DNA of 64,000 nt from Antedon mediterranea (GCF_964355755.1 NC_092671.1:38953304-39017303), one strand, 5' to 3'; shown: positions 1-64,000, counted from the first letter of the stretch. Program-made: numbers and translations. Notes: a model not told the origin generated them from the sequence alone.

Positions 1-656
1 AGTGAGCGTAACTCGGTTATCTATCAAACAAACCTTTTAAATAGCACCCAATCACCTTATTGCATTAGTATTATAATTGAGGAAAAATAAAGAAAACTGT
101 TTATTGGCAAGTTCCAAATTTGATAAATTAAGATGATTTGATGATGTGAAAATTGGAGAATGTAAGGTAAAAAGAGGAGAAGGTAAACTTTGGAAAAACA
201 GGACAATTTAATTGTCTGTATCAAAAAATATAGCTGGCATAAATAGAATATTTTTCTCATGAACAACAATAGCATATTGACATAAGAAAAACAATATTTT
301 TAGTTATATACATGTACATAGAAGCAAAGCTAATTATTTCATGATTTTGCTTAAGAAAAACAAACAGAAATCAAACAAAATAAAGCAAATTTTACGGGGG
401 ATTGCTGAATGATGAATGTTTGTCCAAAGATCTCATGGTCATCGGAATTCTCGCCTATTCTGCTAACTTCCTTACATTCAATATTCTGTTTCAAATTTGA
501 TAATAAAAAAATAAATTATATATTTTTTTTAAAGTGGATTTCTCATTTATTTTGGTATAATTTTAATCCATTCAGAACTACATCAACTGCGAAAAAGAAT
601 ATGTAAACACTGGTCACAGGTAAACATGTGTAAATAATTATGTTTTATGTGTACAC

Positions 657-693
<37 letters not shown>

Positions 694-746
694 AAAATGT
701 TTTAGATTTTGTTAAAGATGTTGTCACTCAATTCCCAGATGTTTAC
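1..746. other. Intron sequence of the DYNC2I1-like gene
   Basis: AT-rich sequence downstream of the last recognisable exon donor at 746. No further exon with a good acceptor and homology was seen; the next exon presumably lies left of the window. It holds only the TA run at 661-689. Confidence 0.5.
661..689. repeat. (TA)n microsatellite
   Basis: Uninterrupted TA dinucleotides over about 29 bases inside the DYNC2I1-like intron. Confidence 0.95.
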
Positions 747-3426
747 CTCTTTTCTTTTCCTATTTGTATCCGAATGTTCTCTTTCTTCTTTATTTTTCTT
801 ACGTTCTTTATCATCTTCATGTTCTCTCCGTCTATGTTTTTCATCTCGTTTTCTTTCATCTCGTTCTCTACTACCGTTCTCACCGATGTCTTTCTCCTTC
901 CTCTCATATCTTCTCCTATCTTTATTTTTGTCTTTGTCTTCTTTATTTTTACTAGGTTCTCTATCATCCTCATTCTCTTTAAGCCTTCTATGCTTTTCAT
1001 CAGTGTTTTCATGTTTTTCTTGTTCATCTTTACGTTTTCTTTCATCTCGCTTTCTTTCTTCTCGATCCCTGCTACTGCCCTCCTCATGATTTTTATTCCG
1101 TCTCTCAGATCTTCTTTTACCTTTATCACTGCTACCATTTTCTACAGCTTCCTGTGTATACATATGACATATTCACAAGCATAAGCACAAAAATAACAAC
1201 AAAAACATTGCAATAATAGCTCTATAAACCTCTGTCCCAGCAATGTACTTCAGAAATATCATTAACAATGTTCTGAGCCTCAGCAGGGAATAATCTCCAT
1301 CACCATGTTTAGTATGGCTTTCAGCGATTTCACTTAGAACAATCACATAATTTTAAAGCATAATATTTAAAATCTGATATTAAAGTACACAAGTACAGTA
1401 AACATAATCCATCTGACATTTAAACAGCCTAAGCATTACTTACCCTATCTCTATGCCTCTTTTCACGCTCTTTTTCTTTTCGCTTTCTTCTTTCTTCCTC
1501 AGTCTGTAAATAAATTATAGTACGTTTATTTAAATAAACATTTTTATTGGATAATTTAAATATCTGCTGTTCATGACAGTTAGATGATAGCCCTGATTCC
1601 ATAAAATTTAATTAGACACAATAAGGCCATTTTACCCCACTGTGAATTTAACCAGACTACTGTAGGTCAGGCCCATGGGACAAAGTCTGGCAAGCAAAAT
1701 CACATACTTCATCACGATGCCTTCTTTCTTTTTTCCTGTCCGAAGTCCCTACTTCATCCTCATTATCTGCATGTTTTGATCTTTCTTTATCTTCTTTTTT
1801 CTTCCTATCATCAGAAGGATTTCCTGATTTTGTTCGTTCTTCTTCCTTTCTCCTTTCATTCCGTCGTCTTCGTTCTTCATCATCGTCATCTTTAGGTTTT
1901 CTTCGGTCTTTAATATCCTAAAAAATCATAGAATATTGTATTTAAAAATATGCTATCATGTACACAGTAACAGTAAACTTTATTTCTCGGGAAATATGAA
2001 TAAACACAGCATGGGACAATCTCTTCTATACAAAACATGGCATGGAAAAACAGCCATAATACTACCACCATACACAAGTAATATTCATACAAGAGTGTTA
2101 CGAAACTCCAATAATTTTAACTTGTCAAATGCGAGATATTCAATAGACAAATACAAATATTCTTTTTTTCCGCGTACTGTAAGAGCATGGAATGTACTTC
2201 CAGAATGCATTAAACAAGCATCATCACTACAAACCTTTAAATCAACACTTTGGACAAACTTAGATGATTGTACAATCACTATTGCACCACTTGATAGCAT
2301 GTACTGCCAAGTCATGGGCTTCAATTTAATGCAGCAATCGATTTATGTATATTAATGTATGGATGTTGGTTTGTTTGTTTTTTTGTCATTGTTTGGTCAG
2401 TTTTGTGAAGTTAATAAATTTTAAAAAAATAAAAAATTATAAAACAAATTCAGTTAAGTATGATGTTTGCACACCGAGAGACCAGCCCCCTGGCGCATAT
2501 ACCCATGTGGTCCTTTGTCAGTATTCATCCAGATCCAGATGGGAATTACTGTATTTATTATTTATCGCTTACTCTTTCCTTTCCACTGTGCTCTCTTCTA
2601 TTCTCATTATCTCTTGTCGTCTCATGTCTGTCTTTTCCTCTACTTCCACCCTTTTCGTCTCTTCTTTTTCGCCTGTCATGGTCATCTCTTTCACCATCTT
2701 GTTTACTTCTCGACTCTTTAGATCTTTCTTTTCTGGTCTCTTTCATAGAATTCTTTAACTCATCTTCTCCCCATGTATCTACCAGTTTTTTACGCTGAAA
2801 GAATAGAATTTTGTTTAATGCTATATAGTAAATAATATATACAATATGAATACAAATTTGAAAAACTATTATATATCAGTTTTGTTTGTAGCGTAAGGAA
2901 ATTCAAACAATCAAAATCTTTGATTTTCTGTTTAGTACCTGAAACACATCAATATATTATTATTATGATTATTAATTACATATTTAATATTATTACAAAT
3001 ATTAATTATTATTCAGTTTTAACATAATAAAATGTAGCAAATTCAAAATTATTATATAGGCTAGGATAATATGTATATTATTATTACTATTAGCCTAGTA
3101 ATCAAACATTTGTACTAGCCTAGCTAGGCCCAACCCTAGTTACTCTGTCATCTGCTAGGGGTAACCGTTCCTGATGGCCTGGCCTCCTCTCTGCTCTCTC
3201 CAGCCCGTCCGTGTGGCAGGCAGGCCTACTTTACTAATATTATACTACTACTACTACTAGGCCTTTAGTTAGGCTAGTAGTAGTAGTAGCCTAGCCCTAG
3301 CTAGAGCCAGCCTGGCTTACTCTAAACTACGTCCGGCCTAGCTAGCTAAAGTCCATCATTATTAATATTAAACACTTGTGAGTAACAATATAATGTATGA
3401 AATGAACTAACCCTTTCAGAAGGCAT
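747..3426 (-). CDS. DYNC2I1: Dynein-2 intermediate chain 1-like gene, 5' part (partial)
   Basis: Five exons read right to left: 3426-3412, 2794-2573, 1917-1708, 1503-1444 and 1151-747, all with GT/AG borders and all phase 0, giving 304 codons before the gene leaves the window. The N-terminus reads MPSERRKKLVDTWGEDELKN, resembling the start of WDR60/DYNC2I1 (a basic cluster, then DTW and a DDL-like motif). The rest is highly charged Arg/Lys/Glu/Asp sequence, as in the long N-terminal region of that family. The WD40 propeller would lie beyond the left edge. In the family the protein is a subunit of the retrograde intraflagellar transport motor in cilia. The charged stretch alone is not diagnostic (SR-like splicing factors look similar), so the name rests on the first 25 residues. 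The gene lies head-to-head with ATXN7L3. Confidence 0.6.
1936..2425 (+). mobile_element. 3' end of a non-LTR retrotransposon
   Basis: The plus strand encodes a piece ending in a YSFFPRTVRAWNVLPE motif followed by SLQTFKSTL. This is the typical extreme C-terminus of LINE reverse-transcriptase proteins. It is followed by a short 3' region and an A-rich tail near 2420. It sits antisense in intron 2 of the DYNC2I1-like gene. Only the last part of the element remains (5' truncation is usual for LINEs). Confidence 0.7.
3231..3350. repeat. CTAG/AGGCCT-rich palindromic tract
   Basis: (TAC)n, a short spacer and (TAG)n form an inverted repeat around an AGGCCT core, flanked by many CTAG words. It lies in intron 1 of the DYNC2I1-like gene. 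A similar CTAG-rich stretch follows EPG5 exon 1 at 31955-32275. Confidence 0.6.
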
Positions 3427-4437
3427 AGTTTTTAACCAAACGTAGGTTTTAAATCAACTTAAATCATCATGTTTACGCCGATGTTTATTTTCATGGACGG
3501 TGGAATGAGTGATCTGCGCATGCGATTGTATATTGGATACCGATCCTCGATCAGGAATTTGTAATATATGAATGGCCGAGAATATTCAATATCGAGTGTG
3601 ATCGCAATTTATTTATTTAAAGTTTATGACAGAGCCTACTCATAGCCTTTGACATTATGCAGGAATTACCAATGTTTTGATTGTGGTTTGTATGGATCTG
3701 GTGTTTAAAATAATTATCTTAGTACTTTATTGTATGGGACAACGTAAGAATTATCAAGAAAACAGACATTTGTAACAAAAAAGTATAGATTTATAAGGTT
3801 GGTTAGTAATTAAACAAATTAGGCGACTTTATAATATACAATTAAAAAATATATTTCACGTACATGTTCATAGAAGGACTTTTCCTTTCTTGTTGCCGAC
3901 GATCCGATCTAAATTTGTATAATAAAAGGTTGTGGCAAATGCAGGTATATGATGACTGTGTGTAGCCTTGGCCCCCTTGAAGTAGGTTCCTATTTGACAC
4001 ACCTAGTCTAGACATTACATAAAAAATAGAACTTTGTGGCCTACAATCTGTAAAATGACACCTCTTCTTAATCTTGATAAGATTTCTCATTTCAGCAAAA
4101 AAATCATTAATAAATGTTTTTGTTTATTCATTGTTCATTATAATTTACATATTTTAATTTTGAAGGAAATTAGTCATGAGTACAGTGTATGCTTTTAGAT
4201 TGAAACTAGATGATTCAAAGATTTAGAATTAAAAACTTATTTAATCTTCTCAGCTCCTATGATTAATTATTTAAATTTGCATAAATGATTTCAGTTGCTT
4301 TGTATTTTTTCTTTCATAGATTTCAACATGCGTACGATGTGATGACAAGATCTATTTTTAGTGGGATTTGCTAAATAATTAAAGTAGAGCTGGAAGGGTT
4401 ACTAGTAACTTCAGCGTGCTTCTCAACCCAGTCTCTG
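3427..4437. promoter_or_regulatory. Head-to-head intergenic promoter region
   Basis: About 1 kb separates the start codons of the DYNC2I1-like gene (minus) and ATXN7L3 (plus). No TATA box is evident. The half next to DYNC2I1 carries an NRF1-like palindrome. The half next to ATXN7L3 is AT-rich with nothing recognisable, and the transcription start sites are not visible. Confidence 0.5.
3515..3524. promoter_or_regulatory. NRF1-like site TGCGCATGCG
   Basis: The palindrome TGCGCATGCG matches the core of the NRF1 consensus. It lies about 90 bp upstream of the DYNC2I1-like start codon, a usual distance for NRF1 in TATA-less housekeeping promoters. Binding is inferred from the sequence only. Confidence 0.5.
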
Positions 4438-7400
4438 ATGGAAGGCCTGCTCACTGCTGTTTCCGTCGATGGTAGTGAAAGCATAGAAAACCCATTCCTT
4501 GTAAGAATACTGGTCGACATAAACATTTTGTAAAAATAAAACATAATCAATTCAATACCGTTCTGTTTTTTTTTGTAGGCATTACTGGAACAAAAATCAA
4601 GATTAAATATGGATTCTGCCTTCCATTCATTTATTAAATTTTCAACTTTTTCGACTAAAGCTCTGTCTACACTATGATCAAACTAGTTTGACAAAAAAAA
4701 TGTGATGTGCCCATGACATGACATCATCATTTCCATATATAGGCACATCACACCAAGTTTGATAGTGTGGACAGAGCTTAACTGTCCATATCAAATTCTT
4801 CTTTGCTCTTTTTAAACATTTCCGTTTGAACATAAATATATCTTTGAATAGAAATAGAAAATATATCTCACTCACCATTGGACCATCATGGTGTTTGGCT
4901 GGGCCACTGTACCCTTTAATGGAAAATATTTCAACCATTACAAAAAATATATAGACATGATGACCACCATATATGGGCACATCACACTTTCGTGTCAAAC
5001 TCGTTTGATAGTGTAAATAGAGCTTAAGTCTACACAGACTTCTTTAATAAAAGTGTTTGAATTGTCACCTACTATATAGACTAATGTTTGTTATTTGTCG
5101 TTTTTACAGCCATACACTGAAGATGTGTTCAATGAAGTGCTTGATGAGGTAACACTTGGCTTGTGTTTTGAAATTCACCGATCATGCAAAATAGGAACAT
5201 TCTTCTTAGACGAGGTTGATGAGGAGTAAGAAATCTTTTATCTTTTTTATTATTAACCTTTTTACGTTTAAATATTAAGTATTGTGACCTAGCTTATCAT
5301 GTTCTGTCCTTAATCTTACTATAATTAATCAAATCTGTCCGGGTTTATTCAACGACTAGGTGTCACGCGGTCTTCAAACTTCAAACAAAGGGGAATAATA
5401 ATGCACATATACAATATAATTCAGAACTAAACTTTTTTATAGCCTTGTACATCAAACCTATGATAATAATTATTTTTATTTTAATTAATTTTTGCAGCTC
5501 GCAGAAAGATTATGGTAAGTATGACAGAATCTATAATATGTGTGTCAATAATAAATTGTTAATGTCAATAATAGTGTCCCTGAGGTCTTTAATAATAGTG
5601 TCCCTTCTTTTTAAGCTCTGTCTACACTATCAAACTTATGTGTCGAAAAAATGTGATTTGCCCATATATGGTGAAAAATGATGTCATATCACTACCATAT
5701 TTTGTCAAACTCATATTCAAATCTTAGCAATTTCACAGAAATTCCACACTATCGCCAGAAAAAAACTACTAAAACAAGCGGCACAAGGATTTTTTAAAAT
5801 AATTGTTTTTTAAATTTGTTTAGCCATTGCTTATTTTTCATTATCAGAAATAGTACAACAAGAGGGTTTGGATGTATTTGGAAACCCTCCACAAAAGAAA
5901 CAGTTGGAATGTGTTTGTCCTAACTGTGACCGTAACTTAGCTGCGTCAAGATTTGCACCACATCTAGAAAAATGTCTTGGAATGGGCAGAAACAGTAGTC
6001 GTATAGCTAGTAGAAGGTAATTTAAATATCTCAACTTTTATTTCAATTATTATATAGTTCCCAGTAGAGACACAACACATCGACGTCACGCAAAGTAAGG
6101 GATTTGATCAATCACAAGCGATGAATTATTCGTACTGCCGCTTGTCATTGGTCAACTCGCTTGCATTGCATCTATTTCCTTGCGCTGCCTCCTAGTGGGC
6201 GCCAAACTTTAGCAAGAAGCTATAAGTATATTGTCAGTTGATTGCTTCATAATCATAAGACTAATTTGCATAACCAGGGCAACATATACTGTATGCTAAT
6301 TCTCACTGAATAGTTAGTAACCTATGCAATATTGACTCTGTGTTATATTATGCATGCAGTGTATTGTCTGTATTATAACATTAAATTTTGCAAAAGCTTC
6401 TGTTCACATGACCAGCAAAGCATTGGTTTTTTATTTTCTTAATTAGCATGTATGCTAAATCTTTGCTAACTAAACACTAGATTCAGTTGCTGTTTGCATT
6501 AAACCACCATAACATTGTTTGACACAGATGTTTCATGTGGAAATGATTTGTAATGAAAGCAATAATCATTGTAATTTCTTACCCTTTTTACTTATTATAT
6601 TTTATGAATTATTTTCTAGAATTGCAAATAAAGTTGAAAGTGATAATGAAGATGATGAATCAACTGATCTATCATACAATCCAGACAGACGTAGTAAGTG
6701 TTTACAACTAAACCTTCCCAGGGCTACTCACCCTTACATATTATGTCAGCACTTGATCCAGGATTTTGAAATCGGGGCTCAGGGCCTAACAATAAGGTTT
6801 ATAGCAAATAGCGTGCGCTAAGCATGGTGGAAAGGATTTGGAAGCAAGCGTCACACTGCGTACGTACGTGATTTTTTGTTTGTATGTACGCGTTGTGATG
6901 TTTGCGCCCAAACTCTTCCCATCATGCATTGTGCAATGACGTTCCTCGCAAGGAGTCAAGCTATTTGCGATAAACCTTATTGTAAAATGATGTGCTGAAC
7001 TTAACTTAATGTCCTATCTTTTACGTTGAATCTGCCTATGTTTATTAACCTTCCGTCCACACCACAATTACACAGTAAACGCATTATTGTAAAAATGTTA
7101 ACATAACAAACTAATAAAATAATAGTTTACACACCACCTGGTTATTAGAATTCTTTTCATTGGCTTTTCCTATCAACTATTCAACAGTAAACTAAAGGTT
7201 GTTTATTTTTTTTAACAGATACAAAAAAGAAACGGGAAAAGCTAAGCAATAATTCTCCACGTCTAAAATCTAAGTTTTCAAAAAATAGTAGAAATGGTGA
7301 GTATAATGAATGAGCAGTAAGATTCTTGTGTCAACATTTGTGTATTGCATATATGGACATGATGATGTCATATCACTACCATATTTGGGCATATTACTAC

Positions 7401-10400
7401 CATATTTGGGCACATCACACTTTTTTTGTCAAAATATTAGACAGAGCTTTAGACTTGAAATTTCTTTTACATTGAAACGCTTTATTTATTATTTTCTTTT
7501 CACTTGAAAACACATAGATGACAAAATTTGCTTTATAAATTCACACTACAGTTTTTTCATTTCAAATATTAATTTAAACATATGTCTACAGTCCTGATTA
7601 ACCCTAAACCTCTGTCTACACTATCAAACTTTATTTGACAAAAATATGTGACGTGCCCATATATGGGCATAATGGTGTCATATCACTACCATATTTGGGT
7701 ATATTAATACCATATTTGGGCACATTCAATTTTTTTGTCAAACTCGTTTGACAGGGTAGACAGATCTTTACACACATCAACCAATCATCACTGAAATAAT
7801 ACACATTAAAATACCAACAATTGTATTATATTTAACAATATTTATTTATTCGTATAGTGTATCATTATTACAACTCTTTACTTGTTTTATATTTATATTT
7901 ATTTTACTTATATAAAATTTGTATGTTATCATAAATGTTATGTGAGCGATTGTGCCTGACATGAATTTACGCAAGGATCAAATAAATCTGAATCTTAATT
8001 ACAGGGCATAATAATGAGATGTCTAGTGGTATAGATGCTGCTGGTGTCATAGCATACAAGGGGTCAAATTCTTACCGGCTAGAAACAATGACTCTTGAGG
8101 AGCGTAAGCAGTTACTCATGTCTACGTGCGGAGTCATCTCAGAACACACAAAAAAAATGTGCACAAAGTAAGAAATATACATAATATTATACTGCTATGA
8201 CTTTATCCAAATTCCCTCACTTGCACTGATGAAGGGCTAGTGTTGCCCGAAAGCTCTGCTAACTTTTCTGGCTATTTACTTTATCGTTTTGATTTAGCTT
8301 TTCGCCTTTTTTTTTTGTATCTCCATTGAGATCCAGCCACTGATACCCACAGCATTGTCATTTTTTTCAGTAATTTGCCTTTGGATTAATATTATACTGT
8401 ATATACATATATTAATTTATATGTTTCTCTTGTCCGTCCCCATCTTGAATACTGTAGTGTTGTGTCTAATTCGTTTTCGTCTGTTCATAGTACCCGTCTT
8501 CAAAGAGTCCAAGATCGTTTTGTTCGTTTTGTGTATTCTACTTGTCACTGTCCTCCTTTGTCTGTCTCTCTTCCTTCGCTTGTCTCTCGTCGTTCTATGT
8601 TCAATCTTCAGTTTTTGTATAAATGTATGAATTCCCGTTTCAATTGTAATTTTATCTCCTTGTTTTCCTTTCATGTTCAGTAAGGGCCTTGATAAAACAT
8701 ACAAATACATACATATAAAATATATAATATGCACAACGATGAGTGGGTGGTTAACAGCAATTTTAGACAAAGATTTACCATATTTCGTAAAAAATGTATA
8801 ATTTAGAAAATTGTCTTCTTTGGCAAAATAAGATATTAAAATTCATTGAGAATACTATAAAAGTTACAAACAATATTGCAACATTTAAAAAAGAATAGAA
8901 GATCTGTAAGTGGAATTATATAAAATTAAATATTTGTTTATTTCAACAATATTTAACGATGGTGGTCCATCCATTTATAGAATTTTTATTTGTACGGTAA
9001 CATTTAGATCAAATCTTCCTTCTTTCCACACAGGTCACTAAGATGTCCCCAGCATACAGATGAACAGAGGAGGGGGGTTCGCAAACAGTTATTGACCCCC
9101 GATACTGATGCTAGAACAAGATTTGAAGGGTATGTTCACATTAGTAAATTTATTAATTTGTTTTGTATTGAAAAGTATTTATAGTTCAATGTAAAAACTG
9201 TCATTATACGTTCTAAAGATTTAATTTAATTATTATTTGGTTTGATGCATGTTGATATAAAGTTTGCAGTACATCACGTATATTTAGTTCTGAAAAGAAC
9301 TGTTGAGTTTCTCGACGTTTCGATCAATATACTTTGATTGTCTTCAGATGTGTGGTTTGGTACAGTTATTTTAAATTAGTGTTGAATAAAGGTCTTAATT
9401 ATATTTCCAGAAAGATTATTAATTACAATTGCATATTTAAACAAGAATATTTCTTACAAAAAACGCTGCTCGCTTATTGTTATTGCTAAGGTCAAGTCTG
9501 GGGGTCACTTCATCACGCCTAGATACTTCAAGTATCCTATTACAAACAAAAACTTCAATGGACTGTTTTGATAATAATTCAATGATTATCTGACAGCGAA
9601 TTATATCATGGGACTCATAAATACCAGAATGCTTTGGGATTTGTCGTTAGACTCTTTTCTCAGCCGTTTTTGGATTCAACAGGTGGTACCAATAAATTAT
9701 AGTGGAGTTTCCATTTTAACAAAAATGTCAAAGTGTAGTACTATAAAGCTGCTTGATTTCATCTAATGAATGAGTCATCTCGTGTGACGTAGCGGGCTAG
9801 AGCAGCAGCGTGAAAATGCAAAATTAAAAAACTAGAATTTTAACATTTTTCTAATTTATTGTACATGTATGAATTTTAACTTTTTTTAAATCTGTTTGAG
9901 ATTTAAAACTGTTTATAATCTTCTTTATTCATCTTTATGTTTGAATGTTGTTTGTATATTTTTGTATTGTTTTTAAGAGGGGCTCTTCACGTCAGCTGTT
10001 AGAGCTACCTTTGTAGACAAAGTTGAATAAATGAATATTATTACGTTGTAGTCTTTATCTTGCTTGCTTACCAATGTCTTTGGTTCAAATCCTGCCTTTG
10101 TCACGCTAGGATTTTCTCATAACAAAAATTCTGGCACAACACTTTATTATCAAGTAACTGCTATTTAATGATCTGTATTGAAGTTAAAAGCTATTAAAAA
10201 TTGTTTTGCAGAGGAACAGGAGAAGGGGATGAAATACAAGTTGACATAGATAGTTATGAAGATGGTGACGGACAAGCACTACGGGATACGTTGAGTAGAT
10301 TACAGTATGAGGCTGCCCCCACTGGCTCCACAAACCCTTCTCCCGCGGACTCAACTTCTACAATACGTAAGTCTGATGATTTCAAAATAGTGGATTATAG

Positions 10401-10937
10401 TATTTACTGTTACTGTTCTTGTAGCCGTCGTCTTCTGACAACAAATGGCCATCATTGATGGATACTTAGTATCAGTTGACTTCACTGCTGGTGAACTCGA
10501 GATTCACATTTATACCGTGCTATACACTTTATTTCATTTTAATTATTGAGAATAAGAGCTACGTTACTTATCAAAATATTTAAATTGTACTGGTGAACTG
10601 GGGACCCTGACAGGTACTTTCCCCTCAGGTCAGGGGATCCCGGAGCTCATCAGGGGCAGGGATGCTCAAATCCCTGAATGGTGCATCCACAGCCTAATGC
10701 TATGAGTGCTTACTGATTATCCATATATTAATCAGTGTAATATTTATATTCTGTTGACAGTGAATTTGTTGCAGCTTGTAGTTTTGTTTTAATAATTTCT
10801 CCACAGATTCAAATGACGGTGGTGGTTCAAAGAAACGTAAAAAGTCATCGAAATTAACCCAACGAAAAAAAACTAAATCCAAAACACCTCTTCATATACA
10901 AATTCCATCGCAGCAAGGGTATGATGCATTAGACTGA
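4438..10937 (+). CDS. ATXN7L3: Ataxin-7-like protein 3 (Sgf11), SAGA DUB module subunit
   Basis: Ten exons: 4438-4500, 5110-5225, 5498-5514, 5848-6016, 6620-6693, 7219-7296, 8005-8167, 9034-9129, 10212-10366 and 10807-10937. Phases agree throughout and total 354 codons including the stop, close to the roughly 350 aa human protein. The N-terminal helix region reads [20 protein letters not shown]. The Sgf11 zinc finger (exon 4) has CVCPNC, then H and C within [20 protein letters not shown]. The SCA7-type zinc-binding segment (exons 7-8) has [12 protein letters not shown] followed by [11 protein letters not shown]. The tail is lysine-rich. In the family the protein joins USP22, ENY2 and ATXN7 in the SAGA deubiquitinase module and helps remove ubiquitin from histone H2B. 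The short first exon is the least certain; its start is supported by phase and by the donor at 4501. Confidence 0.95.
4658..4779 (-). repeat. Palindromic MITE family A, copy 1
   Basis: Both terminal inverted repeats (AAGCTCTGTCTACACTATG and its mirror) flanked by TA. It is in reverse orientation (the CTAGTTTGAC arm comes first), in ATXN7L3 intron 1, and slightly shortened in the centre. Confidence 0.8.
4950..5026 (+). repeat. MITE family A, copy 2 (right half)
   Basis: Only the right arm remains, from the central CATGATGA to GAGCTTAA. It lies in the same intron as copy 1. Confidence 0.65.
5498..5514 (+). other. ATXN7L3: 17-nt microexon of ATXN7L3
   Basis: A TTTTGCAG acceptor and a GTAAGT donor enclose 17 nt. 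Using it joins phase 2 of exon 2 to phase 1 of exon 4 and encodes DSQKDY before [12 protein letters not shown], matching the human SMKDFEIVDQPGLDIFG region. Skipping it would break the frame. Confidence 0.85.
5613..5715 (+). repeat. MITE family A, copy 3 (right end lost)
   Basis: The left terminus is intact; the element breaks off after the TTTTGTCAAACT segment. It lies between the microexon and exon 4 of ATXN7L3. Confidence 0.75.
6058..6211. repeat. Palindromic MITE family B, copy 1
   Basis: Diverged inverted repeat with arms of the TTCCCACTAG...CTAGTGGGAA type and an inner CAATCACAAGCGATG / CGCTTGTCATTGGTC palindrome. It lies in ATXN7L3 intron 4. Confidence 0.7.
6789..6983. repeat. 195-bp foldback element
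   Basis: The termini ACAATAAGGTTTATAGCAAA and TTTGCGATAAACCTTATTGT are near-perfect inverted repeats. The interior contains further complementary GC-richer stretches (GCGTACGTACG). It is a single copy in the window, in ATXN7L3 intron 5. Confidence 0.75.
7335..7452 (+). repeat. MITE family A, copy 4 (left end lost)
   Basis: Central and right parts with a duplicated ACTACCATATTTGGGC segment. It lies in ATXN7L3 intron 6. Confidence 0.7.
7607..7769 (+). repeat. MITE family A, copy 5
   Basis: Full-length but diverged copy (CCTCTGTCTACACTATC ... GGTAGACAGATCTT) with two TTTGGG repeats in the centre. It lies in ATXN7L3 intron 6, 155 bp after copy 4. Confidence 0.75.
7860..8000 (+). mobile_element. 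Possible LINE 3' tail
   Basis: It ends in GGATCAAATAAATCTGAATC, the style of tail seen after many non-LTR elements. No coding sequence is left. It sits directly before exon 7 of ATXN7L3. Confidence 0.3.
8190..8390 (+). mobile_element. Dispersed repeat R with hammerhead-like core, copy 1
   Basis: Shares the ordered blocks TTATCCAAATTCC, CACTGATGAAGGGC, GCCCGAAAGCTCTGC, GAGATCCAGCCACTGATACC and AATTTGCCTTTGGAT with 48612-48785 and 62190-63672. The CTGATGA...GAAA arrangement (8226-8252) with a GGGC/GCCC stem resembles a hammerhead ribozyme. Penelope-like retroelements are the best-known carriers of such motifs in animals, so that origin is an inference. Confidence 0.6.
8390..8690 (+). mobile_element. 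Non-LTR reverse transcriptase fragment
   Basis: The plus frame reads [20 protein letters not shown], then [11 protein letters not shown] and [16 protein letters not shown]. These match the conserved C-terminal part of LINE reverse transcriptases (LEYCS, LQ.VQ.RF.R, SRR..L..LFLYK). About 100 codons survive, in ATXN7L3 intron 7 directly after repeat R. Confidence 0.75.
9251..9352 (-). mobile_element. Dispersed repeat P with hammerhead-like core, copy 1
   Basis: On the minus strand CTGAAGA, a potential ATCAA/TTGAT stem, then GAAACGTC fit the hammerhead order CUGANGA-stem II-GAAA with a palindromic ACGU stem III. A second copy is at 41371-41455. This pattern is known from Penelope-like elements; activity is untested. 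Confidence 0.5.
9830..10032 (+). mobile_element. Possible LINE 3' end
   Basis: An AT-rich stretch ends in GAGCTACCTTTGTAGACAAA and a GAATAAATGAATA tail, the usual look of a non-LTR 3' UTR. No protein remnant is visible. Confidence 0.35.
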
Positions 10938-11116
10938 GGGAACACGACCATTGAATGAGGTGGTGGTTCGGTAATGCTTATACTTGCCTCAAAAAGAAAG
11001 ACTAATATTGGTAATGGCATGACGTACTATATGAACAAGTTGTACAAAAACTAAACATTGTACTTCTTGTAAATGTTGCAGGACTTTTTGTATTTCGTGG
11101 CCATATATCTATTAGC

Positions 11117-12107
11117 AGCAGGTTATATTTAACATGGCAGTGCATTATATACCTTAAACTCAACAGATAAACAGTTTGAGGCAGGTTATATTTTACATGG
11201 CAGTGCATTATATACCTTAAACTCAACAGATAAACAGTTTGCGGCAGGTTATATTTTACATGGCAGTGCATTATATACCTTAAACTCAACAGATAAACAG
11301 TTTGCGGCAGGTTATATTTTACATGGCAGTGCATTATATACCTTAAACTCAACAGATAAACAGTTTGCGGCAGGTTATATTTTACATGGCAGTGCATTAT
11401 ATACCTTAAACTCAACAGATAAACAGTTTGAGGCAGGTTATATTTTACATGGCAGTGCATTATATACCTTAAACTCAACAGATAAACAGTTTGAGGCAAG
11501 TTATATTTTACATGGCAGTGAATTATATACCTTAAACTCAACAGATAAACAGTTTGCGGCAGGTTATATTTTACATGGCAGTGCATTATATACCTTAAAC
11601 TCAACAGATAAACAGTTTGAGGCAAGTTATATTTTACATGGCAGTGAATTATATACCTTAAACTCAACAGATAAACAGTTTGCGGCAGGTTATATTTTAC
11701 ATGGCAGTGCATTATATACCTTAAACTCAACAGATAAACAGTTTGAGGCAGGCTATATTTTACATGGCAGTGCATTATATACCTTAAACTCAACAGATAA
11801 ACAGTTTGAGGCAGGTTATATTTTACATGGCAGTGCATTATATACCTTAAACTCAACAGATAAACAGTTTGAGGCAGGTTATATTTTACATGGCAGTGCA
11901 TTATATACCTTAAACTCAACAGATAAACAGTTTGAGGCAGGTTATATTTTACATGGCAGTGAATTATATACCTTAAACTCAACAGATAAACAGTTTGCGG
12001 CAGGTTATATTTTACATGGCAGTGAATTATATACCTTAAACTCAACAGATAAACAGTTTGAGGCAGGTTATATTTTACATGGCAGTGAATTATATACCTT
12101 AAACTCG
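11117..12107. repeat. 63-bp minisatellite, about 16 units
   Basis: Near-identical 63-bp units containing ATATACCTTAAACTCAACAG and ACATGGCAGTG repeat about 15.7 times. The few recurrent variants (GAGGCAG/GCGGCAG/GAGGCAA, GTGCATT/GTGAATT) are shuffled among units. Because 63 is a multiple of 3 and the minus frame lacks stops, the array appears as a 347-codon open frame, which is an artefact. It starts 180 bp after the ATXN7L3 stop codon, possibly inside the 3' UTR. Confidence 0.95.
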
Positions 12108-12407
12108 AAAGAAAGCAGTTTTTTAAACACTCTACATCAAGACAACTATTTCAATCGATTTCATAGTCACATTATGATTGTTTGATGATGTAATTTAAAT
12201 GTGAACAATGTAATGAATTCTATGTTGGAATGTTAACCAATGAATTAAAACATTTCAAGCAAATATATTTATGATATCATGTGTTGTGTATATGTTGGAT
12301 TTTAGTATCAATTATGTGATTTGAAGAGGTAAAAAAAGAACACAATTCAAAGTGTGTATGTTTTTACAATTTTTTTATTTCTACAATGTTTTACGAGGGT
12401 TGTACAT

Positions 12408-12448
12408 CCAGGGAGGTATACAAATAATTGTTTTTATACCTCCCTGGT
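12408..12448. repeat. Small foldback CCAGGGAGGTA/TACCTCCCTGG
   Basis: Perfect 13-bp arms around a 15-base AT loop. Related to the CCATGGAGGTA foldbacks at 30349 and 31477. Confidence 0.7.
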
Positions 12449-13150
12449 CCATCCAGCCGAAGCTGATCATTAGGGACCCTCACAAATATACAATATGACA
12501 TAAACATGTAACAATTGAAATTAAATTAAAATAAATATAATCTAAATAAACAATATAAAATAATGGTCAAAAATTTTTTATTTATTTATTTTTTTCAATT
12601 TTGAAATATACTTTTTCATTTTGTTCACTTCATGAGCATTTGAAGATTTGTTAATAATATAAAGAAGAAATACATATTGGCTATATGTAAAAGAAAGTAG
12701 ATGGTGGAACACTGCCCTAAAAAAAGAGGTCATAATAGTCATCTACCGGATAACATAAACTTAAAATAAAATGAAATAATTTCCTTTAACCTTTATTACA
12801 TGCATGTACGATGATTAAAAATCGAAACTTTGCTCTAAGAAAAACAAAGTATGTTATTGAACCAGGGAGTAGCATTATTATCAACTCCCTGATTGAACAT
12901 TTTAAAAGGGCAAATTGGTATTTCAAAGTGCATTACTTGTGTACCATGACTAAGCAACAACAAAAGAGTTATTGTTTTAAAAAGGAAATAAATTTCTGGC
13001 AACAATTTACTTTTACATAAAATGAAAAACATTATGAACACTTCCCTGGGAAGACGTCATAAGTACCCAACTACCGGATATAAGAAGATTACCTTGTTCA
13101 TGCCCTGGATGGTATCTGTGTTTTCCAAAAAGTTAAAATTAAAGACTACT

Positions 13151-13157
13151 TATATAA
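13151..13157 (+). promoter_or_regulatory. Possible TATA box of UNC5CL-like copy 1
   Basis: TATATAA lies 79 bp before the start codon, allowing a short 5' UTR. The surroundings are AT-rich, so chance occurrence is possible. Confidence 0.3.
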
Positions 13158-13235
13158 TAGTAGGCTTTATAGCTCTCACGTAATGAAATGTGATCTTGTT
13201 TCGGACACAACCCAGATCAGTAAAGAAGAATAAAG

Positions 13236-15939
13236 ATGTCTGTTTCGACAACCTCATCGCAAGATTCACAGAATGCAACGAATGCAGTACCACTACCAGC
13301 TGCACAACAAGAGACATGTGCCGAATGTATAGGCCTAGACGATGTTGTATCTAAAGAACGTCGACTATTTAGCAGCTCCGATCATAAACCGATTAGTTGT
13401 GTGGAACATCAAGAAAATATGATATCTAAAAGGTGTGAGAAAATGTACACTAAGTGGAAACGAAGCAGTCGACCCCTTGTATCTTCGAACGACCCGCTTT
13501 CAGAAATAAGTACAGATGGTAAGTTTACCATTGGACTCATTGGTAAAGAAGGTGGTCATCTTGAGATAAGAAATGGAGACATTCAGCTTTATATTCCGCC
13601 AGGATCATTGTCAGACGTTGACGAAGAATATGTATTTATGTATGCAGACTCAGTCCATCATAACTTGGTTAAATATGATGTTATCATTTGCGGCCCTCCT
13701 GGTCTGCAATTTAATAACTCAGTTTTGTTAAGATTCCCAAACCCAAAATCACAAGATGATGAAAGAAGCTTAGTGAAACTCAGTGTTCAGGAACTTGGCA
13801 AACCTTTGGAGTGGAGGTCGCTTGACACGACAACCGATGGTTATTTCTTTTTGGAAGATGGCAAAATAATGCTGCATATGAACCACTTTACCGGAATCAA
13901 AGTTAATGCTGTAGTACCCGCAATTCAGCAGACAGTGGAAGAAAAATGCAAAGCCGTCTACGTTACCGCGTTTTTAGAACAGCAAGACCAACACTACTTT
14001 TTGTTTCGAGTATTCTGCAGTACATATTGTGCTTTAAAGGTAAATAATACTTTATGCTATCTACAGGCCATCCAACTTCTGCATCCATAAAATAGTCCTC
14101 ATTTAGGCTAAAGTAATGTTTGAGGAAACAGACAACTCAATCTTTGCTCTATTTTCAAAATTTAAAGTTTAAATTTAATTAACAAATGTATAAATCTTAT
14201 AAAATTATTTCAGCTTGTGAATACAGAAGAATCCGAACGTGGATCTCGAAAAATGGGAAACCCAGTTAAAATGGGGTTGTTTCAACCACAAGACGAGGTC
14301 ACTTTACAAATGTTTGGTTGTGTGGGCTGCCTAGCGGAACCAACTCACTATGTAATTACACATTTTTGTTATATAACTATTAGATAGTCCTACTTTTCCT
14401 AAGTTTATGGAGATCGTGGTAGATTTGTGACTTTTTGTCCCTAAGTACCGCGTATATCAGTAGATAGATAGTCTATGGGTGATAGACCTACACATTTCAT
14501 TTATTTGTTTTTTCTGTACATTGAAAACTATAAAGACAACTGCAAAGATAACCAAACATTTTTATAATCATTTATGTTCTTTTTTAAGAGCATCTGTGTC
14601 GATGACGTCTTGTCTGATTTGGGATATATCCATCGCCAATTTGTGTTGGAAAGTTTAAGTACTACAGCTTGCCTTAAGTTCCAAGTTGATGTTGGTAGCA
14701 AGACTATTCATATTGAACGAGTTAAACTAGCTTTCACTAAGGCACATAACACACCCAGTAAAACGTTTTATAAGGTACGTTATGTATTTAATTACACTAT
14801 AAATATGCTTACTCGCCATATCTTAAATGTAAGACCTATTTTTATTTTATTGGTTTCGGAGATTTATTTCGATGATATTTCGATACGGTACATGCCTAAA
14901 TAATTATTATCGTTTTATATTTATTATATTCTTGTTTCGCTTTTAATTATCATAAAATTATACCAGTTATTATTCAATTTTTTTCTTCCTTTTTAAAAAT
15001 TTCATACGCATCCAACAGCGAGTAAATCGGCAATTAGGCCCTACAGGACGGATAAACTCATTTATCGTGCTTATAAACTTAGTCTCGTTTGAGTCTTATG
15101 GAGTTGAGTTTAAAGTGTCCGTTACAACCCTGGCACTAGGTCCGGACTGAATCCTGGGCCTTGGGATTGGAAGGCAAGCAAACTACCAAGCTAGCAGCTC
15201 AAATATTTAGGATATTGAATGAGCCTGGTGTGTGACTTGTAGCAATGGCACAGAGTAGGCCCTTATTATTATTCTTACCATTCAATAGTCGAGTGACTCA
15301 TGGTGTTATAAATTAGTTTATACCTCCACGAGTGGCCTACCACAACAACATACAACAATATACCTCCATGATACAAGCAAGTAAATGTTGTTGACTCTGA
15401 TACAAATAGCAATTAAACATTATATTTTAGTATTCGTACGTGTATTATGTTTACAATAGATTGAAGTACCTGATCACCGTATTTACCAGGAACCCGAATT
15501 TACATGTTCACCGCTGAAAACACACATTCTATCACCTGAAATGCGTAGGGAACTGTCAATGGAACTTGATGTTTTAACAATAGTTCAGAGAAAAGGAGAG
15601 CCTAAACCGAGGCCTTGTGACTATCGAGGCTTGGCAGAATTAATGGGAATGTCCGCAAGATATATAAATTGGCTTGAAGCTCCTAAAAATTGTCGAACAA
15701 GTAGTAGTCCGACAATTCTGCTGCTAAACACGTGGGAAATCGAGTGTAGCAAGAGGCAATTATTGGTACCGAATGCTTTAAAAGAGCTGGAAATACTGCT
15801 AATTAAACTTGGGAAAAACGCCTGTATTGAAATTGCCCAAAGGGGCAAAATTGCAAGAATGAGACAGTTCAAACATCGCCCTAGGGTCTATTCTGCACCA
15901 CCCAGTATGTGCGTGAACCCTTACAAAGATGTTCTTTAA
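13236..15939 (+). CDS. UNC5CL-like ZU5-UPA-death domain protein, copy 1
   Basis: Four exons: 13236-14039, 14214-14351, 14589-14774 and 15460-15939. All introns are phase 0, giving 535 aa (human UNC5CL is about 520). After a hydrophilic N-terminus of about 85 residues the ZU5 domain begins (GKEGGHLEIRNGDIQLYIPPGSL) and ends near HFT at residues 217-219. The UPA domain follows (FRVFCSTYCALK ... GNPVKMGLFQPQDEVTL). A death domain of the UNC5 type spans about residues 404-500 (CDYRGLAELMGMSARYINWL, SPTILLLNTWEI). No signal peptide or membrane segment is visible, unlike true netrin receptors and unlike human UNC5CL, which has an N-terminal anchor. In mammals UNC5CL signals through its death domain to IRAK kinases and NF-kB. 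A similar role here is inference. First gene of the array. Confidence 0.88.
15015..15215 (-). mobile_element. tRNA-derived SINE fragment, type 1, copy 1
   Basis: On the minus strand there is a tRNA-like head (TAGCTTGGTAGTTTGCTTGC, later GGATTCAGTCC, resembling A and B boxes). A body containing TTTATAAGCACG is shared with 55615-55760 and 61008-61110. It lies in intron 3 of copy 1. Confidence 0.55.
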
Positions 15940-17137
15940 AATTCTGTGACAATCCGAATGTCTAACCTCTGTAAGATTTCCTGTAGAGTTTTGTTTTGTA
16001 GATTCTCTATAGGCCTCTAGCAAATATAAAATTGTAGGCCATACAATCATTTTAGATTAGTACTATATTATCTATGAAATTCATAGAAATTGCCATACTT
16101 TAAAAAAAAATTCTTTAAACATTAAGCACTAACTGTTCCTTATATGCTAGGATACATTGATGTTTTGTATAAGTATAGGCATATCTCAATTGTGTTCAAA
16201 TACTTATCCTACTGTGAATTAATATTAATAATTGCTGATTTGTTTACAGATACAGATACAGATAACTTTTATTGTCCAAATAAACTGGAAATTGCATTTG
16301 CTCACTTATCACATTTTTTTTGATAAGTCAAAAAGATATCAACCGATTACTATGTCGAATATCTATGGTTGCATAGGTATTAATTAGACCTAATAATTGG
16401 GGAGTTTGTTGATTAGTAGGTTGTTATAATAATAAAATAGTTTGAACCACCAGGAACATTGGAATATAGGCCTACTTTGAATGTAGGCTAAATGTAATTT
16501 TGATTGAATCAACCGTTTTATAAAACATTTTCAATTCGACTTAACACGTAAAATATAAATTTAAAAAAAGAATGTACAGTGAATGTAAATATTGTACAAT
16601 ACTGTAGAGCTAGGATAGACCGATAATTAGTATCTTTAACTGGCGCACGTTTTGTAGCATAAAAAGACAATAAACATAATACGATATTTGACATTAAGTT
16701 TACGAAGATGTTTTACTTTCCCACTAATGTGCTTTACTCATTCGTAATATTACATAATTTGTGATCGTGTGATTTTATCTGCGACCGAACTAATAACTAA
16801 CTGAAGCGTGAACATGTTTTTGTGCTTTCAACCAAGGCAATCTAACCACAACAGGACAATGGAAGAACTCGTAACATTCCTTATTAGATATTTTTATGAT
16901 ATTCAGCATCCTGTTGTTAAATTGCTTGGAGTTGGAGTTATAAATAGTTAAATGCTACTAATAATCTTTAGTTAGTATTGTTTGTATAACAAATGGTGTT
17001 ATAGTAGGCATACGTTATTAAACTTTGCTCTCAGCGTCCAATCTTTCCCCCTTTCGATTGTTGCATTGATGTCTGTTGTAGTATTCTGCAGTACAAAAGG
17101 AAAGATCAGTAAACAGGAGAGAAAGGAGGTAAAGTGT

Positions 17138-17151
17138 GGGGGGGGGGGGGG
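17138..17151 (+). repeat. G14 homopolymer
   Basis: Fourteen consecutive G residues in otherwise AT-rich DNA. It could form a quadruplex and is prone to length change. Confidence 0.9.
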
Positions 17152-17409
17152 CCGCTTTGGAATCAGAATAGCAATGAATAGGAAGATATATTGATATAGT
17201 GTCCTTTGAGTACGAGTAGTGGTGAACACCACAAAAGAGAAAAAAAAAACAGGAGAAACTCGATGAGAGTAAAGTTTAATAACATGGGCCTACTGTAACA
17301 CCATTGTTATACCATAGAGGCAATAAGTGTTATTTCCTCCATGCTCATACTAATGGTTGAGTGAATCATAAGTAAACATTGATACAAATAATGCTATCTA
17401 TAGTAGCAT

Positions 17410-17640
17410 TAAACTATACAATTATTTATAGCACAATATTGTACTTTCCAAAAAGTAAAAAATCAACTAAAAATAATAAGTGGTCATTGCTGTTCAAATA
17501 AAGTAATACTTGTTCTTTTCACCTCGGTGGCTCTATTATGTTTGTCTTCATTGTTGTTAGTTCACAGAATTATTGTTGTTTTGGAAAGGAAACAGCATCA
17601 TATTCTGTGTTTTCTCAGTGAAGTTAAAATTAAGTTTCAA
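17410..17640 (+). promoter_or_regulatory. Conserved upstream module of copy 2
   Basis: Shares ordered blocks with 26745-27010 upstream of copy 4: TATACAATTATTTATAG, GTACTTTCCAAA, GGTTCTATTATG-like, TATTGTTGTTTTTGGAAAG-like, and CTGTGTTTTC followed by CAGTGAAGTTAAA. A shorter relic is seen before copy 3 (23155-23225) and a fragment before copy 1 (13114-13145). Likely the ancestral promoter/5' UTR of the array. Confidence 0.6.
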
Positions 17641-17683
17641 TATAACGACATTTACAGGGATTTAAACTCAGATCATAAGCAAT

Positions 17684-20600
17684 ATGTTTGTTTCGACAAC
17701 CGCGTCGCAAGTTTCCAAAAATACATTGAATGAAGAAGTAGCTGCACAACAGAAAACATGTACAGAAGAACGACTATTTAGTAGATATTGTGATGAAAAA
17801 CGACTCAAGTATGAGGGTATAAAGTATCAAGAGAATATGATAGCTAAAAATTGTGAGAAAATCTACACAAAATGGAAACGCATGTCTTCAAGCGGTAAAT
17901 CGTTTTCAGATTTAAGTAGAGATGGAAAGTTTACAATTGGATACATTGGTAAAGAAGGTGGTCATCTGAAGCTAAGAAATGGAGACATTCAGCTTTATAT
18001 TCCGCCAGGAGCAATGGCAGACGTCGCCGAAGGTTATGTATTTATGTATGCAGACTCAGTCCATTATAACTTGGTTAAATATGATGTTATCATTTGCGGC
18101 CCTCCTGGTCTGCAATTTAATAACTCAGTTTTACTAAGATTTCCAAACCCAAAATCACAAGATGATGCGTTGCCTGAAAGACCCTCAGTGAAACTCAGTG
18201 TCCAGGAACTTGGCAAACCTTTGGAATGGCGGTCTCTTGACACGACAACCGATGGTTCCTTCTTTTTGGAAGATGGTAACATATTGTTGCATTTGAACCA
18301 TTTCACTGGAATCAAAGTTGACGTAGGAGTACAAGCTGAGCAAATCCCAACAACGGCCCCAGATCAAGGAAACCTTATCTTCCTTTCTACTTTTTTGGAA
18401 CATGAAGATGGACGCTACTTTTCATTTAGAGTACACTGTAGTACCTATTCTGCTTTGGAGGTAAATATGGCGTAACAGCAAAACGATAATAACTATACAA
18501 AACAGTATTATAGCATATAATATAACAATTGCATAAACAGTAACTTTCTATTAATCTACAATGTTGTTATTTTCAGGATGTGAACAAAGATGAATTAGGT
18601 TCAAAACAAATTGGGAAGCCAGTTAAAATGGGTTCTTTTCGAAAACAAGATGAAATTACCATTACAATCATGAATTGTGTAGACTGTAAAGTGGAACCAT
18701 CTGACTATGTAATTATACATTTGTATACTTATTAAAAGATTATGTTTTTGGACATGAACTTCCACTTTGATTAGCATTTTATTCATTATATGGGTACATT
18801 CACAACGTTGGTTAATATTAATATAGGTCTTTCCCGCCGATCATTGTGTTTGGAATTTCATTATAATACTGCATAGGACTACTCCAAAATTGTTTGCACT
18901 AAAATCTTTCCAATATAGAATCTCTCATCTCTATATTTTTTATTTTATCCATGGTATACATTTCCTATTTATTTTAGCAACAATTAGTAGTATAACATAG
19001 TATTCAGTTGAATAAATCTGACTTAATATTTTATTTTGTGTTAAGAAACATGAGCTATGATTTTTTTTTCGTAATATAGGTTTCGTTTATAATGGTTTCT
19101 TCTCTATTTGTTATGGGTGTGGTTACGTTTTTGTCTGTTTCTTGGAACTTAAACTAAATAAAATAATTAACCGTACTCTATTAAATTTTAAGAGCATCTG
19201 TGTCAGTGAGGTCGTGTCAGATGTTGATAATCATATCCACCGTCAATTTGTGCTGGAATGTTCAAGTAACTTAGCTTTCCTGAAGTTTCAAGTTAATGTT
19301 GGTGGCAAGACTGTTCATATGGCACGAGTGAAAGTTGAACCTGATAAAGCACCAACGGCTGTTAACAAGTTGTACTTACAGGTCAGTTTGAAGTAGATTG
19401 TGTCCGTGATCTACATCGTCTTGCCAATGTTTATATACGAACCATCAACCTATTTTAACAATTACCGTATATGGCCTACATTGGACAGATTATCACCTTG
19501 TTCTCTGATAGTTTATTTGCTCTTATCGACGTATTCGCAGTTCATAATTATGCATTTATTAACTAAAAGAGAACATTTATTAAAATAATCCTTTTTCAAT
19601 TTTCAAACTTGCAAAGAACAAGTCATTACATCGGGGAAAAACGTTAGACAATGACTAAACATAAAAGAATTGTGTTTCATAAAATGATTTTTAAATTCTC
19701 AAATTTTTTAAAAATGAGTAGTAATTAATGATCATGTATAAGGAAATTAAATATTTTATAACGATGTTTGGAAACAAAAGGTTATTTAGACCAAACGTCT
19801 TTGTATTAGCTTTGTAAACTTCTTTTGTAAGTGTATTATAGAAAAATATAAGAAGATTAATGAAAAAAGGAGGTAATACGGAATACAAAGTGAATTTACA
19901 AGATTAAAAAAAAGTTAATGATGAAGTTTATCAAATTGTAATGACATTTGAAATTAACATTATTATTTTATGTTTTTGCCGAAATGAATAAAAAAAATTT
20001 AAAATAAAATAAAATAACAAAAATAAATAATAAATAATATTATTTTATGTGATTACATGTAAGATGATATTAATGTGAATAAAAGTGGTGTTTAGGCCAA
20101 ATAAGAGAGAGAAAAAAAGTAGTAATAAATATATATATATTTATATAAGAAAATAATAAATATTTGAGTTACAATTTTGATTGTATTCGTAATACCGTTG
20201 TATCCAAATCATCATACTAAAATACAAAACTGAAAGCAAATTCGGTAAGAATTAAATATTTTGATTGTTTAATATCTTTAGGATGAAGTCGAAGAATTTC
20301 ACGATGAGTATCAAGAATCAGAATTCACACCTTCACCCCTGAGTCGACCAATTCTAACAACAAAGATGCGTCGGGAACTGTCAATGCAACTTGACATGCC
20401 GAGAATAGTACAGTGGAAAGGAGAATCTAATGCCAGGTATTGTGACTATCGAGGCCTTGCAGAGTTGATGGGAATGTCAAAAGAATTCATAGACTGGATT
20501 AGAGCTCCAAAAAATTGTCTAAAAAGTAGTAGTCCGACAATTCTGTTGCTAAACAAGTGGGAAATCGAGTGTAGCAAGAGGCAATTGGTGACATCTGATG

Positions 20601-20770
20601 CTTTGAATGAACTAAAACAATATCTTATTAAACTTGGACAACATTTCTGTATTGAGATAATAGAAGGTAACATTCCAGGAAATAAGTATAACTTTCGGCC
20701 ATCGAAAAGACGCAAGGAGATTGTTGCTGATAATAATCCACCCCAACGTCGGTGGTCGGCAGTGCTGTAG
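17684..20770 (+). CDS. UNC5CL-like ZU5-UPA-death domain protein, copy 2
   Basis: Exons 17684-18460, 18577-18708, 19193-19381 and 20282-20770, phase 0 throughout, 528 aa. ZU5 starts at GKEGGHLKLRNGDIQLYIPP. HFT is at residues 206-208. UPA includes FRVHCSTYSALE and GKPVKMGSFRKQDEITI. The death domain includes CDYRGLAELMGMSKEFIDWI and SPTILLLNKWEIEC. The N-terminus (MFVSTTASQVSKN) aligns with copies 1 and 4, which supports this start. It ends in a short basic tail (KRRKEI ... QRRWSAVL). Its exon 1 is almost identical to that of copy 3, so the two are the youngest pair or have been homogenised. No defect is visible. Expected to be a cytosolic death-domain adaptor. Confidence 0.88.
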
Positions 20771-20890
20771 GTCCACTGGAATGGTGATTTGCTCAAATTT
20801 AAACATATTTAAATAGGCAGCTAAAAAACGTTTTTGCTCCAAACAGGGTATGCCATACAAGTCAAGACAGTCTAACAACATTGCCTTACA

Positions 20891-20896
20891 AATAAA
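20891..20896 (+). terminator. Polyadenylation signal AATAAA after copy 2
   Basis: A canonical hexamer 121 bp downstream of the copy 2 stop codon. Plausible, though the hexamer is common in AT-rich DNA. Confidence 0.45.
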
Positions 20897-21324
20897 AGTT
20901 TATCTATGAACTGAATTTGTTTAATAAAGTAGCAATTAAAACAAAATTAACTCACAGTCAAATGTAGTAATCATGTTTACTTATTAAATAAAATATTGTA
21001 TAATAAATGATTTAATACCACAATGAGTACAGTAGTATCTAGCTTTTTATTGACTAGGTAAGACAATATTAGTATAAGTTACCGTTCTTTTATTATTAGT
21101 TTTATGACAATTTTCTATTCTAACTGTGTCAATAAAACACTGCAGTATTAATCACAATTGTACGTCATTCAGATCTATACGTCTATTGGCAACATTCAGG
21201 ATTTTACATCATGTGATTTATTTTACTTCATTTATTGGATCTAAATATTCACATGGTTTTGCACACGTGAATTGATTTAATGCCACGTTCTTGAAGTGTA
21301 TTATGAAATTGTTGATTGCCATTG

Positions 21325-21396
21325 CATGCGCCTTGAGCACTCTTGAGTGGTATGTGCGCTATAAAAATCCTGTAATATTATTGTTATTATTATTGC
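21325..21396 (+). mobile_element. Retroelement 3' tail with (ATT)n, copy 1
   Basis: GCGCCTTGAGCACTCTTGAG followed by GTATGTGCGCTATAAAAATC and an ATT microsatellite. The same unit occurs inverted at 28856-28925 and 34732-34790, typical of a LINE/SINE 3' end. Confidence 0.6.
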
Positions 21397-21959
21397 ATTA
21401 CCATTGTAATTGTATTATGCCTATTGCTGCATGTGGAGCTAAGGGCTAAATATTTACCACCAAACTTAATTCTAAAATACCCTATACTTTACTCATGTTA
21501 CCGGTAGGCCTAGTATATTTTTAACCTTGACTGATTTATTTAATAAACTATCCTTAATACTCTTAATTCTTATTTCTATCAATTATACTATTGTTAATAA
21601 CTGTGTAGATTTCGTATTTATTTGGCACTACATTTTCTGTAAATAATTATATTAGTAATAATTACTGTCTAGATCTCGGCGGAATTCTTTACGATTGAAC
21701 AAGAGGATCGAATCGAAAATCGAAGAATGTACTCAGAATATATATGTCTGGAACATTTTGTCATTATTGTATGAAATCTAATTTACTAACAATTTAATTA
21801 AATTTCAGTTGAACCATTTATTGGTTCCTTACTGTGAGTTTGTACGGTTATTTTGATAGGTCTCTCAGATGCAGCTTGTATAAATTATAATGACGTAGGT
21901 GAAACACTTAATATACACCGTATTAAAGGAAATGGTGTGATTGTTAAAATACGACCACA

Positions 21960-22503
21960 CACATCCTCAGTTTTCAAATAGTGGACAACCACATTTATTT
22001 AAGACAATGCCTAAATAGAAAGTTTGGAAAATGTTCTACTACGACTAAATGTTATCTATTTAAGAGTTACTGTGTCAGCATGTACTGTTCAACATTATGG
22101 GGTAGGTATAATAAGAGCACTCTGAGATCACTGATAGTATTTTATAACAATGCATTACGTTTGTTGCTGAAGCAGCCTAGAAAGTGTAGTGCAAGCATGA
22201 TGTTTGTCTTAAATGACGTCCCATCCTTTGATGAATTCATTAGAAAATCTGTTTTTAGTTTTAATAATCGTGTGAACGCGCGCAAGTGGTAATTCCTTGA
22301 TCATGGCCATCAATCGCCACTTTCTTAATGTGTCAAGAATGCACATACAATGGATTGCCTTGTTGCATTGACTTTATATATTTATATATTTTTGTTTTTT
22401 GCTATGAGCTCTTAGATTAAGATTTGTTTTTCTTTCTTTTGCTATGGATATGTTATGTCACCGTGATATTCCGAAATAAAAAAAGATGAATGAATGAATG
22501 AAT
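21960..22503 (+). mobile_element. Non-LTR retrotransposon 3' end
   Basis: Encodes about 100 codons of a LINE reverse-transcriptase C-terminal domain (CLNRKFGKCSTTTK, LFKSYC, YCSTLWGRY, YNNALRLLLKQPR, FVLNDVPSF). It is followed by an untranslated region and a GAATGAATGAATG tail. 5'-truncated. Confidence 0.8.
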
Positions 22504-23295
22504 GCCAAGCGATGTCCAAGTAAAATTAAAATATTGATTTTCTGTTTATTTGATTTACTCTATTCTTTCGGCAAGGATTACTTGATATACAGGTCTTTTT
22601 TTTTTTTAAATATAATATTTGTATCCCGTTACTATTAACCACTTGAAGTATTCACCTTATAATACTCAATAAGATAATGGTTTTTCTCATGGTGCAGCTT
22701 CAAATGTCTCAAGATTTAGGAATATAACTAAACATGCAAGTAATGTATTTTGATTCATTTTTATTGAATCAACCATTAGGCCTATATACCTTATTAGCCT
22801 ATAGTTACAAACATGAGTGTACAACGAAAAAAAAGTACAGTGAATTTAAATGTAGAAAAGGTTCAATTTCAATTCAATTCATCGACATTTTTATTCCATA
22901 ATCAAAATAAAAACTCATGTATTTTAATCAATCATTGGACCTAAACCATTCTTATTATTCTTGATGGCCTACGTGAGCACTGGGGAAAGGAACGAACAAT
23001 AGGAATGAAGAAAGTTGGTAGTATAAAGTCCAATCACATGATGGGCGGTATACAGTACCATTGTTATGATAATATTCGGTACGTAGTTTGAATAAATATT
23101 TGGGTTATTGTTGGGTATTGGGTTTACACATAATGCTATTTATACTAAATATGTATTTTCCCAAGGCAAAATATGAACTAATAATAAGTGGTATAAATGC
23201 TGTTTGTGTCAAAACATGCAGAGATACAACACATCAAACTGTATGTTTCCGATTCAACATCGCAGGTTTCTAATGATTTGAATTTCAAATTACCG

Positions 23296-23298
23296 TAG
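23296..23298 (+). pseudogene. In-frame stop in the ancestral 5' coding end of copy 3
   Basis: Sequence from about 23240 resembles the first codons of copy 2 (VSDSTSQVSND versus VSTTASQVSKN). The reading frame that joins the gene meets TAG here, 24 bp before the ATG at 23320. Confidence 0.65.
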
Positions 23299-23319
23299 CA
23301 GCATAGTTATCAACACAAT

Positions 23320-25872
23320 ATGGAAACACATGGGGTATCAAAAGAACGAAGGTTTATAAGAAACTCGAATAGATATGTTAAGTGCAACAATGCAGAATAT
23401 CAAGAAAATATCATTTCCAATAGATGTGAGAAAATGTACAAAAAGTGGAGACCCAAAATGAGAAATCGGCTGCTTGACCAATCGTTTTCGGAGATTAGTA
23501 GAGATGGAAAGTTTACAATTGGATTTATTGGCAAAGAAGGTGGTCACCTGAAGCTAAGAAATGGAGACATTCAGCTTTATATTCCGCCAGGAGCAATGCC
23601 AGACGTCGCCGAAGGTTATGTATTTATATATGCAGACTCAGTCCATCATAACTTGGTTAAATATGATGTTATTATTTGTGGTCCTCCTGGTCTAAAATTT
23701 AATAACTCAGTTTTACTAAGATTTCCAAACCCAAAATCACAGGATGATGCGTTGCCTGAAAGACGCTCAGTGAAACTCAGTGTCCAGGAACTTGGCAAAC
23801 CTTTGGAGTGGAGGTCTCTTGATACCACAACCGATGGTTCCTTCTTTTTGGAAGATGGTAACATATTGTTGCATTTGAACCATTTCACTGGAATCAAAGT
23901 TGACGTAGGAGTACAAGCTGAGCAAATTCCAACAACGGCCCCAGATCAAGGAAACCTTATCTTTCTTTCTGCTTTTTTGGAACATGAAGAAGAACGCTAC
24001 TTTTCATTTAGAGTACACTGTAGTACCTACTATGCTTTGGAGGTAAATATAGCGTACAGCAAGACAATCCTATCAGTTTACTAGGCATATAATAAGCAAA
24101 CAGTGTAATGTAAAAAGTTTTAAAAAATGCAAGTTTAAATTGTGCCTTTGTTATTTTCAGGATGTGAACAAAGATGAATTAGGTTCAAAACAAATTGGGA
24201 AGCCAGTTAAAATGGGTTCTTTTCGAAAACAAGACGAAATTACAATTACAATCATGAATTGTTTAGACTGTAAAGTGGAACCACCTGACTATGTAATTAT
24301 TATTACTGTTGGACTTTTTGACATATTTTTTTTTAGCAGGATAAACTCTTAATGCTAAAGTGAAATCTAGGCCAATAAATTCTCCCTTTAATTTATTATG
24401 TAGGTCTACTTTCAACATCAGTTGAAACAATTGCTGTATGCATTCAGAGCGTTGGGTTTTATCAATTATAGATTCATTTTCAATTCATCGTGAAATTGGG
24501 AATACTAGCAACCCTACCGCTTTAATACTTCAAACCCTACCGTATCCTATGAACATTTAATCTCGTGTGTCTGTATTTCATTTTATCCATGAGCATACAA
24601 ACTTCTATAATTCTAACAGAGTTAAAAACAATTGTTTTTGATCAATGGATTAAACTTATTATTTTATAGCGAGGATTTTCAATATAGTTTAACATTTTCT
24701 TCTCTATCTGTGTGTATGGTTGAGGTCTGTTTTGTTTCATGGGACTCAGAAATAAATAAGAAAACCCATGTCTTTAAATACCGTATGTCTTTACACTTTA
24801 AGAGCATCTGTGTCAGTGACGTCGTGTCTTTTAATGATCATATCCACCGTCAATTTGTGCTGGAATGTTCAAGTAAAAGTAACTTAGCTTTTCTGAAGTT
24901 TCAAGTTAATGTTGGTGACAAGGCTGTTCATATGGCACGAGTCAAAGTTGAATCTAATAAAGCACAGACTGCTGTAAATAACAGACTGTACTTAAAGGTC
25001 AGTTTGAAATATCAACCTGTTTAGTTTGCTTTTAAACTTATTTTAGGTCCATAATTATGCCATTTTAATAATAATTAATACATAATACAACATGTAGGCC
25101 TACTGGTAATGCGCGCTACATAAATATAATAGTCCTTTTTAAAGAAAAAATCTACATAATGTCAAGCGTAAAGTGTTTCACCATGGAAGTATAAACCTCC
25201 ATTGGTTTCATAAAGTTTTAAAAACTACACGATCTTAGATAACAACGATCAATGTTTATTGTAGTCTTATCATCCTGATTTCATCTATATCATACACAAT
25301 CACAAACTGAATGTAAATTAAATATAAGAATCAAATTTTATTCAATTTGTGCTTAATATACTTAGGATAAAATAGACGAATGTCACGAAGAGTATCAAGA
25401 AGCTGAATTCACACGTTCACCTCTGAGTCGACCAATTCTAACAACAAAAATGCGTCGGGAACTTTCGATGCAACTTGACATGCCGAGAATAGTACAGTGG
25501 AAAGGAGAATCTAATGCCAGATGTTGTGACTATCGAGGCCTTGCAGAGTTGATGGGAATGTCAACAAAATTCATAGACTGGATTGGAGCTCCAAAGAATT
25601 GTCAAAAAAGTAGTAGTCCAACAATTCTGCTGCTAAACAATTGGGAAATCAAGTGTAGGAAGAAGCAAATGGTGAAATCTGATGCTTTGGAAGAATTAAA
25701 AAAATATCTTATTCAACTTGGACACAGTGCCTGCATTGAGATAACAAGTCATATTGTGGAAAAGAAAACGTACATGCCATCAGTGAAGATGCGTGAGAAG
25801 ATTAGTCCTGAGAAGAGAGACAAACGTCGTTGGACATATTCAGCACCATCTTCAGTGAAGCTTTTGCTGTAG
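23320..25872 (+). CDS. UNC5CL-like ZU5-UPA-death domain protein, copy 3
   Basis: Exons 23320-24042, 24161-24292, 24803-24997 and 25366-25872, phase 0, 518 aa. The start METHGVSKERRF is the first in-frame ATG after a TAG at 23296, so the protein lacks the 20-45 N-terminal residues of copies 1 and 2. ZU5, the HFT at residues 188-190, UPA and the death domain (CDYRGLAELMGMSTKFIDWI, SPTILLLNNWEI) are intact. It carries the basic C-terminal tail ending RRWTYSAPSSVKLLL. Closest to copy 2. Probably functional, since the lost part lies outside the domains. Confidence 0.85.
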
Positions 25873-26125
25873 GCCTACTACTACTGGAAAGTTGAGTTGT
25901 GGTAAGGCTTAATGTAAAACAAAAACATTACTAGACTATATGCAAATTTTGCTCCAGAAATAATATCTTGTCCATGGGAGCTAAAACCGATGATAGCAAA
26001 CATTAATGATTTTACCGTACACAGGCGAAAGTTTTTCCAGTTGTGACTACAATCGAACATGGATATTATTCTTGTAATTGTATTTTACCTCTTTATTTTT
26101 TATGTATATATATTTGTTTATAAAT

Positions 26126-26190
26126 CCAAATGCGAATTACAGAAAAAATGCTGTGGGTATCAGTGGTTGGAGTCTCAATTAAGATAAAAC
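26126..26190 (-). mobile_element. Dispersed repeat R, truncated copy
   Basis: Inverted tail part only: the AAATCCAAATGCGAATTAC end followed by the GTGGGTATCAGTGG block. No ribozyme-like core. Confidence 0.6.
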
Positions 26191-26293
26191 AATTATAAGC
26201 AACTACTAATTGATTGAAATGATTGGACTACTTTCACAAGGCCGATCAGGCCTCGTTAAACAAAATATAAATATATGCCTAGTAGCTTTTATT

Positions 26294-26443
26294 AAGCTCT
26301 TTCTAATGTAAATTATCAAACTTTATGTGACAAAAAACGTGATTTGGCCATATATGGACATGATGATGTCACATCACTCACTCATATTTAGTCACATCAC
26401 ACTTTTTTGTCAAACTAGTTTGATAGTGCATGGTGTAGAGCTT
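26294..26443 (+). repeat. MITE family A, copy 6
   Basis: Both ends recognisable, with the left terminus mutated. It lies in the spacer upstream of copy 4. Confidence 0.75.
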
Positions 26444-26744
26444 TAAGTTAGGTATTTGTCTCTAATAGTATTATCATGGTGTTTCTGTGATCATTACAAT
26501 TAGTTATCTTGTCGGAAAATATAAATAAATGTATTTTACCTAAAATATATACATGACTTGGTGTTCAGTCAGATTACAGCCTGAAGATCATAGTCAATAT
26601 TGACTATGCTGGCTAATCAGCTAATCATGGCTTTTTTAGTATACATTATGACTAATTTTTGACCGGACCATATTTTTGCGGCCAAAACAGTCCTACTGCC
26701 CGGACCGATTTTATCCATTTTGTTGACATTGTCATTGTGTACCA

Positions 26745-27010
26745 TTGGACTATACAATTATTTATAGCTCCATAAATGTACTTTCCAAACAGTCAAAAGT
26801 CACTAAAAATAGTCCTCTATAATATTTTTCACTAAATAAGGTAATATCAAGTTATTTTGGTGGTTCTATTATGTGAATGGTCTTCATGAATTCAAAAGAA
26901 GTATTGTTGTTTTTGGAAAGAGAATCATACAACCGTGGAAAACGTCATAAGCTACTGTAGCATCAGAAAAGCTAAGTCATACGCTGTGTTTTCCCAGTGA
27001 AGTTAAACAT
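26745..27010 (+). promoter_or_regulatory. Conserved upstream module of copy 4
   Basis: Counterpart of 17410-17640 with the same block order, interrupted by short insertions. Its retention before a damaged gene fits recent decay. Confidence 0.55.
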
Positions 27011-27233
27011 AAGCTGCAACAGTACAGTTTCGTTCCTCCAACTGATGCCAGTCGCATCCAAGAGGCAGTCTTCTCTAGCATCCAAATATATGCTGGGTCC
27101 GACTGTTAAAGGGCTTCCTTGACTGGGTTAGCTTCTTTGCTTGACTAGGATCGCACTGAAGGAGATTGCTTAGATTGCAATATATAGTTCACTTCAAAGA
27201 TTCAGACAACTCGAATCGTAAGCACTATTTAAG

Positions 27234-29548
27234 ATGTCTGTTTCGGCAAGTTCACAGGTTTCCAGCAATACCACCTCGAACTCGAACGGAGAAGTAGGCC
27301 CAGCTGCACAGCAGGAGACATGTGACGAAGAACGACTATTTAGCAGATATTGTGATGAATAACAATTTAATTGTGAAGGTGTAGAGTATCAAGAAAATAT
27401 GATATCTAAACGTTGTGAGGAAATCTACATGAAATGGAAACGGGGCAGCCGGCCATGTGTGTCTTTAAGCGAACAATCATTTTCAGATTTAAGGGGAGAT
27501 GGAAAGTTTACAATTGGACTTATTGGTAAAGAAGGTGGTCATCTAGAACTGAGAAATGGAGACATTCAACTTTATATTCCTCCAGGAGCAATGCCAGACG
27601 TCGCCGAAGGTTATGTATTTATGTATGCAGACTCAGTCCATCATAACTTGGTTAAATATGATGTTATCATTTGCGGCCCTCCTGGTCTGCAATCTAATAA
27701 CTCAGTTTTGTTAAGATTCCCAAATCCAAAATCACAAGATGATGAAAGCAGCTCAGTAAAACTCAGTGTTCAGAAACTTGGCAAACCGTTGGAATGGAGG
27801 TCTCTAGACACCCCAAACGATGGTTTCTTCTTTAAAGACGATGGTAACATAATGTTGCATTTGAATCATTTCACCGGAATCAAAGTAGGAATACAAGCTA
27901 ACGCTCTACAGGCTAAGGCTATTCAGGCAGAGACCGCCGATAAAAGAAAAACTATCTTTGTTTCTACTTTTTTGGAACAGCAAACCCAACGTTACTTTTC
28001 GCTGAGGGTATACTGCAGTACACATTCTGCTTTAAAGGTAAATAAACCATATAATATAGAAAGATAATATAATATAAATCGATTTATATTATAGATTGGT
28101 AGAATTCTGAAGTATAACGGGAAGAAGGATGCTGGATCCGTACTAACAACAGGCCCTTTCTATTTCTCCATTATATTTTAGGATTTGAGCAAAATTGAAA
28201 TCAGATCTAAACAAATTGAGAATCCCGTTAAAATTGGTTCATTTCGAACACAAGAAGACGAGGTTACTTTAAGAATCAAAGATTGTGAAGGTTGTCAAGC
28301 GGACCCATCTGATTATGTAATAATATACATTTAGGCCTATTGTTATTGTTTTTGATTGTAAATTCCTATTGTGTACAATGTATTAACTGTCACACTTTAA
28401 ATGTAGAATTCTAATTCAAGTAAGATATAGGCCCACCTCTTCACGATAACAAGTCGTGTTTTGTGAGAAAAGCAATGAATACATAATGTTTTAAAAATAT
28501 TGTATTTTAAAAGTTTCTGTGTCGGTGACGTCGTGGCAGATGTTGAACATATTCACCGCCAATTTGTTTTGGAACTTTCAAATAACGTCGAGGCATTTCT
28601 GAAGTGTCAAATTAATGTTAGTGACAAGAATGTTCATATGGCAGGGGTGAAAGTTACAAAGAAGTTGCAATTATTCTCAGAGGTCAGTATAATACTAATA
28701 GTATGACTGATTTCTACTACCCAATCTAGTATCTCCGTATATCCGTAATCCATAAATTCCTAGTAATTATAACAGGGTCACCTATACAATTAATATTAAA
28801 CAGGATTATTACCAGCCGCTTTAAGAATGTTCGATTTGCGGTTCATCGACTATTTATTATAATAATAATAATAATAAGATTTTTATAGCGCACATACCAC
28901 TCCAGAGTGCTCAAGGCGCATTAAAAAAATAATATGTTTTTGAAAAATGTATAATACACTATACAACATGTTAAACAATAACATTGTATTGCAAATTAAA
29001 TAAGAATTTTAAATGAATTTAACAATTTTGTATATTTATAGAATGAAGATGAATTGTATGATGAGTCTCAAGAACTCAAAGAATTCACACGTTCACCCCT
29101 GAGCCGACCAATTCTAACTATAGAAATGCGTCGGGAACTTTCAATTCTACTTGACGTGCTGACAGTAGTACAGTGGAAAGGAGAATCTAAACCCAGATGT
29201 TGTGACTATCGAGGCCTTGCAGAGTTGATGGGAATGTCAGCAAAATTCATTGAATGGATTGGAGCTCCAAAAAATTGTCAAAAAAGTAGTAGTCCGACAA
29301 TTCTGCTGCTAGACGATTGGGAAATTAAGTGTAGAAAGGAGCAATCTGATGCTTTGAAAGAACTGAAACAATATCTTATTAAACTTGGACACAATGCCTG
29401 TATTAAGATGATAACAAGTCATATTGCAAAAAAGAACACAAACATTTCATCAGTGAAGAGACGTGATAAGAAGATGAGTCTTGATAATAAGAAAGGCCAA
29501 CGGCGTTGGACATATGCAGCACCCCCTTCAGTGAAACATTTGCTGTAG
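27234..29548 (+). pseudogene. UNC5CL-like copy 4, probably inactivated
   Basis: Nominal exons: 27234-28037, 28182-28316, 28512-28682 and 29042-29548. The start MSVSASSQVSSN aligns with copies 1 and 2, but codon 43 is TAA (27360-27362) where copy 2 has AAA. The first downstream ATG is at 27399. At intron 2 the acceptor AAG|AGC of copies 1-3 reads AAA AGT. The nearest AG (28512-28513) would shift the frame and meet TGA within five codons. The ZU5 (HFT at 212-214 from the first ATG), UPA and death-domain reading frames are otherwise open. Either a recent pseudogene or a gene making a ZU5-UPA fragment from the internal ATG. Confidence 0.8.
28856..28925 (-). mobile_element. Retroelement 3' tail with (ATT)n, copy 2
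   Basis: Inverted relative to 21325-21396: an AAT microsatellite, then TTTTTATAGCGCACATACCA and GAGTGCTCAAGGCGC. It lies in intron 3 of copy 4. Confidence 0.6.
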
Positions 29549-29734
29549 CCCTATACTGGAATGTTGATTGGGTAAAATGTCAACAGACTTGATTAGGCCA
29601 TGGATAAAATCCATAATTAGGCAGATAAAAAAACATGTACTAGGCCTATCAGTTTTTGCACAAACCGAGTATGACGTATACATTGCATTATTGCATTTAG
29701 GATAATGGTAGCAAATGATTGTCAGACAGGCCTA

Positions 29735-29882
29735 AAGCTCTGTCTACACTATCAAACTAGTTTAAAGAACAAAAAAAACCTGATTGCCTAAATATGGTAG
29801 TCATGTGCTCAAAATATGGTAGTGATATGACATCGTCATGTCCATATATGAGCACGTCACATTTTTTTGTCACATAAAGTTA
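29735..29882 (-). repeat. MITE family A, copy 7
   Basis: Reverse orientation with the left terminus intact; the last arm stops at CACATAAAGTT. Confidence 0.75.
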
Positions 29883-29983
29883 GGATATCGCACGCGCGTA
29901 AAGGAGTTTGAGTCCGATGACTAAAATCGAATACAGAGTAGTGAATATCCGTGAATAAGTGCATTTTGTAGGATTTTCCTAGA

Positions 29984-30198
29984 TACTAAATAAATCATTT
30001 TATTTGACAAATCCAGTAAAGAATTTACTCGCATTCTTTAGCTTTTAGCATTCACCTAGAAACAATTACAACAGATTTCCAGGAAGTCGCAGTGGACCGG
30101 ATCAATTGTGATCAAGCCATCAGCCAAGATGGCGAAAGCTAAGAATGTGAGTAAATTCTTTACTGGATTTGTCAAACAAAATGTTTTATTTACAGTAG
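29984..30198. repeat. Foldback element with roughly 60-bp arms
   Basis: Outer arms pair over ACTAAATAAAT...TTTGACAAATCCAG, and AGAATTTACTCGCATTCTTT pairs with AAGAATGTGAGTAAATTCTT. An ATG followed by a GTGAGT donor-like site at 30130-30150 lies in the right arm and is explained by this repeat. Confidence 0.75.
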
Positions 30199-30348
30199 TG
30201 AATAATTGCTATATCAAATATGCAAGCAAATTATTATTAATTTTTCATTCATTAAATCTAATCTGACATATATGAAATATTGATTGAACTAGTATTTTGA
30301 CCAGGCCTGTTATCAGGACTATAATTTTAGTTATAGAAACAAGTTTAT

Positions 30349-30391
30349 CCATGGAGGTATACACATAGGTTTAATTAATTTAACTCCATGG
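30349..30391. repeat. Small foldback CCATGGAGGTA type, copy 1
   Basis: Arms ATCCATGGAGGTA and an imperfect partner AACTCCATGG around an AT loop. Confidence 0.55.
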
Positions 30392-30862
30392 TTTATCCAT
30401 CAAGTGAAGGGACTTTTTTTTTTTTGGAAATGAATCGTATCATAAATAAAATAACAGTAGGCCTATGTTCATTATTAAATTGAAGTACCTATTTAAATAG
30501 ATTACTGTAGGCTATAGTTACCTTTATTAATTGGCGTTGAGTTTCATATTGAACAAATACGTACAAAGACAAAAGTAGCTTATTTTTTTTCTTTTATTAC
30601 TAAAATATATTCATTTCATAATGACATTTCATAATCTTGATATCTTAGCATATTCATTACATGTTCATGCGTATTCATTTTTCTCTTAACGTATTCTTTC
30701 TCAACACATTCATTTTCTTAACATATAGGTCATAATTAATTTGCAAATTCATTTCTTAACCTAATCATATTTATGTAAAATATAAAAGTATACGCTTATA
30801 CTATATTGTGTGTATTGTATGTTATAGTTTTGTGAGTAGGCCTATAATTGTTTACTTTTCTA

Positions 30863-31032
30863 AAGCTCCGCCTACACTATCAAACTTTATGTGACAAAAA
30901 AAAATGTGATGTGGCCATTTTATGGACACGATGATGTCATAATCACTACCATATTTGGGCATATAATCACTACCATATTTGGGCATATCACACATTTTTT
31001 GTCAAACTAGTTTGATAGTGTAGACAGAGCTT
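30863..31032 (+). repeat. MITE family A, copy 8
   Basis: Full length, with both termini and a doubled ACCATATTTGGGCATAT centre. TA lies on the left and TTAA on the right. Confidence 0.85.
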
Positions 31033-31476
31033 AACTGTGTCTCTAAATCAATATTAATAAATGTGTGTGATCAAAATTTATGTTGTTGTTATTTTACGTA
31101 ATTTATATTGGTAATATTCACGTGATTATTATTGCATTCATCATCGGCCGGAACTTAATATACACCCATGATTTTAAATGTTGCACACGTGAATTTATTT
31201 AAATTGCAATAAAACTACTGAACCGTTAACATGCTATTATCTGACAACAAAAGAGAAGTTCTGCAATGTAGTCACTGTAGAAAAAATAGTATACTGACGT
31301 AGTATGGGTAGGCCCTGATGGGCATATGAAATTTGTTTTGTATTGTGAAATCAGGAAGTTGTTCTTTATTTACTAAATAAATTGTTGATTATTTTATTGC
31401 AATTATTGTAATTTATTAATTGAGGTACATATTTATCTATTATATTAATTTACCTGCCTTAAATCATGTGGTTTGT

Positions 31477-31510
31477 CCATGGAGGTAAAATTATAGGCCT
31501 ACCTCCATGG
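31477..31510. repeat. Small foldback CCATGGAGGTA type, copy 2
   Basis: Exact 11-bp arms CCATGGAGGTA and TACCTCCATGG around 12 bases. Confidence 0.65.
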
Positions 31511-31798
31511 TTTGTCTATTCGTACTATCAAATTTACTAATGTTACCGGTATTTAACTTGTTGATTTATTTAATAAACTAAATGTTTTTTGAAAACTTAG
31601 TGTAATTTGAAAAATAAAAATAATCTTCAATATAAATCATACAAATATAACTTTTGTAAATTAGTTCCGACATTTTCGTTTTTTATTTAACGAAACAATA
31701 AGCATACAAATTAAAGTTAAAAATTGAGATGTTTTACGCCCTCAACAAGAGAGTGTAGAATAGATTGCAAAAACAAACAAGTTTTCATCGCAATTATC

Positions 31799-33539
31799 AT
31801 GGCAGAGGCAGTAAGGCCCCGACGAAAAACTAAAAAAAAGGTATTTTTGCTAAAAATTAGTCTTTATGTTAGATATGGTGAATTAGCTATTTTCTTATTT
31901 ATTGTTTGTTATTTTAAGAAATAAGCATAAGCAACAAAATAAGCATCATCGGTGTATCTAGGCCTAGGCCTACTTTCCGAAGGATGAGAGGTCAGCTGAC
32001 TGTTCCGTGGTGATCGGCTGCTGCTTTTGGGATTTTCCCTCAACATATTGTGTAACACCACTGATGACAGCCTAGACCTAGAGCCTAGGTCACATGCATT
32101 GATTAATATATATTTGTATTGCTGGGTGTACGACTAGCCTAGCCTAAGCCGCCTAAGCTAGTTGATATCTTGTATAAGGTGTGAAATCAATGAATTATAA
32201 TTAATAAATAATTGACATTTCATATGGCCTAGCTAGGCTAGCTATAGATAGGCCTATCTAGTAGGACTATTAAGGGTATATATTTTGTGGAATGTGTCTT
32301 TGAGGAAATGCAGCCTTCCCTTGGCCTTCTGTACATGCCCAGATTTTGGTGTGCTATAGCCTAAAATCCGGATTTAAAATGGTTAATGATGATAGCGGTT
32401 GTTGAAATATTTTCAGTGTGTTCACATTTTATTTTGGACCGATTTCAATGCAACTGATTTCAGGGTGATTTGTCTTGTCACCCTAAAGCACTTACTGAAT
32501 GCGTGTCCTTTGGTTTGGACATGCTCAGTAGGACCAATGCATAATTGCTATCCAATCTACTTGTTTGTATACAAAAAATAATAAATTAATTCTTATATTT
32601 TTAATAATATATAATGTATGTTGCGATAAAATTCTGAATATTATTATAATTGATCTAGTGAAAATTGTTGGAAGAAACAAAGTGTTTAAATTCTCTTTTG
32701 CCTTCTTTTTTTAGAAAAAAGAAGTTGTTAAAGATGTCGAGGAGGAAGATAAACAAGAGAATCTTTCAGAAGAAGCTGACAACTTAGAAGAATTACAAGA
32801 AGGGACTAGCCAAACACCTGAGGGGGTTACACAATCAAATGAAGGAACTAGCCAAATACCTGAAGGAGCTACACATTCAAATAAAGATATCGGTAAAGAG
32901 GAACTAGATCATAAAAGAGATAAAGAGATTGCGGAGAATGAAAACGAAATGATTGAACCAGACAAATTGAAAGAAAATGTTGCTATCCCATCAGAAACAT
33001 TAAAAGTAGATAGCGTAGAAAATGTACCTGAAACAACTGCCACAGCTCCTCCTGTATCAATAGAGACTGATCTTGTAGTACTGGATGAGCTGGTGCCCTC
33101 TGCTCCACCAGTTAGCTTTGAGAAAGAGGTTACCCCAGAGACTGATAATAATACTGTACTGAGTACTACTAATTGTTTAGACATTAGAAATAGTGAGGAT
33201 GTTGAACATCCAGTAGAAGTCATCAGAGAACCTTCAGTTGAAATCTCACATCCAGTTGAAGAGATCTTGGATCCTTTACCAGAAGTTACAGATCCAGTTG
33301 TAATGGATCCTCCTGCAACAGTCTCAAATCCTACAGTTGAAAGTGTTAGAACATCCGAGCAGATTAGAGTTATTGCGCAAGAAAGGAATGACGAAGTGAG
33401 GGCATCCAGCCGGTTGTATCCTGCTCTGGTGAGGCAACGGAGCCTAACCATGATGCCATTCACTGATGACGAACTAACAAAGTATTATTTTAACCCCATG
33501 CTGCAGCATCACGATGTCTATGTTGACAGTTTTGTTAAG
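31799..33539 (+). CDS. EPG5: EPG5 exons 1-2 (residues 1-289)
   Basis: Exon 1 is 31799-31840, a 14-codon basic start. Exon 2 is 32715-33539, 275 codons, acidic and low in complexity with Pro/Thr/Glu-rich repeats such as [14 protein letters not shown]. It ends in the more conserved [24 protein letters not shown]. The poorly conserved acidic part corresponds to the disordered N-terminus of human EPG5. Confidence 0.88.
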
Positions 33540-36500
33540 GTAAAGATTTTTTGTTTGTCATGTCTGTGAATAACCATTCATTTACTGTATAAGTGTTTTA
33601 AATAGTAAAGCGTGGTTCCCACTAGCGACGCAACGCAAGGACGTAACGCAACGCAAGTGAATTTACCAATCACAAGCGATGGCTTATTCGGTTTTGATTG
33701 CCAACTGTCTATAACTTCGCTTGTCATTGGTTAAAACGCTTGCGTTGCGTTTACGTCCTTGCGTTACGTTCTAGTGGGAACCAAGCTTAAGGCTGTAAGT
33801 CCTGGTGGTCCCAAAACAAAAAGAACTAGAAAGCCACTCCGAGAGTGCATACCTCCACCTACTGTAAAATTCTATTTCTCCCGTAAAAAAAAATATATAT
33901 ATATATTTGTGTGTGTCTTAATGCTGTTTGTGATTTTTTAATAATATTAATAATAATAATTTCACTGCAAGCATGTGCATGCGAGTTTGGTATAATGGTT
34001 ATGTAACAAGCCTTTCCATTAACAATAGCTTCAGTTGACTAACATTAACAATAGAACAGCAACGTGAAAATCAAACGATTGAATTTGAAAAGAAAATAGG
34101 TTTTTTAAACTACTGGCATCAAAATACGTGCACATTAAATCAAATTATGTTTTAAAATTACAAATCACAAATTATAACTCTTGCCTCTTGTACAAAAATG
34201 AAGTTTTTTGGACAAGTAGTTCTCGAGAAAATGCAATTTCAGTATACTTGTTACTTTAAGACTGCTCGCCGGCTTTTGAAAAATTCTGTCCTATCTTTTA
34301 ACACTAGCAGGTCTGAAAAGTATACTAAAAAGTGGTCCAGAATTGGGACAATGGTCCCAAAATTAAATGGAATGGTCCTTGACCACATATCTATCTGTAT
34401 ATTCATTTTGGTAAAGATCTTGTAATTACTTTTTGAGTAATCCTGCTAACAAACCAACAAACGAACACGCGCTACCGATTACACATACCTCCTTGACGGA
34501 GGTAAATAATTGCTGAATTTACTACAAATTTATTTGTGAAAGTTTCAATTTTGACGCTGCCCTAATCAATATCACCTATTGTGTTTATTATACTATCTAC
34601 CTTAAAAGCAATACATATTGAAAATATATAAAAAAACAAATAAATAAACAAAAATTGCTAAATGAAAACAGCCATAAGAGAAGTGATAAACTGTGGAAAA
34701 CACCATTTATTGAAATTCTTTAAATTTGTAATTAATAATAATAATAACAGGATTTTTATAGCGCACATACCACTCAAGAGTGCTCAATTGTACATTTTGT
34801 AATAATTTCTTTTATGTCAATGTATTGTATGTTGTCATGTTCTTTGTTTTTGCTTAAAGAGATTAATAATGACAATTTTATTGAAATCATATGACCATGT
34901 AAGGATCTTGCAGTACCAGCATTTTCAACAATTATATAGGAATTCAAAGGTTAAATTTCCTTTCACACTGACAAAATACAAAGTTCAAACAATTTTAATC
35001 TTCTGATTGTTTTCACAAAGATGTAAATAAACCCTACATAAACATTTAGCTTTACACTATATACATGCATAATAATAAATTTGGACTTTTAAGCGCATAA
35101 TCCCAATAGCCTCCATATGCTTCACATAACAATAAAAGTAATGCATGAAATAAGTAAAATAAAAAAGAGCAATTAAAAATGAGGGTGACAGGCCATAAAA
35201 TAAATAGATCACAACTGAATTTATATGGTTAAATCGAGGGTGAAAATATTTGTTGAAAAGATGAGTGTTTAAAACACTTAAATACATAAAGGCAATAACC
35301 ATTGTTTTTAACATATATAAACACTATTTAAAGCCCATATGGTTACTATTTGATAGTGATATTGTGAAATATTGGTAAATTATTACAAAACAAGTTTATT
35401 TTAGACAGTGACACATTTTTGTTTTAGACTTTTAGATCCTTGTTGTATTTTATTGTTTATTTTACAATTACTGTACAGCACACAGGAATTTGTATACATC
35501 TGATAATGATTACAGTAGTATTTAAAGTAATATAAATATTATTATTAAATATGATTATTATTGTCCTCAATAGCAAACTAATTTATTAAAGGGTCTTTCA
35601 CACCTTCTCCGGTACGGTTCCGGTCCGGCGACGGCAAATCCAATCAAACGTCAATGTTTTGTTTTTATGCGGCTACGCGCATATCAATTGGTGCTTGGCC
35701 GCGTGGAGCGTTGTGAAAACGAAACATTGGCGTTCGATTCGCCGGACCGGAACCGTGCCGGAACAGGTGTGAAAGGCCCTTTAGTCATATAACTCATCAT
35801 ACTGTCAAATTATAGAAGCAGTGCTCATATTCCGAACATGATCTTATATAATCGCATAGCTCATTGGCGAAAGACCGTAGTCATGAACTATATGAATTGT
35901 TATTAAACTTGTTGTTAAATTATAGAAACAGTGCTCATATTCCGAACATGATCTTATAATCGCATAGCTCATTGGCGAAAGACCGTAGTCATGAACTATA
36001 TGAATTGTTATTAAACTTCTTGTCTTCCATAGCAAACTAACGTATCTAGTCATGAACTATATGAATTGTTATTAAACTTCTTGTCTTTCATAGCAAACTA
36101 ACGTATCTAGTCATGAACTATATGAATTGTTGTTAAACTTCTTCAAATCAAGAACAAACCTTCTTGCTGTTGTTGCGGATATTGAAAGTGTCAGAAAGGA
36201 CTACAAGAAGTTTGTTGCTGAAATGTGGATAACGGAAGAAAAACACATTACTGCACAGGTAAATTATCTATAAATAAAAGACAAGGTAATACCTTTCAAT
36301 ATTAACATCGGCAAGGGTGCGAGCCTCACTCGCTCCATGGTTCTGGTGGTAGAACGAGAACGATAAACCATAGGTCCAGTGTACAAATCTAGCTCGTGTG
36401 CACTTTAAAGAACCTAGTATAGTACATCTTTCGAGATGAGTAGGGGGTTACCTCAGTGTACTAGTATACACACAGCCACTTTCACACACAGACACTTAAC

Positions 36501-39500
36501 ATAACTCATCAAGAGGGCCCCTTGATTGTCAGCATAAACTGTTTAGGGTCACCCTCTATAAATAAGGTGAAATAAATATTTAAAAAATCATGCTCTACAC
36601 ACATCTTGTTAAACCTCTTACCCATTAACCCACTTTCTATCTCCCAATACACCAATTACTTAATAATAATAATAATGTTTAACTTTTAAATTACAGGGTA
36701 AATGTGCAGATAGATTTAAAGTTTCCGAAACATTCTCGTATTCCACGGTAGAATTTAATCCTGCCAAGCTGCGCGAGGTAGAGAGGACGTTGAAACTGAT
36801 ACGTTCATTCGCTCACGACACACTCTCGCTGTGCCTGTACACCTCTCAACTATCTCAGCTGCAGATTGAGTCTTATTTGTATTTGTTGATTAAAAAGAAT
36901 CCAACGTTACAGAGTGTTACTAAATACTCTCCTGTTACAGGTTGGTTTGTTTGTTATTGTTTCTCTGCACACACACACACACATTTACAATGAAAAAAAA
37001 ACAGTTACACTAGTGAGAAAAAAAGGTGGAGAAGGAGGCCAAATAAAAAAAAAGTGTGCAGAAGGAGGCCAAAATAAGTTTGAAAACAAACTTTAAGTCA
37101 TGGCCACCAGATTCAAATAATAAATAAATAAAATATTAAAGGCAGGTAATACTGTAGTTGGTTGAATATTGTTAAATTTACTTTAAAAACGTCGACGTAA
37201 TAATTATCAAGTAATAATCAGCTCACATCTTTTAGTATCAACATCTTTTAGTATCATCACATTGCCTCATCGTATATCATCAATGTCATCATCGTCATTG
37301 TAATGCAATTGTCAACATTAAAAAAAAAATTATGTTATTGTTGTTTTTGAAAGCTCACCTGATTGGTCAAATGAGTTCGGAAGATCAACGACAGATTGAG
37401 CAACTTCGTCAATGTATATCCGTTTTATTTTCATTCCAACGACGACCTACTCAGGACAAGGTGTTCATTGACGTAACCAGAGGCTGGCTAAAGAGACTAG
37501 TGAGTCTACATTTACATTCCTTAAACTAGTTTGATGTGCCCAAATATGGTAGTGATATGCCCAAATATGGTAGTGATATGACATCATGTCTATATGGCCA
37601 CATCACATTTTTTTTGTCACATACAGTTTGATAGTGTCGACAGAGCTTTTAATACTCAACATAACAGTGTATTATATCTGGTAGTTTATTAGTTCACACC
37701 ACATTCAATATACAAATTGCATGTATTAAAGATAAGTAAAGTTTGGACCTCCAAAAAAACATATACTGTACTGTATAAAGCTCTGTCTACACTATAAACT
37801 TTATGTGACAAAAAAAATGTGATGTGCCCATATATGGACATGATGATGTCATATCACTACCATATTTGGAGAATATCACTACCATATTTGGGCACATCAT
37901 ACCTTTTTGTCAAACTAGTTTGATAGTGTAGACAGAGCTTTATATTTTGTTAAATTAATTTGATAAGTAAAATAGTTGATGATCAACTTTCCATTTGTGT
38001 TGGTAGGTTGCAATATTGCTACGACTTGCTAGCATACCTGACCATCTGTTCATATTAAATCATCTTCTACGATGTCCAGCTGGACTTGACCAGTGGGCAA
38101 CCAGTTTCCTACAAGTGCATCCACCACCCCAGGGATACATTAGTGAAAGAGGTGCAACATGGGGTAGCCCCATACTTGATCATTTTGTAGATATGTTAGA
38201 CTATCTCATGACACCTGTTAAGTAAGTATATTTTTTATTATTTAAAAAAATCATTATTATTATTTAATATCATATATATAATGGTACAAGAAACAATAAC
38301 ATACTTTTATGTAGAAAAGCATTATTTTACTGGCCCTCCCTAATAATGTTATAATGTTATATATATGTATATTATTATGTTCATAATCAGTGTACCATGT
38401 CCAATATAACTGGCTCAGCTTATATATTGTGCCAGTTCTGCGTTACATTTCATTTCAAAACCTGAGCTGCACTGATGAGATCTAATAAGATTGAATAAGT
38501 ACTGTCTGCAGATTGGATATTAATTATATTTAAAAAAAAATTGACCTCTATGTAATTCTATAATGCTTTATAAATTTGTTTTTCTGTGCAGACATCGTGA
38601 AGAGTTTTTATCACGGTTGAAAGTTGTATTTACGCCAGATACAAGCAAAGCAAATGAAACCAATCCATTTGCCTGGACCATTCTAGATGAAGACGGTGAA
38701 GAGGTGAGTAAATGGAACAATAAACAATGATGTTTGATCCTACACAAACATTTATACCAACACATATACTGTACAGTCAACTTTCCCAATATAAGACTCC
38801 CTGAACCGGAACCGGAAACTCTCCCAAAACCAGACTTTTCTTGACGTTCAAAATATTCCAAATTCAGTTTTACCATTAGAATCACATTCTGAATACTAGA
38901 CTTGTTGTAAAACCAGACATATTAGGCCAGCCCAAAGAGAGAGTTGACTGTATTACCATTGTACCATAGATGGTGTAGAATCATTTATTAATTTAATTTT
39001 TTTAGTCTGATACTTCTCAGAATATATTTATTTATGTTATGTATTATAGTATGTTCTCTCTCTATAGATATTTATCTGAAATTAAAGAATGAATGAATGA
39101 ATTACAAAACAGTTTTAATCATACCACCAGCAACAATGAAACCCTACAAAATCTGACCCCCTAATAATGTTTTAATTGTTTGCATTCGAATAAAGCACAG
39201 GAGATAATTTCTACTTTTTAATTAAAAAATTGTCCGTCCTTGCTTTAAGCCCTGTCTACACTATAACTAGTTTAACAAAAAAGTATGATGTGCCCAATTA
39301 TGGTAGTGATACGCCCAAATATGGTATTGCTATGACATCAGCATGTCCATATATGGGCACATCACATTTTTTGTCACAACTCTCTATGGCACACAAAGTT
39401 ACCTTCATCACATATCCAAATGAATCATGTCGTTGTTGTTTTAATTTAGGATGAAGATGCTGATAGTCACTGGTTGTTGCTGAATGAGAATGACTTGGTT

Positions 39501-42500
39501 GGTTTACTTGCTCAGTTTCCATTTGACAAATGTTTTAGGCATGTTCTTGTCATGGATAACACAGGTAAATTATTCAGAATAGTCGCAAACATACTTTGTC
39601 TCAAAGTTCAGCCAACGATAAAATATTCCTGAGGGAGTGGCCGAGCGGTTAAGACAATGGAACCATAATTACATAGGCATAACATCGGCAAGGGTTTGAT
39701 GCTCACTCACTTCATGGTTCTGTTGGAACGAGTCTTCTCGGATAGGTCTATAAACCATAGGTCCAGTGTACAAATCTAGCTCATGTGCACTTTAAAGAAC
39801 CTATTACATCTTTCGAGACAGGTAGGGGGTTACACACTGCCACTGATCATAACTGGGCCCTCTAGGAGACCAATCTTTGACTGAAGAGGTCGCCCAGTAA
39901 AAATACTAATAAAAATACTTCTACTACTAATTTAAAAAAAACATAAAACAACCATACTGACATTGAGAGTACTATATGAAACAATAAGGCTGTTTTACAT
40001 GTAACTAGACTTAGATTTTATATTATAACCAAAGGTTATATACATAACTAGAGAGTAACTTCCAATACAACCACATACAGCCTCAATTTGGTGGCTAGTC
40101 TCCTCATAAACCTTCATTTAAATATTTAAACGACTTTAATGTTACCTGCCTTCATTGTCTGTTTCTATTTCTGTCAGATGAGTATGCCATAGAGCGTGTT
40201 AGCAGCCAACACATAATGAAGTTGATATCATTTGCTACGTGTACTATTAACATATTGAAGAAGGGTCTGGCCACATTCAACAAATCAAGGTATAGGCAGT
40301 TTGTGAAAAGAATTGGCCGAATGATCAGGTATGTGTTTTAATTATGACTATGGAAGGCCATCCAGGCCAAAAATGTATGAAATATGCAACCTATATCCCT
40401 AAAAAATTAGCAGAGCAATGAACAACTGTTTTGTATTTTGTGAGAATTGCTGTAAAAAAAGATTAACATCTTTTTGTAGTATCATCTAAGAAAATAACTT
40501 TTTAATTAATTTAATTCCTTTTATTGTAGACATACTGTACAATACGTTTCGGATCATTGGTTGAACTACCGTGATTGGCGGCTGTCTTGCGGTGATACGG
40601 AGGACACAATTCCTTCTCTCGTTTCAATTGATGAGCAGTTCTCTTTGAAGCGTTTGCAGTTAGAACTTGATCAGTTTTATTACCGAGCCACATCAAGTAT
40701 TTTATCAGCTAAAAGGTACATTTGGGACAGTTTTACTTTGAATACTATAGATTGTAACATGGGATCAAGGATGTAGCCAATCAGACATGCTGAAATGAGT
40801 CATGTGTGCGCTCTTTATATTTTCACTATCATGCATGGGAGTGCAAAAAGTGTGCAACAAAAAAAAGCATGGCAGCATTCATTATAAAATAATAGTAACA
40901 CTGTATGTTATTATTTCAGACTGGGAACTTGGCAGTTTATGGCTGAAATGCCATATAACAGCATATCAATACTAATGATGTGGAAGTTACTATGGTTACT
41001 GCATAACAGTGGCACAGGTCTAAACAGTGAGCAAGCGGTTCTACATGGAGCAGGTATTGATGCCTACAAGTGGAGACTCTCTGGTGAGATCAACATAAAC
41101 TTGTACAGCTGTGCCCTCACAACAACATGTCTTCACTATCACACTTATGTGACAAAAAAATGTGATGTGCTCATATATGGACATGATGATGTCATATTAT
41201 TACCATATTTGGGCACATCATACTTTTTTTTGTCAAACTAGTTTGATATTGTAGACAGAACTTATATATACAGTGCTGTGATAAAAAATCCAAATACAGC
41301 ACTTGTAAAATGACTGAATTATTCTTTTGATGAATGAAGAAAGTAATTGTGTGTTGAAAAGCTTTAGGCTGTTGATATAAAGTTTGCGGTACACCACGTA
41401 TATTAGTTTTTCTCGACGTTTCGATCAATATGCTTTGAACATCTTCAGGCGTGAGAATTTTCACATGATAATAATGTTCTCCACTAAACACAGATAGGCA
41501 TCAATTAATATTTTTTATATGCACGCTCTCTGCTTGTCTTTTGTAGACCCTGGTAATCGTGGCGCATTTGATGACAAACTGGCTGAGATGTCTATGCAGG
41601 AGCTGATCTACCTCTTGTCCACGTTTAACAGTATGGCACGCAGTCGACCAGCTTCAGACGTTGTGTTTATTAACTTCATTACCACTGAGATCTTTGAGGT
41701 TTTTATTTATATTTTTATTTTGTAAAGCTCTGTCTACACTATCAAACTTTATGTGATGTGATGTTCCCATATATGGACATGTGATGATGTCATATCACTA
41801 CCATATTTGGTCACAACACACTAGTTTGATAGTGTAGACAGAGTTTTTCAAAGGTTTTATTACAGAATATGAATATGTAAGAGCAGATTCTTTCTAGTTA
41901 TAATCAAGGCAATCTAACAACAGTACACTAAGCTTGTCTTGCCAAGATGGGAACTCATAACAGTCCTTTGATCTTATGTCTGGCTGCGACAAATACCAAC
42001 AGTACTGCACTATGTACACATTCTCTGCGGCGAACGGTGTCTGTACTTGATGTGGAACTGATCGTGTCACAGCCACAGATAAACCCTTTGATCTCCGGAG
42101 CTCAGCATCATGTTGTTGGATTGCCTTGTTTTCGAATTCAATATTAGGATAAAGCAAAATTGTCTATCTCTTTTCAGCTTTCATATGTTAGGGATCATAC
42201 CAAGACATTTTGCTGTAAAATTGGACGAGAATTACTGTCTAGCCTGGCAACCACTCATCCATTTATTATGTCTTCATTGTTGTGTCAGGTAAAAGACGTT
42301 TTCCCGGCGATTGGCACGGTAACTATCACAAGCATGCTTCTAACATTTCCATGTTTTACGCAAGAAAAAAATTGCTCTATTAAAAAAATGTAAATATATT
42401 TCTAATAAATTGTTTTTAAATCCAAAGGCAAATTACTGAAAAATGACAATGATGTGGGTATCAATGGCTGGATCTCAATTGAGATACAAAATAAAATAAG

Positions 42501-45500
42501 CAAAAAGCTTAATCAAAACAATGAAGTATAACAGCCAGAAAATTTAGTAATAGTAATAATAAATAATTTCATTCAAAATCCAAAATTTAATTTCAAATTG
42601 TTTGATATATAAACATCGTTTTAAGAGCAATTTTTTTCTTGGACCCTGCTAGCAGAGTACCATTTGTGATAATTGTGTTTTATTGTTTTTTCCACATGAA
42701 GGTATTTAATGTTAGACTAGACCTGAAGGTAGAGTACTCTGTACTTTTACATTTTTTTTTCTTGTTGGTTTTTTTTGTATTAAACTCTGTCTACACTATC
42801 AAACTAGTTTGACAAAAAAAGTGTGATGTGCTCAAATATGGTAGTGATATACCCAAATATGGTAGTGATATACCCAAATATGGTAGTAATATGATATATC
42901 ATTATGTCCATTAAATGGGTACATCATATTTTTTTGTCACATAAAGTTTGATAGTGTAGAAAGAACTTAATGTAATGTGTAACTACAGTATTTTGTATTT
43001 GTGGTTTTACCCTAACATTCTTGTACTGTGTGTCCACACCTAAAAATATTTCCTCTTTGTTCTTTACAATAACCTACTAATTGTTAAAATTCTGTCAATT
43101 CCTCTGGGTATAGAATCTATGGTAGTACAGTAATTTATCTCTTTTGTGATGTCATATTGAATTTAGAAACATTTTTTATTACAGTCACCGCTAACAGATG
43201 AAGTTTTTAAAAATCAGGGTGGTTTTAACTTGTTTAAGGTAGTTTTCAAGCACGTTTTCAGATAGCACATATGTAACAAAAAGCATATAGGAGACATTTA
43301 AAAATTATTCACACAACTTAAAGTCATTCAAATTATTTGAAGGTTTAAATATATGGGTATCTTAGCATGAATTTTATTAACTAGGAATTGACTACCATGT
43401 ATTGTTTAATAAGTGAACTTTTTTCTTTTTTTTTGGTTTTTGGTGCTATTTCAAACATTTGTTCAATACATATTTTTCACCATTAGATCCACTTTTTCAA
43501 GCAATAGAAATATCATTTTACAATTTTTGGATGTCAGATGAAGCCATTTTTAGATTTATTGGGTGTTCTAATATTTTTAATAATATTTCATCTACAAGTT
43601 AATTTATTTTTAGCATTTTTGTCTCATTTTGTTGGAACGAGAGCAGCTTTTGGAATGTTGGCATTTGATCTTTATCAGCACATTCACAATTGTCATGTTT
43701 TATTGTCATTGTCATAACAAAGTGACATTACCAACATCATTGTCATCAATATTGTCATCATCTTTTACTTTTTTAAAACAAAGCTAAAATTCTAACAACT
43801 TTAGTGGATTGTTGTCTTGGGCTATGTAAAAAATAATTATTATGGATGAAATCATTAGTTCATTTAAAGTATATCAACAAATAAGTTTGTACTTTGTGGT
43901 TTTAGTATTGCTTGTATTATGTGGAATAAGTTCATTATTTAATTAATCTTAAATCAATAGATACAAACTAGTACAGTCTTTTTATTTAGATATATTTTTA
44001 TCAAAAGTTGGGTTTAATAAAGTTAGGAAAATATAAAAATAAATAAAATAAATAAATAATAAAATGTTTAAAAAAGTTGGGTTCTTTCTTTGTCAAATTA
44101 GTAGTGATGGATAAAAAAATACAGTAATTATAATAATATAATATAGATATGCATCCTTAACACTTTAGTTTTAACCTTTAACCTTTGATTTGTTTTTACA
44201 TATCTATATTTTTTTTCAGATGTCCATGTACCTGTTTAGAGAGCTTCCCTTGCATCTATGGCAACCAACATCAGATGACATGGTGCTGGTTCGTCATTGG
44301 TTGGTTGACTTTGCACCAAGCAGTGTGGAAAACCAATTGGCACGCTTGATTTTGAATCATTTAAATTGGGGTTACAATGATCAGGTAAACTAAATAATAT
44401 AGGCCTATATTATGATAATCTTGAGCTCTGTCTACACTATCAAACTAGTTTTATAATGTTGACAAAGCTTTACAATGTTTATAATTTATATGTCAGGATA
44501 ATCTTATTAATAAAGGAATAATTCACAAGGTTAGAGATCTGTGTACACTATCAAACTAGTTTGACAAAAAATAGTGTGATGTGCCTCAATTGTGGTAGTT
44601 AAGCCCAAATATAGTAGTGATATGACAAAGCTTAATAACTGAATAAATTTCTATAAAAATATCATAGAATTTCATGTGTCCTTGTAACACTGTCACCTGA
44701 ATAACTCTAAAATAATTAAATTTTTTAGAAAAATGCTCTTGCTTTGAACATCAAGTTGCATCGCGATGTTGCCATCCTTATTATTGATGCACACTGTAAA
44801 CACATTGCTACGACAGCAACTGACGGTCTTATAGCGGGAGGTATATTGAAGGTAAATAAATAGCTATGAAATTCCTATCATTTTTGTATTGAATATTGTT
44901 ATTATAATAATTATTATTTTGTGTTTAGTTTATTGTTTCACACAATATAAATTTTTAAAAAATATACAGAACATTTGATAAATTAATAAATATTTGAAAT
45001 TAATAAAAAAACATTTTTTACAATATTTTCTGACAATAACCATTTAAAATTAATACTTTGTTGTCAAGGTATCGCAGCTAGCTTCCAATATTCGTTCCAT
45101 GTTAACGACGGAGCAATCATTTGACGTGTGGGCGTGGGAAGTTCTCATGAAGCTTCACCTTCACGTTAACAATCAACCACGACAAGCTTTGCTGCCATCG
45201 GCAAGTGACACCGGTCCTCGTGACGGATTTGGAGATTATCCAGATATCCATTTGGATCCAGCTTTGTACGCCATTCAAAAGGGAGTAAAGAATAACACAC
45301 CAATAGCTTGTTATGTTGCTATAGCGATGACAAAGATAGGTCATGTGTAAGTTATATGAATATTAATTTCATCCTTTTTACGGTATATATTGTTTTGGAT
45401 GTGAATATTTATTGTTTTATAATTTTTTCGAATGATAGTTTGTAAAATAAAGTTTTTTCGTTTTAGGATAATACATTTATCGTTAAATTGAATTGCTTGT

Positions 45501-48500
45501 TCTTTTTGTTTTGTTAATATATTTTGGCAAATTGCCAAGGATAACCATAAGCGAATTCATTCACTATCCTTCTTAAAGGTGGCAATCCTCTTCACAAGAC
45601 AAACATATACACAAGATGCTCTACATAAACAACGTCTTATTACATATCTTTGGAAGTGGAGTTGTAAATTGTCATTAGAAAAAATCCTGACATGAGAGGA
45701 CTTGAACCCAGGACCCTTGGATTGGTAGCCAAGCGTCATAACCATCATCCATCCAGTCTGTGTCCATGTGACTTACATACAGTTTGATTATTTCTTTAGT
45801 GTTGAGGAGTTCATAACGCATGGTCTTAAGTACATGCAAGTGTTAATAGATGCCAGTGACCAAAAGATGTGTATTCCACTGCTGGAAATGGTGGTGAAGA
45901 CATTCCTTAAGGAGAATAAGCAGAGGTTCTTAGTTACTAATGATAAGTAAGAATTTCACCTAACTTTTTCTTTTTTTTAGCATATTAAAGCTTGGTTCCC
46001 ACTAGCGAAGCAACGTAAAAAATCTTGTTTTCCCCCGCCTGCGTGAAATCAACCTGCGATGTTTGCAGCACTGTTGCTTCGTCGGTTCCCACTTGTGATT
46101 ACGCAATACAGCACCTTGCTTCGATACGTCACTACGTTGCTTTCTAGTGGGAACCACACTTTAATGTATATTTGATGGACTATATTATCGAGATTATCTG
46201 GCATTGCCACTTTTTTCTGTTATGCCATTGAACCAGTTGTTTAACATCCTTCAGCTATATTTGAGAGCCCCTTGATTGTCAGCATATGCTGTTTAGGGTC
46301 ACCCTCACTAAATAAGGTTTAATAAAATAAATAAATAAAAATATATTGTCACTGTTGCAATGGATGTTAATCAATTTTATTACATAGCCTATGCAAATAT
46401 GTGAACACAATTGGTTGAAACTGCATCACATGACTACCGCTGCGAGGATCGTAAATCATATATATGTCCTCGAGTACAATGACTTCGTAATTTTCTTATT
46501 CACATTTTGTGTTTTGTTGTCAGGTTTCTTCAAATCATTCAGTCCATCTTGCACGCAGACGCCAACAATGCTAGAATCACTCAGAGGTTCTTTCACACTT
46601 CGTTTCCAGGAGAGACTACCAAATGTTTTTCCAGTATGATCATTGTAAGAGCTTTGTTTAATTTATTTGTTACTTACCAACATTAAGTTAAGTTTATTAA
46701 TGAAGATTCAGATGAATATTAGTATAAAAAAGTATTATATATATAATAATTATTATAATAGTATTAAGAATAAAAATATTGAATTAATTTCTTTGAAGAA
46801 ACTTCTCCAAGATTTCCAAACGTCAGAGCAGCAACCGGATGTGATAGTTGCTTTTTGGTTGAATGTGTTGACACATAACAAGGATTGGCACGAGGACTTG
46901 GACACGCAGTATGTTATGAATGCTCTGCTTCAAGTTGCTTTCAGGATTAAAGATGGCATCAAGGTGGCAGTGGATCTCATCTTTGCCCTTTACAAGGTTT
47001 GTTTGCCTGCTGTTATATTATGTAATAAAAACATTTAAAAAGCAAATTTATGATAGATTTTAAAGCTCTGTCTACACTATCAAATTTCATGTGACAAAAT
47101 AATGTGATGTGCCCATATATGGACATGATGATGTCATATCACCACCGTGTTTGGGTATATCACTACCATATTTGGGCGAACTAGTTTTACAGTGTAGACA
47201 GAGCTTTATAATCTATATTAAATTGACTCTTTTGATTACATTTATACATATGGATACATGTGCCTGTGAGTTATGTAGGCTATAAATTGTTTTAAAATTT
47301 GTACATCAATTTACACTGAAGCCAGAATCTTAATTCAGTGCAATGCTGTTTTTGATTAACAATAATAATTTTAAATTTTATTTTATAATAAAAGTCTCCT
47401 GATAGCCCAAATAGCCACATACACATTAAGGCTAGTGGCTAAATAATAATAATATTAATAATATAAATGAAATAATATATAAAAATAATACTGTTTTGTT
47501 TTCATAATTTCTAGTCATCGTTGATTAATTCCAAGAATCAAGGTTTATTTTCATCGGTGTTAAGTTACGTGACAACAAGCGTCCCTCAGCCAACATTCCT
47601 GTACGCTCAGAGCAGTCAGTACGTGTGGCTAACTTACGCAATCTTGTTGGCAGAACGTAGATACTTGGAAGATCTTCAACTGCATCAGTTTGTTTATAAA
47701 GAGCTTAATGACAATTCTAAATCAAACCCAGAAGCTGCTCTTAAGGTATCAATTTAGTTGGATTAAACTTGTTTTTAGTCAATTTATAGAATTCAACTAT
47801 CTTCTCCTAATTCTCCGTCTACCATAACTATACAGTTATTTAAAACAACTACTACTTCTAAAGCTCTGTCAACAACAAAAATATGTGACAAACAAAGTGT
47901 GATGTGCCCAAATATGGTAGTGATATACCCAAATATGGTAGTGTTATGACATCAGCATGTCCATATATGGACACATCACATTTTTTTGTCACATATAATT
48001 TAAAAGTGTAGAAAGAACTTAATAAATTAATATTTATTTGATTTTCTATAATTTTGAATTATTAATAATTTTGTTAAATTTAAAATGTTTACAGAAAGGT
48101 GCTAATAAGTTGAAGGTAGGCTTCTCCCCAGCCATTCAGCGGTTACCAATTTACAGATGGGCTTCACAGGTACTTGACATGGACATGAACCACCCATTAC
48201 TACCAATCATGTGGCAACGATTCTTTGGCTTGTACCTAATGAGGCTAGAAGCGCAGCCTGGGTAAGTATGGATCGTTGGATTGAGTTTCAATAGAAACAA
48301 GAAGTTAGGAATGTTGTGGTTTCAGTTACTGGACACAATTTATACCTTAGTTGTCAGAACTTCCATTCAACTTCAATTTATGTAATGGAACTTATTATAC
48401 AAATACTTCTTTGATACTTTTTGTGGGTAGTGGTTTGTGATAGCAAGTTCATAAGATCTCTTTAGATTCTCTTAGTAAAGCAACCAACCAAATTTCATTT

Positions 48501-51500
48501 TTACCTTGTTGATAAAATGACAATAAATAAATTATAGTATTGTGAAACTTTTTCTTTATTCTTAATGCTGTGGAATTAATTTTATCTATAAATTAATATA
48601 TTAATATAATTGCACTTGCACTGATGAAGCGCTAGTGTTGCCCGAAAGCTCTGCTAACTTTTCTGGCTGTTTACTTTATCGTTTTGATTTAGCTTTTCGC
48701 TTTTATTTTTGTATCTCCATTGAGATCCAGCCACTGATACCCACAGCATTGTCATTTTTTTCAGTATTTTGCCTTTGGATTTAATATAATATATATAATT
48801 AATTTTGTTATTTTCGTTTCGTTTATTTTCCACTTTTCAAATAACAGTTTTAGTTATATTGTATACAGTGTATATAATATGGGTGGATAGAGGTCACAGT
48901 AAGTTCATTAAACTTTAAGTCGGGCAATTAATAATTACATTTCAATTCGTATCTAGGCTTCCAGCCCGTGGTAGCATTGGACAGCAATTTTTTGCCAGTC
49001 TCATGAATGTGTCATTGCTTAAACGATTAAAGAAACATCTAACAGCCACTGCAGACTACCACCATAACCTGAGTAATCGCATGAGTATGTCAAATCGTAA
49101 CGGTGACGAAGACGGGAGTGGGACCCCACCAGAGCTGACAGAAGAGTACAAGTCAGAAGCGCAGTTTCATAAAAAACTTGTCACGTAAGTTGGAATAAAG
49201 TTTATAAATGTAAAATACTGGAGAATGGCAAGAATAGGCAAATAAAAATACATTTATTCATAAATCACAATAATAAGATATTATTTACTATGTACAATGT
49301 TTTAAGAAAATGATGAAATGGGGTGTCAAGAAACCCACAAGGTTTGTATGATAGAGATCCCAGATTACTCTACAAGAAAATTTATTTATTTATTTGTTGT
49401 TTGTTCCATACAAATTGTGAAATATACTGTAAAGTGGAGAATGTTTAAGGTGGAGAATGTTTAAGGTGGAGAATGTTTAAGGTGGAGAATGTTTAAGGTG
49501 GAGAATGTTTAAGGTGGAGAATGTTTAAGGTGGAGAATGTTTAAGGTGGAGAATGTTTAAGGTGGAGAATGTTTAAGAGATGAATAAGCAGTTTGATGTT
49601 ATTTATTTATTTTATTCGTTTTTTTTACTAGATTGCATTTTCAGTAACGTAATACTGCTTTTCAAAATTGTCAAGTTACAAGTTAAAACATGCATATACA
49701 GTCATGTTTGTTTTTAAATAATTTATACGTAATTTTACTTTCCATGGACCAGAGAAATTTCGAAATAAACGACTGAATGAATGATTCAATAACATATTGC
49801 TGTAGATAACTACCATAATACAGATACATTTTTTTCTCTAACTTTTATTTTACTTTCTCTGGACGCCCCTTCATTCAAGAAGAGCGCCACTGTTTCAAAA
49901 GTGTAGCTTCCAAATAAATTATTATATTATTGACTGCTTTCTGTCTTTCTTTACAGCCTTTACCAGACCTTTGCTTTATGGATAGAAGAGCCATTATTAC
50001 ATGACCCACAGATGTACCTTCCATCTCTACCAGAACAATACAATGCTGATCATTTAAGACTTTTATTCACAAACGATCAGCAGCCATGGTTAGAATACGT
50101 AGATACAGGTCGAATTGACTTTGAAATCCTTGATCAGGTCAAGTTCTGGCTGAAGCTGTCCAGTTCTGACGTGCCTGATATTGGCAATGCATCAATCAAC
50201 AACCACAATGAAACGGGTTAGTTTGTTTTTTTTTTTCAAAAGGTATTAGTTTCAAATTTTACAATTTTTCAATTGACAAAATGTCAGTGTGTAGCCTGTA
50301 GTACTATGTCTGTATATAAGATAAAATCAAACAAGATAAAATAGACATTATTTGTCCAATTATATGCTCTTAAGAGTATGAAGGCATGCATTTCAATGAA
50401 ATAAAAAATGAGTGTTTAAAATGCACTTATTCTGGAGAAACTTACTCAAAATGTATATAATTATAAGTTTTTCAAGAGACAAAAAAATACATACATAAAT
50501 AAAAAAAATAAAAGAATAAAAAGAAAAAAATGTTATTTTGTTGATGAACATCAGCTAGAATATAGAATAGACAACAAGAAAAATAATAAATAAATACATA
50601 ATGAAAAAAACAAATAAAAGAAGAAAAAAAATTAATTTTGTCTACCTTCAGCTACCAATAGGATCTTGAACCACCTTGAAAGTTACGACAAATCTCAGGG
50701 CCCACCAGAAGTGACGTCAGCAGAAGCGCCAGTCCCAGAAGTAAAACGTGAAATGTTAACGTCAGAAAATGAACTCGTAGCGAGTTTACATCAACATTTT
50801 GTATTACTAGTAGAATATGCAAGGTAAGTTAATCAAGATAATGGGGTTTTAACTATAAAGCTCTGTCTACACTATCAAACTAGTTTGACAAAAAAAAGTG
50901 TGATGTGCCCAAATATGGCAGTGATATGGTCAAATATGGTAGTGATATGACATCATCATGTCCATATATAAGCACATCACATTTGTTATCACATAAAGTT
51001 TGATAGTGTAGTAGACGGTGCTTTAGAGGCTAAGATAATGAAACTAGTGTAGTACACTTTATTTGGAAATGTTCTTTTTTTCAAACTAATAATTAGTAAG
51101 CTAACCTTGACAGTTTCGCTGTCCTGTTCGGACAGCTTCTTCAGAAATAATGACTTCTTTGTGACTTATTAAGAGGACACTTTCCCATGAAACAAGGTAA
51201 TACACTGTATGTTTTAAAAATTATCCCTTAGTATGTGTTCTACTCTACAGTGTTTTAGAGCAATTTAAGTATTTATTCAGAATTTTAATATATTTTTTTC
51301 AGCTGCTTTACCAAAAGAGAAACTATTCATGTTAGTTTAGATTGTACTTATGCAGAGCTGTCTCCAAAACTACAATACAACGAAACTACTGAGGTTAGTG
51401 CATTTTTTTTTAAACATCATTATACTTTAAGCTCTGTCTACTTTATGCGACAAAAAACTGTGATGTGCCCATATATGGACATGATGATGTCATATCACTA

Positions 51501-54500
51501 CCATATTTGGGCATATCACTACCATACCAATACCATATTTGTCCAACTAGTTTGATAGTGTAGACAGAGATTTAGTCTGTTACACTAAACACCGGCGTGA
51601 CTTTCTGTCACACATTTTTATCCATGTTCGACTTCTAATACCTCGCTGTGTACTTCTCTTATTGTCTAAGGGTTCTTTGAATATTACAGATATCTTGTAT
51701 GTAGTTTTACTTCTTTTTTTTTGTTAGAAACGACTACGCATTCCATGTTCTAGTGCCTTTAATCCAGCACATCGTTGTGATGGCCCAGCAGTCATCACTG
51801 TAACAGTAAGTTTGCATTTATATCAATACAGAATTTTCAGAAAAAAAAATTTAATTTTAGGAAAAGGTGTAAAACTGTTAAAAATTTTGTCTTTTTTTAA
51901 ATAAAATTAATGTCCATGTATATCAATAGTACAATATTTAGACCGATTTAGATAGCTCACATTGTATTAATGTCCAATTACTCAAAGTACACCAGATAAA
52001 TTTAGAGTTATTGTTAGATAATACATTTATTTGATGCTTACAGTACCAAGAGAAAAAAGTAAACAACACTGTATTCAGCAAGTTGGAAGAAAACCGAAAT
52101 GAATTCCAGCGTTTATTAGAAGAATCACAGACACCGCCGGCGGATGATATCGTAACAGCAGCGGTATTTGTTGAAAACACAATCACGTATGTTATTGTTT
52201 TTAATGCTTGGTTTCTACTAGAGATGCAACACAAGCATGTTGACCAATCACAAGCGATTATTTGAATATTCCATCGCTTGTGATTGGTCAAATCACTTAT
52301 TTTGCGTTCTGTCTCAAGTGGGAAACAAGCTTTAGTAACCAGGCAGTGATCTTTCCTGTGTTCAATACTTTCTAATTTTATTGACACTTCTGAGAAATTT
52401 TAAATTTACTTAACAAACAATGAAATAACAAATAAAATGAGCATTTAACAAAAAAATAGCATTTAACCGATTCCACTTTTTAAATTTACTGATAATTATC
52501 TCATTATAATCAAATAATTATTGGATAAATACAGTAATTTACCGATAATTTTGTTTGGCTGCGGAAACACGGCCCTAGTAATTTGATCATTATTACTTTT
52601 TAGTGATTTGATAAACTTCAACCGTACAGCAGAAGGAGAGGATTATGAGAAAAGCAAGAAGACCGGCATTGATTTGTTCTACTATTTTGCTAATCGCACG
52701 ACTGAAGATGTTCGCCACTACCCTCCTACACGACAGTTCTTCTCATCTTGTATAGAAATATTGGGACAGGTCAGCAAATTTCTTATTGTAATTCTCCTGA
52801 ATTCATATGAATTATTAATTTATATATAATTCAATTTAAAGAGGATCCCTGAATATTAGTTAACTTACTGGGCTAAACTGGATGGGTTACAGCTTGAACG
52901 ATGGTTGAAATAAAAAAAGAAAATAAAATATTTAAAATGTTACGAAAAGAATGTATTCCATTGCCTAGATGTGTAATATGAAATTGGAATTATAAAAGAA
53001 AATATTTGTCCTGTAAAGACTATATATAAAACACAAAAACATTACTAGTGTAATACTCTTCATCTAACATGTTTAGTTTAAACCATTAACAATATAACCT
53101 TGTTTCCTTTAGGAATTTATACGCAACACCCCAGACCAAGCTGTGCCTCTGCTGGACCTCATCATCAGTAACCTAGCCCTCGCTAACCTTCTATCCCCTA
53201 ACTTTAGGCCTAGTGCTTGTGCTGAGGAGTTTGTATCCATGTATTCTAAGGTTGTCAGTGTAACTATCAATGGTAGTCAGGACCTTGCAGTTATGCTGCT
53301 AACAAAGGTACAGTAAAACAACCTGCATAGTAATTCTTACCTTAGTAAAGTGAAGAGGTGCCTCTCATAAAAATTGTTTTTTTATAATGTAGAATATAAT
53401 TTGAATTTAATGTATCATAAATATGTATTAAAAGACGTTTACTATATAATTTCAATGCACAATTCAATGACGAAAAAATGTTTCGGGGAAACATTTTAAC
53501 ATTTTAACATTTTAAAGATTAAGTAAATAATAAAAAGTTCATATGTATTCCTGCATCAAGTCCCAAATTCATTTGTACCATTAAAAACACATTTCAAATA
53601 CCAGACTTTCCAGAAAACCAGACATATAGGCCAAGCCAAAGGTGTTTATTGTACAAATCAATCATTAAGAGCCAATGCTAAAAACCATATGCATAAAAAA
53701 TAATAACATTTTTCATTGTTTCTTTTAGTTTGACATTAATATGTGGTTGAGAAAATGTTCTCCTGACCGCAACAAGTGTCACCATCTCATTGAGATCATC
53801 GGTGAAGCTTTGAGTCTGTGTAAACAAGAGATCGACTCCAAACTACTGACTCAGTTTGAGATGTATCGCTCACATCTTCAAGTCTTGTTAACTCACCAAT
53901 TTCCCGAAAATTTTAACAGTGTTTTACAATTACTACTCAAAGGTAATTTTATGAATTTTAATTGATATGACTGAGAATAATTGCTTTGTTACTTCGACAT
54001 GTGGTTTAACTTATTTTTTATTATTTATTAGTTACAAATGTCTTTGATCTCCTGACTACAGGGTATACTAGTATGTATCAGCATAAAGGTGTTCTCCATA
54101 TTTGAACCATGCCCCTCAACCCAGTAAATGGTTGACCATGCCCAGTCAATGATTGACCATGTCCAGTCAATGATTGACCATGTCCAGTCAATGATTGACC
54201 ATGTCCAGTCAATGGTTGACCATGTCCAGCCAATGATTGACCATGTCCAGTCAATGATTGATCATGTCCAGTCAATGATTGACCATGTCCAGTCAATGAT
54301 TGACCATGTCCAGTCAATGATTGACCATGTCCAGTCAATCATTGATCATGTCCAGTCAATGATTGACCATGTCCAGTCAATCATTGACCATGTCCAGTCA
54401 ATCATTGATCATGTCCAGTCAATGATTGTATACTGTTTTATTTATTTATTATTTTGTCTGAAATGTATGGTTTTTATCTGATGTCAGCAAAGTATTCAAT

Positions 54501-57500
54501 TTCTAATTGTAACCATGTGACCACTGTCACACTAGCACAAAAAATACTAACTGATAATGAAAGAATGAAGTAAACATTCAAATAAATCTGTTTTTTTAGG
54601 TAGCCAAGCAGAAACGTTGCATCCTAATATTTGGTATGACTTTTTAAACACCATTGGATGCCCTGTGAGTCACCTTGATGAATCCCTTAGCAACGTTGAC
54701 TTCACTCAGGTTGTCATGCAAACCTCATCCTCCCTTACATTAGTTCATGTAAGTGCACTATTACTGCTATTTGATATTCTTTTATTAGGTTATATGCATT
54801 ATCATGCAATATAACCTTATTGATTTTGTCAGAATCTTTATTTATTCTTTCGTTGTTTATGACATAAACGCGGAGGGATCTTTGATTGGGTTGTTTTGTT
54901 CAAGTGTATAATGGCTTGATATGCTATTGTATTTGCGTTACCAAGATCGTATCTTTCATATTATAAATAATTAATATAATAATCTGACAAAATCAATAAA
55001 TAAATATTATTTTTATTTGAATCAATGTATAACCTATAATCTAGTTAATATGTTATGATTTTTTTATGTGTACATTTTGATTGATAGATGAATTAAGGCT
55101 ATGTTTATTATATTTGTCATCTCATTTTCCATCAAACCAGAAAATATTGTGAAGTATAGTAGATTGACCTGTGTCTATTTCTGGTATCTAAAGCTCTGTC
55201 TACACTATCAAACATTATGTAACAAAAAAAAAAGTGTGGTACCCATATATGGTCATATCACTACCATATTTGGGCACATCGCTACTATATTTGGTCATAT
55301 AATTACCATATTTGGACACATCATTTTGTTGGGAGCTGAATGCAATCCCTTTATTATTTTGTTAACTTCAGGTACAAGAAACAATAGCATGGTTGAGTAC
55401 ATTTTTCAGCAAGTTAAGGAACACTAACCCAGACCTAGCTAAGTTTGGACTCTACTCACAGTGGAAAGTGTACATCCAACCGTTAGCAAACCTATTCAGG
55501 TTTCTTATCACAGTGTACATTGTGCATGAATCTGCTAGAATAGTTGAACTTCAACAAAATCTTGAACAAGGTAATAGAGTCGTATTGTTTTCATTTGAAT
55601 TATCAAACAAACTCGCCAATTACAGGATGGATAAATTATTTTATAATTTAACGTGCTTATAAATTGTTTAGGCTTAAAGAATAGAGTTGAAAGAAGGCCG
55701 GACCTTGGGATTGGAAAGCAAGCACATTAACCTACAAGCTACAGCTCCACTACAACGCTTGTGATTATTATAATTATCCGTTCACACAGATAGATAACAA
55801 TCGGTTTTTATTTTCTTTCCAGGCATCCAAAGTCAGTGGATGGTAATATGTGGACTTTTTGCTCCATGGATCGACACGGTTCCAGTACCGTCTCCATCTG
55901 AGTAAGGATTATTTATGACTACATTGTGATCTAAAGATGTCATGTCTCTTGTCACACATCCGTTTATACTTAGTTCACTTACTTTATTTATTATTATTTA
56001 AAGTTTTTATTTATTTCAGCCCATCAAAAACAATTTTTCTGCCTGCGTGGGTTGAGGTAGACTGGCCATTAGGAGCTATTCTAGTGGCTATATTTGCTGA
56101 GGCGGTTAGGAGTTTGACAATACAGTTTCAACGTAAGTTATTGTTAAAAGATAAAAGAGAAATTATGCAGTGGAATTATGCTAATTACAATCATAAATAT
56201 GATTATCAACAGATTATTATTATTATTATTGTATGCTATATGTATTTCTTTTCAACATGTTAAATATATAAATAAATTTTTAACCTTCTAGCGTATCTGG
56301 CAGCCTCTGGCAAAGATGCAATGTCTCTTTTGTTGTTTTATTACGCAAACTCGCTAGCAAAGAAGGATGTCACAGAGGACGCTCTTCAAATTTACAACCG
56401 ACGATTTCAGGCATTACCATGGCATCAATATCATCCAGATATTCATTGTATGGACCTCATGTTAAAGGTAACTTAAACATTTTAAGAATATTAATGTTAA
56501 TGAGTTAATTAAAAAATCTGATTAAAAAGTTATTATTAAAAAGTTTGGTTTTTTGGGGCACCTGTATGTTGATAATGTGCACCTGTATGTTGATAATGTG
56601 CACCTGTATGCTGATAATGTACACCTGTATGTTGATTATAATGTACACCTGTGTGTTGATAATGTACACCTGTGTGTTGATAACGTACACCTGTGTGTTG
56701 ATTATAACGTACACCTGTGTGTTGATTATAACGTACACCTGTGTGTTGATTATAATGTACACCTGTATGTTGATAATGTGCACCTGTATGTTGATTATAA
56801 TGTGCACCTGTATGTTGATTATAATGTACACCTGTGTGTTGATTATAATGTACACCTGTGTGTTGATAATGTACACCTGTATGTTGATTATAATGTACAC
56901 CTGTATGTTGATAATGTACACCTGTATGTTGATAATGTACACCTGTATGCTGATAATGTGCACCTGTATGCTGATAATGTACACCTGTGTGTTGATTATA
57001 ATGTACACCTGTGTGTTGATTATAACGTACACCTGTGTGTGGATTATTATGTGCACCTGTGTGTTGATTATAATGTACACCTGTATGTTGATAATGTGCA
57101 CCTGTATGTTGATTATAACGTCCACCTGTATGTGGATTATAATGTGCACCTGTATGTTGATTATAATGTGCACCTGTATGTTGATTATAATGTGCACCTG
57201 TATGTTGATTATAATGTGCACCTGTATGTTGATTATAATGTGCACCTGTATGTTGATTATAATGTGCACCTGTATGTTGATAATGTGCACCTGTATGTTG
57301 ATAATGTGCACCTGTATGTTGATTATAACGTCCACCTGTATGTTGATTATAATGTCCACCTGTGTGTTGATTATAATGTCCACCTGTGTGTTGATTATAA
57401 TGTCCACCTGTGTGTTGATTATAATGTACACCTGTATGCTGATAATGTACACCTGTGTGTTGATTATAATGTACACCTGTGTGTTGATAATGTACACCTG

Positions 57501-60500
57501 TATGTTGATAATGTGCACCTGTATGTTGATTATAATGTCCACCTGTGTGTTGATTATAATGTACACCTGTATGCTGATAATGTACACCTGTGTGTTGATT
57601 ATAATGTACACCTGTGTGTTGATTATAATGTACACCTGTGTGTTGATAATGTACACCTGTATGTTGATTATAACCTCCACCTGTATGTTGATTATAATGT
57701 GCACCTGTATGTTGATTATAATGTGCACCTGTATGTTGATTATAATGTGCACCTGTATGTTGATTATAATGTGCACCTGTATGTTGATTATAATGTGTAC
57801 CTGTATGTTGATTATAACGTCCACCTGTATGTTTATTATAACGTCCACCTGTATGTTGATTATAACGTCCACCTGTATGTTGATTATAACGTGCACCTGT
57901 ATGTTGATTATAATGTGCACCTGTATGTTGATTATAATGTGCACCTGTATGTTGATAATGTGCACCTGTATGTTGATTATAATGTGCACCTGTATGTTGA
58001 TTATAATGTGCACCTGTATGTTGATTATAATGTACACCTGTATCTAATATGTACGTCCTTTCATCCATTTAGATGTATGAGTCCAATCCACCTGGTTGCT
58101 TTGTGTTTCTTAGCAACATCCTACCTATGATGAATTGGCCAGCAATACTTCAGTACTATACCCAAACAGAACATCCGACCACCGTCACTCGATTCTCTTC
58201 AAACTTTTTATCTATCCTGATTATGTTAGCATCAAATAAAAATATCATGACAAAGCCGGTAGGTATCCAAGCTTATGTAAACAATGATAAAATATAGGCT
58301 TAATTTTAGAATATATTTAAAATATGAGTGGAAGATGCTTAGCCTCGACTGATGCATCCAATATGGAAACAAAATATGTGATGTGTCTATATAGGGACAT
58401 GATGATGTCATATCACTGCCATATTTTGGCACAACACATTTTTGTCACATAAAGTTTTATAGTGTAGATAGAGTTTTAAAATGGTTATGTGTGGAAGATG
58501 TTTTGCTTGGACTGATCCATTTGTTTAAAGGGGTTTCCATTCTAACATGATTCAAAATATTATTTTCAGCTCAGTAAAGTACCAGCCTTCATTGCAAGTG
58601 CTCAATCGTTGGATTGGCATTGGTTGGACGCACAATCCTTTGAAGCGGCCACTCAGTGGCAGATAGAAAACTCGGACCCTCGGGACATTCTGTGCGCCAG
58701 GGGATACGTCAACAACAACATTACAGAGTAAGTTATTCAGAGTTCTTCCAAACAATAAGCTTTAACAATTAAGAAGACTTATATAACCAGATTCTATATT
58801 TTTACTACCGTTATCGCTATCTCTGTAAATTGGTCTTTATAACCAATAGATACAGCCTATACATTTGCTTTATTCTCAAACCTAATATCTGAAAATTAGT
58901 CTAGGAAGCCAAAAGGTATAATGCCTTTATTGTGCAACTCAAGCAAGCCCTTATCCTCAGTCATAAAATAATCTCACCCAAAACCTTTTTTTTCACAATG
59001 ACAAAAAAACTTCATTTTGAATAGCCAAACAAACGAAAAACCTACAGTATATTAAACTTTTAATTCTATAAATTTCTTTCATTAATTTATTGCATCATCA
59101 TCAGGAATTCACGTGTTCAGTATGGTTTGAGGTAGGCTGTTTGTGCAACCTTGTCCGTCGCTGCCATCCTTCGTTTTTAACAATCACTTTCTAATAAATG
59201 TCTTTGCAATCTTAAACTTCTTTATAGTGTTTATTGTACTTTATCTGCTTTGTATATAATGCTAATATTTTTTTTTCTGCATGTAGGTTTTAATAACATA
59301 AAGTAATTTTTTTATTTTGATATAAATTGTATATATTGTTTGTCACTAGCTATTACCTGCTACTGTACCTGCTTAAAAAGTCATTCTTATTTCACAGTTT
59401 GTGATTCAATTCAATGCACTTTGCTGTAAACCTAAAGCTCTGTTTACACTATCAAACTTCATGTGACAAAAAAATCTTATGTGCCCATATATGAACATGG
59501 TGATTTCATATCACTACTATATTTGAGTATATCACTACCATATTTGGGCACATCACACTTGTTTGATAGTGTGGACAGAGCTTTATACTCTGCTTACTCA
59601 TTCGTAACACACTACTACTACTTTTTTGTTAATTATATGTAATATAGCTGATCTGTCTTTTTTTAAAGAACCGTGTGAAAAATATAGTGTGTTCTGTCTT
59701 AATGTCTGTCTTCACTATCAAACTAGTTTGACAAACAAAGTGTGATGTACCCAAATATGGTAGTGATATGCCGAAAAAAGGTAGCGATATGATATCGTCA
59801 TTTTTGTCACATAAAGTTTGACAGTGTAGACAGAGCTTAACAATTATCAATTTAATTAAAAATCTTGTTACAATATGAATATTAATTTCTTTCTTTATAC
59901 AGCTTACTACGTGCAATTGCTGGTTTCAATTCCGAGTCAGCAGACTGGCCAGAGGGATCATTGAAACGCCACTCCTATGTGAACCTTTTGATTAGTCTGC
60001 TGTGTAAGGTGTCACACATGAAAGATGTGAACCAGGATATGTTTGAGAGCATCATCCACAATCTTCTCAATGATATTGAGATTGTTGGCACTGCAGGTGG
60101 GTTGCTTTAGTCATTTAATAATTAATGTAGCATACATACTTCGGATGGGATGTAAAGCTGTTGGTCCTGTGTACATAATATAGTGTACATTAAAGAACTT
60201 GGTACACTATTTCAAAAGAATAGGGGATCATCTCCCGGTGTGCTAATCTGTAGGCGCTGCACTGTTGGCTGTCGTGGGTCCAGAGGGCCTAATCCAAATT
60301 TCCTTAGTTTTCAATTACGCTTGAGGACCAGAATAAATATATCTAATATTTAACATTGACTAATTCGGGCGTCAATTTTATTTGCATTATTGTCAAATAA
60401 ATTATCATACCAGCGACCACACCACATGAGTGACCGGTATAAAAAAACAACAAATTACAAAATTTGGAGTTCACATTTAGAATAGAAATGAAGCATACTT

Positions 60501-63500
60501 GCCACCCATCAACTTAAATTGTTATCTTTGTTCATTTCAAGGTGGACTGACCATGGACCAGAATGTTGAATTAGTATCGTTGATCACCACAGTACTAAGT
60601 CTTCTTAATAACTGCAATCCCATTGGTGGACTCTTGACCGTGGCTCAAGAAAGTATTTTGAAGTGGATTGCAGTGACGTCCAGTAGCATGGTGTTACCGT
60701 TCATAACCGCTGCTTGTCGGGCATTAGCGTCAATTAAGGAGATGGCGCTGCTCATTGAGGTCTGCATATACACTCATTTCAAAGCAGGTAAAGCCTTTCA
60801 AGTTATTGTTTAAAATAAACATGTTTTCTATAGCTTTTTGGCATAACAAATGTTGTGTATATTGTGTGGAGCCTTTAAATCAATTGGGACTACTAGACAT
60901 ACTTCGCCTACAAAAACTCTGAAGTCTACACACACCAATGCGTAGGTTCAGTGTACACATCTTAGCTTATGTGCACTTTAAATAACCTAGTACTGTAGTA
61001 CATCTTCCTGGGTTCAATTCTGACCTAGTGCCAGTGTTCTTCACTTTCTAAGCCTAAATTAGACTTAATTTATAAGCACGGTAAATGATTAAACAGTTTA
61101 TCCATCCTGTAATTGAGGAGTTACACGCGTGTGAAATAAAAAAAAACATTATCACTTTATAATAGATTAATTATTAATATTAAATATAATTAATAGTTAA
61201 ATAATTATTATTAAATACATGATATTATTTCTTAGCTGATTTGAGTGTAGAAAATAAGTTTGGCTGGGGGCCAGTGCTTGGAGTGTTGGAAGTGCCAGAA
61301 CTATCTCCTCAAGAGTTTCTTGTGGAATGTGAAATGAATAGCTGTTACCTTATTATGTATGCGTATATCCTGCAAAACCTACCAAAGTGTAAGAGCTTAG
61401 AAGAGGAGCTTGCGTTACTTACAACATTCATCAACTGGAATATGCATTGTAAACCAAGGTTACAAAAAGATATTTTACATTTTAAATTTCACCCCGTTTT
61501 TAATAATAATAATCTTAATTAAATCTGTATGGCGCATAATACATATGGTCTCTATGTGCTGTGGACTCGGATGTTATACTTTTCATTGATATGCTTCTCC
61601 CCTAAGAGTCACGTCATGTCAGTGCAGCCACTATAAGCCACACTCTACGTCCATGTTCTTGAATATTCTTCTTTTAAAAGAACAAGCTCTAAGCCATGTT
61701 CATTATTAGATAACTAAATGTTGCATGTTTGATAATGGTCCGTCCCTAAGGATCTTTCCACGACATATACACTGTATGGCAGAGCATAAAAAGGGTTATC
61801 ACCTGCGGCAGATCCAGGATTTTGAAATGGAGGGCCTAATATTGGCAAATTTTAGGTGCCAAACTGAAATTATTAATTATTATTATTAATTTGCATTACA
61901 ATTTGCAAAATTTAGCGATCACTAGCCCCTTGCTTTTTTAAAAGTGTACACACTATTCCACAACATAGACCATACTCAAGTTGGTATTACTGTATGTATA
62001 TATTAATCCAAAGGCAAATTACTGGAAAATACTATCAGTTTCAGTGGCTGGATCTCAATGCAAATATATAGTATTGTAAATAAAATAAAAATATAGTAAA
62101 TATAATAATATAATATATATAATGACTCCACCCTGTCTCTTTTGTTGTATTTCTTTTATTCCTGTCCACCCAGGCAGCACTTGCCACCTCTTATACTATG
62201 ACGTTATCCAAATTCCTTCACTTGCACTGATGAAGGGCTAGTGTTGCCCGAAAGCTCTGCTAACTTTTCTGGCTGTTTACTTATTGTTTTGATTTAGCTT
62301 ATCGCTTTTTTTTTGTATCTCAATTGAGATCCAGCCACTGATACCCACAGCATTGTCATTTTGTATCTCCATTGAGATCCAGCCACTGATACCCACAGCA
62401 TTGTCATTTTGTATCTCCATTGAGATCCAGCCACTGATACCCACAGCATTGTTATTTTGTATCTCCATTGAGATCCAGCCACTGATACCCACAGCTTGTC
62501 ATTTTTTCAGTGCTTATTTTATTTTGTATCTCCATTTATATCCAGCCACTGATACCCACAGCATTGTCATTTTTTCAGTGCTTTTTTTTTTGTATCTCAA
62601 TTGAGATCCAGCCACTGATACCCACAGCATTGTCATTTTTTCAGTGCTTTTTTTTTTGTATCTCAATTGAGATCCAGCCACTGATAATCACAGCATTGTC
62701 ATTTTTTCAGTGTTTTTTTTTTTTGTATCTCAATTGAGATCCAGCCACTGATACCCACAGCATTGTCATTTTTTCAGTGATTTTTTTTTTTGTATCTCAA
62801 TTGAGATCCAGCCACTGATACCCACAGCATTGTCATTTTGTATCTCCATTGAGATCCAGCCACTGATACCCACAGCATTGTCATTTTTTCAGTGTTTTTT
62901 TTTTTTTTTGTATCTCCATTGAGATCCAGCCACTGATACCCACAGCATTGTCATTTTTTCAGTGTTTTTTTTTTGTATCTCAATTGAGATCCAGCCACTG
63001 ATACCCACAGCATTGTCATTTTTTCAGTGCTTTTTTTTTTTGTATCTCAATTGAGATCCAGCCACTGATACCCACAGCATTGTCATTTTGTATCTCCATT
63101 GAGATCCAGCCACTGATACCCATAGCATTGTTATTTTGTATCTCCATTGAGATCCAGCCACTGATACCCACAGCATTGTCATTTTTTCAGTGCTTATTTT
63201 ATTTTGTATCTCCATTTATATCCAGCCACTGATACCCACAGCATTGTCATTTTTTCAGTGCTTTTTTTTTTGTATCTCAATTGAGATCCAGCCACTGATA
63301 CCCACAGCATTGTCATTTTTTCAGTGCTTTTTTTTTTGTATCTCAATTGAGATCCAGCCACTGATACCCACAGCATTGTCATTTTTTCAGTGTTTTTTTT
63401 TTTTGTATCTCAATTGAGATCCAGCCACTGATACCCACAGCATTGTCATTTTTTCAGTGCTTTTTTTTTGTATCTCAATTGAGATCCAGCCACTGATACC

Positions 63501-63906
63501 CACAGCATTGTCATTTTTTCAGTGTTTTTTTTTTTTGTATCTCAATTGAGATCCAGCCACTGATACCCACAGCATTGTCATTTTTTCAGTGCTTTTTTTT
63601 TTGTATCTCAATTGAGATCCAGCCACTGATACCCACAGCATTGTCATTTTTTCAGTAATTTGCCTTTAGATTTATAATATATAATGTATCTCCTTACAGA
63701 CGAGAAAACGAGGTAAAGCTGCTGCTGTGGTGGAACAAGATCATTGAACTGTGTCTACGTCAGGTGGAATTTGGAGCAAAACAAGAACTTATTGTACGCA
63801 CACTCAACAACTTTATCCCCGCTATTGCTGTTCTGGGAGAGGACAAGAAATCTGGAGGAATTCTCGGTGCAATTGGTCTCGGAAAACGATCGGATTTATC
63901 AATAAA
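31799..63906 (+). CDS. EPG5: Ectopic P granules protein 5 (autophagy tether), 3' end outside window
   Basis: Forty-one exons with matching phases encode about 2,521 codons; human EPG5 is about 2,580, so only the last part is missing. The start [14 protein letters not shown] resembles human MAEAVKPQRRAKAK. Many conserved blocks follow, such as [65 protein letters not shown] and [17 protein letters not shown]. In the family EPG5 is a large helical Rab7 effector that tethers autophagosomes to late endosomes/lysosomes and promotes assembly of the STX17-SNAP29-VAMP fusion complex. The introns are full of family A MITEs and hold four tandem arrays (16, 21, 21/24 and about 65 bp units). The five exon blocks are given separately. 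Confidence 0.95.
31955..32275. repeat. EPG5: CTAG/AGGCCTA-rich stretch in EPG5 intron 1
   Basis: Dense overlapping CTAG and AGGCCTA words, resembling 3100-3350. No protein signal. Confidence 0.5.
33607..33790. repeat. MITE family B, copy 2
   Basis: A long palindrome with GTGGTTCCCACTAGCGACGC at the left and its complement ending GGGAACCAAGCTT at the right, flanked by TA. It lies in EPG5 intron 2 soon after exon 2. Confidence 0.85.
34732..34790 (-). mobile_element. Retroelement 3' tail with (ATT)n, copy 3
   Basis: An AAT microsatellite, then GGATTTTTATAGCGCACATA and CAAGAGTGCTCAA. It lies in EPG5 intron 2. Confidence 0.55.
35589..35782. repeat. 194-bp GC-richer MITE flanked by TA
   Basis: Termini AAGGGTCTTTCACACC and GGTGTGAAAGGCCCTT, with long inner arms (CGGTTCCGGTCCGGCGA) complementary to the right side. 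TA duplicates on both sides suggest a Tc1/mariner-type target. It lies in EPG5 intron 2. Confidence 0.8.
35810..36140 (+). repeat. EPG5: Nested tandem duplication across the EPG5 exon 3 acceptor
   Basis: A 108-bp unit (TCATGAACTA at 35881 and 35989) and then a 61-bp unit (35989, 36050, 36111) repeat the start of exon 3. The 61-bp unit includes the polypyrimidine tract and CATAG acceptor. The functional acceptor is the last one, at 36093. The upstream equivalent at 36032 would shift the frame. Confidence 0.85.
36094..40328 (+). CDS. EPG5: EPG5 exons 3-9 (to residue 672)
   Basis: Exons: 36094-36258, 36697-36940, 37354-37499, 38007-38221, 38592-38703, 39450-39564 and 40178-40328. They encode [87 protein letters not shown] and [14 protein letters not shown], all recognisable in human EPG5 in this order. 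Confidence 0.93.
36299..36583 (+). mobile_element. SINE type 2, copy lacking its tRNA head
   Basis: Shares ACATCGGCAAGGGT, AAACCATAGGTCCAGTGTAC, TGTGCACTTTAAAGAACCTA and CATCTTTCGAGA with 39631-39918. It extends into CTTGATTGTCAGCATAAACT and GTTTAGGGTCACCCTC, also found at 46262-46335. It lies in EPG5 intron 3. Confidence 0.65.
37524..37649 (-). repeat. MITE family A, copy 9 (left end lost)
   Basis: Reverse orientation. It begins at AAACTAGTTTGATG, only 25 bp after the exon 5 donor, and ends in CGACAGAGCTT. Confidence 0.75.
37778..37940 (+). repeat. MITE family A, copy 10
   Basis: Full length with perfect TA-AAGCTCTG ... CAGAGCTT-TA borders. It shares EPG5 intron 5 with copy 9. Confidence 0.9.
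38772..38952. repeat. 181-bp pogo/Tigger-like MITE
   Basis: Ends TACAGTCAACTTTC and GAGAGTTGACTGTA are inverted repeats beginning CAGTCAAC, as in pogo/Tigger transposons that use a TA target. The inside contains ACCAGACTTTTC and AACCAGACAT segments. A partial relative is at 53557-53650. It lies in EPG5 intron 7. Confidence 0.65.
39060..39105 (+). mobile_element. Possible LINE tail
   Basis: CTGAAATTAAAGAATGAATG followed by further GAAT units, like the tail at 22490. Only the end is left. Confidence 0.3.
39247..39380 (-). repeat. MITE family A, copy 11 (right end lost)
   Basis: Left terminus AAGCCCTGTCTACACTAT; the match stops after TTTTTTGTCACAA. Ends about 70 bp before EPG5 exon 8. Confidence 0.75.
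39631..39918 (+). mobile_element. tRNA-derived SINE type 2 with A box
   Basis: The head GAGTGGCCGAGCGGTTAAG matches the A-box region of a Leu/Ser-like tRNA, and GGGTTTGATGCTC is a degenerate B box. The body is shared with 36299-36583. It is not a real tRNA gene, since no anticodon arm or acceptor pairing follows. It lies in EPG5 intron 8. Confidence 0.7.
40530..47745 (+). CDS. EPG5: EPG5 exons 10-20 (to residue 1307)
   Basis: Exons: 40530-40715, 40920-41083, 41547-41698, 42178-42318, 44220-44384, 44729-44851, 45069-45346, 45800-45946, 46524-46644, 46799-46996 and 47515-47745. Recognisable blocks are [66 protein letters not shown] and [20 protein letters not shown]. The exon 12 donor (GAG|GTTTTT) is weak. 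Exon 13 lies only after two further repeats. Confidence 0.92.
41129..41262 (+). repeat. MITE family A, copy 12
   Basis: The left terminus is worn (TCTTCACTATCACAC) and the right one ends GTAGACAGAACTT. It starts 45 bp after the exon 11 donor. Confidence 0.75.
41371..41455 (-). mobile_element. Dispersed repeat P with hammerhead-like core, copy 2
   Basis: Minus strand: CTGAAGA (41448-41442), then GAAACGTC (41422-41415), with the same flanks as 9251-9352 (GTTGATATAAAGTTTGC on the plus strand). Only the stem II region differs. It lies in EPG5 intron 11. Confidence 0.5.
41725..41847 (+). repeat. MITE family A, copy 13
   Basis: Both termini present; shortened centre lacking the CAAAAAA stretches. 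It starts 27 bp after exon 12. Confidence 0.8.
42415..42540 (-). mobile_element. Dispersed repeat R, truncated copy
   Basis: Inverted: AAATCCAAAGGCAAATTACT, GTGGGTATCAATGGCTGGAT, ATCTCAATTGAGAT and then AACAGCCAGAAAATTTAG. It stops before the ribozyme-like core. Confidence 0.7.
42783..42969 (-). repeat. MITE family A, copy 14
   Basis: The longest copy, with three tandem AAATATGGTAGTGATAT segments on one arm. It lies in EPG5 intron 13. Confidence 0.85.
42970..44219. other. EPG5: Rest of EPG5 intron 13
   Basis: Very AT-rich sequence over 1.2 kb. No repeat family, RNA gene or exon was recognised. Confidence 0.5.
44423..44472. repeat. MITE family A, copy 15 (internally deleted)
   Basis: Only 50 bp: left terminus to CTAGTTTTA joined to TGTTGACAAAGCTT. 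Confidence 0.6.
44535..44634 (-). repeat. MITE family A, copy 16 (deleted right arm)
   Basis: Reverse orientation. The left arm is recognisable and the right arm reduced to TGACAAAGCTT. It lies in EPG5 intron 14 with copy 15. Confidence 0.65.
45685..45760 (-). mobile_element. tRNA-like SINE head
   Basis: The minus strand reads GGTTATGACGCTTGGCTACC and then GGGTTCAAGTCCTCTCATG, an A/B-box layout like SINE type 1 at 15015-15215. No intact cloverleaf was seen. It ends about 40 bp before EPG5 exon 17. Confidence 0.45.
45987..46163. repeat. MITE family B, copy 3
   Basis: TA-flanked palindrome with AAGCTTGGTTCCCACTAG at the left and CTAGTGGGAACCACACTT at the right; the centre has diverged. It lies in EPG5 intron 17. 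Confidence 0.8.
46262..46345 (+). mobile_element. SINE type 2 tail
   Basis: CCCCTTGATTGTCAGCATAT, then GTTTAGGGTCACCCTC and AATAAGG followed by AATAAA repeats. It matches the end of the copy at 36299-36583. Confidence 0.6.
47063..47206 (+). repeat. MITE family A, copy 17
   Basis: Clean TA borders; the right arm has lost the TTTTTTGTC segment. It starts 67 bp after EPG5 exon 19. Confidence 0.85.
47862..48020 (-). repeat. MITE family A, copy 18
   Basis: Reverse orientation with a worn left end (AAGCTCTGTCAACAAC). It ends 75 bp before exon 21. Confidence 0.8.
48095..54748 (+). CDS. EPG5: EPG5 exons 21-31 (to residue 1928)
   Basis: Exons: 48095-48261, 48957-49184, 49957-50216, 50652-50823, 51303-51393, 51728-51805, 52044-52186, 52604-52769, 53113-53307, 53729-53942 and 54600-54748. 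Blocks include [85 protein letters not shown] and [15 protein letters not shown]. The segment before the PPTRQFF block is acidic and predicted helical ([16 protein letters not shown]). Confidence 0.93.
48605..48785 (+). mobile_element. Dispersed repeat R with hammerhead-like core, copy 2
   Basis: Close to the copy at 8190 but with AGCGC for AGGGC (stem partner mismatch at one position). Core at 48621-48647, and the full tail down to TTGCCTTTGGAT. It lies in EPG5 intron 21. Confidence 0.65.
49434..49576. repeat. 16-bp minisatellite, nine units
   Basis: The unit GTGGAGAATGTTTAAG repeats about nine times with almost no variation. It lies in EPG5 intron 22. Confidence 0.95.
49730..49790 (+). mobile_element. 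Possible LINE tail
   Basis: CCATGGACCAGAGAAATTTC, then AATAAACGACTGAATGAATG. Resembles other GAATG-type tails in the window. Confidence 0.3.
50858..51023 (-). repeat. MITE family A, copy 19
   Basis: Full length with TA on both sides and a small duplication of GTAG near the right end. It starts 34 bp after EPG5 exon 24. Confidence 0.85.
51429..51573 (+). repeat. MITE family A, copy 20
   Basis: A short left-arm deletion (CTCTGTCTACTTTATG); the right terminus is nearly complete. It starts 35 bp after exon 25. Confidence 0.8.
52203..52335. repeat. MITE family B, copy 4
   Basis: A compact palindrome: GCTTGGTTTCTACTAGAG at the left, GGGAAACAAGCTT at the right, and an inner CAATCACAAGCGAT / ATCGCTTGTGATTG pair. 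It lies 16 bp after EPG5 exon 27. Confidence 0.8.
53557..53650. repeat. Partial pogo-like MITE
   Basis: Contains ACCAGACTTTCCAGAAAACC and AGACATATAGGCCAAGCC, matching the right half of 38772-38952; the termini are not intact. Confidence 0.5.
54117..54430. repeat. 21-bp minisatellite, about 14 units
   Basis: The unit GATTGACCATGTCCAGTCAAT repeats with scattered substitutions. As 21 is a multiple of 3, both strands stay open and show repetitive peptides; this is not coding. It lies in EPG5 intron 30. Confidence 0.95.
55191..55330 (+). repeat. MITE family A, copy 21 (right end lost)
   Basis: Left terminus intact; the centre has three CATATTTGG(G/T) repeats before it breaks off. Ends about 40 bp before EPG5 exon 32. 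Confidence 0.8.
55372..63906 (+). CDS. EPG5: EPG5 exons 32-41 (to residue 2521, continues)
   Basis: Exons: 55372-55570, 55823-55901, 56020-56132, 56292-56467, 58073-58258, 58570-58727, 59903-60096, 60542-60787, 61236-61458 and 63700-63906. Blocks include [80 protein letters not shown] and [13 protein letters not shown]. The last exon in the window ends [19 protein letters not shown] in phase 2 at a GTCAGT donor, so at least one more exon follows outside. Confidence 0.93.
55615..55760 (-). mobile_element. tRNA-derived SINE type 1, copy 2
   Basis: Shares ACGTGCTTATAAATT, GACCTTGGGATTGGAAAGCA and AGCTACAGCTCCAC (plus-strand reading) with 15015-15215. It ends 60 bp before EPG5 exon 33. Confidence 0.55.
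56556..58047. repeat. 21/24-bp minisatellite, about 64 units
   Basis: Units CACCTGTATGTTGATAATGTG (21 bp) and a 24-bp form with an extra ATT alternate irregularly over 1.5 kb. Variants are TATG/TGTG and GTGC/GTAC/GTCC. Both lengths are multiples of 3 and the unit lacks stops in four frames. Spurious open frames of about 500 codons therefore appear on both strands. It occupies most of EPG5 intron 35 and ends 25 bp before exon 36. Every unit contains the E-box word CACCTG. Confidence 0.95.
58366..58477 (+). repeat. MITE family A, copy 22 (left end lost)
   Basis: Unusual in having TGTGAC-type sequence on both arms (right side reads TTGTCACATAAAGTTTTATA). Confidence 0.7.
59435..59583 (+). repeat. 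MITE family A, copy 23
   Basis: TA borders on both sides; the right arm is shortened (CACACTTGTTTGATAGTG). It lies in EPG5 intron 37. Confidence 0.85.
59698..59838 (-). repeat. MITE family A, copy 24
   Basis: Reverse orientation in the same intron as copy 23, with a diverged centre. It ends 64 bp before exon 38. Confidence 0.8.
60125..60300 (+). mobile_element. Diverged SINE type 2 fragment
   Basis: TGGTCCTGTGTACATAATAT, TGTACATTAAAGAACTTGGT and a GGGGATCATCTCCC block correspond to the body of 36299-36583. It lies in EPG5 intron 38. Confidence 0.45.
60925..61110 (+). mobile_element. Composite SINE remnant
   Basis: 60925-61007 matches SINE type 2 (TAGGTTCAGTGTACACATCT, ATGTGCACTTTAAATAACCT). 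61008-61110 matches SINE type 1 (GGGTTCAATTCTGACCTAGT, then TTATAAGCACGGTAAATGA). Two families joined, in EPG5 intron 39. Confidence 0.5.
61997..62060 (-). mobile_element. Dispersed repeat R, truncated inverted copy
   Basis: AATCCAAAGGCAAATTACTG and CAGTGGCTGGATCTCAATG. It faces the expanded copy that follows. Confidence 0.65.
62190..63672 (+). repeat. Dispersed repeat R whose tail has expanded into a tandem array
   Basis: It begins as a normal copy with the hammerhead-like core (CTGATGA at 62227, GAAA at 62250). The tail unit is then repeated about 22 times to 63660. Each unit holds ATCTC(A/C)ATTGAGAT, CCAGCCACTGATACCCACAG and CATTGTCATTTT. It comes in a short form (about 49 bp) and a long form (about 65 bp, with a T8-T13 run and TTTTTCAGTG). 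An oddly mutated unit (CTCCATTTATATCCAGCC) recurs about 680 bp apart (near 62530 and 63210), showing a higher-order duplication. It fills EPG5 intron 40 up to 28 bp before exon 41. Confidence 0.9.
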
Positions 63907-64000
63907 GTCAGTGAATTTACTTACAACATTTATTTGGGCTTGATGACAGGGGAAAGAGAATAAAGCACTATCATCTTTATCTATTACTACTAATCTATTA

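Follow-up and report, generated by a model that had tools for sequence, protein, structure and literature searches.

A tandem array of soluble ZU5-death domain genes with a conserved candidate self-cleavage site in Antedon mediterranea

Four head-to-tail genes, each modelled from the sequence with four phase-0 exons, occupy positions 13236-29548 on the plus strand of a 64,000-nucleotide stretch of the Antedon mediterranea genome (C2:38953304-39017303; here, the window). The reading that we favor, with confidence that is evenly balanced, is that they belong to a soluble intracellular ZU5-UPA-death domain family, expanded in tandem and subject to birth-and-death evolution, whose members act as latent, possibly self-cleaving adaptors. 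The exon borders of the four genes were fixed by reading frame, GT..AG signals, and copy-to-copy comparison, and the genome searched comprised 354 Mb in 18 contigs. The gene models were as follows:

Exons 13236-14039, 14214-14351, 14589-14774, and 15460-15939, plus strand: gene 1, 535 aa; open phase-0 exons with GT..AG borders
Exons 17684-18460, 18577-18708, 19193-19381, and 20282-20770, plus strand: gene 2, 528 aa; open frame with GT..AG borders
Exons 23320-24042, 24161-24292, 24803-24997, and 25366-25872, plus strand: gene 3, 518 aa, with a short divergent N-terminus; open frame
Exon-like blocks 27234-28037, 28182-28316, 28512-28682, and 29042-29548, plus strand: gene 4, degraded
15460-15939 (gene 1), 20282-20770, 25366-25872, and 29042-29548, plus strand: death domain exons, from profile matches

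The outer coordinates of these models, 13236 and 29548, coincide with those of the initial annotation, which had proposed a four-gene tandem array with a common plan of four phase-0 exons. That plan was seen in all four genes, and an identical one was found in two paralogues at C6:6.768-6.779 Mb. All sixteen exon blocks have lengths divisible by three, the copies agree in their splice sites, and the start ATGs have in-frame stops just upstream. The genes are spaced 1.4-2.5 kb apart, and the copies are joined in register by direct repeats of up to 300 nt with 60-97% identity. The second intron (donors at 14352, 18709, 24293, and 28317) continues the open frame past its donor in each of the four genes until a stop codon is reached in frame; its retention would yield a protein with ZU5 and half of UPA, lacking the death domain.

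Gene 4 is a pseudogene, the one broken copy of the array, and the decaying member that the initial annotation had noted owes its state to two lesions:

27360-27362, plus strand: in-frame TAA in exon 1 of gene 4, at codon 43 of the aligned frame
28509-28511, plus strand: exon-3 acceptor site of gene 4, reading AAA and not AAG or TAG, from copy comparison

The acceptor reads AAG in genes 1-3 and TAG in the C6 paralogues, and its AG is lost in gene 4. Splicing at the next AG (28512-28513) places exon 3 out of frame, with a stop within five codons (...DYFLCR-stop).

The domain content was assessed by profile search and by structure prediction. ZU5 was matched in all four genes at 30.4-34.4 bits against a Pfam cut-off of 21 (E values of 2.7e-8, 5e-7, and 1.4e-7 for genes 1, 2, and 3). 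The Death profile was also matched in all four, below its curated Pfam cut-off (17.9-21.0 versus 22.6 bits; E values from 4e-4 to 3e-3, with 1.3e-3, 3.8e-4, and 3.4e-3 for genes 1, 2, and 3), and a Pfam search of the four proteins returned no match to UPA. The ZU5-UPA-death order is therefore not established by profile search alone. An AlphaFold model of gene 2 (residues 45-497) was built from a 28-row alignment drawn from the same genome, with single-exon C6 rows; an earlier model from 7 rows was poor (pLDDT, 41) and was set aside. The model predicts a ZU5 domain (pLDDT of about 80-89), a beta-rich UPA region with eight predicted strands (pLDDT of about 30-58), and a six-helix death domain (pLDDT of 88-96 for the most part, falling to 57-75 around the middle helices). 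In a Foldseek search of the PDB, its best match was the ZU5-UPA-DD of UNC5b (3g5b; E value, 2.2e-13), followed by the ZU5-ZU5-UPA-DD of ankyrin-B (4d8o; E value, 7.7e-11). Both alignments ran the whole length, with the death domain aligned through the end of the UNC5b chain. The global TM-score was low and the rmsd was high; the simplest reason is that the placement of the domains relative to one another was not predicted.

For the UPA region alone, the VIA rows were Ig-like folds (Z of about 6-7), and a profile alignment between the array family and the genome's UNC5CL-type protein covered ZU5 and the first half of UPA (E value, 5e-9). Sequence searches of the PDB gave no significant UNC5B match, whether the query was gene 2, the family profile, or the death domain profile alone. 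Collectively, the folds of ZU5 and of a divergent death domain are predicted for the array proteins, and the middle beta domain is likely UPA, on a structure of modest confidence. Of the order given in the initial annotation, the ZU5 part was upheld by Pfam and the death domain part by the sub-threshold Pfam matches and the predicted six-helix fold; the UPA region was covered by the whole-length Foldseek alignments to UNC5b and ankyrin-B but gave no Pfam match.

By hydropathy, the array proteins are predicted to be soluble, with no transmembrane segment. The maximum Kyte-Doolittle value over a 19-residue window was 0.9-1.1, versus 3.5 for the transmembrane segment of a gene on C3. None of the 55 other plus-strand ORFs at 7-30.5 kb of the window contained Ig, TSP, or LRR domains, in agreement with the earlier description of the genes as devoid of Ig, thrombospondin, and membrane parts. 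Pfam matches to ORFs at 11.0-12.2 kb were rejected as spurious, as they derive from a 63-bp tandem repeat; tandem arrays at 11118-12121 (63 bp), 56559-58043 (24 bp), and 62311-63656 (48-67 bp) produce long spurious ORFs. Downstream of the array, a multi-exon gene at 32715-42400 on the plus strand resembles EPG5; it gave no Pfam or PDB match. A recurring short MITE-like element with inverted ends (AAGCTCTGTCTACACTATCAAACT...) lies mostly in the introns of this downstream gene:

Window 29737-29900, 30865-31030, 37520-37940, 39250-39400, 41125-41260, and 41725-41850: copies of the MITE-like element

These results bear on how the array relates to known ZU5-UPA-death domain proteins. The genes might be true UNC5 netrin receptors whose upstream Ig, thrombospondin, and transmembrane exons were missed; UNC5 receptors have a cytoplasmic ZU5-UPA-DD like that predicted for the array proteins, UNC5b is the top fold match and closest structural match (3g5b), and the death domain motif of the array, SPT..LL..WE, is of the UNC5 type. 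However, UNC5 receptors have an ectodomain and a membrane span and the array genes have neither, the intergenic gaps of 1.4-2.5 kb hold no receptor-domain ORF, and in-frame stops directly precede the start ATGs. Moreover, a distinct UNC5-type locus, with ZU5 and UPA in separate exons, lies at C6:19.22-19.24 Mb, and the ZU5 tree described below sets the array genes apart, which makes this explanation extremely improbable.

UNC5CL (ZUD) resembles the array in its ZU5-UPA-death order, as far as the probable UPA of the array allows, and in its lack of Ig or thrombospondin modules, and the array could on this basis consist of local duplicates of UNC5CL itself, orthologues that have lost the membrane anchor. 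This is quite unlikely, as the genome has another candidate. At C3:36.96 Mb, a single-exon frame of 606 aa with a strong transmembrane segment has much stronger matches than the array genes to ZU5 (2.5e-23), UPA (4.7e-8), Death (4.7e-6), and UNC5B (1.7e-29); it appears membrane-anchored and, from its sequence, appears to be the natural UNC5CL counterpart of this genome. UNC5CL is reportedly N-terminally membrane-anchored and autoproteolysed, so that the absence of a membrane part separates the array genes from it. In addition, the C3 gene is one open frame, whereas the array genes are split into four exons and encode proteins predicted to be soluble. The tree also leaves them outside the UNC5CL-type row; it groups the window clade with an array on C1 and not with the C3 gene, although its deep branches are long and weak. 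The close tie to UNC5CL drawn in the initial annotation did not hold, given an anchored UNC5CL-type gene on C3 with which the array genes do not group; the likeness is partly supported as one of layout, with orthology not recovered in a one-genome tree of weak deep support.

The other relatives differ in equally plain ways. PIDD1 shares ZU5, a death domain, and probably UPA, and its HF/S site after ZU5 resembles the candidate site of the array. PIDD also contains LRRs and a second ZU5, as in the PIDD-like gene at C2:9.99 Mb (LRR and double ZU5), whereas a single ZU5 without LRRs is present in each array gene. The FIIND proteins NLRP1 and CARD8 share ZU5 and probably UPA, a conserved [SH]F-nucleophile, putative in the array, at the same junction, and then a death-fold domain; they carry a CARD and Ser where the array genes carry a death domain and Thr. 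Ankyrins share the predicted ZU5-UPA-DD fold (4d8o), but the array genes have no ankyrin repeats and a single ZU5.

Across the genome, 66 ZU5 matches were found, many of them in local arrays, along with at least 150 death domain matches. The death domain exon of the array had exactly six matches, the four in the window and two on C6. In a ZU5 domain tree of 37 rows from this one genome, the four window genes and the two C6 genes formed one clade (support, 99/99), in which genes 2 and 3 were closest (98/97), and the sister of the six-gene clade was the array at C1:13.0 Mb (96/96). The UNC5 and UNC5CL-type rows fell outside these two groups, with deep branches that were long and weakly supported; the position of the window clade outside the UNC5 rows agrees with the separation from UNC5 receptors. 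Spanning one genome, the tree gives neither the age of the family nor its reach beyond this animal. A relic at C3:13.491-13.494 Mb (L071) keeps only the start of the window-family exon 1, followed by sequence that by eye is transposase-like. Expansion of the family by tandem duplication (four genes here, two on C6, and one relic) with continuing birth-and-death turnover is supported, because there are six death domain sites genome-wide and one dead exon-1 relic. The six-gene clade, the degraded gene 4, and the C3 relic are thus in line with the local expansion envisaged at the outset.

The C1 array (L064-L068, C1:12.997-13.053 Mb) is a second tandem ZU5 array, with four rows placed as the sister group of the window family in the ZU5 tree. 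Its downstream exons encode a helical-looking domain with no Pfam name, Pfam Death gave no matches in it, and its tails carry the tyrosine motifs YQNV and YMTI, one with a QHQ-rich repeat. A separate ZU5-death group on C10 (L057-L059) has stronger death domains (SPT.ELLN.WE) about 2 kb downstream of its ZU5 exons.

Divergence among the window genes is uneven along the protein. By its substitution rates, the ZU5 domain of the array is under purifying selection (dN/dS, 0.13-0.26). For UPA and the death domain, dN/dS was about 0.27-0.65, with a value of 0.98 between the death domains of gene 2 and the degraded gene 4, and for the C-terminal tail it was near 1 in several gene pairs. The N-terminal and C-terminal parts diverge most among the copies, as expected from the different N-termini first described. 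A conserved core with ends that are free to vary is compatible with adaptors that differ in partner choice or with simple relaxation. Gene conversion of ZU5 is not claimed: lower fourfold-site divergence in the ZU5 part hinted at it (2/27 versus 24/64 between genes 1 and 2; Fisher P value, 0.0044, uncorrected), but only one of six pairs was clear.

The ZU5/UPA junction reads NHFTGIK without variation in the six paralogues (NHFTGIKF in c6B), and this conservation marks a candidate autoproteolysis site in each window gene:

13884-13892, plus strand: HFT codons of gene 1
18299-18307, plus strand: HFT codons of gene 2
23881-23889, plus strand: HFT codons of gene 3
27867-27875, plus strand: HFT codons of gene 4

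In PIDD, each ZU5 domain is followed by an HF/S self-cleavage site, and NLRP1 and CARD8 are cut at SF/S between ZU5 and UPA; the autoproteolysis is a nucleophilic attack by the residue after Phe, and Ser, Thr, and Cys can generally start acyl shifts (PMC3210808). Ser, Thr, or Cys was found at the nucleophile position in 50 of 52 readable ZU5 domains of the genome, a count that leaves out L086 (degenerate site) and loci with no readable site and that, like those that follow, is inflated by kinship; [HS]F[STC] was present in 31 of 33 ZU5 rows of a first set and in 19 of 19 rows of a further set. Because related loci inflate the counts and Ser, Thr, and Cys are similar in size, the motif suggests, and does not prove, that putative cleavage is retained at the ZU5 junctions. 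A large dispersed ZU5 family (L026-L049, L075-L077, and L085; mainly C4:13.4-26.8 Mb) has HFS or HFC at the candidate site, and several of its loci read HFSWYALK.

Both the UNC5CL-type protein of this genome and the PIDD-like gene, in its second ZU5, also carry HFT. This presence fits a different explanation, namely, that the motif is structural and that the array proteins are non-cleaving scaffolds or decoys, which would buffer other death domain proteins or act on them as dominant-negative partners. The ZU5-UPA-DD of ankyrin and UNC5 serves as a closed scaffold with no known autocleavage. The explanation is possible, though on the unlikely side: Ser, Thr, and Cys interchange across many ZU5 loci and other small residues are nearly absent, which favors a nucleophile at the candidate site.

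If the array proteins are instead latent adaptors, ZU5 and UPA would form the latent module, possibly self-cleaving at HF/T. Displacement or degradation of the variable N-terminal part and ZU5 would then allow the UPA-death domain fragment to assemble and to recruit death domain partners, leading to inflammatory or cell death signaling. The model for such release is provided by NLRP1 and CARD8, with UPA-CARD, and by PIDD, with UPA-DD; in NLRP1 and CARD8, degradation of the N-terminal part frees UPA-CARD, which then assembles (PMC7794386). Cleavage, partner recruitment, and an immune role of the array proteins are inferred. Counting against a self-cleaving adaptor, the candidate nucleophile in this family is Thr and not Ser, Pfam gave no UPA match and the UPA pLDDT is low, and HFT could be kept for structural reasons.

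As to immunity, human UNC5CL reportedly activates NF-kB and JNK via IRAK1/4 and TRAF6, without MyD88 (cited in PMC7570868). UNC5C-like transcripts are down at the infection focus in clam (PMC4769524) and more abundant in mucosal agranulocytes of oyster (PMC13070813); both annotations concern different genes, from other phyla, and the immune evidence is thin. A wider proposal, which we regard as unlikely, is that the self-cleaving ZU5 module of this genome has become a large, repeatedly duplicated sensor/adaptor superfamily in which Ser, Thr, and Cys have replaced one another as the nucleophile, with the array as a soluble ZU5|UPA-DD branch that would release a death domain fragment as in NLRP1 and CARD8.

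In marine invertebrates, echinoderms among them, death-fold and TRADD-N proteins are known to have undergone lineage-specific expansions, and some of these proteins are fused to ZU5/FIIND with predicted autoproteolysis (PMC8195603). What is new here is thus the six-gene family itself and not its setting. The array offers a compact, testable case: its ZU5 parts and its candidate self-cleavage site are conserved, its ends vary, and this soluble family coexists with an anchored UNC5CL-type gene, UNC5, and PIDD in the same animal. If HF/T cleavage does occur, the release principle of NLRP1 and PIDD would be wider than assumed and would accept Thr, and perhaps Cys.
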